Below, in pieces: positions 1 to 44,020 of a DNA stretch of 44,020 bases. Source of the DNA: Parvularculaceae bacterium (GTDB lineage Bacteria; Pseudomonadota; Alphaproteobacteria; Caulobacterales; Parvularculaceae); the NCBI GenBank assembly GCA_021776435.1, contig JAJFFW010000121.1, positions 1-44,020 of the forward strand, read 5' to 3'. Below the pieces are notes generated by a model that saw only the letters and a program-made list of their open reading frames with translations, was not told where the DNA came from and did no database searches. Made by a program: the position numbers and the translations under genes. Position 1 is the first letter of the stretch, and the number at the start of each line of letters is the position of its first letter.

Positions 1-603
1 GCGTTGAGTGAAAGCCCGGCAGAGATAGGGCTTGCGACGCGGCCCACCGGCGAGGGTCAGTTCGGCGCCTGGCGCCTTGACCAACAGCTTTTGAGATACA
101 TAGCCGTGCACCGTTCCCTTCGACGCGATCAACATCCAGGGGCGGTCAATCACGCGCCCGACCCCGTCAACACCCGTCCCCGACGGCAGCACTTCGACGA
201 TCGCGGCGTCCGTTCCCGGCCCCAACCGAATGTTTGAATTGCGCGTCAAAACATACGGCCCGAGTTCCGTTTCAACAACGTGACGAATGTCGAGCCCGGC
301 CGGCCCGGCCAGAAGCATTTTGGGATTGGAGCGTAGGTTGGCGATTCTATACTCTCCGGGAGTGACGACGCCCCGCGCTTCACTCCCCCTCCACGGGTTT
401 TGTACGCCGGTCTGCCCCGTCTCAATCGCCGATAAAAATGTCGTCGACAGGGCTTCGATATCGCGGCGCTGTAGATCGGCGCCCAAGGTTGACCCGGCCG
501 CAAAATTTGCGCGCTCGGCGCCAAAACCCCGCCCCGTCGGCAAGGTTTCACACCCCGCCAAAACAAGCACGGCCGCCACCACCGCAAACTTTTTCAATCC
601 CAC
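1..603 (-). CDS. SH3-like / surface-antigen-type lipoprotein (3' end outside window)
   Basis: The frame is open from a GTG at 603 to the left edge (201 codons), so the C-terminus is missing. The start is chosen because a GGAGG lies 7 bases upstream of this GTG; the nearby ATGs are out of frame. The N-terminus is a lipoprotein signal peptide: KK, a hydrophobic stretch, then the lipobox LAGC with Cys near residue 18. A middle part (about 45-95) with a VVTPGEY segment and a late Cys resembles the surface antigen domain of 17 kDa-type lipoproteins. About residues 120-180 (RNSNIRLGPGTDAAIVEVLP to YVSQKLL) look like a bacterial SH3 domain. The likely place is the outer membrane or periplasm, binding cell wall. 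The family call is inference; the lipoprotein call is secure. Confidence 0.75.
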   Translation of the reverse strand, partial: MGLKKFAVVAAVLVLAGCETLPTGRGFGAERANFAAGSTLGADLQRRDIEALSTTFLSAIETGQTGVQNPWRGSEARGVVTPGEYRIANLRSNPKMLLAGPAGLDIRHVVETELGPYVLTRNSNIRLGPGTDAAIVEVLPSGTGVDGVGRVIDRPWMLIASKGTVHGYVSQKLLVKAPGAELTLAGGPRRKPYLCRAFTQR

Positions 604-993
604 GACACATCCTCCATCAAACCGCAACACCATTTTCGCACACTCTTCCCCGCTTGTGGAGTGACAAGAGCGTCAGGGAGGCTGGCGGTTCAGCCCGCTC
701 ATCCCTAGCGTGACATCGTATAGATGAAAAATATGGCGGTGATGAGGGGCGCGCAAGAAACGTCGCCGGAGCGTCGAGCGAAAACTGTGCAACACTTTTC
801 GCGTCAACCGGCGCGATCCCGAAAACCCCAACAAAACGCCTGGCAGGCATAATCGAAATTGGAGTCTTAAGTTGGGGTCTTAAGATTGCATTGGTCCTTC
901 GACTAAAAGCAACGGATTGGGGCTTTCATTGGAGAAATCTGACATATTATTCAATCTGTGCTAGCCATACCCGATTGAGAATAGGGGGAGGCC
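604..993. other. intergenic region between divergent genes
   Basis: This 390-base gap separates the divergent lipoprotein and TPR genes, so it must hold both promoters. The ORFs in it have no ribosome site or protein-like composition. A GGGGGAG immediately before the TTG at 994 is the only clear signal. No repeat or RNA gene was recognised. Confidence 0.5.
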
Positions 994-2919
994 TTGGGCG
1001 GACTTTTTCAAGAACTTCGGCGCCGCAACATCTTCCGCGTGGCGGGGGTGTACGCCGTGGCTGGTTGGATATTGGCGCAGGTGTCGGCGACACTTGAAAA
1101 CGCGCTCAATATGCCGCCTTGGTTTGACACCATGGTGGTCAGCTTGCTGCTCATCGGATTTCCGATCGCGATGATCCTCGCCTGGGCGTTTGAGATGACA
1201 CCGACGGGTGTAAAACGAACAGAGGGCGTATCCGAGGGCGAAAGCATTGCGCCGAAGACAGGCCGCAAGCTCGATTACGTTATTATCGCCGGTCTCACGC
1301 TGGTGGCGGCGTTGGTGGTCTGGCAGGGCTTACGCAATCCATCTTTCGAGGCTCGCCCTGACGGGCTCACACCTCAAGATGAGGTTGGAAAGATTGCCGA
1401 TAACATTGTTCCTCATCCTGAGGCGCGAGCGCAGCGAGCCTCGAAGGACGCAAACCCAAACCCCACCGTACCCGCGCTGGATAAGTCAAAATCCATTGCC
1501 GTATTGCCATTTGCGGACTTCTCCTCTGCCCAAGACCAGGAATGGTTTGCTGATGGCCTGACCGAGGAAATATTAAACGCCCTTGCGCGCACGCCGGACC
1601 TATTGGTGACCTCGCGCACCTCATCATTCAAATTCAAGAACACCGAGGAAGAAATCCCGGCGATCGCCAGGAAACTCGGTGTTGCCCATGTGTTGGAAGG
1701 CTCGGTTCGCCGGGGTGGAGATCGCCTGCGGGTTACGGCGCAGCTTATTCGCGCCGCCGACGGCTTTCATCTGTGGTCGGAGAATTATGACAGCACATCG
1801 AATGATGTGATCGCCATTCAGGAAGATATGGCGGTCAATATCGCCACGGCGCTAAAAACCGTTATGGACCCGGTTGCCCTAGCCAAAATGACCAGGGCGG
1901 GCACACGCTCTGTCCCCGCCTATGAAGCCTATTTGCAAGGCTTGGCATTGGCGGGGGGCGATCTCACGTTCAAAGACAGCTATGACGCCTTTGAACAGGC
2001 CCGCACCCTTGATCCCGGTTTTGCTGATGCCCATTTTCGAGCCAGCAATTACTGGGCAAGCAATCTTTCGCCCAGTGGTACAGATGCCCAAAACATTGAT
2101 GAGGTCGATAAAAACACCCGTGAATATATGGCGCGCATTGATGCGGCCATTCGTGCCTCAGACGGTCAGGCGCAACAATTGCGCTATCGTGCAGACAAGG
2201 TGCGCCTGCAATTTCGTCTCGCTGAAGCGGTGCAATATCTTGAACGATATTTGCAGACGGCACCGCTGGATTTTGAGGCCTGGAGTGACCTGTCCGATAC
2301 TAATGCCTGGCTAGCCAGATATGATGCGGCCCGGATTGCCAATAGTGAGGCCGAAAAACTGGCGGGTGATAATACGTTCCGTGCGCTTAGCGTTATTTTC
2401 AATTATATTTGGGCCAGGGATTTTCAGGCGGCGGCCAAGGCTTCGAGGCGGGCCTTGTCGCTTGATCCCGATAATCTGAATTTGCTGTATCAGGCGCATC
2501 GGGCCTTGTTGTGGGCCGGGGAAACTGATGAGGCCCGGGCGCTAACCGCAAGACTTTACGAGGGCCAAATGCGCGCATCAGGAAAACTACTGGTCAGAGT
2601 GCGCCAGGCCTGCGCTGATGGTGATCGTGCGAATGCAGAGACATTTGCGGAAGAAATTTACCAGCTCGGCGATGATGAGGCCGGCCCAAAATGGCTTGCC
2701 CATCAATTGCTGGGGGATAAAGAGGGCGCGGTTAAGGAACTGGCCCGGTTCGACCGGGTTAGTCCGCCAATTTTACTCGGCGCCTGGCTATATTATCCGT
2801 ATTTCGATCCCGAACCATATCCGAATTTTCGGGACATTCTGGCCCGTGAGAACATTGTTCGTCCACCGGTGGAAGCAATCCCGTTCGCTTGCCCGGCGGA
2901 GGAGAATGGCAATGAATAA
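994..2919 (+). CDS. membrane-anchored FlgO/TolB-N-like domain TPR protein, copy 1
   Basis: A 641-residue protein starting at TTG 994. An in-frame stop at 982 leaves no earlier start, and GGGGGAG lies just upstream. The N-terminus (LFQELRRRNIFRVAGVYAV) is typical of a common proteobacterial family. Three hydrophobic helices lie at about 16-34, 45-63 and 93-112. After a linker, residues about 167-290 form the conserved SIAVLPF... FADGLTEEIL... HVLEGSVR... HLWSENYD block seen in FlgO-like and TolB-N-like domains of TPR/adenylate-cyclase-associated proteins. TPR-like helices follow to the end. The role is probably protein-protein interaction or sensing at the inner membrane; the substrate is unknown. 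It overlaps the paralogue downstream by 8 bases. The linker at about residues 140-153 is encoded by a dispersed palindromic repeat. Confidence 0.85.
   Translation: MGGLFQELRRRNIFRVAGVYAVAGWILAQVSATLENALNMPPWFDTMVVSLLLIGFPIAMILAWAFEMTPTGVKRTEGVSEGESIAPKTGRKLDYVIIAGLTLVAALVVWQGLRNPSFEARPDGLTPQDEVGKIADNIVPHPEARAQRASKDANPNPTVPALDKSKSIAVLPFADFSSAQDQEWFADGLTEEILNALARTPDLLVTSRTSSFKFKNTEEEIPAIARKLGVAHVLEGSVRRGGDRLRVTAQLIRAADGFHLWSENYDSTSNDVIAIQEDMAVNIATALKTVMDPVALAKMTRAGTRSVPAYEAYLQGLALAGGDLTFKDSYDAFEQARTLDPGFADAHFRASNYWASNLSPSGTDAQNIDEVDKNTREYMARIDAAIRASDGQAQQLRYRADKVRLQFRLAEAVQYLERYLQTAPLDFEAWSDLSDTNAWLARYDAARIANSEAEKLAGDNTFRALSVIFNYIWARDFQAAAKASRRALSLDPDNLNLLYQAHRALLWAGETDEARALTARLYEGQMRASGKLLVRVRQACADGDRANAETFAEEIYQLGDDEAGPKWLAHQLLGDKEGAVKELARFDRVSPPILLGAWLYYPYFDPEPYPNFRDILARENIVRPPVEAIPFACPAEENGNE
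1411..1450 (+). repeat. dispersed palindromic repeat inside coding sequence
   Basis: The motif CCTCATCCTGAGG, then a GC-rich palindromic middle, then CTCGAAGGACG belongs to a short repeat family widespread in alphaproteobacteria. Here it is read in frame as the residues PHPEARAQRASKDA in the linker between the third membrane helix and the FlgO-like domain. Confidence 0.7.
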
Positions 2920-4756
2920 ACTTTTCACAGAGCTCCGTAGACGGAACGTATTCCGCGTAGCCGGGGTTTACGCCGTCATCGGCTGGCTGCTGATTCAGGT
3001 AATCGTCGCCGTGAAAGCGCCGCTCGGTCTGCCTGCGTGGACCGACACGTTCTTCATCGTGCTCGTGCTCGCAGGGCTTCCTCTCGCCCTCCTCCTCGCC
3101 TGGGCGTTCGAGATGACGCCGGAGGGGATGAAGCGTACAGAGGGCGTCCCCGAGGGCGAGAGCGTCGCGCCAAAGACGGGGCGCAAACTTGATTACGCGA
3201 TCCTCGCAGGAATCGGGCTGATTGCAGTGATGTTCGTCGCCGACCGGATGATGCCCGAACCCTTCGTGACGCCGCCTTCGGCGGCTCCTCAGGGTGAGGG
3301 AGCAAAGGAGGCGCCGTTGGCCGCCTCGATCGCGGTTCTTCCCTTCACGGACCTCTCGCCCGCCGGCGATCAGGAATATTTCTCCGACGGCATGGCCGAA
3401 GAAATCTTGAACGTTCTGGTTCGTGTCGACAGCCTCAAAGTCGCTTCGCGCACATCCTCATTCGGCTTCAAGGGACAAGAGGCGCTTGGCATTCCGTTGA
3501 TTGCGGAGAAATTGAATGTGCGTCACGTGCTGGAGGGCTCGGTACGCAAATCCGGCGAGACCATCCGCATCACCGCACAGTTGATCGACGCGCAAACCGA
3601 TCAGCATTTGTGGTCTGAGACCTATGACCGCACGCTGACGACGGAGAATATCTTCGCCATTCAGGATGAAATCGCAAACGCTATTGTGGGCAAGCTGGGA
3701 CTTGTCATCGAAGGCGGCAAAGATGGGGCGCCAGCGATCTCAGTAGAGGCTGACACCAAAAATCTAGACGCCTATGAGCTTTACCTGAAGGGACGTGCTC
3801 TGTTTATCGCCCGCGGCAAAGAAAACCTCGCAGCGGCTGCAAGCACCCTCGAAAACGCAATCGCAATCGATCCCGATTTCGCCCGCGCCTTGGAAGTCCT
3901 ATCAGCAGTGTACGTAATCTCATCGGATTGGGGCCTCTATGATCGCGACTACACCAAAATGGCGCTGGACGCGGCGGATGCAGCGCTGCGGCTGAACCCG
4001 GATCTTTCTATACCATACGCCACACGCGCTTTGGCAAACACGAACCTTCTTGCCGTCGATGCGAGCCGGACTTGGGAGGGGTCTTTCAAGAACATTTCCG
4101 AAGCAATCGCCAGAGATCCGCAGAATGCGACAGTTTATTTTTGGCGTGGGATTCTCTATTCCAATCTTGGTTACTTTGATTTGGCGATCGACGACATGCA
4201 GAAGTGTTTTGATCTCGACCCGGCCTATGAGAATTGTCGACGATGGATGGCGCAAGCCTATTTGTATAAGGGTCGTACGGACGAGGCGTTGCGCCTGTTC
4301 GAACTGGGGTTAGAGCATGCCTTTTTCAACCGGGACCTGCTTTTTGCGGCTGCCTATGCCGCAAGTGGAAATCGTGGGGCCGCTCTCGCCTTGCTGGCGC
4401 AGTCCTACGCGGGTCAGCCGCTGTTGATCCAGCCGCTTTATAGGGCGCTCACCGACCCATCATTCAGCAATGAAGACCGGCAAGAAGCCTTGGCGCTGTT
4501 GCGGTCCGTTTCAGCCTCCAGTTCCGATTTTGAGGCGGGTTTATTCCTTGGAGACGATGATTGGGCTTCCCGCGCGTTTGAGAATAACGGCACCCATTGG
4601 TATCGCGGCGATCTGAGGTTTTTGAAGCCAGGGTGGCGCAAATCGCAAATGCGCTACTGGCGCCTGCCGGAATATTGGCGCAAGCACGGCTTCCCGCCGC
4701 AATGCAAAGCCATTGTCTCAAAAGATGGCGGCAAAGACGATTTCGAGTGTGACTGA
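2912..4756 (+). CDS. membrane-anchored FlgO/TolB-N-like domain TPR protein, copy 2
   Basis: A 614-residue paralogue of the preceding gene. ATG 2912 is preferred to ATG 2906 because GGAGGAG (2898-2904) is 7 bases from 2912 and only 1 from 2906. The open frame extends further upstream inside copy 1, but residues NKLFTELRRRNVFRVAGVYA match the family N-terminus. Helices are at about 17-35, 46-64 and 92-110. The FlgO/TolB-N-like block runs from about 134 (SIAVLPFTDLSPAGDQEYFS) to 250, and TPRs fill the rest, ending with a Trp-rich tail. The start overlaps the stop of copy 1 (ATGAATAA), so the two are translationally coupled and may form a heteromer. Function is unknown. The linker again contains a palindromic repeat, in the opposite orientation. 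Confidence 0.85.
   Translation: MNKLFTELRRRNVFRVAGVYAVIGWLLIQVIVAVKAPLGLPAWTDTFFIVLVLAGLPLALLLAWAFEMTPEGMKRTEGVPEGESVAPKTGRKLDYAILAGIGLIAVMFVADRMMPEPFVTPPSAAPQGEGAKEAPLAASIAVLPFTDLSPAGDQEYFSDGMAEEILNVLVRVDSLKVASRTSSFGFKGQEALGIPLIAEKLNVRHVLEGSVRKSGETIRITAQLIDAQTDQHLWSETYDRTLTTENIFAIQDEIANAIVGKLGLVIEGGKDGAPAISVEADTKNLDAYELYLKGRALFIARGKENLAAAASTLENAIAIDPDFARALEVLSAVYVISSDWGLYDRDYTKMALDAADAALRLNPDLSIPYATRALANTNLLAVDASRTWEGSFKNISEAIARDPQNATVYFWRGILYSNLGYFDLAIDDMQKCFDLDPAYENCRRWMAQAYLYKGRTDEALRLFELGLEHAFFNRDLLFAAAYAASGNRGAALALLAQSYAGQPLLIQPLYRALTDPSFSNEDRQEALALLRSVSASSSDFEAGLFLGDDDWASRAFENNGTHWYRGDLRFLKPGWRKSQMRYWRLPEYWRKHGFPPQCKAIVSKDGGKDDFECD
3261..3300 (-). repeat. dispersed palindromic repeat inside coding sequence (inverse orientation)
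   Basis: On the minus strand this reads CCCTCACCCTGAGGAG, a GCCGCCGAAGGCGGC palindrome, then ACGAAGG. It is the same family as the element at 1411. It encodes part of the linker (VTPPSAAPQGEG) directly before the FlgO-like domain of the second paralogue. Confidence 0.65.
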
Positions 4757-4829
4757 TGAATATCGCTAATTGTCTTCTGTTGAGTGTATAACAGTCAATC
4801 ATTCCGCCGAAACATACGGCCTCTTCATG

Positions 4830-4886
4830 CTGAAGACTTTCGCGCCGTTTAACGCGAAAACCTCCTTCTACTGAAGACTTTCGCGC
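4830..4886. repeat. 16-base direct repeat in intergenic space
   Basis: CTGAAGACTTTCGCGC occurs at 4830-4845 and again at 4871-4886, 41 bases apart, in the gap between the convergent TPR and DUF1491 genes. It may be a duplication scar or part of a small repeat; no function is evident. Confidence 0.5.
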
Positions 4887-4893
4887 GGCGCAC

Positions 4894-5235
4894 TTAGCCG
4901 GCGCCATCGTCGAGGAAGGACCGCCCGTCGCGGTCTTCGATTTCAACGATCCAGATATCCGGGTCGAAGGCGCATTCCTTTGTCAGCCGTGCATCGATTT
5001 CTGTTTCATCGCGCGTCTCGTTGAGCGGTTCATGCCAGATTGGCGCGCCATCAAGATCACGACTCTGCATAAAAAGCCGCGCCTTGGCGCCGCCCAGATA
5101 AATCTTCAAGGCAATAGCGCCGGCATCCGGGTCGCCGCGACGGGCGACCGTGGCGAAGGCGCCCTCGGTCACGCAACGGCGAATATGGGCTTGCACCCAG
5201 ATTTCCGTTTTTAAACGCGGAGGGGTTTCATGCAT
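4894..5235 (-). CDS. DUF1491 family protein
   Basis: A 113-residue soluble protein. The N-terminal RLKTEIWVQAHIRRC, followed by ARRGDPDAGAIALKI, is characteristic of DUF1491, a small alphaproteobacterial family of unknown function. No signal peptide or membrane segment is present. The start ATG 5235 has GGAGA 11 bases upstream, slightly far. It lies 57 bases downstream of the histidine kinase on the same strand, so co-transcription is likely. Length and motif order match the family well. Confidence 0.85.
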   Translation of the reverse strand: MHETPPRLKTEIWVQAHIRRCVTEGAFATVARRGDPDAGAIALKIYLGGAKARLFMQSRDLDGAPIWHEPLNETRDETEIDARLTKECAFDPDIWIVEIEDRDGRSFLDDGAG

Positions 5236-5292
5236 CGGCGTGACGTCTCCGACCGGTTACCGGTGCAAAATACAAAAGAGAACCGAAAGGGC

Positions 5293-6600
5293 CTATGCGG
5301 CGCTGGCGTCCTCACGGCGACGGCGCGTAGCGACCTCACGGCGAAAAGCGTCGATGCGTTCAAGTTGGGTGAGAATATCCCCCCCGCTTGTCAGTTTCGA
5401 ATTGTTCGAATCGTCTGACCGCAGAATATTTATTTTTTTGTCAGTTGGCTTTTCATCCACACGCTGACCGTCTGTCTCGATTGCCCCTCGCAAAGGCAAG
5501 CGCAGGCGCGCAGTGAGCCCTTCACCGGGCGCGCTTTGAAGCACGAGGGCGCCGCCGTGAAGTTCGGCGAGAGCAAAGGCCAGCGAAAGACCGAGACCGG
5601 TACCCTTGGCGCCGCGTACGCCATCGCCCTGCACCGTCGTGAACCGGCCGCCAAGCTGCGCCAGTTCTTCCGCGCTCATCCCGACACCCGTATCTTTCAC
5701 CGTAAGCAGCACAGCCTCGGCTTCAGTGCGAACCGAGATCGTTATCTCGCCGTCGCTGGTGAATTTCACCGCGTTCGACAAAAGGTTGAGTAAAATTTGG
5801 CGCACCACGCGTGGATCCAGAAGACTGTCAGGTAGGTTTCTGTCAATATCGAGAACCAATTTCAGGCCCGCTTTTTCGGAACTTAAACGAACCATCTCGG
5901 CGCATTCCACCGCCAGCATTCCGGCATTGGCGATTTCCGGTTGTACGATAAACCGGTCCGCTTCGATCTTGGCGAAGTCGAGAATTGATGTGATTAACTC
6001 CATCAAATGCTTGCCGGATGCATGAATGAGTTCGGCGTATTCATCGTATTTCTCATGCCCGAGAGGACCGAAGGTCTCCTCGCGCATCGTATCGGTAAAG
6101 CCGAGGATGGCGTTCAGCGGGGTTTTCATTTCATGGCTGAGATCGGCCAAAAGATCTGCGCGCGCCGCCGCTTCGCTCTGCGCCACTTCCGCCGATTGGC
6201 GCAGCACCCGTTCTCGGGCGTGAATACCGCTGCGATCGCGGATCAGAGCGCACAACCGACCTGAGGGTTCCACACGGAATGTGGCGTCGGCCCAGAGCGC
6301 TGGCTTGTTAGGATGATGGATCCGGAATGCCGTCGCCGTCGGCGCATCACGCTCGCCAACGTTTTTCAGGGCGGCGTTTAAGTCATCATGGTCACTGCGC
6401 CAGACGAAATCCGACAGCAACCGCCCCTGGATCTCGTCCGGGGTCCGCCACAACAAAGTCTTTGCGGAACTCGAAGCTGAAAGGATGCGCCCCTCAGCAT
6501 CTAAAGTCAGGATCATCTCGCCCGGTCCGGCAGGCCAGGTCGGCTCCGCTGACGGACGCGCGATCCACTTCGATAAACTGGTGAGCAGGTTTTTCAACAT
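5293..6600 (-). CDS. soluble PAS-HisKA-HATPase sensor histidine kinase
   Basis: A 435-residue kinase read from ATG 6600. A longer frame begins with a TTG at 6669, but that start is weaker; neither has a strong ribosome site. A PAS-like domain spans about 27-125 (MILTLDAEGRILSASSSA). The H-box is LLADLSHEMKTPLNAILGF with His156. The dimerisation part, with ETFGPLGHEKYDEYAELI, is of the PleC/DivJ type used in alphaproteobacterial cell-cycle signalling. The N-box has NLLSNAVKF (272-280), the G1 box DTGVG (303-307) and the G2 box GTGLGL (333-338), so it should be an active ATP-dependent kinase. The last 65 residues are low complexity and charged. No transmembrane helix or receiver domain is seen, so it is cytoplasmic; its partner regulator is not in the window. 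Confidence 0.9.
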   Translation of the reverse strand: MLKNLLTSLSKWIARPSAEPTWPAGPGEMILTLDAEGRILSASSSAKTLLWRTPDEIQGRLLSDFVWRSDHDDLNAALKNVGERDAPTATAFRIHHPNKPALWADATFRVEPSGRLCALIRDRSGIHARERVLRQSAEVAQSEAAARADLLADLSHEMKTPLNAILGFTDTMREETFGPLGHEKYDEYAELIHASGKHLMELITSILDFAKIEADRFIVQPEIANAGMLAVECAEMVRLSSEKAGLKLVLDIDRNLPDSLLDPRVVRQILLNLLSNAVKFTSDGEITISVRTEAEAVLLTVKDTGVGMSAEELAQLGGRFTTVQGDGVRGAKGTGLGLSLAFALAELHGGALVLQSAPGEGLTARLRLPLRGAIETDGQRVDEKPTDKKINILRSDDSNNSKLTSGGDILTQLERIDAFRREVATRRRREDASAA

Positions 6601-6833
6601 GTTCTGGCCGTTAACGTAACTCTTACTATGATTAACACATCCTAACCATGGCTCAGCCAATGTTAACAAATGTTGAACGCCTGTATTTAAGCGCTTTTTC
6701 GGGGGGTTAGGGGCGAATCAATGATCGAATTTATTTCGAATGCCGCTAATATGCCCAAGCCTGTCTTAAACGGGGGCCGATAATAATAGCGAATCCTTCG
6801 TGGATTTTTGAAGTCAGGACCGGAGAAAATTAT

Positions 6834-7865
6834 ATGTTGCGTAAGAATTCACCGGGTCACCGCCATAGATACGGCCGTCGCGCCGGTGTTGCGGCAATCC
6901 TCATAAGCGTCGGCCTTGCCGGCAGTGTCGCAGCAAATGGCGCCGCCGGGAGTTCAGACAATACCCTGACGCCGCCGCGCCTGACTCCGCTCGAACGACG
7001 CGCCGCCGATTATATCAGCTTCAGAGAAGATATCACCGCCATCGAATCGGCTCCCTTTGAGAGCGCCGATGCGACTCGGAACGCCCATAATCGCCTTGCC
7101 GCGCATGATTCCTTTGCTCTTTCGGGGGGTTGGGTGGCTTACGCAGCACTCGTCGCGGCCGACACCCCGGCATTCGCCAAATCACTTCAAGACGAAGTTG
7201 GTTCGAAAAAGCGGAAAAAACGCGGCGCCCTCACCGGCAAAGACGCCTTCATGGCCAAGCTCGCCGCTGACCCGTCCTACCCGCGCAAGCTGAATGGCGC
7301 TGATCAGGCGATTCACGCTGTGCTCGAAATGACCGCTCAAGACGCCACGCGCTTCACGGCGCTCGGCGAAGTTTTCAAAACCCGAGCCTACGCCATGCAG
7401 AAGACGAAATGGGGCAAGCAGCGCATCGCCATTGCCTCACAACGATTGAGTGAAGCAACCCAATTCGCCAATAGCCGACCCGCCATTACGACTTCCTCGC
7501 TGACAAGCGCATCCCGTCTTGGCGTCACGGCGCCCGTATTGGCGAGCGCCAATGCAAACTGGTCGCCGAACTGGGGGGAGCCGTCCGATGGCGGACGCAT
7601 GAGCGAACCCAATGCACAAGTGATCATTGATCGCGTGCTAAACTTGGCGGCGCGTTATGCCGTCACCGGCGTGAACGATAAACTGATTGAAGTATACGCA
7701 AAAAATGATCGTAGCGAGCGCTGCCTTTCCATGGCCTCGCTCACCCTCAGTCAATGCATCGCAGCCACACGCACCCCTTATGAAGAAGCGTTCTGCCTCG
7801 GCGAGCACGGGTTAAATGATATCGGGACATGTGTTGGTTGGGTGGCAGGCGCCGGCGCTGACTAG
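6834..7865 (+). CDS. exported protein of unknown function
   Basis: A 343-residue protein starting at ATG 6834 with GGAGAAAA 8-12 bases upstream. The N-terminus has Arg/His-rich residues 1-17, then a hydrophobic stretch (AGVAAILISVGLAGSVAA), consistent with a Sec signal peptide cleaved near residue 34. The body is Ala-rich and helical, with a basic patch KKRKKR near residue 125. The C-terminal 60 residues contain four cysteines (RCLS, SQC, AFCLG, GTCVG) that could make two disulphides in the periplasm. I do not recognise the family. It stands alone, transcribed away from the kinase. Confidence 0.7.
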   Translation: MLRKNSPGHRHRYGRRAGVAAILISVGLAGSVAANGAAGSSDNTLTPPRLTPLERRAADYISFREDITAIESAPFESADATRNAHNRLAAHDSFALSGGWVAYAALVAADTPAFAKSLQDEVGSKKRKKRGALTGKDAFMAKLAADPSYPRKLNGADQAIHAVLEMTAQDATRFTALGEVFKTRAYAMQKTKWGKQRIAIASQRLSEATQFANSRPAITTSSLTSASRLGVTAPVLASANANWSPNWGEPSDGGRMSEPNAQVIIDRVLNLAARYAVTGVNDKLIEVYAKNDRSERCLSMASLTLSQCIAATRTPYEEAFCLGEHGLNDIGTCVGWVAGAGAD

Positions 7866-7898
7866 ATGTTTCTAGGTTCAATCCAGGTTACAAACTCA

Positions 7899-8189
7899 TT
7901 ACCCTGTCATCCCGGATAGCGTGCACTTCGCCCGCAGCCCTGGATCCCGGATAGTCGCTGTGCGATTTCCGGGATGACGGCTAAGAAAACCGGCGAACGG
8001 AGAAACACTCTCATCGGCCCATTCTACGACAGGCCAAAAGGTGTCGGATAAGTTTCCCCTGCGAGGCGAGTCAGGACGACCGGCGCCGATCAACTGTTTG
8101 CAGGTCTCCATGTAACTCGCTGACGCGGGAGCTGCGAACATTGATGCTGCAATCGCGCCAACCGACACGGCCATGACTTTCCGTAACAT
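7899..8189 (-). CDS. small exported protein with repeat-derived C-terminus
   Basis: A 96-residue ORF with a good GGGAG site 7-8 bases before ATG 8189 and a clear signal peptide (MLRKVMAVSVGAIAASMFAA, cleavage after ASA near residue 24). The mature N-terminal part (SYMETCKQLIGAGRP) looks like genuine coding sequence. The last 28 or so residues are encoded by a dispersed palindromic repeat (7906-7978), so the original 3' end may have been replaced. The function is unknown. The start is convincing; the end may be an accident of the insertion. Confidence 0.6.
   Translation of the reverse strand: MLRKVMAVSVGAIAASMFAAPASASYMETCKQLIGAGRPDSPRRGNLSDTFWPVVEWADESVSPFAGFLSRHPGNRTATIRDPGLRAKCTLSGMTG
7906..7978. 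repeat. dispersed palindrome bounded by GTCATCCCGG / CCGGGATGAC
   Basis: A 73-base element with perfect 10-base terminal inverted repeats and internal CCCTGGATCCCGGAT-type palindromes. A related, longer element with the same termini lies at 40576-40669. This one overlaps the 3' end of a small exported-protein gene. Confidence 0.75.
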
Positions 8190-8418
8190 GTTTGTCTCCC
8201 ATTATAATTGTCCAAATTACCTAAGAACCCAGCGCCGATTCGATTCAACTAGGGCGGATGTGCTAATGTGCAGCTAAGGACAGGATTGATGACGCTTTAA
8301 TGCTTGCGCGTGGATGCCTGTCACTAGTACATTTGTACAGGTTGGCGCGGCGATCGCACCCGCCGAAAGTGACCAGTCTGAGGGTCCGCAACAGCGCAGG
8401 CGGGACGGGGGAGCACAG

Positions 8419-9616
8419 ATGCTGCATCGTCTTTATTGGGGAATGGCAGTCTTTTTTGCGCTCATTTTTGTGAGCGCCGCCTTACGGGCGCAAACCACAT
8501 CAGACATGGCGGCCCCTGGTCGGGTCCTCATCGTCTATGACTCGTCAAATTCGATGTGGGGCGAGCTATCGGACAAATCCAGAAAATACGAGGCGGGACG
8601 AAATGCGCTATCGACGTTTCTAAATACCGAGTTCGGCGCGCGCCAGATCGGGTTTCGTGCCTATGGCCATCGCCGCAAAACCGATTGCCGCGACTCCGAG
8701 CTGGTGACGCCGTTCTCCGACGCAGCCACTGCGAAAGCCTCTATCGAGAAAGCGGTCACATCGATTCTCCCTACGGGGAAAACACCGATCACCTATAGTT
8801 TGCGTGAGGGAAGGAAGGACTTTGACAGTCGCGCCGGCGACATCCTCCTGATTAGTGACGGCATAGAGACCTGCGATATTGATCCGTGCACGTTAATGCA
8901 GGAATGGCAAAACTCAAATGTGAATATCCGCGTGCTCGTCGTCGGTGTCGGCCTAACCGAAATCGAACGAAGCGCCATGGCGTGCATCGCCGATGTTTCC
9001 GGTGGGAAGTATTTTGATGCTGATTCTGCTGATGGCTTTACAGAAGCCCTTAACGCAGCCAGCGAAGCGATTGACGAACCGGCCGGCGAGCCAAACCCCG
9101 TCGATCAAGGTCGAGGATACGCGCTACGCATTGCCGCTGCCGACGATCAGGGCCGGTCATTTATCGTCATTGGGCAGCTTTTAAAAGCAAGCGTAGGGCG
9201 GGTTGAGCGTTTCGCGAAACCCGCCATTCAGAGATCACCGCACGCTCCGATGGCGGGTATCGGCTTGCGACCTCCACCCGCCCTACGAGTCATCGACCCG
9301 GGCTATACGCTTGTTGATTGGAGAGGACTGCGTGGTGGGCGGTGACGGGTTCGAACCGAAGCCTTTGGGTGAAATTATCGTCAATTATTCGCCTTCTGAT
9401 AATTGGCCGGCAGAGCCCGACAGGGCCTCTGTCTATGCACTTGATGGTCAGGAGATTCTGAGCGGCTACATGACGCCGGGCAATGCGAAGAAATTCCTGC
9501 CCGGGCGGTATGGTGTTAAGGGTGGAGCTTCGGGCAGCGACGCGGTTGAGCAGGAGATCGTGGTCGTCCCCCACGAAACAATTACCGTCATGCTGAAACA
9601 CAAATTGGACGAATAG
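8419..9616 (+). pseudogene. VWA-domain exported protein, interrupted by a REP doublet and a frameshift
   Basis: The start is ATG 8419, with GGGGGAG 6 bases upstream. A signal peptide (about 1-24) is followed by a von Willebrand factor A domain with the MIDAS motif DSSNSMWG (D41, S43, S45). The first frame continues to a stop at 9343-9345. From about 9335 the protein resumes in the +1 frame (VVGGDGFEPKPLGEIIVNYS) and runs to TAG 9614-9616. Between them, 9193-9286 is a 94-base REP doublet read as low-complexity Arg/Pro-rich sequence. A single extra base in the CGTGGTGGGCGG stretch would explain the frameshift. VWA proteins of this kind bind ligands through a metal ion in the periplasm. The original product would be near 400 residues; the N-terminal VWA fragment may still be made. 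Confidence 0.75.
9193..9286. repeat. REP doublet (REPIN/BIME-like) with GTAG heads
   Basis: The element begins GTAGGGCGGGT and ends with its exact inverse ACCCGCCCTAC. The left half folds as GGCGGGTT-GAGCG against CGCGAAACCCGCC, and the right half as GGCGGGT against ACCCGCC. GTAG heads followed by a hairpin, in two inverted copies, are the signature of REP elements mobilised by RAYT (IS200-like) transposases. No RAYT gene is in this window. Confidence 0.75.
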
Positions 9617-9638
9617 AATGTTTGAAAGGGAGAATGTC

Positions 9639-10295
9639 ATGAAATTTGTAAAAATCTTTGCGCCGGTCATCCTCGCCGGAGCCTGCTCAGGGCCAACCAT
9701 CGCTAATGATGGTACGCCAGTATTACACCCCGTTGAAGCAGTCTGCATAGAATATGAATTAACCGGTCAAATGATGAACGGAACCACCACACGGTGCCAT
9801 CGCGACTACGCCTATGAACAATATGAGATCCAGAATATGTCGATTGGTTTTGGTGGTTTCTCTCAATCGCAAAACCAGCACAACATTACAATTGGCGATA
9901 CGATTTACGCGATTGATCTTTCCACAAATACCGGAACAAAAACAATAAACCCAATGTATGCCGGGCTTGTTTCAGCATTAGACAATCAGAGCCCGGACGA
10001 AATGGGGGCCGCCTTCATCAATGCCATGGGTTTTAACCAGACGGGCGCAACAAAGACCATCGCCCAAAATAATTGCAATGTTTACAACGCCCCGCAAATG
10101 GGAACGGTTTGCCTTACTGATAATGGCCTGATGTTGGAGCAAAGCATTATGGGGAATACGACGACGGCGGTCAGCGTAACGATAGGCGATGGCGGCGCCG
10201 ATGCCAACTACACGCTTTACCAAAATGTGCCGATTACTGACGGGCCGGATCTTTCCAACGGTCTGCAAGGCCTGATCAATCCGGGCGGGCAGTAA
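9639..10295 (+). CDS. exported protein, weakly DUF4412-like
   Basis: A 218-residue protein. The start at ATG 9639 is chosen over an in-frame ATG at 9618 because GGGAG lies 6 bases upstream and the signal peptide (MKFVKIFAPVILAGACSG) then begins properly. A Cys at residue 16 could be lipidated, but LAGAC is a poor lipobox. The body is Asn/Gln/Thr-rich, with four further Cys (VCIEY, RCHRD, NNCNV, VCLTD). The segment ITIGDTIYAIDLSTNTGTKT is reminiscent of DUF4412-type periplasmic beta proteins. It follows the broken VWA gene by 22 bases and may share its transcript. The function is unknown. Confidence 0.65.
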   Translation: MKFVKIFAPVILAGACSGPTIANDGTPVLHPVEAVCIEYELTGQMMNGTTTRCHRDYAYEQYEIQNMSIGFGGFSQSQNQHNITIGDTIYAIDLSTNTGTKTINPMYAGLVSALDNQSPDEMGAAFINAMGFNQTGATKTIAQNNCNVYNAPQMGTVCLTDNGLMLEQSIMGNTTTAVSVTIGDGGADANYTLYQNVPITDGPDLSNGLQGLINPGGQ

Positions 10296-10374
10296 AAATA
10301 TTCTAGGGATTGGATTTTGAAGCGGCTGAAGCGTTCGTTTAGCAACGTTAAATCCGCTACATGGAGCAACCAGC

Positions 10375-11187
10375 ATGAACAAAGCAATTGCAGCAACATT
10401 GGGCGGGTTGGCGTTCTCGGCGCTGATATTGTCAGCGGCGCCCGCCGCCGCCGGCGTCGCGTTTCAAGTAGAAACGACCGATCACGAGCAGAGCCCGCCC
10501 AAAACCGACTGGGTTGAGGCGGCAGTGGAAGGGCGCCATCTGAAGATCGGTATCGCCTCTTCCGACGGCGAGGACAGCGGCGACGTGATGATCTTCCGAC
10601 CGGATCGCGGCGCCAAAGGCACGCTCTACGTGAAACAAACCGACGGGTCAGTCTTTGCCGTTGACGGGGAAAGCGGCGGGCCGTCATTTGGCGACAAAAC
10701 CCCGCCCGGCATGAGCGAAGCCCAATGGCGGATGATTGCCGACGCCATGAAACAGGCCGGCGTTTCCGGTCAAATGCCGAATAGCCTTCCGGGAGGGCAA
10801 CGCCAGCGCGTCGCGGTCGCACGGGCAATCGTTCATAATCCGCAACTCGTTCTCGCTGATGAACCCTCTGCCAAGGGGTTTGACGTATTTGATGAAGACA
10901 AATTACGCAGCCATGTGATCTGGGCTGCGCCAACGAATAAAATCACCGGCGGCGACCAGCTTGCGGTCGCGTTTCAGGCGCTCGGCGATTTCCTCAACCT
11001 GCCGACCGTTCCCGCGGAAATGAGCGACGAGCTTTTCTTCTTTTACTTATCCGCTTTTGACGGATTGCTCCCGATCGGCGGCGAGACGTATTCGCCCGCT
11101 GGCGACCTGATTGAATCATGGCGGCTCAGAAATCCACAAGTGCAAAAAGTGAACTTGTCGGAATTCGATGTTGAGGAGACGAAATAA
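10375..11187 (+). CDS. exported DUF4412-like protein containing an ABC-ATPase fragment
   Basis: A 270-residue protein with a signal peptide ([20 protein letters not shown], cleavage near 26). Residues 27-130 resemble DUF4412-type periplasmic proteins (FQVETTDHE... [18 protein letters not shown]). Residues about 134-166 are foreign. [16 protein letters not shown], then [13 protein letters not shown], is the C-loop (signature) and Walker B region of an ABC transporter ATPase, differing from the usual sequence at only a few positions. From about 168 the secreted-protein character returns ([18 protein letters not shown]). There is no Walker A, so it cannot be an ATPase. A GGAG about 9 bases before ATG 10375 supports the start. 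It is an in-frame chimera; function uncertain. Confidence 0.7.
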
Positions 11188-11477
11188 CCGCAGCATAACC
11201 GCGGCGCGGCAATCACCGTTTCATTGTTGATCCATAAGAATTTCTGGCATTCGCGGACACCGGATACATTGGACGCGACCTTTCGCCGGTATGTCCGGCA
11301 TCAGCGCCTCTGGGACAAAATGAGGGATTTGCGTAAGAGAGGGTATTTGGCTCATCGTCACCATTGAGGAGTGAACGATGAGACGAAAACGGAACGCCAT
11401 CAGGGCTGTCCCTTGTTGTCGCCGCTTACCGTAGCCTTTTTTGCGGAAATCTTTCCCGCAAAATTGAATGCAACGTA
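11188..11477. other. intergenic region with a hairpin, no supported gene
   Basis: A possible 89-residue minus-strand frame here lacks protein-like composition and a ribosome site. An imperfect hairpin, TTTTGCGG against CCGCAAAA (11437-11463), lies just beyond the MFS stop. It has no U-run on the 3' side in either direction, so I do not call it an intrinsic terminator. Confidence 0.4.
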
Positions 11478-12815
11478 TTACGACGCCCAATCGTGTTTCA
11501 GGCGCGGCGCGGTATAGATAAACAAACCCGCGGCGATAATATAAAAGATGATGCCGCAGAGGATCGCGTAACGCAGCGACTCGTTGTGAAACACCGCCGT
11601 CAGACCGTCCGATATTGCACCGATCGCAAGATTGCCAAGGCCAATGCCGATCAGATTGTTAATGAACAAAAAGATCGCCGATGCAGTGGCGCGCATATTG
11701 GGTTGCACAAGATGCTGAAAAGCGGCGAGCACAGGCCCGAGCCAAACGAGACTTAATGCTTGCAGCACCAAAAACGCCGGGAACGCCACCCACAAAGACG
11801 GGGCCAGCACGCCGATAATAAAAAACGGTATGGTCGCGAGGAAGGCCGCCGCCGGCACCAGCGCATAAGCGGCTTTATTATTCGGCCCATAGCGGTCCGC
11901 CATGGCGCCGCCCAGCCAGATACCGGCAACGCCGCCAATCAATAAGACCGCGCCGTAAAAATAGGACGCGTAAAGCAAGTCGCTGGCGTTTGCAGGTACA
12001 AGAAAATCCGGCATCCAGGCGAAAAACCCGGGCAGCGCATCGCCAAAGCTCCGTACAAAGAAAGATGGTAGCCAGAAGATCAAACCGTACCCCATCATAG
12101 ACGAGCTGGCAGCGCCAAAAGACAGCCCCCAAAAGCTCGGCTTATGAATGAGCGTTTGCACGACCTCAGAAAGTTTTGCGGGATTGGTTTGGGCGTTGGC
12201 GCCGTCGAGGCCGCCGCGCTTTGGCTCGCGCATGGTCAGGCAAAAAATCGGCGCGATAACAAGCCCCGCAAGCCCGACAATAAAAAACGCAGAGCGCCAG
12301 CCAAGATAGCTCGTCAAAACACCTCCGAGCAAAATGCCAAACGCCGAGCCGATCGGAATGCCAAAAGAATAAAGGCTGAGGGCGCGGGCGCGCTGGTTCG
12401 GCGGGAAATAATCCGATATCAGCGAATAGGCTGGCGCAACGCCGCCCGCCTCGCCAACACCAACACCGAGGCGCGCCAAAAAAAGCTGTAGAAAATTTTG
12501 CGCCAGTCCGCTTGCCGCCGTCATCGCGCTCCAGATGGCAAGTGCAATGGTCATGATCCATGTGCGGCTCTTGCGATCAGCGAGCATCGCGATAGGAATG
12601 CCGAGAAAGGTATAAAAGAGCGCAAAAGCAAGCCCGCCCATCAGGCTGAGCTGTGTATCGGTGAGCGCCAGTTCCGACTTGATCGGCACTGCGAGAATGC
12701 CGACGATCTGCCGGTCAATGAAATTAAAAGTGTAAACGACCACCAGTATGAACAGGACGTAGGCACGGTATAAAGGAGATGCCGATGACGATGTTGAAGG
12801 CAACGTTGCGCTCAT
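11478..12815 (-). CDS. spinster-like MFS transporter
   Basis: A 445-residue carrier with about 12 hydrophobic helices. The N-terminal YTFNFIDRQIVGILAVPIK is the mark of the spinster-like (Spns) branch of the major facilitator superfamily. The loop 2-3 motif appears as ADRKSRTWIM and the helix-5 region as GEAGGVAPAYSLISDYFP. It sits in the inner membrane; the substrate cannot be read from the sequence. ATG 12815 directly follows the TAG of the hydrolase gene upstream, so the two are translationally coupled. The neighbouring TonB receptor and hydrolase suggest it imports, or exports, a product released from an outer substrate. Confidence 0.9.
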   Translation of the reverse strand: MSATLPSTSSSASPLYRAYVLFILVVVYTFNFIDRQIVGILAVPIKSELALTDTQLSLMGGLAFALFYTFLGIPIAMLADRKSRTWIMTIALAIWSAMTAASGLAQNFLQLFLARLGVGVGEAGGVAPAYSLISDYFPPNQRARALSLYSFGIPIGSAFGILLGGVLTSYLGWRSAFFIVGLAGLVIAPIFCLTMREPKRGGLDGANAQTNPAKLSEVVQTLIHKPSFWGLSFGAASSSMMGYGLIFWLPSFFVRSFGDALPGFFAWMPDFLVPANASDLLYASYFYGAVLLIGGVAGIWLGGAMADRYGPNNKAAYALVPAAAFLATIPFFIIGVLAPSLWVAFPAFLVLQALSLVWLGPVLAAFQHLVQPNMRATASAIFLFINNLIGIGLGNLAIGAISDGLTAVFHNESLRYAILCGIIFYIIAAGLFIYTAPRLKHDWAS

Positions 12816-13778
12816 CTATTGCGCACCCGTGCCTGGTTCTGCGTGTAGTCTTTCCAAAAAGGCGATGGCGTCGGCAACCGTTTGCGCTGGCGCTTCTTCC
12901 TGCGCGGCATGACCAACACCTGGATAGGTAATCATCTGCGCACCGGGAATGCTCGCCGCGATCTGACGGCCCTGCTCAATGGGTATAATGATATCGCCCT
13001 CGCCCCAGAGGATTAATGTAGGAGCGGTGATGCGCGATAGCGCATCTGTCGGATCAGGCAATGTAAACTCTTCTAGCGACTTGAGCATCGCGGCGCCATT
13101 GCCTGTGCGGCGCATCATATCGTGCATCGTCGCAAGGCGCTCTTCGTTGATTTTGGCGTCGTCGGCATAAATATATCCCATGCTCGTACGGACTCCAGCT
13201 TCCGGCGCAGTCAACAGATAGGCCTTCATCGCCGCGGGAATTTCTGCTGGTTCGTCGCCAGCGCCGTTGAGCGGAAAGGCGCCGGGCGATATCAGGATCA
13301 ACCCATCAACTCGCTCAGGTGAGTCCGATGCAAACCGCCACGCCGCCAACCCACCAAGGGAGTTGCCAACAATCGACGCGCGCTCAATGGCGAGCGCATC
13401 CATAACATCGCCGATAAAGGCGGCGCGCTCTTGCGGCGCATAGCGCTCGCGCGGATCGGGACCGGTCAGGCCATGGCCGAGCAAATCATAACGAATGACG
13501 CGGTAGTCATTTCTCAGCGCCGCAGCCCACGCATCCCAGGTCTCCAGACTATGGGTAAAGCCATGAATAAGAATAAGCGGCGGTGCGGTTACGTCGCCCT
13601 CTTCCCTTACCCTTACACGCGCGCCGGCAATATCAATAAAGCGATCCGCTGATGTCAGATATGTCGCCTCGACGCCCGTAGCGCTTTCGCCTTGCATCGC
13701 CTTCCAGGTGAGCCCACCGATGATAGCGACCCCCGCAAGGACAATAATAAGCAGTGCGACGAGCGTCTTTTTGAACAT
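12816..13778 (-). CDS. membrane-anchored alpha/beta hydrolase
   Basis: A 320-residue protein with an N-terminal hydrophobic helix (3-22) that is an anchor or uncleaved signal. The fold-typical oxyanion HGF is at 72-74. The nucleophile elbow is GNSLGG with Ser140, the acid is probably Asp262 (WGEGD), and the base is His290 (GVGHAAQEE). All catalytic positions are present, so it should be an active esterase or related hydrolase in or at the periplasm. AGGA lies 7-8 bases before ATG 13778. It lies between the TonB receptor (93 bases upstream) and the MFS gene (abutting), suggesting it hydrolyses the imported compound. Substrate unknown. Confidence 0.9.
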   Translation of the reverse strand: MFKKTLVALLIIVLAGVAIIGGLTWKAMQGESATGVEATYLTSADRFIDIAGARVRVREEGDVTAPPLILIHGFTHSLETWDAWAAALRNDYRVIRYDLLGHGLTGPDPRERYAPQERAAFIGDVMDALAIERASIVGNSLGGLAAWRFASDSPERVDGLILISPGAFPLNGAGDEPAEIPAAMKAYLLTAPEAGVRTSMGYIYADDAKINEERLATMHDMMRRTGNGAAMLKSLEEFTLPDPTDALSRITAPTLILWGEGDIIIPIEQGRQIAASIPGAQMITYPGVGHAAQEEAPAQTVADAIAFLERLHAEPGTGAQ

Positions 13779-13871
13779 GTGTTCATCCTGTGCGTTAGAT
13801 AACGGCTGGGCGGCGACGCATTATGCCCGTCGCCGCCTGGGAGGATCCCCCTTACTGCAATTTCGGGCGGA

Positions 13872-16259
13872 TTAGAACTGCACTTGAACTGTTCCGGTGA
13901 CCGTGCGCGGCGGTCCGAAGAACGCCGCCTCGACGCCCTCCGCGCCGAGCGTCGAGCGCAAAGGCTGAACGAAACTGCCGTCCTGGTTCTGCGCGAGGAA
14001 GTTATAGCCGGCGACGCGATATTCGCGGTCGAGCAGATTCTTGCCGTGCATCGCCATTTGCAGCCGCCCGTCGTCGGACGTCCAAACAAGGCTTGCATCG
14101 AAGAGGCCGTATCCGCCTTGATCGAGAAACGCGTTGGGCACCTCAAACTGATGCGTGCGCGATTTGTAGGACACGGTCGTAATCAACGACGTCTCGCCGC
14201 CATGGCCGAACACATCCATCGGATGGCTGTAGGTCGTCGTCAGCGCGCCGGAGAATTCAGGCGTGTTCTGAACGACGCGATCATCAGAAACGTCAACCGT
14301 GCCGACCAGGAACTCGGTATAATCCGCGTCGATCCAGCCGCCGCCCCAGCTCATCGAGAAACTGTCGCCAGCGCCGAGAATATCTTCTGCGAGAAGGGCC
14401 GCGCCTTCCCATTCAATGCCGAAGAATTCAGCGCCGCCGGCATTGGTGGTGACGCCGATAAAGGTCGGCGCGCCGGTGATCGGGTCCGTGCCGCCCTGCG
14501 AGCCGGGGATTTGTACATTCGAGTAATCGCTATAGAAAAATGCGAAATTCGATGTCACCCGGCCTTCCATAAGGGTCGATTTCCACCCCAATTCGATCGT
14601 ATCGACTTCCTCAGGTTCAAAGAGCATGAACTGAAAGATGTCGTCGGCGTCGACATCGCCATCGCCGTCGAAGTCGACACTCACCGCGCTTGTCTGACCG
14701 CGCGGATCGAAGCTGCCGCCCTTGAAGCCCTGGGAATAGGAGACATAGAAATTATGCTCATTATTCGGGCTCCAGGAAAGCGATACGCGCGGGTTGAAGT
14801 CCGTGAATGTCTTCGATCCGTCAAAGTCCGACGTCGTCGCAATCAAGGTTGGCGAGCCGCCAAAGGGCTCCGTGTTGCCGCCGATAAAGGTCCTGCGCAG
14901 CACGTGCGCCGTCCGCTTGTCGCTGGTATAGCGGCCGCCAACCGCAAGCTCGACACCCGGCAATCCGATGATTTCTTCGAGATCGAACGTCACATCGCCG
15001 AACACCGACCACGAACTGGTGTCGATATCGCCTGACGTATTGGCGTTGAGCCCCGGCAAGCCAATGAACGTTCCAACCACGTCCAGCACGACGTCGAACG
15101 TGTCTTTTGCGCTGGCGTCTATGAAATAGAATCCAGCCACCCCGGCGACCGCGTCGCCTTCATACAATATCTGAAATTCTTCCGTGAACTGCTCGTTCTC
15201 ATAGATCACCGGAACGTCGACGTCCGCAGATGGCAGGCTGTCGAAGTCGATCTGCTGGATGTTGTCGTCTTCGCGATAGGCGGCGATGTTCTTGATCGTC
15301 CACTCATCGTTAAGTTTGAGTTCGACGAGAAGCGCGCCGCCATAGGCTTGGGCTTCGTTCTTGCCGGAAATGCCGGCCCGCGTGTCAAACACGTCGTCAA
15401 GCACCGGCGCGCCCGTCAAAAGGCTCGGGATTAAACGATGGCCAGATTTCGGATTGGAATCATCGTCAAGATAATCGCCGCTCAACCGCACAAACAGATT
15501 GCCGGTGTCAAGTTCGGCGCTCGCCCGGAAAGCGAGAACATCCTTGTCGTAATGTTCCTGCCCCGTCGTCAGATTCTCGCCATAGCCCTCGCGCGCCAGA
15601 TAGGCGACCGTGCCGCCGACCGAGAAAATATCGGTAAGCGGCAGCGCGGCGGTGGCGACAACCTCGCGTTGTCCATACGTGCCGCCCGAGGCGCGCAATT
15701 TTAGCGATGGTTCGTGGCCGAGACGCCTCGTCACATATTTGATCGCGCCGCCCACTGTGTTGCGGCCGTAGAGCGTACCCTGAGGCCCCCGCAACACCTC
15801 GATCCGCTCCACGTCATAGATGTCGAGCACGGAGCTCTGCGGCCGGTTGAGATAAACGTCGTCGACATAGATGCCAACGCCGGCTTCAAACCCGGCGACA
15901 GGGTCCTGCTGGCCGACGCCGCGAATGAAGGCGGTAAGCGTCGAATTGGTGCCGCGCGAGACTTTCAACGTCGTGTTCGGCACCGACTGGGTGAGATAGG
16001 TGATGTCCTGCGCGCCGACTTTTTCAAGCTGCTCGCCGCTCACCGCCGTGACCGCGATCGGCACGTCCTGAAGCGATTCATCGCGCCGGCGGGCCGATAC
16101 GATGATCTCGTCTCTACTGGCCTCACTGGCCTCGGATGTGCCGGCTTCTTGCGCCAGCACAGAACCGGCGCCGGCACAAAGCGACAGGGTTGAGCAAAAG
16201 GCCAAAAGCCCTGCTTTGCCTGTCGATCTAAAAAATCTGGTGTTGATGGTACCCGCCAT
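13872..16259 (-). CDS. TonB-dependent outer-membrane receptor
   Basis: A 795-residue receptor with a strong GGGAGG 6-8 bases before ATG 16259. The signal peptide runs to about residue 36 (SVLAQ). A TonB-box-like DEIIVSARR follows at 50-58. The plug domain has VERIEVLRGPQGTLYGRNTV (150-169), and the 22-strand barrel ends with the typical terminal Phe (TVQVQF). The sequence is of the type often found near catabolic hydrolases in alphaproteobacteria rather than a classical siderophore receptor. It heads a minus-strand unit with the hydrolase and MFS genes. The AraC-type gene upstream probably controls it. The plus-strand frame of 383 codons inside it is a shadow. Confidence 0.93.
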   Translation of the reverse strand: MAGTINTRFFRSTGKAGLLAFCSTLSLCAGAGSVLAQEAGTSEASEASRDEIIVSARRRDESLQDVPIAVTAVSGEQLEKVGAQDITYLTQSVPNTTLKVSRGTNSTLTAFIRGVGQQDPVAGFEAGVGIYVDDVYLNRPQSSVLDIYDVERIEVLRGPQGTLYGRNTVGGAIKYVTRRLGHEPSLKLRASGGTYGQREVVATAALPLTDIFSVGGTVAYLAREGYGENLTTGQEHYDKDVLAFRASAELDTGNLFVRLSGDYLDDDSNPKSGHRLIPSLLTGAPVLDDVFDTRAGISGKNEAQAYGGALLVELKLNDEWTIKNIAAYREDDNIQQIDFDSLPSADVDVPVIYENEQFTEEFQILYEGDAVAGVAGFYFIDASAKDTFDVVLDVVGTFIGLPGLNANTSGDIDTSSWSVFGDVTFDLEEIIGLPGVELAVGGRYTSDKRTAHVLRRTFIGGNTEPFGGSPTLIATTSDFDGSKTFTDFNPRVSLSWSPNNEHNFYVSYSQGFKGGSFDPRGQTSAVSVDFDGDGDVDADDIFQFMLFEPEEVDTIELGWKSTLMEGRVTSNFAFFYSDYSNVQIPGSQGGTDPITGAPTFIGVTTNAGGAEFFGIEWEGAALLAEDILGAGDSFSMSWGGGWIDADYTEFLVGTVDVSDDRVVQNTPEFSGALTTTYSHPMDVFGHGGETSLITTVSYKSRTHQFEVPNAFLDQGGYGLFDASLVWTSDDGRLQMAMHGKNLLDREYRVAGYNFLAQNQDGSFVQPLRSTLGAEGVEAAFFGPPRTVTGTVQVQF

Positions 16260-16409
16260 TTGCAGCCTCCCAGTGCGCGAAATTGTTGTTTATGGCGTCA
16301 CGTTAGGCGATCTGAATAGGCAGCATAATGACGGCTTGGCTCAATAATAGTGTACTTTTTCGCTCATACCGCCGAAGAGTCGATCGAAATTGTGCTCTTT
16401 TGGGAGCAG

Positions 16410-16487
16410 CCCTAGTGTGGTGGATTTGAAATTCGTTGTGAGCAAGCTGCGAATTATGTAACGAACTTCAAATCCACCACACTAGGG
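16410..16487. repeat. 28-base near-perfect inverted repeat
   Basis: The left arm (16410-16437, beginning CCCTAGTGTGGTGGATTTGA) and right arm (16460-16487) are inverse complements with one mismatch in 28, around a 22-base loop. It lies between the AraC gene and the TonB receptor. It may be a MITE-like or dispersed element; it lacks a following U-run, so it is not a standard terminator. Confidence 0.75.
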
Positions 16488-16590
16488 CGTTTCCGAGGAA
16501 AAGTGGTTCGCGGTTTTCCGATTAAGGAAACGCGCAAAAAAGACTCTAGCGCTATTCCTGATTCAGTTGGAACCGGAATGGCGCTAGGGC
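16488..16590. repeat. composite dispersed palindromes at the AraC 3' end
   Basis: GCGTTTCC pairs with GGAAACGC around GGAAAAGTGGTTCGCGGTTT, a repeat type common in alphaproteobacteria. Directly after it, CTAGCGCTATTCC (16546-16558) pairs with GGAATGGCGCTAG (16575-16587). The second hairpin includes the stop codon of the AraC-type gene and could help end its transcript. With the 28-base inverted repeat beside it, this fills most of the 324-base gap. Confidence 0.6.
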
Positions 16591-17636
16591 TTTTTCGCGT
16601 TACGGATGAAGGCTTTAGGTGTCACACCGTTCCAGCCTTTAAAGGCGCGGTTAAAGGCGCGAAACTCTGAAAAGCCAAGCAGCTCGGAAACCTCAGCCAC
16701 CGATTTTTCACACAAGAGCAGGCGCCGCGCACTCTCATTGAGCACCGCCTGGCGCAGCTCGCGAAACCCCGTCCCCTCGTCGCTTAACCGCCGACGCAAG
16801 GTCGCCACGCTGATCCCCATTTGCGCCGCCACATCAGATTGCTCGACGACGCCGCGCGCCAAAGCATCGCGCACTAGGACGGATATAAATTGCATATTTT
16901 TATATTTAGCGTGTCGGCCAGCAACAACTTCGACAATTTTTTGATAAACCGCGTTAGACGTCAGCGCCTCTGCCGGCGGCATGGTAATTGGCGTGAGCGC
17001 AATGTCGCGATTGAAGGAGACATTATATGTCTCGGCGCTAAATTTGATTGGCGCATCCCAATAACCAAGATGATCACAATCACCACCAGGCGACAAACGC
17101 CGCAGGTGCAAACTGGTGATCGCGTCTTTTGCAGTTGGAGATATGATCATCAGTATACAATGCAAAAATATCAAAATGCACTCGATGGAGAAGAAAATAT
17201 ATTCCATCGATAGGTTGTCCGCATAGGGAAATTGCCGGTCGTCAATATTGTAATCAATTGAGGAGCGGCGTTTGATAATGGCGTTAAATTGCCCCCCATG
17301 CAGGAGATTGTAGGATTTAGCGACGATTTGCATCACTTCAAACAGATTTTTGCATTCACTTACATGTTGAAGCACAAAGTCCGTGCTGCCAGGTAATAAT
17401 TGGCGGGACGATAGATGTAGCGTTTCGTCGCCAAACAAAATCGATAGGCGGTTTTGAATGCGATAATAATCGGCAAGAGAAATGGTTACCGCAGTGGAAT
17501 GAGAGTTCAAGGCATCAGGAAGGCCGAGAGAATTAAACAACTCATCTATGTCTATACCCGCCGCGGCCGCCTGTTCGAGCAGCGGCGTGACACGCTCAAA
17601 TGAAACTGAGATAGGCTGTTTTGAATTATTGTTCAT
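16584..17636 (-). CDS. AraC-family transcriptional regulator with arabinose-binding-like N-domain
   Basis: A 350-residue regulator. Residues about 1-230 match the AraC-type sensor domain of the OruR/ArgR-like group (PLLEQAAAAGIDIDEL, then LADYYRIQNRLSILFGDETL). The C-terminal 90 residues form the double helix-turn-helix (MGISVATLRRRLSDEGTGF, then LLGFSEFRAFNRAFKGWNGV). It should bind DNA in response to a small ligand. It is transcribed in the same direction as, and ahead of, the TonB receptor-hydrolase-MFS genes, which are its most likely targets. There is no obvious ribosome site before ATG 17636. Base composition is lower in GC than its neighbours in the N-terminal half. Confidence 0.88.
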   Translation of the reverse strand: MNNNSKQPISVSFERVTPLLEQAAAAGIDIDELFNSLGLPDALNSHSTAVTISLADYYRIQNRLSILFGDETLHLSSRQLLPGSTDFVLQHVSECKNLFEVMQIVAKSYNLLHGGQFNAIIKRRSSIDYNIDDRQFPYADNLSMEYIFFSIECILIFLHCILMIISPTAKDAITSLHLRRLSPGGDCDHLGYWDAPIKFSAETYNVSFNRDIALTPITMPPAEALTSNAVYQKIVEVVAGRHAKYKNMQFISVLVRDALARGVVEQSDVAAQMGISVATLRRRLSDEGTGFRELRQAVLNESARRLLLCEKSVAEVSELLGFSEFRAFNRAFKGWNGVTPKAFIRNAKKP

Positions 17637-18056
17637 TTACATTACGTGGCACGGTCCCCCATTTGGTTGCAAGGGTCGAACTAGGCTAACCAAAATGACA
17701 TGATTGCACATTATTCGTTTTACAGGGTCCCTTTAGCTGAAGCGTGTTGAAATAATAAACTGAGCGAATCAATAGAGGTTCAGTCATGCAAGAGAAAACT
17801 AAAAAAACCATCAGCAGTCGCCTGAGGAACGGGCATTATTTGTGAGCATATTACTCGATGACGGCTTCCACCGCCAGCCGATCCCGTGGAAACACGCGGT
17901 TCCTTTCGCCGCCTCCTGCACGCCCGAATTTTCGCCACTGGCCCGCGCGGTGGTTGCCGAACACGGATCAACGACCGCACAAACGGCGTCGTCAGCATGA
18001 ACATCAGCGATCGTGAAGGCGTGCGGGATCTCTCATCGAACAATCTAAGCGCCTTT
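17637..18056. other. intergenic region, possible gene remnant
   Basis: No complete gene is supported in these 420 bases. Frames of about 53-70 codons without stops exist on both strands between 17820 and 18035 with fairly protein-like composition, but they lack a start and a ribosome site. They could be a decayed gene next to the isomerase. I see no repeat or RNA gene. Confidence 0.35.
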
Positions 18057-19238
18057 TCACGTTGCCCTGACCAGTCCGTCTTCAACTCGAAGGATTTCGG
18101 CGAACGCAAGAAACAGATGATAAAACGTCGAAGCGGGTATGCGTTCGGCCTGCGGTCGTCCATCACCATCGAAAGCGTCAATCCAGGTTCCGCCAGGAAT
18201 TTCTATTTCCGGCGACGACGTCAGATAGTGGTTGAACAAAACGCGGCAAGTTGCAGTAATCACTGGACGCGGGTCCGCCCCGTCAAGCTCGTAAAGTGCG
18301 ATCGCGGCTTTAAGCCGCTCCGTATTCGGCCAGATCCGGGACCCTCGATCAATTGGAACGCCGTCGTCTCGCACAGAGTTCATCACCGCTCCGGTCGCCG
18401 CATTCAATCCGTATGTCTCAGAAAAGCGGACAAGTGCACGGATTTCGTCATCCGCATTGACGTCGAGCAACCGACTGCAATTTTTAAGAATCCATGCCCA
18501 TTCCAGTTGATGCCCAGGCTCAGTCACCCGCCCGCGCTCTGCGTCAGCGATAACCCAGTTGTCATTGAAATACTCCGTCAACGCCCCAGTTTTGCGGTTA
18601 AAGAAACGATTTTGGAAAAGCTGAACGATCTCCCGAGCGACCTCTTCAAAACGCGTATCGCCAGTCGCCTCAAACGCAGCGAGACAGGCTTCAAGCAAAT
18701 GCATATGGGGGTTTTGCAGACGCCACCCCTTCGGCGGCAATTCGTGCCAGAACCCTTCTCCGTTACCCTCGCGCAGGTGTGCTTCAATCCAATCGAGAAC
18801 CCGGTGCGCCCATACGCGGTATTCAGCCTCGGATGTTGCACGATACGCCCAGGCAAATGCAAACAGAGCGAAGGCGTGGTCATAAAGATCAGGTGTCGGA
18901 TCCAAGACTTCACCCTGCCGCGTCAGCCGTCTTGCAAAACCGCCGTCCGAACCGAGCCACGCCCTGTTAGCGAGATAGTCGCCGCCGCGTTCAATCAGGG
19001 CGTCGACACCTTCAAAGCCGAGCAATTTCGCGTGAGAGAAAACATACACCTGACGGCAGGTTACACGCGTGCGTTTATGAGGCAGTTCGGCGTCGTTCCC
19101 GGAGAAATCCAGTTCCTCGATAAAACCGCCATATTTTTTGTCCGGCCCATGGTCCGCCCAGAAGGGAAGGGCGCTATGAAACATCCAATTGCGGGTTTCC
19201 TCAAAAACATTCTTGCTCTTCACAGGTACATGCCCCAC
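18057..19238 (-). CDS. AGE-family sugar epimerase/isomerase, probable mannose-phosphate isomerase role
   Basis: A 393-residue protein of the N-acylglucosamine 2-epimerase (AGE) superfamily, an (alpha/alpha)6 barrel. Conserved motifs are FSHAKLLGF, DLYDHAFALFAFAWAYRATS, NPHMHLLEACLAAFEATGD, TEPGHQLEWAWIL and SRIWPNTERLKAAIALYEL. The His residues in NPHMH and EPGHQ are the usual catalytic or binding ones. The start is uncertain: GTG 19238 or GTG 19223, with no strong ribosome site. It is divergent from a mannose-1-phosphate guanylyltransferase, and a GDP-mannose dehydratase lies nearby. No other phosphomannose isomerase is seen, so conversion of fructose-6-P to mannose-6-P is a reasonable inference. 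D-mannose isomerase is the alternative. Confidence 0.88.
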   Translation of the reverse strand: MGHVPVKSKNVFEETRNWMFHSALPFWADHGPDKKYGGFIEELDFSGNDAELPHKRTRVTCRQVYVFSHAKLLGFEGVDALIERGGDYLANRAWLGSDGGFARRLTRQGEVLDPTPDLYDHAFALFAFAWAYRATSEAEYRVWAHRVLDWIEAHLREGNGEGFWHELPPKGWRLQNPHMHLLEACLAAFEATGDTRFEEVAREIVQLFQNRFFNRKTGALTEYFNDNWVIADAERGRVTEPGHQLEWAWILKNCSRLLDVNADDEIRALVRFSETYGLNAATGAVMNSVRDDGVPIDRGSRIWPNTERLKAAIALYELDGADPRPVITATCRVLFNHYLTSSPEIEIPGGTWIDAFDGDGRPQAERIPASTFYHLFLAFAEILRVEDGLVRAT

Positions 19239-19408
19239 TCTTCATAGTTACGTGCTTCACTATTTACTCACCACGCCGACATCTTTACCTGACTGCGATC
19301 ACAACAGCGAAATATATGCAGACTTTCCTATACTTTTGTTGAAGCGATTGGAAACGCTATCTAATAATGGTCGATGCGCAAGTTTGAAAAAAATTTGAGA
19401 TTTATTAA

Positions 19409-20497
19409 ATGAAAAAACCGCATGCAATTCATCCCGTCATTCTTTCGGGCGGCTCAGGCACTCGTATGTGGCCGATTTCGCACCGGGCGCGCCCCAAACA
19501 ATTTCATCGGCTGACGTCTGGCATCAGCCTTTTTCAGGAAACGATTTTACGCGTCACATGCGAAGATCAATGTTTCGAGCCGCCGATCATCCTTGGCGCC
19601 GCTGCTCACAAGACCCTGATGTTGGAAGATATGGACGCGATCGGCGTCCGCCCGGCGCTCACCATTTTGGAGCCAGCGCCGAAAAATACAGCGCCGGCAA
19701 TTGCCGCTGCTGCACTCGCCGCAGAAAGCGTTTCACCCGGCGCCGTCCTCGTCATTTTGCCTGCAGACCATGCGATCCGTGATGAAGCCGGTTTTCGTAG
19801 CGCGCTCCTGAGGGGGGCTCAGCATGCGGTCGAGGGCAGGATCGTCACTTTCGGTATCACGCCGACAGGGCCGGAAACGGGTTATGGTTACATTCGGGGC
19901 AGCGAAAAGTTGAGTGAAGACGCCAGCGTGGTTTTGTCCTTCGAAGAAAAACCAGACCTTGAAACCGCTGAGAAATATGTCGCGTCAGGAGATTATTTCT
20001 GGAATGCCGGCATATTCATGTTTCGATCAGACGTCATGATTGAAGAGATGCGGAAGTATTGTCCGGCAACCCTCAACGCCGTCGAGCGCGCCCTCGACAC
20101 AGGAGAGCGCGACGATCGTTCCATATTGTTGGACGCAACCGCCTTCGCCAATTCCATCGAGGATTCGATCGATTACGCGGTCATGGAACATACGGATCTG
20201 GCGGCCGTTGTTGCGATGGATGTAGGCTGGTCCGACATCGGGTCGTGGGCGACGTTGTGGGAGATTTCAAAAAAATGCGAAAATGGCAATGCGAACAGCG
20301 GAAATAACGCGATTATTCTTGACAGCAACAATACGCTGACGGTCTCGAACGGACCGAAGATTGCGGCCATTGGCGTTTCTGATCTGTTGATCGTCGCAAC
20401 GCCTAAGGGCGTTCTCGTCGCGCGTCGTGACAAGGCTCAAGACGTAAAAAAAATCGTCAATCAGCTAAAGGCGGGGGATCTGTCTGGACTTTATTGA
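19409..20497 (+). CDS. manC: mannose-1-phosphate guanylyltransferase (GDP-mannose pyrophosphorylase)
   Basis: A 362-residue nucleotidyltransferase catalysing mannose-1-P + GTP to GDP-mannose + PPi in the cytoplasm. The nucleotide-binding loop is GGSGTRMWP (14-22), followed by RPKQF. Further motifs are ILPADHAI, GYGYI, SFEEKP and YFWNAGIFMF. It is the short form: the C-terminal cupin (phosphomannose isomerase) domain of the bifunctional enzymes is absent, which fits with the separate AGE-family gene divergent to it. The ribosome site is weak before ATG 19409. It feeds the GDP-mannose 4,6-dehydratase at 23655 and mannosylation of a surface polysaccharide. Confidence 0.93.
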   Translation: MKKPHAIHPVILSGGSGTRMWPISHRARPKQFHRLTSGISLFQETILRVTCEDQCFEPPIILGAAAHKTLMLEDMDAIGVRPALTILEPAPKNTAPAIAAAALAAESVSPGAVLVILPADHAIRDEAGFRSALLRGAQHAVEGRIVTFGITPTGPETGYGYIRGSEKLSEDASVVLSFEEKPDLETAEKYVASGDYFWNAGIFMFRSDVMIEEMRKYCPATLNAVERALDTGERDDRSILLDATAFANSIEDSIDYAVMEHTDLAAVVAMDVGWSDIGSWATLWEISKKCENGNANSGNNAIILDSNNTLTVSNGPKIAAIGVSDLLIVATPKGVLVARRDKAQDVKKIVNQLKAGDLSGLY

Positions 20498-20946
20498 CGG
20501 ATCAGAAAGTCTCCGGCTTCGATGCCGGCTGGGCGCATTGTAAGCCGTCAGTGATCATGAGGCCGATTGGCGATTGCGACATCGCAAAGCCGCGACTTAA
20601 ATTGAACCAACAGATGAACCAGAGACACACCTATAGCAAAATGCAATAAGGTTGAATCGGTATTTTGCTATAGATTTTTGTTTTATCGCATGATTTTGCG
20701 AAAAACCGGTTCCTGCTTTTTCGCATCATGTTCTAGCTCAAACCAGGAGCTGCGCTATTTCATTTGATGACGGACATCTTGGTGCTTATGCTTGCGATTA
20801 CGATGAGGCGCGAACAATCTTAGCCTTGAGAAGGATGCGCCCATCTTTCGACGAAGTGGATCTGTCGGACGCATTCGATGATTTCTGATCTCGGCGGAGT
20901 GCATCACGAATACGCAAGAATCGAGTTTTCGGAAGGGACAGGTCTG
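20498..20946. other. intergenic region with palindromes
   Basis: The 449-base gap contains two inverted repeats: CTATAGCAAAAT (20631-20642) with its exact inverse at 20662-20673, and ATGATTTTGCGAAAAA with TTTTTCGCATCAT (about 20690-20729) around ACCGGTTCCTGC. The second resembles a dispersed alphaproteobacterial repeat with a central ACCGGTTCC. A possible N-terminal extension of the glycosyltransferase reaches to 20878. Confidence 0.55.
20631..20729. repeat. paired dispersed palindromes
   Basis: A 12-base perfect inverted repeat with a 19-base loop is followed at once by a second long hairpin centred on the AACCGGTTCC motif. Similar AACCGG-centred hairpins occur many times in rhizobial and related genomes. 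Confidence 0.6.
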
Positions 20947-22203
20947 ATGTTGAAGCGTATTCTTCTCAAGGTATGGCGTAGTGTGCCGGAATCGGTTCGC
21001 CGGCGGTTTTGGCTGATGGTCAATCCACTACGAGACCGTGCTCTACGCATTTTGATAAATTATCATCCGTGTCGAAAAATTCCGCCGCCGGACGCGCCTA
21101 TCGTGATCGCTGGACTTTTTCGTTCGGCGAACGGTCTTGGCGAAGCGGCGCGAGCGACCTATTGGTCCCTTCGAGCCGCGGGCCTGGCGCCAATCGCGGT
21201 CGATGTGACCGATGCAATTACGATTGCGGACATCGAGACCGGAATTCCTCTGTCAGCCTTGCCGAAAGATCGTCGTGGCACGCTGATTTTGCATGTGAAC
21301 GGACCGGAAACTGAACCGGCGTTGCGATCGCTGGGCTTTCTACGGGGCCGGAAATGGCGGGTGATTGGATACTGGGCGTGGGAGCTGCCGACATTTCCCG
21401 AGGGGTGGAACAAGGCATTCGGTCTTGTCAGTGAGCTTTGGACTTTAAGCGAGTTTACAGCATCGTCTCTACAACGCGATGCTGGCGCGCCCCGAATTCA
21501 CAGCTTGCCCATTGCGATAACACTCCCAAAAAATGTCGTTGCCGATCGTGCGCGATTCGGGCTTTCAAATGAGGCATTCGTCGTTTTGACGATGGCGGAT
21601 GCTCGCTCGTCCTTCGGTCGCAAGAATCCACTAGGCGCAATCGCCGCCTTTCGCACTGCGTTTGGTGATCGCGCTGAATTTCAGTTGATTGTTAAGACGC
21701 GCAATATTGAATCATCGCCTCAAGCCCTCTCCGCCCTAAACGAAGCGATAGATGGCGCGACGAATATCAGTCTCCTTGATGGAGCAATGACAAACGAGGA
21801 ACGCTGGACGCTGCTGGCGTCGGTCGACACCCTCGTATCGCTGCATCGCGCGGAGGGGTTCGGGCTCAGTCCGGCAGAGGCGATGGCGCTTGGTAAACCT
21901 GTCATTGCAACAGGTTGGTCAGGCAATATGTCGTTCATGACTGCAGATTCAAGCCTACTCGTGAACCATGAACTGGTTCGCGTAAATGACCCCTTCGGGA
22001 TTTATAGAGACGACGACGCCCAATGGGCGGAACCGGATGTCGATCACGCCGCAGCGCTTTTGGCGCGCCTCGCGGCTGACAAGGAATTAGCCGAACGCAT
22101 AGGCGCTGTTGCCCGGCGCCGGATCGCGGATATTTGCGATCCTCAAATCATCGGCTTGAGAATGGCGGCGTTGTTACGCGGTGAGGCCCTGACCGGCGCA
22201 TAG
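20947..22203 (+). CDS. GT-B glycosyltransferase (GT4-like)
   Basis: A 418-residue protein from ATG 20947, with GGAAGGGACAGG upstream. An in-frame ATG at 20878 would add 23 residues but lacks a ribosome site. The N-domain includes VIAGLFRSANGLGEAARATY, a glycine-rich loop seen in this subgroup. The C-domain has the retaining GT4 pattern HRAEGFGLSPAEAMALGKPV (E...E) and a TGWSGN loop. It should transfer a sugar, plausibly mannose or a GDP-mannose derived sugar, to an exopolysaccharide or O-chain on the cytoplasmic side. It lies between GDP-mannose synthesis genes. The acceptor is unknown. Confidence 0.87.
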   Translation: MLKRILLKVWRSVPESVRRRFWLMVNPLRDRALRILINYHPCRKIPPPDAPIVIAGLFRSANGLGEAARATYWSLRAAGLAPIAVDVTDAITIADIETGIPLSALPKDRRGTLILHVNGPETEPALRSLGFLRGRKWRVIGYWAWELPTFPEGWNKAFGLVSELWTLSEFTASSLQRDAGAPRIHSLPIAITLPKNVVADRARFGLSNEAFVVLTMADARSSFGRKNPLGAIAAFRTAFGDRAEFQLIVKTRNIESSPQALSALNEAIDGATNISLLDGAMTNEERWTLLASVDTLVSLHRAEGFGLSPAEAMALGKPVIATGWSGNMSFMTADSSLLVNHELVRVNDPFGIYRDDDAQWAEPDVDHAAALLARLAADKELAERIGAVARRRIADICDPQIIGLRMAALLRGEALTGA

Positions 22204-22328
22204 GCGATGTTGGGAGGCGGAATATTTTTTAAAAACAATGAATTGAATAAAAAATGGGCATAGTTATCCCACCCCTTTCAGACGCCCTTATCATGGTGGC
22301 GGTTGCGTAATTTTAGGAGTCCTTCACC

Positions 22329-23522
22329 ATGAGCGAGTCTACGCCAAATCTGAACCTTCCATTGATCCTGCCTCAGCAAGCCCAAAAGCATGTGACTGTA
22401 AACGAAGCGCTTCGAACACTCGATCAAATTGTTTCATTAAGCGTTCTTTCAAGAACCACCGTTGCACAACCCGCATCACCCGCCGACGGCGACGCCTATA
22501 TTCTGCCGGCCGGCAAGACCGGCGCTGTGTGGGCGACGTTCACGGATTTGAATATCGCCGCATGGCAGGACGGCGCATGGGTCCAGATCAATCCAATCGA
22601 AGGCTTCCGCGCCTGGATCGCCGACACCGACGAATTCCTTTTCCATGACGGGGCCTCCTGGACCGGGCCCGGGCGTTTCGGGGTCGGCGTCAATGCCGAC
22701 GCGACCAACAAACTCTCGGTCAAATCGAACGCCGTCCTTTTCGACGCGCTTGATGTCGCGGAGGGCGGCACTGGCGATGTTCAGGTAAAACTTAACAAAG
22801 AAGCCGCCGCCGACACCGCCTCGCATCTTTTCCAAACCGGGTTTTCTGGACGCGCTGAGTTCGGTCTGACTGGCGATGATGATTTTCACCTCAAGGTCTC
22901 CGCCGACGGCGCTGCGTGGAATGACGCGATGATCGTCGATAAGGATGACGGCGTCGTTCACTCTGTGCCGCAATTGCGCATCGGTGAGGCGACACCGATC
23001 AAGACCGGTACGGCTTTCCAGGTGAACGGCTCCGGCTTCGTCGCAGGCGCGATCGGATCGCATTCCGATAACGGCAACGCCAGTTTTGTCGGCTATAAAA
23101 GCCGCGGCAGTTTCGCCGCGCCGGCGATTGTCGCTGACAATGATTTCCTTTTTTCGTTCTTCGCGCGCGGCTATGACGGAACCGATTATATCAACGCCTC
23201 TGGCATACGCATGGCTGTTGAAGGAACGCCAGGCGTTGGCTCAATGCCTTCAAGGATCACCTTCCATACCACCAATCTGACAGAGCGGATGCGGATTGAC
23301 TCGGCCGGCAATGTCGGCATTGGAAAAACAGCAGTCGCGAATGCAAAGCTGGATGTTGAAGGCGTTGTCAAGGTCAAGAGCTATACTGTCGCCGGTGCGC
23401 CCGCTGCAACCAGCCTTGCTGGCGCCATGATCTACATCTCCGATGAGGTCGGCGGCGCGGTCCTGGCCTTTTCCGATGGAACCAACTGGCGGCGGGTAAC
23501 AGACCGGGCGGTGATTGCATGA
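22329..23522 (+). CDS. DUF2793 protein, phage-tail-fibre-like
   Basis: A 397-residue protein with AGGAG 8-10 bases before ATG 22329. The N-terminal part (NLNLPLILPQQAQKHVTVNE, then LSRTTVAQPASPADGDAYIL and GAVWATFTD) is the DUF2793 domain, known from prophage, gene-transfer-agent and tail-associated proteins of alphaproteobacteria. The C-terminal half is Gly/Asp-rich, with MRIDSAGNVGIGKTAVANAK, typical of trimeric tail-fibre or collar-like beta proteins. There is no signal peptide. It is the only phage-like gene here, in the middle of polysaccharide genes. A domesticated sugar-binding or adhesin role is possible. Confidence 0.8.
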   Translation: MSESTPNLNLPLILPQQAQKHVTVNEALRTLDQIVSLSVLSRTTVAQPASPADGDAYILPAGKTGAVWATFTDLNIAAWQDGAWVQINPIEGFRAWIADTDEFLFHDGASWTGPGRFGVGVNADATNKLSVKSNAVLFDALDVAEGGTGDVQVKLNKEAAADTASHLFQTGFSGRAEFGLTGDDDFHLKVSADGAAWNDAMIVDKDDGVVHSVPQLRIGEATPIKTGTAFQVNGSGFVAGAIGSHSDNGNASFVGYKSRGSFAAPAIVADNDFLFSFFARGYDGTDYINASGIRMAVEGTPGVGSMPSRITFHTTNLTERMRIDSAGNVGIGKTAVANAKLDVEGVVKVKSYTVAGAPAATSLAGAMIYISDEVGGAVLAFSDGTNWRRVTDRAVIA

Positions 23523-23642
23523 TCGTGCAGCGCGCCAGTACAATTACGCATGGCGTGTTCTGGCCATCGTCTGCTGTCTCTGCTAAACGAATCGCCTCCA
23601 CACACCATTGGTTGTATTCCTCACCAAAGTCGTAATATTTAA

Positions 23643-24689
<1,047 letters not shown>

Positions 24690-24814
24690 GGTAAACCGGG
24701 CGCGAAAGAGATCACGTTTTGGTTTTTACATAGCGCGGTGAAGAAGCATCACCGGGCGGCGGGGCGACGCATTGGTTATCGCAACGGCTTCGGCGAAGAG
24801 AGAGAAAGCTCGAA

Positions 24815-25792
24815 ATGGCGTATCGTATTCATATCAAGATTGCCGATCGCGGCTGGATCCTTGAAAAGCTGGCGGGCGAAATCGCAGCACAGTCAAATCG
24901 GGTAAGTTTCGGACCCGACCCCGACCCGGCTGCGGATATCCAATATTATATGAATTATTCCGCCCGCCGTCAGCGCGTCAGCCCGGTGGAGATCGCCTTC
25001 TTCACGCATTCCGAACACGACGAGACCGCCCGCCGCCGCTATTTTGAGATTGCCGGCGATGTCGATCACAGCGTGTGCATGTCAAAAAGATACGCCGACG
25101 AGCTTGCCGAGGCGGGCGTTTCGAACGTTACGACGATTACGCCTGGCGTCGATCTTGACGCGTTCAAGCCGAAGGTCCGCATCGGCGTTGTCGGGCGCAC
25201 CTATCACACCGGCCGCAAGGGCGAAGCGCTGGTCGCCGAGATGATGGATATTCCGGGCATTGAATGGCGCTTTACCGGTTCCGGCTGGCCGGGTCCCTCG
25301 ACCCACGTGCCGGACGGCGGGATGGCTGACTTTTATAACGGCCTCGACTATGTGCTGGCGCCTTCGCATTACGAGGGCGGGCCGATGTGCGTGCTCGAAG
25401 GACTTGCCTGCGGCGTGCCGGTGATTTCCTCCGATGTCGGCTGGGTGAAAGAATACCCCCACATCCCGTTTGAGAACGCAAACGCCGGCTCTCTTCGGGC
25501 CGTGCTTGAAGGGCTCGTCAATGAGAGGTTGAAGCTGAGGGAAAGTGTCGCCCATCGCACCTGGGACGCCTGGGCGCAGGCGCATCTGGAACTGTTTGAC
25601 CGGCTCGCCCCGAAGAGGGGGGGCGGCATCAATCTCAATAAACCGAGTATAGAATCGGCGTGCAATGTTGTTTTAGTCAGCCATGGCGGTGAGGAGAGGA
25701 CTCTGGGGGGGGCCAACGGTCCGTGTCCCTCGAACGGCCTCCGAACTGTCGTTGTTGGGAGTCAACGCGACCGTGCCGGAGAACGCGCATGA
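24815..25792 (+). CDS. glycosyltransferase, N-terminal module; frame broken at a G8 tract
   Basis: ATG 24815 follows a GAGAGAGAAAG purine tract. Residues about 1-265 form a compact GT4-type glycosyltransferase with EIAFFTHSEHDE, VCMSKRYADELAEAGV, TPGVDLDAFKP and APSHYEGGPMCVLEGLACGV (retaining E...E motif). The frame passes through a run of seven G (25617-25623) and enters a second glycosyltransferase start (NVVLVSHGG). It then meets eight G (25705-25712), after which it ends in unrelated sequence. With one G fewer the frame would join the next gene and give a 608-residue two-domain enzyme. The first module is complete and may work alone. This is a natural frameshift candidate or a sequencing error. 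Confidence 0.8.
   Translation: MAYRIHIKIADRGWILEKLAGEIAAQSNRVSFGPDPDPAADIQYYMNYSARRQRVSPVEIAFFTHSEHDETARRRYFEIAGDVDHSVCMSKRYADELAEAGVSNVTTITPGVDLDAFKPKVRIGVVGRTYHTGRKGEALVAEMMDIPGIEWRFTGSGWPGPSTHVPDGGMADFYNGLDYVLAPSHYEGGPMCVLEGLACGVPVISSDVGWVKEYPHIPFENANAGSLRAVLEGLVNERLKLRESVAHRTWDAWAQAHLELFDRLAPKRGGGINLNKPSIESACNVVLVSHGGEERTLGGANGPCPSNGLRTVVVGSQRDRAGERA
25617..25712 (+). repeat. two homopolymeric G tracts (G7 and G8) in a glycosyltransferase gene
   Basis: G7 lies at 25617-25623 and G8 at 25705-25712. The second is exactly where the coding frame changes, in the ACT-CTG-GGG-GGG stretch. Runs like these slip during replication and are classic switch points in surface-sugar genes. Confidence 0.75.
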
Positions 25793-26642
25793 CAATTTTG
25801 CAGTGGGCGAAATTGCGCATATTTTCAATGTTTGGCCAGTTGAAAGTTGTTTTACGGCAATCACCCGCGCGAAGGCCGTCGGTAAAAAAGTCGTTCTTTC
25901 GCCAATTTACTTAAACCTGGCAAACAGCAAGCTTTACTCGCAGACTATCCCAAAGATTTTCAGCCTACAAAGCGATGGGAGGAATCTTGATGTTTCCCTG
26001 AAGATGATCGCTCAGGAAATTGAGGAGGAAGATAACCTTCCGATTAGGGAACCATATCCCGGCTATCACGCTCGTGTTCGCGCCTGCATCGCTGCCTCTG
26101 ATCATGTAATTTGTCTTAGCGATTATGAAAAACGTTGTCTCGATCACATCGGCGCGAAGATGAAGAGTTGGTCATTGGTTCGCAATGGCGTTGACGGAAA
26201 CAAATTTGGCCGTGCAGATCCTAGTTTGTTCGCTAAGACTTATGGCTTGGAAAACTACATCCTCTGCGTCGGTCGCATCGAGCCGCGGAAGAATCAATTA
26301 GTCTTGGCGCATGCTGCTAAGCGATTGAAAAAGAAACTTGTTCTGATCGGCCACGAGGGTAATCCAAGTTACATGGACCTTGTGCGGCAGACAGGAGGCG
26401 CAAACACTTTGTTCATTTCGCGAATCGACCCGTCGGATCCATTGTTATCGTCTGCATTCGCTGGAGCAGAGGTTTTCTGTCTGCCGAGCTGGGCGGAGGG
26501 CGCGCCGCTTGCGGCTCTTGAGGCAGCCGCCGCAGGAACGCCTCTTGTGCTGAGCGACCGCTCTTCCGAACGTGAATATTTTGGTGACTTTGCCGAATAC
26601 ACAAACCCGGCCAATTGGCGAGAAGGCCACCATCGCGTTTAA
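25683..26642 (+). CDS. glycosyltransferase, C-terminal module (out of frame; truncated 3' end)
   Basis: The frame is +1 relative to the preceding module. Its nominal ATG 25683 has no ribosome site, so it is more likely the second half of a fused enzyme than an independent gene. It reads PTVRVPRTASELSLLGVNAT, then a GT4 C-domain with ENYILCVGRIEPRKNQLVLA, IGHEGNPSYMDLV and LPSWAEGAPLAALEAAAAGT. The final part is missing. After DFAEYTNPANW it ends in a few unrelated residues where the family normally has 60-90 more. A deletion has therefore joined it to the following fragment. Confidence 0.65.
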   Translation: MAVRRGLWGGPTVRVPRTASELSLLGVNATVPENAHDNFAVGEIAHIFNVWPVESCFTAITRAKAVGKKVVLSPIYLNLANSKLYSQTIPKIFSLQSDGRNLDVSLKMIAQEIEEEDNLPIREPYPGYHARVRACIAASDHVICLSDYEKRCLDHIGAKMKSWSLVRNGVDGNKFGRADPSLFAKTYGLENYILCVGRIEPRKNQLVLAHAAKRLKKKLVLIGHEGNPSYMDLVRQTGGANTLFISRIDPSDPLLSSAFAGAEVFCLPSWAEGAPLAALEAAAAGTPLVLSDRSSEREYFGDFAEYTNPANWREGHHRV

Positions 26643-27264
26643 TTATGATGGCGTAGATCGATGTGTCGCCGTGCGCCTTAAACTTTCCGCCCTGACAAGA
26701 GGCGACGGGAAGACACGGAAGGTAATTTTCCTCTGTAACCATAATGTCCCGCATGAGATCGAGGTTGGAGAGTCGATCACTGATATAGATCTATCTATCG
26801 AAACCTGTGAGTGTTTCGATCATGGAAACAGATCGGTTGTGGTCGAGCTTGTTGTTCCGGACGTTTTTTCTCCGTGTGAACTTGGGTTGAGTACAGATGA
26901 GCGCCAGCTTGGCGTTTATTTAAGAGAGATTCTTATTGCGGACTCCGCAGAAGACTTACTCAAATTAGACGCTCCACAACTTGATCGACCCGAACCCGGG
27001 GAGAGCGCGAGCGGGCTTACGACGCCGACGGCCGCAAATAATGTCCCTTCACATTTACCGGGGATCTCCGCGTCAGAACGTCTCGCAATTGCGTTGCAGC
27101 GATTGGATGTGCCCCAGCGTCTGCCGTCAAGAAACCCTGTATTCAGATTACTGAGGGTTGGTGGGTTTGACCGCTTGGCGCTTAAGCTTTATGGTAAATT
27201 GTTCGGCCGCACCCATGATAGTATCCGCCGTGTGATCGATGTGCTACGTAACCCTGACGCCTAG
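26643..27264 (+). pseudogene. fragment of a GT-associated C-terminal domain
   Basis: The open frame continues from within the glycosyltransferase (nominal GTG start at 26572, in a shifted frame). Protein-like sequence begins near 26626 (ATIAFNYDGVDRCVAVRLKL) and runs to TAG 27262-27264. ELGLSTDERQLGVYLREILI is a motif often found at the end of, or after, surface glycosyltransferases, in a beta-rich domain of unknown function. There is no plausible start codon with a ribosome site. I read it as the 3' remnant of a gene whose 5' part was deleted. The +1 offset means one more missing base would fuse it to the upstream enzyme. Confidence 0.6.
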
Positions 27265-27287
27265 CGCCTGTTTTCATTAAAGAGGTA

Positions 27288-27324
27288 AGGGGCGTTGAGC
27301 GATTCGGGGATTTTTTACGCCCCT
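27288..27324. other. hairpin after the glycosyltransferase remnant
   Basis: AGGGGCGT (27288-27295) and ACGCCCCT (27317-27324) form a perfect 8-base stem with a 21-base loop containing a T6 run. It could act as a weak terminator, but there is no U-run after the stem. Confidence 0.35.
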
Positions 27325-27434
27325 CTGCCGAGTGTCACCGTAAAAGTTACACGTAGTACTAGAGTTTTACAGTAGAGGGACTGCAACGAAATCGACTATT
27401 CGCACATGCTTGGCACTAGGATGGTTTTGCATTG

Positions 27435-28232
27435 ATGATTGATACCAGTGTACTGGAAAGCGTTGGTTCAGGATTAATCGACGGCGCATTTCTGGATCGC
27501 CGTCCTTCCTGGATTGGCGGGCAGATATCGCATATCGACTGCGCTTTTCTGTCCGGTCTGGTCCAGCATGTGCGGCCGCAGAACATTGTCGAGATTGGCG
27601 TCGCCAGCGGCTGGAGTTCGGCGGTGTTGCTGCACTCTTTGAAAGCGACGGGCGCTGCGGAATTTCGTCTTAGCGGCATCGATCTGTTTCCGGAGTTTTA
27701 TCTCGATAAATCGATACCGACCGGGCGCGCCGTCAGTGAAGTGACGCCGGAACTCCAAACGCATTTTAATCTGCTCACTGGCCGGGTGGCGTTCGAGGCT
27801 ATGGGAGATGTCGGCAAGGTCGATTTTGCGTTTATCGACGCCCACCACATGCACCCATGGGCGACGATCGATATGATCAGCGTTCTTCCGTTTATCGAAA
27901 AGGGGCGATGGGTGGCGATGCATGACCTCAATTTGTGCGGGATCGAGCGCCACAAGCACACCAATCGCGGGCCGTTTTATCTGTTCTATCTGTGGCCGGA
28001 TCAGAAAATTTATTCGACTCAAAAACGGACCATGATTGGGGCGGTGCTGCTTGAGCGTGAGCCGCAGCATTACCTTCCGGATCTTCTGGAAATTCTTTAT
28101 ACGCCCTGGGAAATTCGGCTCGACGATCCGGTTGTCGATAGCTTCGTTGCGTTTGTCCGGTCGCATTATGGCGATGAGTGGGCGCAGAAATTCGCCGGCG
28201 CCTGCGCGAAGGCGAATGTGAAAGCGTCTTGA
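27435..28232 (+). CDS. class I SAM-dependent methyltransferase
   Basis: A 265-residue protein from ATG 27435; the preceding TTG is less likely. AGGATGG lies about 11 bases upstream. The SAM-binding motif I is IVEIGVASGWSSAVLL, followed by LSGIDLFPEFY and VDFAFIDAHHMHPWATIDMI, typical of the Methyltransf_24 family. These enzymes often methylate sugars or small molecules in surface-glycan clusters. The RHKHTNRGPFYLFYLW region may bind the acceptor. No membrane segment. Its position after the glycosyltransferases suggests methylation of a polysaccharide sugar; the acceptor is not known. Confidence 0.85.
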   Translation: MIDTSVLESVGSGLIDGAFLDRRPSWIGGQISHIDCAFLSGLVQHVRPQNIVEIGVASGWSSAVLLHSLKATGAAEFRLSGIDLFPEFYLDKSIPTGRAVSEVTPELQTHFNLLTGRVAFEAMGDVGKVDFAFIDAHHMHPWATIDMISVLPFIEKGRWVAMHDLNLCGIERHKHTNRGPFYLFYLWPDQKIYSTQKRTMIGAVLLEREPQHYLPDLLEILYTPWEIRLDDPVVDSFVAFVRSHYGDEWAQKFAGACAKANVKAS

Positions 28233-28313
28233 AACGATACCATCAGGGCTTGGTTGCGATGCCGGTGAGGTAACGGCGGCGATCGCGATGGATGGCGGGT
28301 GGACAGCACAATA

Positions 28314-29453
28314 ATGGCGGTTTCAAAATCACAACGACGTCCGGCATCCGCGAAGAAACCCGCGATAGCGGGGGACAAAACATCATTAGCGCCGGCTTCG
28401 GGCGCAAGCGGTGCGACGTTCAAACGGAAGGTGAAATCACTCAACCTCGCACTTCAGGGCGGCGGCTCTCACGGCGCCTTCACATGGGGCGTTCTCGACC
28501 GCATTCTGGAGGACCCATATATAGAAATTGAAGCGTTGAGCGGCACGAGCGCTGGCGCCTTGAACGCCGTCGTTCTCGCTCATGGCTTCATGAAGGACGG
28601 TAAGAACGGCGCCCGGGCCGCGTTACGCGATTTCTGGCGCGCGGTGAGCGAAGCTGCAAAGATAAGCCCCATCCAGCGGTCGATGTGGGATATTTTGGTC
28701 GGCAATTGGAACCTCGACCAGTCGCCCGGTTATCTCTGGATGGATATGCTTAACCGTTTCGCATCGCCCTATGAGCTCAATCCGTTTGATATCAATCCGC
28801 TCAGGGATCTTTTGAACGACCATGTCGATTTCGAGCTCGTGCGAAGTTGCAACAAGCTGAAGGTGTTGATTTCGGCGACAAATGTGGAAACCGGCCGGGT
28901 CAGAATTTTTGATCGGACGAAGCTGACAAGCGAGATGGTGATGGCGTCAGCTTGCCTACCGTTTATGTTTCAAGCCGTCGAGATAGACGGCGTGCCTTAT
29001 TGGGACGGCGGTTACGCAGGCAACCCGGCGTTGTTTCCATTCTTTAACAACTGCAGCTCGCCCGATATTGTAGTCGTTCAAATCAATCCGATCATTCGGA
29101 AAGGTGCGCCCAAAACGGCACGGGATATCCTCAATCGGGTCAATGAGATTACCTTCAATAATAGCCTCCTGAAGGAATTCCGAGCGATTGATTTCGTTTC
29201 ACGCCTTATCGATGACGGGCTCCTCAATGAAGACGACTATAAGAGAATTTACGTCCACGTCATTTCGGCTGATGAGGCGCTTTTGCCTCTCGGCGCATCA
29301 AGCAAGGTGAACGCGGAGTGGGCGTTTCTGGAACATCTCTTCGAAATCGGACGCGACACCGCAGAGCAGTGGGTTGCGGGTTGTTATGATCATCTTGGCA
29401 AGAAATCGACAGTAGACACGCGCGAAATGTTTCATGGCGAGGACGGCTCATGA
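28314..29453 (+). CDS. patatin-like phospholipase
   Basis: A 379-residue protein from ATG 28314, with GGTGGA about 10 bases upstream; an in-frame GTG at 28299 lacks a ribosome site. The first 40 residues are basic and Ala/Ser-rich. The patatin core follows: LALQGGGSHGAFTWGVLD (oxyanion GGG), nucleophile in ALSGTSAGALNAVV (GTSAG), and acid in DGGYAGNPALFPFF (DGGY). The Ser-Asp dyad is intact, so it should be an active lipid acyl hydrolase in the cytoplasm or on the inner membrane. Its stop overlaps the start of the NAD(P)HX epimerase by 4 bases (ATGA), so the two are coupled. Confidence 0.9.
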   Translation: MAVSKSQRRPASAKKPAIAGDKTSLAPASGASGATFKRKVKSLNLALQGGGSHGAFTWGVLDRILEDPYIEIEALSGTSAGALNAVVLAHGFMKDGKNGARAALRDFWRAVSEAAKISPIQRSMWDILVGNWNLDQSPGYLWMDMLNRFASPYELNPFDINPLRDLLNDHVDFELVRSCNKLKVLISATNVETGRVRIFDRTKLTSEMVMASACLPFMFQAVEIDGVPYWDGGYAGNPALFPFFNNCSSPDIVVVQINPIIRKGAPKTARDILNRVNEITFNNSLLKEFRAIDFVSRLIDDGLLNEDDYKRIYVHVISADEALLPLGASSKVNAEWAFLEHLFEIGRDTAEQWVAGCYDHLGKKSTVDTREMFHGEDGS

Positions 29454-30220
29454 TCCCTGTCGTTTCTGCACGTGATATTCCATCACTGACGACGGCGGAG
29501 ATGATCGAAGTCGACCGCGCGATGATGCAAGAGTATCGTATCGACCTGCCGCGCATGATGGAAAATGCGGGCCGATCTTTGGCGTCTTTGACCAGGTCAA
29601 ATTTCCTTGGCGGCAGCGTCAAGGAACGCGTTGTCCTTGTGCTTGCGGGGAGGGGAGGAAATGGCGGTGGCGCACTTGTCGCTGCACGCCACTTGTGTAA
29701 TTGGGGCGCAGAGGTGACCGTGATGTTGGCGCAAGCGCGGGACGCCATGACCCCGGTTCCCGAACACCAGCTCGGCATCCTTGTCGAAATGGGCGTCAGG
29801 ATCGCGACGCAGGATGGGCAGTGTACGGAATTCGGTGGTTTCGACCGGGCAGACGTCATTATTGATGGCCTCATCGGTTACAGCCTGAAGGGTGCGCCCG
29901 TTGGTCCTGCGGCCGCCCTGATCGAGCGGGCGAACAAAAGCGGGGCTCCAATTGTTTCGCTCGATACGCCCTCGGGCGTTGACGCAGGAAGTGGTGATGT
30001 ATTTGAGCCCGCGATTGAAGCGGCGGCGACAATGACGCTCGCGCTGCCGAAGACCGGGCTTCTTGATCCGCGCGCCGCGAAAAATATCGGCGAACTGTAC
30101 TGTGCAGACATCAGCGTGCCGCCGGGACTCTATGCGCGATTCTTGTCGAAACAAGTCTCATCGGTATTTTCGGAGTCAGAGATCGTCCGGATCGGGATGG
30201 ACCTTGATGCGTGCCTATAA
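29450..30220 (+). CDS. NAD(P)H-hydrate epimerase (YjeF_N domain only)
   Basis: A 256-residue protein. The YjeF N-domain is shown by RMMENAGRSLASLTRSNF, VVLVLAGRGGNGGGALVAAR, DVIIDGLIGYSLKGAPVGPA and PIVSLDTPSGVDAGSGDV. It interconverts the R and S forms of damaged NAD(P)HX. The C-terminal ADP-dependent dehydratase domain of bifunctional proteins (Nnr) is absent, so that activity would need another gene. The start overlaps the patatin stop. The gene ends 12 bases from the stop of the convergent GST gene. Confidence 0.88.
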   Translation: MIPVVSARDIPSLTTAEMIEVDRAMMQEYRIDLPRMMENAGRSLASLTRSNFLGGSVKERVVLVLAGRGGNGGGALVAARHLCNWGAEVTVMLAQARDAMTPVPEHQLGILVEMGVRIATQDGQCTEFGGFDRADVIIDGLIGYSLKGAPVGPAAALIERANKSGAPIVSLDTPSGVDAGSGDVFEPAIEAAATMTLALPKTGLLDPRAAKNIGELYCADISVPPGLYARFLSKQVSSVFSESEIVRIGMDLDACL

Positions 30221-30231
30221 CTGGCCCGCAA

Positions 30232-31110
30232 TTACGTCTCGTCGTCGCCGATTTTATCCCATGTGCTGGTCTCGAAGTCGCTGGCTTCGTGACGTTCGCG
30301 GAGTTGCTCCGACGCCTCTCCCCAGGCCCGGTTCACCATACGCCCGCGCTTCACCGGTTCTCGTGCGGCGATCTCTTGCGTCCACCGATTGACATTTGAA
30401 TACGCATGCGTCTCGAGGAATTCTGCAGCGTCATAAACCTTGTTTGAAACAAGCGCGCCGTACCAGGGCCAAATCGCCATATCGGCGATCGTATACTCAT
30501 CGCCGCACATATACTGATTGTCCGCCAAATGACGATTGAGTACGTCTAATTGCCGCTTCACTTCCATCGCGAACCGATTGATGGGGTATTCGAATTTTTC
30601 TGGCGCGTAAGTGTAGAAGTGGCCAAAGCCGCCGCCCAGATACGGCGCGCTGCCCATTTGCCAGAAAAGCCACGATAGGCATTTTGGTTTCTTGGTTGAA
30701 TCCTCCGGTAAAAACGCGCTGAATTTCTCGGCAAGGTATAAGAGGATGGCGCCGGACTCAAAGACGCGGGTTGGCTTTGGCGTGCTGTGGTCCACCAATG
30801 CCGGGATCTTCGAGTTCGGACAGATGTCCACAAAGCCCGAACCGAATTGGTCGCCCTCGCTGATATTGATCAAATGGGCGTCATATTCAGCACCCGAAAT
30901 TCCACGAGCCAGCAGCTCCTCGAGCATCACGGTGACCTTCACGCCGTTGGGCGTCGCAAGCGAATAGAGTTGAAGGGGGTGACGACCGACCGGTAACTCT
31001 TTGTCATGCGTCGGACCGGCGATGGGGCGGTTGATGTTTGCAAAAGCGCCGCCGTTCTCAGAGTCCCATTTCCAGACTTTGGGCGGCGTGTAGGGCAATG
31101 AATCACTCAT
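30232..31110 (-). CDS. yghU: glutathione S-transferase, YghU type
   Basis: A 292-residue protein of the Nu-class GST group with disulphide-bond reductase activity toward glutathione conjugates or peroxides. The N-terminal extension YTPPKVWKWDSENGGAFANI and NRPIAGPTHDKELPVGRHPL are diagnostic of YghU. The thioredoxin-like domain has LYSLATPNGVKVTVMLEELL and the cis-Pro region NSKIPALVD, then FESGAILLYLAEK. The all-alpha C-domain carries YTIADMAIWPWYG. It is cytoplasmic and stress-related. No strong ribosome site before ATG 31110. It is convergent with the epimerase gene. Confidence 0.92.
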   Translation of the reverse strand: MSDSLPYTPPKVWKWDSENGGAFANINRPIAGPTHDKELPVGRHPLQLYSLATPNGVKVTVMLEELLARGISGAEYDAHLINISEGDQFGSGFVDICPNSKIPALVDHSTPKPTRVFESGAILLYLAEKFSAFLPEDSTKKPKCLSWLFWQMGSAPYLGGGFGHFYTYAPEKFEYPINRFAMEVKRQLDVLNRHLADNQYMCGDEYTIADMAIWPWYGALVSNKVYDAAEFLETHAYSNVNRWTQEIAAREPVKRGRMVNRAWGEASEQLRERHEASDFETSTWDKIGDDET

Positions 31111-31515
31111 ATATTTATTTCCATTCGGGTTAACGCAGACAGCGACTTATAACGCCATGTTCGATTCCTGGAGCAAGGGCTTTATGGTTAACGAGAATAT
31201 TCCGACAATCGTTTAGGGGGCGCCGTCAGGCATTATATCCCGGCTGAGGAGTTGGCGATCATTGGCTGGGTGCGACACTTGCGTTATTGCGACGCATTTG
31301 CATAAGGTGTAGGTTGCTCCCTGAAAGTTTTCCGAACAAGTAGAATCGGTGCTGACATTTCTACAGATATTGCATGTCGTGTGAGCCGCGTGGTTCTCTC
31401 TAAATAGGGCAGTGAGCGACTCTGGTGGGGTCCTCTCCCGGGCCAAAAATTTCTGCCGGTGACGGTAAACATGAGCGTCTGGCGGCGCTTGAACAGAATT
31501 CTGAGGTTGAAAAAC
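31111..31515. other. intergenic region between divergent GST and FTR1 genes
   Basis: About 400 bases contain the two divergent promoters. A stretch at 31281-31307 (TTGCG, TTATTGCGACGC, ATTTGCATAA) is AT/GC patterned in a way that could be an iron-regulator site, but it matches no box I can name with certainty. No gene is supported; in-frame starts at 31459 (GTG) and 31471 (ATG) could extend the permease. Confidence 0.35.
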
Positions 31516-33450
31516 ATGATAAGAACGCTCTCGATCCGGCTGGTCTTTATTTTTTCGCTGCTTGGCGGCGCGGCAGCCCTGACGCCCGTCTCGGCGGAGA
31601 ATGCACCGGCGCAAACGGTCTGGCGCCTGCTTGATTATATCGCCGTCGATTATGCGGGCGCTGTTGAGGCGGGCCGCGTAATCAATGAAACGGAATATAC
31701 GGAAATGACGGAGTTCGCCGACGCCGTAGAGACTCGCCTTGCGGCCCTTCCGCCAGTGGCTGCGCAATCCGATTTGATCCGCCAGGCCGAAGAGCTGAAG
31801 AGCGCGATCGGGCGCCGCGCTCTGCCGGACGAAGTGGCGATCCATGCGCGCGGACTGGCCAGCGATGTTCTCGCCGCATATCCGGTCGCGCTGGCGCCAA
31901 CGGCGCCGCCGGATCTGGCCCACGGTGCGACGCTCTACGTCGAGCATTGCGCAAGCTGCCACGGCGCGAGTGGAGCCGGAGACGGCCCAATCTCGGTCGG
32001 TCTCGATCCCGCGCCAATCGACTTCACCGACAGAAGCCGGGCCCGTGAGCGCAGCCTGTTCGGGCTCTATCAGGTGATCGGGCAAGGACTCGACGGAACT
32101 TCTATGGCGAGTTTCGATTGGCTCGCTGACGAAGACCGCTGGGCGCTCGCTTTCCATGCCGGCGCGTTCGCCTTCAGCGATGACGAGGCGAACGAAGGTA
32201 AACGTCTGTGGGCGGCCGATCCGGCGTCGCGGGCTGTTATGCCTGACCTAGAGGCGATTGTCCAAACCACCCCGTCCGCTCTCGCTGAACGGCATGGCGA
32301 GGCTGAGGCTTTCGCGCTCACCGCTTATTTGCGTCGTCACCCTGAGGCTGTAACCCCTGCTGCGAATGGGTCACTCGACATCGCGCGGGCAAAGCTGAAA
32401 GAGAGCCTTGATGCGTATCGCGCCAATGATCATCAACGTGCGACTGATCTCGCTCTGTCGGCTTATCTTGACGGCTTCGAACCGATCGAACCAGCGCTCG
32501 CCGCACGTGATAGCGCCCTGATGAGGAGCATCGAAACGGCCATGATCGAATTGCGGGTCAGCATTGGACGTGCGGCCCCGGTCGATGAAGTCGAAACAAA
32601 GACCCAGGAGGTCCTCAAACTTCTCAACGACGCATCCGTCACACTCGACGGAGAAGAATCCAGCAGCAGCGCGAGCTTCGTCGGAGCGTTTACGATTCTC
32701 GTGCGCGAGGGCCTTGAAGCTCTCCTTCTTGTCGTCGCCATGATCGCCTTCGCGCGCAAGGCTGAGCGGCCGGAAGTTCTGTCCTATGTCCATGGCGGGT
32801 GGATCGCCGCGCTTGCCGCTGGCGCGCTGACCTGGGTCTCGGCCACCTATCTGTTTACGATCAGCGGCGCCAGCCGGGAGATCACCGAAGGCATCGGCTC
32901 GCTTCTCGCCGCCGTGGTTCTCGTCTCGGTCGGCGTCTGGATGCACGGCAAAAGCCAGGGTGATGCGTGGCAAAAATATATCGGTGAAAAAATGTCGCAC
33001 GCTCTTTCCCAGCGTTCCTCCTGGTTCTTGTTCCTCCTGGCCTTCATCGTCGTTTATCGCGAAGTGTTCGAGACCATCCTGTTTTTCCTGGCGCTGTGGA
33101 GCCAAGGTGACGGCTTGGCAATTCTCGCAGGCGCCGGAGTCGGCGCAGCAGTTCTGGGCGGCGTCGCCTGGGCGTTGCTCAGCTACAGTCGGCGGTTGCC
33201 GATCGCGCAATTTTTTTCGATGAGTTCGATCTTAATCGCCGTGTTGGCGGTGGTCTTGGCAGGGAAAGGCGTCGCCGCGCTGCAGGAGGCAGGCTGGCTT
33301 GACGTCAAACTGATCGCCCACCTGCCGCGGATTGCAATCCTCGGGCTTTACCCGACTTGGCAAGGCGTCGCCGCGCAGCTTATCACCCTCGGCGTCCTCA
33401 TATCGGCCTTCATGCGCAACCACAAGTCAGCGCCACCCGCCGCACGGTAA
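31516..33450 (+). CDS. cytochrome c-FTR1 family iron (metal) permease
   Basis: A 644-residue protein from ATG 31516 (GAGG 9 bases upstream), chosen because a signal peptide (IRLVFIFSLLGGAAALTPVS) then begins at once. Periplasmic helices lead to a c-type cytochrome haem site CASCH (145-149). From about residue 385 comes an FTR1/EfeU permease of seven helices with both REXXE motifs: REGLE (397) and REVFE (515). FTR1 permeases import oxidised ferric iron across the inner membrane; a fused haem domain may handle the redox step. Close relatives include the lead permease PbrT, so other metals are possible. It stands upstream of the copper efflux operon but with a 400-base gap. Confidence 0.9.
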   Translation: MIRTLSIRLVFIFSLLGGAAALTPVSAENAPAQTVWRLLDYIAVDYAGAVEAGRVINETEYTEMTEFADAVETRLAALPPVAAQSDLIRQAEELKSAIGRRALPDEVAIHARGLASDVLAAYPVALAPTAPPDLAHGATLYVEHCASCHGASGAGDGPISVGLDPAPIDFTDRSRARERSLFGLYQVIGQGLDGTSMASFDWLADEDRWALAFHAGAFAFSDDEANEGKRLWAADPASRAVMPDLEAIVQTTPSALAERHGEAEAFALTAYLRRHPEAVTPAANGSLDIARAKLKESLDAYRANDHQRATDLALSAYLDGFEPIEPALAARDSALMRSIETAMIELRVSIGRAAPVDEVETKTQEVLKLLNDASVTLDGEESSSSASFVGAFTILVREGLEALLLVVAMIAFARKAERPEVLSYVHGGWIAALAAGALTWVSATYLFTISGASREITEGIGSLLAAVVLVSVGVWMHGKSQGDAWQKYIGEKMSHALSQRSSWFLFLLAFIVVYREVFETILFFLALWSQGDGLAILAGAGVGAAVLGGVAWALLSYSRRLPIAQFFSMSSILIAVLAVVLAGKGVAALQEAGWLDVKLIAHLPRIAILGLYPTWQGVAAQLITLGVLISAFMRNHKSAPPAAR

Positions 33451-33667
33451 GGCGACTATCTGCAATCACGCACGGAGATTGGCGGGGTAGCGCTGCTCGT
33501 AGTTGGGGATTAAAATATTCTGGTTCAATCATCGAACGGCGTTTTTGTTCCCGCTTTCATCCGCCGGTGACAGTCAATCTTTGGTTTCAACACCGACTCC
33601 CGCTTCACGGGCCTCCCGACGAAGAGTTCGATCCGTCATATTCTTTAACCTTCATTAAATCTGCACC

Positions 33668-33684
33668 CCGTACTATAATACGGA
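33668..33684. promoter_or_regulatory. MerR-operator-like dyad (upstream copy)
   Basis: CCGTAC-TATA-ATACGGA matches the classic mer operator CCGTAC-N4-GTACGGA except for one base in the second half-site. No good -35 or -10 element flanks it at the expected places, so it may be a decayed or auxiliary site. Confidence 0.5.
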
Positions 33685-33759
33685 GAGAAGAGAGGTTTCG
33701 TCTGGCTTCCGGATTTTGATGAAACTTCTGCCTAGCCCGAAGGTGGATATTCAGGCGGC

Positions 33760-33790
33760 TTGACTATATACTATGGTACGGATGATAAAA
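33760..33790 (+). promoter_or_regulatory. MerR-family metal-responsive promoter
   Basis: A perfect mer-type -35 (TTGACT, 33760-33765) is followed immediately by the dyad TAC-N4-GTACGGA (to 33782) and a GATAAA/ATAAAA -10 at 33784-33790. The spacer is therefore 18-19 bases, the over-long spacing that MerR, CueR and PbrR activators correct by twisting DNA. It lies about 80 bases before the Cys-rich protein and should drive it and cusCBA. No merR-type gene is in the window. Confidence 0.6.
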
Positions 33791-33867
33791 AATCGCTTTG
33801 TGTCTTTTTTCAGTACAAGAAACCTTGCGTTTCCAAAATAAAATCGGATTGGGTTACAGACTTTTTG

Positions 33868-34224
33868 ATGATGCGATCGTTCTTTATTTCCTTGCTGGCA
33901 ATTGTGCTGGCTGCTGTACCTGCTTTGTCAGCGTATGCGATGGATTCGCCTATGGGCAATGAAATCGCCATAAGTGCGATGGATGACGAACACGCTGATC
34001 GCATGGACTGTGAAAACTGTTTGGATTGCGAAAGCGACGATGCCGACATATCGGGCTGCGGTCTCATGTGTCAGCTGGCTTGTTCCGCTGGGGCCGCCAT
34101 GGGCCTGCCGATGCCGTTCGGATCGCTGACATTTTATTATCGGACGCACATATATGCTCGCGCACCTGATGATCGAACAGCCGGGGTCTCGCCCACCTAC
34201 GACCTGCCTCCTCCTCGAATCTGA
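33868..34224 (+). CDS. small Cys-rich exported protein at the head of the cus operon
   Basis: A 118-residue protein starting at ATG 33868 or 33871, after which a signal peptide (SFFISLLAIVLAAVPALSA) begins. The mature part has six Cys: a C48-x2-C51-x2-C54 cluster in MDCENCLDCESDD, and C64, C68, C72 in SGCGLMCQLACS. It is also rich in Met, Asp and His (DDEHADRMD), which suggests binding of a soft metal such as copper or silver in the periplasm. The rest is hydrophobic or Pro-rich. I do not recognise a named family; small proteins of this kind precede heavy-metal RND genes elsewhere. It lies 92 bases upstream of the TolC-like gene, behind the MerR-like promoter. Confidence 0.7.
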   Translation: MMRSFFISLLAIVLAAVPALSAYAMDSPMGNEIAISAMDDEHADRMDCENCLDCESDDADISGCGLMCQLACSAGAAMGLPMPFGSLTFYYRTHIYARAPDDRTAGVSPTYDLPPPRI

Positions 34225-34316
34225 GCTGAGCCGCGTCTTTTGACGTGAGTGATGGCGACCCTCGCCGCACGGGTGGTGCGACGACCTTTTGCTTCAGTCA
34301 GATTAGCGAGATTCAC

Positions 34317-35636
34317 ATGCATAAGTTATTTGCCGTGGGAGCCTTGGCTCACGCGATTTCAGTATTGGCCGTAAGCGCGCAGGCGGTCGAGTTAGGCTTT
34401 GAAAGCCCGTCCTGGGGGCCGACGATTTCAGTAGACGAACTGGTCACTTCTGTCACAGGACGCAATGGCAGCCTGGAGGAAGCGAAAGCAGCAGCAAAAG
34501 CGGCCGCTTATCGTGTTGGTCCCGCAGGCGCGCTCGATGATCCCTTACTATCGTACAGCTTGGCGCCGGGCACCATCGGTGGGCAGAGTGTGGGTCTCGG
34601 GCAACGAGTGGAGCTTAGTCAATCGCTGCCATGGCCCGGCAAGCTGGGCGCCAGGCAAGAAGCGGCTCGCCAAAATGCCGCCGCCATGGAATCAGGCGTC
34701 GATGTTCGGCGGTTGGATATTATCGCCGCCACGAAGGCTGCGTACGCGGAATGGTATTTCATTAATGAAGCGATCCGACTGAACGAAGAAAACCGTGCGG
34801 TTCTTGAGGACCTTCGCGCGGTTGCTGAAGGCTACGTTTCTGCCGGTCAGGGGCTTCAACAAGACATTTTGCGGGCTGAATCGGAATTAGCTCTTCTCGC
34901 AGATCAACTCCTCCAACTCCAAGCTGAGAAGGTTGGCGTTCAAGCGCGCATAAATGCACTTATCAATCGCGCACCTGATGCTTTCATTCCGCCGCCAGAG
35001 GGCTTCCGGGCGACAACTTTACCCGAACTGCCCCTTCTGATCGCCACGGCACAGCAATACCATCCACGGTTGCTCCAATTGGAACACTATGCTGATGCGC
35101 GGGCCGCCGACGCAGAATATGCGCGCAAAGACTTCTACCCAGATTTCCGGGTGACTGGAGGGTATAACAGCCTTTGGGTCTCAAATGACAAGCGCTATAT
35201 GGTTGGCGTATCCATCAACATACCCCTGAATCAGGGTCGATTGAAGTCTGAGCTAAGTGCACGCCGAGCGGAAGAAACCGGAGCGCGTTGGCGCCTGGAG
35301 GACGAGCGCGCTCAGATTCTCAACGATATCGCAGCAGCTTATGCTGGAGCGCACCGCGCGGTTCAATCTGTTGCTTTGTATGAAAAGCAACTCGTTCCGC
35401 TAGCAGAGCAAACGTTGGAGGCATCGATCTCCGAATATCAAAACAGGGTCAGCGACTTTCTCAACGTCATAACAGCCGATCGCAACAAGTTATACACGGA
35501 GCAATCACTCTATCGCCAGCAAGCCGATTTTATGCGGCAAATGGCGGAGCTCGAAAATTTAGTTGGGGTCTCAATGGATGACCTATCAAGATCACCTGAC
35601 CCTTCCCAACAAACCAGTGAGATGAATCATGAATAA
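34317..35636 (+). CDS. cusC: outer-membrane efflux channel of the Cus/Czc system (TolC family)
   Basis: A 439-residue protein from ATG 34317. The open frame extends to 34245, but the signal peptide (KLFAVGALAHAISVLAVSAQ) fits this start. The long alpha-helical OEP repeats are visible as ELVTSVTGRNGSLEEAKAAA, with QSLPWPGKLGARQEAARQNA and FLNVITADRNKLYTEQSLYR, the typical CusC/CzcC patterns. There is no N-terminal lipobox. It forms the outer-membrane tunnel for the adaptor and pump encoded directly downstream. Its last codons overlap the adaptor start by 8 bases (ATGAATAA), indicating translational coupling. Confidence 0.88.
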   Translation: MHKLFAVGALAHAISVLAVSAQAVELGFESPSWGPTISVDELVTSVTGRNGSLEEAKAAAKAAAYRVGPAGALDDPLLSYSLAPGTIGGQSVGLGQRVELSQSLPWPGKLGARQEAARQNAAAMESGVDVRRLDIIAATKAAYAEWYFINEAIRLNEENRAVLEDLRAVAEGYVSAGQGLQQDILRAESELALLADQLLQLQAEKVGVQARINALINRAPDAFIPPPEGFRATTLPELPLLIATAQQYHPRLLQLEHYADARAADAEYARKDFYPDFRVTGGYNSLWVSNDKRYMVGVSINIPLNQGRLKSELSARRAEETGARWRLEDERAQILNDIAAAYAGAHRAVQSVALYEKQLVPLAEQTLEASISEYQNRVSDFLNVITADRNKLYTEQSLYRQQADFMRQMAELENLVGVSMDDLSRSPDPSQQTSEMNHE

Positions 35637-37164
35637 ACTTTTCCTATTCGCCGCGGGCATTCTCACAATCGGCTTGGCTGCAGGTTACGGAATTGCCCGT
35701 CTAGCGCAAACCGCCTTGCCAAAATTGGATGTTAGCAGCGACACATCAAGAGCGCGCAAGGTTGTCTATTGGGTCGCGCCGATGGACCCGAATTTTCGAC
35801 GTGACAAACCCGGCAAGTCTCCGATGGGTATGGATCTTATCCCTGTTTATGAAGGCGAAACGCCAGGATCCGATAGCGGCGAGCCTGGGATCCGAATTGA
35901 TCCAGCCGTGATCAACAATATCGGTGTACAAACAGATCTTGTGAAGCGTGGCGCGTTTCATCGGCAGATCAGTACTGTGGGTTTTATCGTTCCTAATGAC
36001 AACTTAATTGGCCACGTGCATGTCCGTACGGAGGGCTGGATAGAGGAATTGGCCGTTAAGACTGTGGGTGAAACAGTTGAAAAGGGTGATCTTCTCTTTC
36101 GATTTTATTCTCCGGATCTTGTCAGCGCCCAGGCAGAGTTTCTCCAGGCGCGCAAACAAGGCAGAGACGTCATCACCCAAGCCGTCCGCGCGAGGCTCAT
36201 GGCGCTCGGCATGGCGCCCCAGCAGATCGCTGACCTGACGGAGAGTGGTGAAATCCGACAACTCACGGATGTCTACGCGCATCATTCTGGCACGGTATTA
36301 ATACTCAGTGTGAGAGAGGGAAATCACGTCAAGCCGGAAGACATGATCATGGACATGGCGGATTTATCTTCGGTCTGGATTCTGGCCGAGGTGTTTGAGG
36401 ATGAAGCGTCATGGGTTAAGGAAGGAAAGACGGTCGTCATGACGCTACCGGCTATTCCAGGCGAGATCTGGAAAGGCGCAGTGGACTATGTCTATCCCAC
36501 AGTCGATCCGAAAAGTCGGACGGTGCAGGTTCGTCTCGTCTTTGACAATCCCGACAGACGCCTCAAGCCAAACATGTACGCCAATGTCGAGATCGAGGCG
36601 GCGACGAAGCCCGACGTCCTGACAATTCCGCAGTCGGCATTGATCCGCAGTTCCAAAGGCGGCCGGGTCATCCTTGCTCTTGGGGAAGGCCGTTTCCGGC
36701 CAGCCCAGGTTGTTGCCGGAATGGAAAGCGGCGACGAGGTTGAAATTCTGGATGGGCTTAAAGCCGGTGAGCGGATCGTCACCGCAAGCCAATTTCTCAT
36801 TGATTCTGAAGCGAGTCTCGATGCCTCGCTGTTACGCCTGAAGAGTTCCATAGACAGTGCGAATAGCTCAATGCCCGATATGGCAGGTATGGAAATGCCG
36901 GAACCAACCAAACCGGCGATCGGCACTGGCCGAGTGAAGTCCGTTGACGCACCGGCGCGTAAAATTGTGCTCGATCACGAGCCGATCCCCGAATTGGGGT
37001 GGCCGTCAATGACAATGGAATTTGAGTTGGGCAAGGGCGTGCCGCTGGAGACCGTTCAAGTGGGCGTGGCGATCCGTTTCGACGTGCGAAAAACTGAGAC
37101 CGGCTACGAATTGCTTAACGTGCACCCTGTCGCCGACAATGAAGCGGCAGGAGACAGCAAATGA
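35629..37164 (+). CDS. cusB: RND periplasmic adaptor CusB with fused CusF-like domain
   Basis: A 511-residue membrane-fusion protein. An N-terminal helix (4-23) anchors or exports it. A heavy-metal-binding YHS-like motif follows at 47-75 (YWVAPMDPNFRRDKPGKSPM). The barrel-sandwich hybrid and hairpin are around 125-230, and the beta-barrel and MP domains extend to about 400. After an Asn/Met-rich linker, residues 432-505 form a CusF-type copper/silver-binding domain. The aligned ligands are His in VLDHEPIP and Trp, Met, Met in GWPSMTMEF, all conserved. The metallochaperone is therefore built into the adaptor rather than encoded as separate cusF. It overlaps cusA by 4 bases. Confidence 0.92.
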   Translation: MNKLFLFAAGILTIGLAAGYGIARLAQTALPKLDVSSDTSRARKVVYWVAPMDPNFRRDKPGKSPMGMDLIPVYEGETPGSDSGEPGIRIDPAVINNIGVQTDLVKRGAFHRQISTVGFIVPNDNLIGHVHVRTEGWIEELAVKTVGETVEKGDLLFRFYSPDLVSAQAEFLQARKQGRDVITQAVRARLMALGMAPQQIADLTESGEIRQLTDVYAHHSGTVLILSVREGNHVKPEDMIMDMADLSSVWILAEVFEDEASWVKEGKTVVMTLPAIPGEIWKGAVDYVYPTVDPKSRTVQVRLVFDNPDRRLKPNMYANVEIEAATKPDVLTIPQSALIRSSKGGRVILALGEGRFRPAQVVAGMESGDEVEILDGLKAGERIVTASQFLIDSEASLDASLLRLKSSIDSANSSMPDMAGMEMPEPTKPAIGTGRVKSVDAPARKIVLDHEPIPELGWPSMTMEFELGKGVPLETVQVGVAIRFDVRKTETGYELLNVHPVADNEAAGDSK

Positions 37165-40100
37165 TCGCTGTACTCATTCGTTGGTCAGTCGCCAATCGCT
37201 TCCTGGTCATCATTATCGCGCTGCTTCTGGCTAGCATAGGCATGGTCTCCTTGCGCTCGACGCCGGTCGACGCCATTCCCGACCTCTCCGACGTTCAGGT
37301 CATCATCAAGACGACCTATCCGGGCCAGGCGCCGCAGGTGGTGGAAGACCAGATCACCTATCCGCTCTCAACGGCGATGCTTGCTGTACCTGGTGCGGTG
37401 ACAGTTCGTGGATATTCATTCTTCAATGATTCCTATGTCTACATCATATTTGAAGACGGCGTCGACCTGTACTGGGCACGTTCGCGCGTCCTCGAATATC
37501 TGAGCCAGGTCGCTCCGCAATTGCCGAGTGCGGCCAAGCCAGCACTTGGACCCGACGCCACGGGCGTGGGTTGGATCTTTCAGTATGCGTTGGTTGATCG
37601 AACGGGCCGGCACGATCTTTCCCAGCTCCGTGCGATCCAGGATTGGTTCCTCAAGTTCGAGCTTCAGACCCTCGACGGCGTTTCGGAAGTTGCGACCATC
37701 GGAGGGATGGTCAAGCAGTATCAGGTGGTTGCCGACCCCAATCGGTTGCGCGCCTACGACCTGCCGCTCGCCGACGTTCGGCGCGCGATCGAGCGCGGCA
37801 ATCAGGAAAGTGGAGGGCGCGTCATAGAGATGGCTGAGGCCGAATATATGGTCCGCGCCAGCGGCTATATCGATTCGATTTCGGATCTGGAGCGTATCCC
37901 ACTCAAGGTCACGGATGCCGGTACACCAATACTGTTGCGGGACGTTGCGGATATCCGTCTTGGGCCGGAGCTGCGCAGAGGCATTGGCGAGCTCAATGGC
38001 GAAGGTGAAGCTGTGGGTGGCGTGATCATTATGCGTTCGGGCGAGAATGCGCTGGCGACCATCGGCCGGGTTAAAGCAAAGCTGGAGAGCTTGAAGGCCG
38101 GGTTGCCCGAGGGAGTGGAGATCGTCACCACCTATGACCGATCTGGATTGATTGAGCGCGCCGTTGAAACTCTTCGGAGCAAACTTATTCAGGAATTCGT
38201 TATTGTTGCTTTGGTGTGCGCACTCTTCCTGTTTCATTTGCGTTCGGCGCTTGTTGTGGTGATCAGTTTGCCGCTTGGCGTGCTCGCCGCCTTCATTGTC
38301 ATGAACATGCAAGGGATAAACGCCAACATCATGTCCTTGGGCGGTATTGCCATCGCGGTCGGCGCCATGGTCGATGCGACGATCGTCATGATCGAGAATG
38401 TCCACAAGCGCCTTGAAAACCGGGACGTCTCGAGTCAGGAGCGATGGCATATTGTCAATGAAGCCTGTGTTGAGGTCGGGCCGGCGCTCTTTTTCTCTCT
38501 TTTAATCATTACTCTGAGTTTTACGCCAATCTTCGCGCTAGAAGCGCAGGAAGGTCGGATGTTCTCACCGCTTGCTTTCACCAAGACCTATGCCATGGCG
38601 GCGGCGACTGCGCTTTCGGTTACGCTTGTGCCTGTTCTGATCGGCTTTCTTGTTCGCGGCCGGATCGCGCCCGAGCGGCAAAACCCCGTCAATCGCATCC
38701 TGACAGCGGCTTACCGGCGGGTCATCGGCGTCGTGTTGCGATGGCCTGGCGCGACTCTCGTTTTGGTGGCGCTTGTGATGGCGAGCGCGATCATACCGGC
38801 GATGCGGCTCGGCGACGAATTCATGCCCGATCTTGACGAAGGCGATTTGCTCTACATGCCGAGCGCCTATCCAGCGATCTCGGCCGGCAAAATGGCACAG
38901 GTCCTTCAGCAGACCAACAAACTGATTGCGACAATCCCGGAGGTCGAAACGGTTTACGGCAAAGCAGGACGCGCCGAAACGGCGACGGATCCCGCCCCCC
39001 TCGCGATGATTGAGACCACTGTACAACTCAAGCCGAGAGATCAATGGCGCAAGGGCATGACGATGGATGCCTTGAAGGCTGAGCTCAATGGCCTTGTCCA
39101 AATTCCCAGTCTCACCAATGTCTGGATCATGCCAATTAAGAACCGCCTGGACATGTTGGCAACGGGCATCAAAACCCCCGTCGGGGTCAAGATCGCCGGT
39201 CCCGATCTGAACGTGATCAACGATATTGGCGGCCGCATCGAGCGAGCGCTCCAGCCGGTGCCCGGTACCGTATCGGTCTATGCCGAGCGGGTGACGGGCG
39301 GGCGTTTTATCGACATTGACATTGACCGCGAAGCGGCCGCGCGCTTCGGACTCAATATCGCTGATGTTCATGACGTGGTGCGCACGGCGATCGGTGGCAT
39401 GACCATTGGCGAAAGCGTTGAGGGCCTTGAGCGCTATCCCATCAATCTGCGTTATCCAAACGAGGTGCGGAACTCGCCGCAGCGCTTGAGCGCCTTGCCC
39501 ATCGTAACGCCGAGCGGCGCTGAGATTCCTCTCGGACGGATTGCTGAGGTGCGGATTGCGGAAGGGCCTGGGCTCATTCGCAGTGAAAATGCGCGTTTGA
39601 ATGGTTGGATCTACGTGGATATCGCGGGGCGTGACATCGGCTCCTATGTCGAAGAAGCGCGCAAGGTCGTTGCAGAAACGGTCGACCTGCCGGCTGGCTA
39701 TTCGGTCGCGTGGTCCGGACAGTATGCGTATATGCAGCGCGCCCAAGAGCGCTTCATGCTGGTCGGCCCAGTGATGCTGGTCATCATCATGCTGCTTCTC
39801 TTCCTGAACTTTAAAGACATCGTCGACGTGCTCATTATTATGGGAACCTTGCCGTTCGCATTGATCGGTGGGCTCTGGCTGATTTTTGCGCTTGGCTTCA
39901 ACATGTCGGTTGCTGTCGCCGTTGGGTTTATCGCTCTCGCCGGTGTCGCCATTGAGATTGGTGTACTAATGATTATGTATCTCAGGCAGGAACTTGGAGC
40001 GGTGGAATCAAAAGCCAAAGCCGATGGCCGGCGCCTGAGTACTGATGATTTGCGGGATGCGATTGGCAAGGGGGCTTTGAGACGCCTGAGACCGATCATG

Positions 40101-40319
40101 ATGACATTTGCTGTCATCGTCGCCGGGCTCGCACCGATCCTATACGGTCATGGAACCGGCGCCGAGGTGATGCGCCGGATCGCCGCGCCGATGATTGGCG
40201 GCATGATCAGCGCCACGATCCTCGCGCTGGTGGTCATTCCTGTTGTCTATTTTCTTTGGCGCCGTCGCGGCCTGAGCCCGCTTCCCGAGAAGCATTTGGC
40301 GGCTGAGTTGCGGCCATGA
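37161..40319 (+). CDS. cusA: copper/silver efflux RND pump CusA
   Basis: A 1052-residue heavy-metal-efflux RND transporter, the usual length. The N-terminal helix is followed by STPVDAIPDLSDVQVIIKTT and PGQAPQVVEDQITYPL, HME-RND hallmarks. Motif VGAMVDATIVMIENVHKRLE lies in helix 4 (proton relay). The cleft segment NRLDMLATGIKTPVGVKI keeps the Met that corresponds to one of the three copper-binding Met of E. coli CusA. ETATDPAPLAMIETTVQLKP also matches CusA closely rather than CzcA. It exports Cu(I)/Ag(I) using proton motive force. Overlapping starts show one operon of Cys-rich protein, cusC, cusB and cusA. Confidence 0.95.
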   Translation: MIAVLIRWSVANRFLVIIIALLLASIGMVSLRSTPVDAIPDLSDVQVIIKTTYPGQAPQVVEDQITYPLSTAMLAVPGAVTVRGYSFFNDSYVYIIFEDGVDLYWARSRVLEYLSQVAPQLPSAAKPALGPDATGVGWIFQYALVDRTGRHDLSQLRAIQDWFLKFELQTLDGVSEVATIGGMVKQYQVVADPNRLRAYDLPLADVRRAIERGNQESGGRVIEMAEAEYMVRASGYIDSISDLERIPLKVTDAGTPILLRDVADIRLGPELRRGIGELNGEGEAVGGVIIMRSGENALATIGRVKAKLESLKAGLPEGVEIVTTYDRSGLIERAVETLRSKLIQEFVIVALVCALFLFHLRSALVVVISLPLGVLAAFIVMNMQGINANIMSLGGIAIAVGAMVDATIVMIENVHKRLENRDVSSQERWHIVNEACVEVGPALFFSLLIITLSFTPIFALEAQEGRMFSPLAFTKTYAMAAATALSVTLVPVLIGFLVRGRIAPERQNPVNRILTAAYRRVIGVVLRWPGATLVLVALVMASAIIPAMRLGDEFMPDLDEGDLLYMPSAYPAISAGKMAQVLQQTNKLIATIPEVETVYGKAGRAETATDPAPLAMIETTVQLKPRDQWRKGMTMDALKAELNGLVQIPSLTNVWIMPIKNRLDMLATGIKTPVGVKIAGPDLNVINDIGGRIERALQPVPGTVSVYAERVTGGRFIDIDIDREAAARFGLNIADVHDVVRTAIGGMTIGESVEGLERYPINLRYPNEVRNSPQRLSALPIVTPSGAEIPLGRIAEVRIAEGPGLIRSENARLNGWIYVDIAGRDIGSYVEEARKVVAETVDLPAGYSVAWSGQYAYMQRAQERFMLVGPVMLVIIMLLLFLNFKDIVDVLIIMGTLPFALIGGLWLIFALGFNMSVAVAVGFIALAGVAIEIGVLMIMYLRQELGAVESKAKADGRRLSTDDLRDAIGKGALRRLRPIMMTFAVIVAGLAPILYGHGTGAEVMRRIAAPMIGGMISATILALVVIPVVYFLWRRRGLSPLPEKHLAAELRP

Positions 40320-40467
40320 CAAAGCCCAATCCGCATCACACAGTACTGTTTGTCCCGGAGGCCACGGTCTTGGTGCGTCCACGACAACTGTTGAAGAAAT
40401 CTGTAATGTAATCGTTACCCACGATGCAGAAAATTGCTGATTATACGTACCGTGAGGGAGAAGGTTT

Positions 40468-40557
40468 ATGTTTGGAAGTATTAAGGAACAATTGTTGACG
40501 GTATTGTTTGCCGTTTTGGCTTTGGTGACATTTTATGGGGCTGGCATAGAACTTTAG
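40468..40557 (+). CDS. 29-residue single-helix membrane peptide
   Basis: ATG 40468 is preceded by a strong purine site (GAGGGAGAAGG, ending about 5 bases upstream). The 29-residue product begins MFGSIKEQ, then an uninterrupted hydrophobic helix of about 16 residues (LLTVLFAVLALVTFYG) and a short tail ending GIEL. The charged start and helix length fit a small inner-membrane protein. It follows cusA by 148 bases and could belong to the metal region or stand alone. The ribosome site and composition argue for reality; conservation is unknown. Confidence 0.5.
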   Translation: MFGSIKEQLLTVLFAVLALVTFYGAGIEL

Positions 40558-40575
40558 GTCACATCCCCATTAACC

Positions 40576-40669
40576 GTCATCCCGGATCTAACAACCATTG
40601 GCCGAATTCCTGTGGAATTCGGACGGTTGTAACAGCCTGCCCCGGACTTGATCCGGGGTCCGGGATGAC
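40576..40669. repeat. dispersed palindrome bounded by GTCATCCCGG / CCGGGATGAC
   Basis: The same terminal repeats as the element at 7906, but 94 bases long. Inside are two further hairpins: GGCCGAATTCC with GGAATTCGGAC, flanked by ACAACC/GGTTGT, and CCCCGGACTTGATCCGGGG. No gene lies in it. Confidence 0.75.
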
Positions 40670-40718
40670 ACGCGTTCCGGGTTTATGAGTCGGTGACCTA
40701 AACCGGGTCATCATTAAC

Positions 40719-40738
40719 CCTCATCCTCAGGATAAGGG
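40719..40738. repeat. truncated CCTCATCCT-type repeat
   Basis: CCCTCATCCTCAGGATAAGGG resembles the left arm of the repeats at 1411 and 3261. Only about 20 bases remain. Confidence 0.45.
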
Positions 40739-40968
40739 AGGTGATCCAATCGAGACCGGAAATGCGCTATGACCACGCCAACCAATCGCTGTCCACAGAG
40801 TCACGACCCCTTTCAGGTCGTAAGAGAGGGGTGGCAGTACACAGCCATGTGATCTTCAGTCCGTTCGGACCTTTAGGGACAATAACTCTAAGCAATTGAA
40901 ATTATTCAATTATTATAAAGAAATGTTATGAAAGCGGCATGAAAAGACAGAGCCTCACAAGGGGCGAA

Positions 40969-40982
40969 TTGATCTGGATCAA
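40969..40982. promoter_or_regulatory. FNR/FixK/Anr-type box
   Basis: TTGAT-CTGG-ATCAA is a perfect match to the FNR-family consensus TTGAT-N4-ATCAA. A possible -10 (TATATA, 41024-41029) would put the box centre about 60 bases upstream of the start point, a usual activating position. It lies 170 bases before the MIO enzyme gene on the same strand, implying oxygen- or redox-dependent expression. Confidence 0.7.
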
Positions 40983-41151
40983 TTTTTCGGCGACCGCCAC
41001 ACGTTAGCAGTTAAAGCCTATTCTATATACGCCGCAAAATGACATCTGGAGAGCGAAGACGAGAACGCGACTTGTCACTTATTAGGGCGCGTTGAGGCAT
41101 TTCTGCTGTCGTGCGGGGTATCGTTGATAATAGAACGATGAGGAGTTCAAA

Positions 41152-42816
41152 TTGGACTTGAAAACCACACCACGCGATCAAACGAATACATTCGACTTGG
41201 ACGGCCAGGAGAATGGCGAACCATCGGAAGTGAACATTTTTATTCCTGATGGCGCCAGCATGAGCATCAAATCGCTGAGCGCCGCAGTTGATGATCCCAA
41301 TACCCGTGTAGAGCTCACACAAGAAATTCGCGATCGCGTTACAGCTTCACGGGACTTGCTGGAGAAGTTTGTTGATTCCGGACGCATTATCTACGGCGTG
41401 ACGACCAGCGTCGGGGGATTTGTGAACTGGTTGCTTCCGGCCTCCATGGCGAGTGAAGCCCAAAACAACATCCTGCGCTGTGTTCAATCAAATGTTGGCG
41501 ATTATCTCGACGACAGATTTGTACGTGCAGCGATGCTGGCGCGGATCAATTCGCTAGGGCGGGGGGTCTCTGCGATTTCACTCGTAAACCTCGAAAAATA
41601 TGTCGCCATGTACAACCGCGGTATCTTGCCCTGCATTCCGGAAAAAGGGTCGCTTGGCACCAGTGGCGATTTAAGCCCTCTCGCTTGCATCGCTCTCGTC
41701 GGCACCGGCCAATGGCGCGCCAAATATGAAGGCGAAATCATACCCGGCGCCGAAGCCATGGAACGGGCCGGCATCGAGGTGATGGAACTGAGTTACAAGG
41801 AAGGCTTGGCTCTGATCAATGGCACGTCGCTAATGGCGGGCATGGCAAGTTGCCTGACCGAGACGGCCAAGCAGCTGATCAAAGCCTATATGCTCGGCAC
41901 ATGTATGAGTCTGGAAGTGCAGAAGGCCAAGATCATGCCGTTCCATCCGGCGCCGCATGTTCAAAAACCGCATCCCGGTCAAATCAAAGTTGCAGACTGC
42001 ATTTACACGACACTTGCAGACAGCAAGATGATCATTCAGGACGCAGAGGTTGAGGCTTGGCTGCGCAAACTGGCTCAGGACGAGCCACGCAGCCTCGATG
42101 AGCAGATTGAAGACGCCTATTCTCTGCGCGCGACCCCTCAGGTGATGGGGCCGGTGCTGGATACGATCGGTTTCATTCAGCGCACGCTTGAGATCGAGCT
42201 TAACTCGTCAAGCGATAACCCTTTGATTGTGGTGGCTGAGAATGATGCTGTTCACAACGCCAACTTCCACGGCCAGTATATCTCAAACGCCATGGACCAA
42301 TTGGCCATCGTTCTGGCGAATATGTGCAATCTCTCCGACCGCCGTAACAATCGTTTAATACATCCAAGCTTAAACGGAGATTTGCCGCCCTTCCTGGTGA
42401 AAGAAAATCCGGGCATGCGCACGGGCCTGATGGGCGGACAGTTCATGGCGACGTCGCTGACAGCTGAGATTCGTCAGATGTGCACGCCGGTATCGATCCA
42501 GTCATTGCCGTCGACCGGTGATTTTCAGGATCATGTATCCTTCGGGCTGGTTGCCACACGGCGCACCCGTGATATCCTGAAGAACAGCGCCTACATTCTT
42601 GCCTATGAGCTGATTTGCGCCTGTCAGGCCGCCGATCTGCGCGGCGTGGACCAACTCAGTTCGGCAACCCGAAAAATGCACGCCCTGGTCCGAGAGAAAG
42701 TTCCTTATTTGGATTTTGACATTCCCCTCACGGATTACCTTGAAACAATTGCGGAAATGTATCTCACCGGCGGCTTCGATTCAGCAATTCCCGATCTGGA
42801 GGGATATGACTGGTAA
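41152..42816 (+). CDS. MIO-dependent aromatic amino acid lyase or 2,3-aminomutase (EncP/AdmH type)
   Basis: A 554-residue enzyme starting at TTG 41152, with AGGAG 6 bases upstream. The self-forming MIO cofactor triad is T170-S171-G172 in KGSLGTSGDLSPLACIAL. The Thr-Ser-Gly form is that of EncP (phenylalanine ammonia-lyase of enterocin) and AdmH (phenylalanine aminomutase of andrimid), whereas most family members have Ala-Ser-Gly. Catalytic Tyr81 (IIYGVTTSVGGF) and Asn223 (LINGTSLMAG) are present, as are ELNSSSDNPL and NFHGQYISNAMDQLA. It should act on L-Phe or L-Tyr, giving cinnamate or coumarate, or the beta-amino acid. A class III aminotransferase 11 bases downstream favours the beta-amino acid (aminomutase) reading, as inference. 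Histidase is less likely because motifs fit EncP better. Confidence 0.85.
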   Translation: MDLKTTPRDQTNTFDLDGQENGEPSEVNIFIPDGASMSIKSLSAAVDDPNTRVELTQEIRDRVTASRDLLEKFVDSGRIIYGVTTSVGGFVNWLLPASMASEAQNNILRCVQSNVGDYLDDRFVRAAMLARINSLGRGVSAISLVNLEKYVAMYNRGILPCIPEKGSLGTSGDLSPLACIALVGTGQWRAKYEGEIIPGAEAMERAGIEVMELSYKEGLALINGTSLMAGMASCLTETAKQLIKAYMLGTCMSLEVQKAKIMPFHPAPHVQKPHPGQIKVADCIYTTLADSKMIIQDAEVEAWLRKLAQDEPRSLDEQIEDAYSLRATPQVMGPVLDTIGFIQRTLEIELNSSSDNPLIVVAENDAVHNANFHGQYISNAMDQLAIVLANMCNLSDRRNNRLIHPSLNGDLPPFLVKENPGMRTGLMGGQFMATSLTAEIRQMCTPVSIQSLPSTGDFQDHVSFGLVATRRTRDILKNSAYILAYELICACQAADLRGVDQLSSATRKMHALVREKVPYLDFDIPLTDYLETIAEMYLTGGFDSAIPDLEGYDW

Positions 42817-42827
42817 GGAGAACCGCC

Positions 42828-44020
42828 ATGGTATCGCGATCGCGTGTAGAAAATACGATTTCTGCTTCGCCAGTTTCGCCAATCATGCAGTCCTATTGTG
42901 CCCGTACGCACTATAGTGCGTCGCTTCACGCTGACGCCAAACGGGTTATGCCCGGCGGTACTTCGCGGCAAGCTGGATATTGGACGCCTTACCCACTGGC
43001 GATTGAACGCGCCCAAGGAAACTATTTATGGGACGCCGACGGTCATCGCTATCTGGATCTCGTAAATAACTATACCGCCATGGTTCACGGCCACGCCTAT
43101 CCGCCGATTGTCGAGGCCGCGCAAGAGCAGGTTGCAAATGGCTCCGGTTGGTCGGCCGCCAACCCCATGCAAAACCGATTAGCGGAACAACTTGTTGAAC
43201 GCCTGCCGTCAGTCGAACAAATTCGTTTTACAAATTCTGGAACCGAAGCCGGATCATTAGCCTTCACCATCGCGCGCAAAATAACCGGACGCCAAAAACT
43301 GCTGATGGCGCGCTTTGGCTATCATGGTTCACTAATGGAATTTGAAACGGGCTCCTTCGGGAATGAGGGACCCCTGACTTATCTTGCGAATTATAACGAC
43401 GTTGATGACTTCAAAACCGTGCTCGCCAGATATGGTCACGAAATCGCGGCGGTTTTCCTTGAGCCCGTACTGGGCTCTGGAGGGGTTATTCCTGCAAGCG
43501 CCGAATTTCTGAATAGCGTCAGGGAGGCTGCACACAAGGTGGGCGCTCTGTTTGTGCTCGACGAGGTGCTGACCTATCGCTTTGCTGTCGGCGGCTGCCA
43601 GTCCATCATGGGCGTAGAGCCTGATTTGACGATGATCGGAAAAGGGATTGGCGGCGGGTTTCCGGTCGGCGCCGTCGGCGGCAAACGCGATGTGATGCGA
43701 GTATTCGATCCTGCTGACATGAAGGTCTTTCACACCGGCACATTTAACGCCAACCCAGTCACCATGGCGGCGGGATCCGTTTCGGTGCGTGAACTGACGG
43801 CTGATCGTATCACCAACATGCATATGCTTGCTAAAGAGTTGAAGACCGGCCTGACCGCGGCAATCAAAAATGTAGGTTTACCGGTTTCGATCAATCATTA
43901 CGGGTCGTGTCTCAACCTCTATTTCAGCGATCACCCGCCTGCATCTTCTATAGTGCGTGAAGACGCTGAAATCATGTCGAAGTTTCACCATGCAGCCATG
44001 AATCACGGCCTGTTCATCGC
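42828..44020 (+). CDS. class III PLP aminotransferase, probable beta-amino acid type (3' end outside window)
   Basis: The frame is open from ATG 42828 (AAGGAG 7 bases upstream) to the right edge, 397 codons. It belongs to the glutamate-1-semialdehyde aminotransferase-like class III group. Signals are the N-terminal VMPGGTSRQAGYWTPYPLAI (with the Arg used for carboxylate binding in beta-phenylalanine aminotransferases), LWDADGHRYLDLV, IRFTNSGTEAGSLAFTIARK, FGYHGSLM, Asp245 in VLDEVLTYR, and PLP Lys272 in MIGKGIGGGFPVGAVGG. It lies 11 bases after the MIO enzyme, so the two share a transcript. The likely reaction is transamination of a beta-aryl-beta-amino acid to the beta-keto acid. A plain glutamate-1-semialdehyde mutase is less likely from the context. 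Confidence 0.85.
   Translation, partial: MVSRSRVENTISASPVSPIMQSYCARTHYSASLHADAKRVMPGGTSRQAGYWTPYPLAIERAQGNYLWDADGHRYLDLVNNYTAMVHGHAYPPIVEAAQEQVANGSGWSAANPMQNRLAEQLVERLPSVEQIRFTNSGTEAGSLAFTIARKITGRQKLLMARFGYHGSLMEFETGSFGNEGPLTYLANYNDVDDFKTVLARYGHEIAAVFLEPVLGSGGVIPASAEFLNSVREAAHKVGALFVLDEVLTYRFAVGGCQSIMGVEPDLTMIGKGIGGGFPVGAVGGKRDVMRVFDPADMKVFHTGTFNANPVTMAAGSVSVRELTADRITNMHMLAKELKTGLTAAIKNVGLPVSINHYGSCLNLYFSDHPPASSIVREDAEIMSKFHHAAMNHGLFI

Follow-up and report, generated by a model that had tools for sequence, protein, structure and literature searches.

The end of the DNA analysed here, a 44,020-nucleotide stretch of contig JAJFFW010000121.1 from a Parvularculaceae bacterium (GCA_021776435.1; hereafter the window), carries a gene pair that is quite likely to be the first half of an operon with a catabolic role, one that converts L-phenylalanine via β-phenylalanine to benzoyl-CoA and acetyl-CoA for anaerobic ring reduction. 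The pair encodes an MIO enzyme and a class III aminotransferase, the gene for the latter being cut off by the contig end at position 44,020. Benzoyl-CoA is the usual entry point for oxygen-free aromatic ring breakdown. The features concerned are the following.

40969..40982, no strand assigned: FNR-type box TTGATCTGGATCAA with palindromic core, which may confer oxygen-dependent control, though in this genome alone
41152..42816, plus strand: MIO enzyme resembling AdmH, putative L-Phe 2,3-aminomutase (PF00221, AdmH likeness, pocket columns, tree)
42828..44020, plus strand: class III aminotransferase, proposed β-phenylalanine aminotransferase (PF00202, solved relatives, carboxylate-binding Arg)

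The MIO ORF encodes 554 residues from a TTG start with GAGGAG in front of it, and 11 bases separate its stop codon from the ATG of the aminotransferase ORF (42828-44018, plus strand, 397 residues, open at the contig end), which lacks roughly 37-45 residues of its C-terminal end. The gene pair, this spacing and a perfect FNR box upstream were all described in an initial annotation of the window and are confirmed in the sequence.

The MIO protein matches PF00221 with 518 bits, and its Thr-Ser-Gly triad sits in GSLGTSGDL and its loop tyrosine in YGVTTS. Its best solved relative is AdmH (3unv; 570 bits, 53% identity over the alignment), the phenylalanine aminomutase of andrimid synthesis, with which it has the MIO loop and pocket motifs in common; scores are 308 bits against the tyrosine aminomutase sequence family 3kdy/2rjr (entry titled histidine ammonia-lyase) and 250 bits against histidase 1gkm. 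The active-site columns of the window protein match those of AdmH in the alignment, including a pocket valine that is present in all 25 operon-type rows covering the site (3 of the 28 rows do not reach it) and is replaced by histidine in the tyrosine aminomutase and in 8/8 histidase-type rows. Phylogenetically, AdmH falls within a 29-row group (100/100) and adjoins the window’s clade at 88/94, on a long branch that leaves its exact position unsure. The NCBIfam model for AdmH-type Phe 2,3-aminomutases, TIGR04475, gives the window protein 725 bits, below the cut-off of 800, and the MIO proteins of three relatives score 724-743. Judged by sequence, we propose that this AdmH-like protein is an L-Phe 2,3-aminomutase, in an MIO family whose aminomutases and lyases cannot be distinguished from sequence.

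The aminotransferase (PF00202, 196 bits) carries the motif MPGGTSR. Its best solved relatives are the Sphaerobacter enzyme 6k8h (276 bits), VpAT (4ao9, 273 bits) and MesAT (2yku, 261 bits), with which it has the Arg column, loop length and PLP lysine region in common, while its best glutamate-1-semialdehyde aminomutase (GSAM) match, 3k28, lies below these β-transaminases at 229 bits. The carboxylate-binding column of VpAT and MesAT, which we take to be R41 of VpAT, is occupied by Arg in the window protein and in 16/16 relatives, and GSAM 3k28 has no Arg there. For R36 of 6k8h, a carboxylate-binding role is suggested in a passage of PMC10589169. The window protein is thus a putative β-phenylalanine aminotransferase.

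To place the pair in context, we compared it with 22 related loci from metagenome-assembled genomes (MAGs) that carry the MIO gene. A β-transaminase-type aminotransferase follows the MIO gene in 16 of these loci, an acyl-CoA synthetase is found in 15 and a thiolase in 12, and all four genes occur together in 9. The thiolase retains its catalytic Cys in 12/12 cases, and its His and second Cys in each of the 11 that reach that far. A divergent Lrp/AsnC regulator lies beside the MIO gene in 17 of the 22 loci, and in the other five the contig ends at the MIO gene; in the window, no Lrp-type gene adjoins the operon. Alpha- and gammaproteobacterial MAGs carry the gene set, as do more distantly related ones, and at least two versions of it exist; the second (L020-L024) has divergent aminotransferases and synthetases. 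In three loci (L008, L015 and L025), none of the other three enzyme genes adjoins the MIO gene; one of these, L008, falls in the same subgroup as the window, and searches of its genome for the aminotransferase, the thiolase and bcrB gave no match. The MIO gene runs directly into the thiolase gene in L010 and L019, and neither genome holds a close aminotransferase (best 40%, partial, and 34%). Across the 23 genomes with the MIO gene, a thiolase match is missing in 8.

The initial annotation had suggested looking past the contig end for CoA ligase and thiolase genes; both are present in relatives, and the ligase is also present in the window’s own genome, where contig C47 ends within the gene for the orthologous acyl-CoA synthetase. 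The order on C47 is synthetase, had, oah, a dch-like gene and bcrCBAD, encoding a class I benzoyl-CoA reductase, and the closest relative, L004, has the same order on one contig. On C47, bcrC (549 bits, cut-off 421), bcrB (705, cut-off 487), bcrD (352, cut-off 313), had (454, cut-off 339) and oah (523, cut-off 464) score above their model cut-offs, and bcrA (561.5, cut-off 578) and dch (210, cut-off 292) score below. Synteny suggests that contigs C26 and C47 join, with an expected gap of ~1.8 kb by comparison with L004. An orthologous thiolase was not found in the assembled genome, and we infer that the organism has one.

A bcrB above cut-off is present in 18 of the 23 genomes with the MIO gene, and the remaining 5 of the 23 have none above cut-off; of 397 other genomes from the host phylum, 2 have one (p = 6e-24 for 17/22 versus 2/397). 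HcrA, which is above cut-off in 7/23 genomes and has no match at E<=1e-100 in the window’s own, was rejected as a general part of the system. The initial annotation had named both phenylalanine and tyrosine as substrates; because the HcrA match is missing, phenylalanine is the better supported of the two in this genome and would be its substrate, and tyrosine is probably a substrate as well in relatives with a 4-hydroxybenzoyl-CoA reductase.

In the proposed pathway, the MIO enzyme would move the amino group of L-phenylalanine from C2 to C3, and the aminotransferase would convert the resulting β-phenylalanine to benzoylacetate (3-oxo-3-phenylpropanoate), with a 2-oxo acid as the amino acceptor. 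The acyl-CoA synthetase would capture this unstable β-keto acid as benzoylacetyl-CoA, which the thiolase would split into benzoyl-CoA and acetyl-CoA, and benzoyl-CoA would then enter the class I reductase pathway (bcrCBAD, dch-like gene, had, oah). From the observed genes, their families, their recurring neighbourhood and their co-occurrence with bcrB, we infer each reaction and its direction. The β-aromatic amino acid pathway of the initial annotation is supported, while its suggestion that the pair might run in reverse is set aside, as a biosynthetic direction would be unlikely because CoA ligation is ATP-driven and thiolase condensation is unfavourable; the role shifts to one that is most likely catabolic, with benzoyl-CoA as its end point.

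A different assignment would make the MIO enzyme a phenylalanine ammonia-lyase; the synthetase would then activate its product, cinnamate, for β-oxidation to benzoyl-CoA by the thiolase, with hydratase and dehydrogenase encoded elsewhere in the genome and another role for the aminotransferase; the end product and the link to bcr would be unchanged. The inability of sequence to separate the two activities leaves room for this assignment, as do the TIGR04475 score below cut-off, the direct passage from MIO gene to thiolase in L010 and L019, and the precedent of EncP, an (S)-aminomutase that doubles as a lyase in enterocin synthesis according to passages of PMC6413883 and PMC8773403. However, a β-transaminase-type enzyme recurs behind the MIO gene in two divergent versions, and the conserved neighbours identified include no enoyl-CoA hydratase or hydroxyacyl dehydrogenase, and we consider the lyase assignment unlikely.

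The closeness of AdmH also raises the prospect that the pair and its relatives make or salvage β-phenylalanine for a natural product. Among the neighbouring ORFs scanned, a part of all, there is no polyketide or peptide-synthetase gene, and thiolase, CoA synthetase and bcr genes are found instead; this very improbable role was rejected. That histidine ammonia-lyase and HemL models are among the near matches might point to ordinary histidine degradation beside an unrelated HemL-like aminotransferase, but the MIO protein scores 432 bits against TIGR01225 (histidine ammonia-lyase; cut-off 539) and the aminotransferase 304 bits against hemL TIGR00713, far below its cut-off of 527. In addition, the histidase-type motif FHAE reads FHGQ in the window protein, and the tree separates this protein from the histidase-type rows, with which the second MIO protein of the genome, on contig C100, does group. 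The two outcomes that the initial annotation had singled out as fatal to the β-amino acid reading, a histidase grouping and a HemL identity, did not materialise, and on the cut-offs, motif and tree we reject histidine degradation as extremely improbable.

Taken more broadly, the catabolic operon would define an anaerobic route for aromatic amino acids by MIO 2,3-aminomutase, β-transamination, CoA activation, thiolysis to aroyl-CoA and acetyl-CoA, and class I reductase, serving phenylalanine and, where 4-hydroxybenzoyl-CoA reductase is present, tyrosine; it seems fairly probable that this route is complete and previously undescribed. In the literature searched, we found no description of a route from phenylalanine via β-phenylalanine to benzoyl-CoA. 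Aromatoleum degrades phenylalanine anaerobically with a class I benzoyl-CoA reductase, and the side-chain carbons leave as CO2. That route also ends in benzoyl-CoA and passes through phenylpyruvate and phenylacetyl-CoA, as outlined in parts of PMC9765128; the one proposed here differs in intermediates and enzymes and, if correct, would shorten the way from phenylalanine to benzoyl-CoA to four enzymes and, unlike the phenylacetyl-CoA route, save two side-chain carbons as acetyl-CoA.

The half of the pathway from benzoylacetate to benzoyl-CoA is known chemistry, as passages of PMC4729919 describe for acetophenone and ethylbenzene degradation in Aromatoleum, where the last two proposed reactions likewise convert benzoylacetate to benzoylacetyl-CoA and then to benzoyl-CoA and acetyl-CoA by a benzoylacetate-CoA ligase (Bal, which we liken by reaction) and a thiolase called ‘so far unknown’. 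There, benzoylacetate arises by acetophenone carboxylation, unlike in our proposal; if the latter is true, the operon thiolases provide a candidate family for that missing enzyme. Soil strains described in sections of PMC6150868 take β-phenylalanine from outside and lose the keto acid as acetophenone, whereas here a CoA synthetase is available to trap it. The benzoyl-CoA supply of enterocin synthesis (EncP, EncH, EncI, EncJ) also pairs an MIO enzyme with activation by CoA and cleavage of the side chain, but in the passages of PMC8773403 that cover it, it is biosynthetic and proceeds via cinnamoyl-CoA and a hydratase with no β-transaminase.

In comparison with AdmH and with EncP, the latter likened on the basis of the literature, the MIO gene here sits in an operon with a transaminase, a CoA synthetase and, in relatives, a thiolase, tied to benzoyl-CoA reductase. 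To our knowledge, MIO aminomutases are known only from natural-product synthesis, and we know of no catabolic role; the proposed pathway, if true, would bring them into carbon catabolism for what we believe to be the first time. Near matches to histidine ammonia-lyase and glutamate-1-semialdehyde aminomutase could, on this proposal, conceal an anaerobic route for protein-derived aromatics.

Upstream of the pair, TTGATCTGGATCAA lies ~170 bp before the MIO TTG start; the pattern TTGAT-N4-ATCAA occurs nowhere else in the window, where chance alone would give 0.06 matches. The genome contains 10 such sites and none of the reversed control pattern; of the 9 besides this one, 6 or more fall within ORFs, and one further site precedes cytochrome c and COX1-family ORFs. 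A member of the Crp/FNR family is also encoded in the genome; it has a Cys cluster at its N terminus but scores 58 against FnrL (cut-off 300). Upstream of the relatives’ MIO genes, the box is absent in 19/19 cases (88-268 bases each), and this, together with the intragenic position of other sites, led us to reject it as a defining part of the system. Use at low oxygen, as the initial annotation had suggested, fits the bcr cluster behind the ligase, but the box itself is not conserved across relatives, and oxygen-dependent control through FNR is possible in this genome only. Scans for promoters and terminators gave no more than chance level and an Rfam scan gave no match; two imperfect inverted repeats are present.

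The window does contain the three elements of the initial annotation: the MIO enzyme of EncP/AdmH type, the GSAM-like aminotransferase that starts 11 bases after it, and the perfect FNR box. The beta-amino-acid reading of the pair stands, and we extend it: the pair quite probably belongs to a new upper route, all of whose reactions we infer, into the known anaerobic benzoyl-CoA pathway.

Features at the end of the window
34245-40319: heavy-metal efflux operon just upstream of the MIO pair (Pfam), encoding an outer-membrane efflux protein, a CusB-like fusion protein with a CusF domain and an AcrB/CusA-type pump
40553-40702: imperfect inverted repeat with 23-nt arms separated by 104 nt (78% complementarity)
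40969-40982: FNR-type box TTGATCTGGATCAA; TTGAT-N4-ATCAA occurs nowhere else in the window (0.06 matches expected)
41152-42816: MIO ORF, 554 aa
42828-44018: aminotransferase ORF, open-ended

As the window contig is exactly 44020 bases long, the aminotransferase lacks about 37-45 residues, judged against relatives. The inverted repeat falls where the DNA separating the efflux operon from the MIO gene is richer in AT, with no Rfam match there.

Among solved structures, AdmH is the best match to the MIO protein at 570 bits, ahead of the Tyr aminomutase group (308) and histidase (250). TIGR04475 (Phe aminomutase) ranks first among NCBIfam models; the score of 725 bits is below its cut-off of 800. 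We aligned it with 27 relatives, AdmH, one Tyr aminomutase and 8 histidase-type proteins picked by the GSxGASGDL motif, among them the host genome's second MIO protein (contig C100); EncP was left out of the alignment and tree comparison. Around the active site, the motifs agree with AdmH. One site is Val in AdmH and in 25/25 operon-type rows covering it and His in the Tyr aminomutase and 8/8 histidase-type rows, and the FHAE of the latter becomes FHGQ in the MIO protein. In a maximum-likelihood tree, a fully supported branch splits off the 8 histidase-type rows, contrary to the grouping with histidases that the initial annotation had named as fatal to its reading. AdmH lies opposite them, adjoining the window's clade at 88/94, its exact place unsure because its branch is long.

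The other threat to that reading, that the aminotransferase is HemL, failed as well, with 304 bits against a cut-off of 527 (296 for the full-length enzyme of the related locus L016). For both proteins the beta-amino-acid transaminases 6k8h, VpAT and MesAT lead among solved structures, and GSAM stands behind them for the window enzyme. We take the carboxylate-site Arg to be position 41 in VpAT; by alignment, Arg occupies this column in the window protein and 16/16 relatives, and GSAM 3k28 has no Arg and a longer loop there. Its counterpart in 6k8h, R36, "might be" the substrate carboxyl binder, in the words of an excerpt of PMC10589169.

Scanning GTDB contigs turned up 22 loci (61-80% identity), 22/22 titled as MAGs, and neighbours were counted from tblastn matches within them. 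The CoA ligase and thiolase that the initial annotation had proposed to look for were found in these relatives, an acyl-CoA synthetase in 15/22 loci and a thiolase in 12/22, and the synthetase also occurs in the host genome. A divergent Lrp/AsnC regulator adjoins the MIO gene in 17/22 loci; in the other five (L005, L014, L019, L023, L024) the MIO gene lies about 430 bases or less from a contig end. The aminotransferase is present in 16/22 and is not beside the MIO gene in L008, L010, L015, L019 and L025; the L023 locus is cut. As to thiolase and synthetase, L007 and L010 end within the thiolase and L024 starts within a MIO gene. All four enzymes occur in 9/22 loci (L004, L005, L006, L009, L013, L014, L016, L018, L020). 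The thiolase is far from solved ones (best 116 bits), with the catalytic Cys kept in 12/12 sequences and the His and second Cys in 11/11 reaching that far.

In the host genome, contig C47 (26626 nt) ends within the synthetase orthologue (66% identity to L016, residues 157-607), which is followed on the same strand by the genes listed below. The closest relative, L004, sister of the window MIO protein in the tree (98/96), has the pair that ends contig C26, a thiolase, the synthetase and these C47 genes on a single contig in identical order, up to bcrB where the stretch stops.

Genes of C47 behind the synthetase, with bit scores and L004 identities
had: 454 bits (cut-off 339); 76%
oah: 523 (464); 82%
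dch-like gene: 210, below the cut-off of 292; 68%
TetR-type regulator, between the dch-like gene and bcrC; 61%
bcrC: 549 (421); 80%
bcrB: 705 (487); 85%
bcrA: 561.5, just below the cut-off of 578
bcrD: 352 (313)

L004 identities for the MIO enzyme, aminotransferase and synthetase are 80%, 71% and 74%. The shared gene order makes C26 and C47 likely neighbours, some 1.8 kb apart if the gap holds the thiolase that L004 has between aminotransferase and synthetase. The host assembly gave no thiolase orthologue, and tblastn found none at that position in L011, L012 and L017; C47 encodes another thiolase-type protein (PF22691; 353 bits, below the cut-off of 421).

In the proposed route, the MIO aminomutase would convert Phe to beta-Phe and the aminotransferase would yield benzoylacetate, which spontaneously decarboxylates to acetophenone (PMC6150868, excerpt). 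Capture of benzoylacetate as its CoA ester would fall to the synthetase, and cleavage to benzoyl-CoA and acetyl-CoA to the thiolase; four enzymes would thus cover every step with none missing. Acetophenone degradation shares these last two reactions, with a "so far unknown" thiolase (PMC4729919, excerpt). A lyase route, as in enterocin producers, where excerpted text describes Phe reaching benzoyl-CoA by a lyase and beta-oxidation-like steps (PMC8773403), would require a hydratase plus a dehydrogenase, neither of which was found in the conserved gene set. The known anaerobic Phe route passes via phenylacetyl-CoA (PMC9765128, excerpt). Among the matches listed for the open-access literature, which holds few subscription papers, there was no account of an aminomutase route to benzoyl-CoA; titles and abstract openings gave nothing relevant for aminomutase with benzoyl-CoA reductase, beta-phenylalanine with benzoyl-CoA gave mostly Taxol by title among the matches listed, and beta-tyrosine with hydroxybenzoyl-CoA gave no open-literature match. 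HcrA of 4-hydroxybenzoyl-CoA reductase is above cut-off in 7/23 genomes; in L004, L007 and L018 it shares the operon's contig. The host genome gave no HcrA match at E<=1e-100. This pattern fits Phe as the substrate in the host and both Phe and Tyr in some relatives.

Genomes with the MIO gene have bcrB above cut-off in 18/23 cases (the host and 17/22; exceptions L008, L009, L015, L023, L024), and in a host-phylum sample 3/398 do, the host being one. The comparison (17/22 vs 2/397, Fisher p = 6e-24) marks a strong association rather than a calibrated probability, since the rows are interdependent and the sample represents a different group from the MAGs. On the operon contig, bcrB lies within about 20 kb in 5/22 loci (L004, L012, L013, L016, L020).

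Several loci run against the operon reading. L008 clusters with the window and L004 (100/98), has the regulator and MIO gene alone at its locus, and its genome gave no match for aminotransferase, thiolase or bcrB. In L010 and L019 the thiolase lies directly behind the MIO gene and neither genome has a close aminotransferase, the best matches being 40% (partial) and 34%; L025 has no other operon enzymes beside its MIO gene, with thiolase and bcrB present in its genome. Genome-wide, aminotransferase orthologues at 64% or more occur in 13/23 genomes and thiolase relatives in 15/23. In L015 (9968-14742) a TetR-type gene and subunits resembling BcrC (248 bits, cut-off 421) and BcrB (213, cut-off 487), both far below, follow the MIO gene, possibly another acyl-CoA reductase or dehydratase working with it.

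The MIO gene is sporadic in the host lineage, with no match at E<=1e-110 among 397 other sampled host-phylum genomes; of 60 closer relatives, 33 have matches of just 31-36% identity and 27 none at E<=1e-60. It was probably gained by transfer.

The FNR box is indeed present upstream of the MIO gene but has no counterpart in the upstream stretches of 19/19 relatives. The host genome has 10 FNR-type palindromes vs 0 for the reversed control pattern; at least six of the other nine lie inside ORFs. Another (L084:2471, contig C19) precedes cytochrome c and COX1-family ORFs, perhaps a nitric-oxide reductase or low-oxygen oxidase, for which NCBIfam gave no match. The genome also encodes a Crp/FNR-family protein whose N-terminus carries a Cys cluster, but it scores far below the FnrL cut-off. 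FNR control of this operon copy is plausible.

In L014, L020, L021, L022 and L024 two MIO genes flank the aminotransferase. L020, L021, L022 and L024 carry a second operon version, its aminotransferase sharing only 33-34% identity with the L016 enzyme (closest to 6k8h in L022, 343 bits) and its synthetase, where seen, 39-45%. The nearly identical loci L021, L023 and L024 (MIO branches of 0.002-0.014 changes per site) are titled Deltaproteobacteria, Neomarinimicrobiota and Gammaproteobacteria, which may reflect wrong binning or very recent transfer; as contigs may sit in wrong bins, we do not claim the operon for every named phylum. L021 also has indolepyruvate ferredoxin oxidoreductase alpha/beta-like genes (15756-19462) near the second version and an HbpS-like gene directly 3' of the second MIO gene. 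Beyond bcrD, C47 carries a RidA-type gene (L067:6238-6666), with tblastn relatives just behind the synthetase in L019 (52%) and in L020 (46%); its product might handle imine or enamine intermediates.
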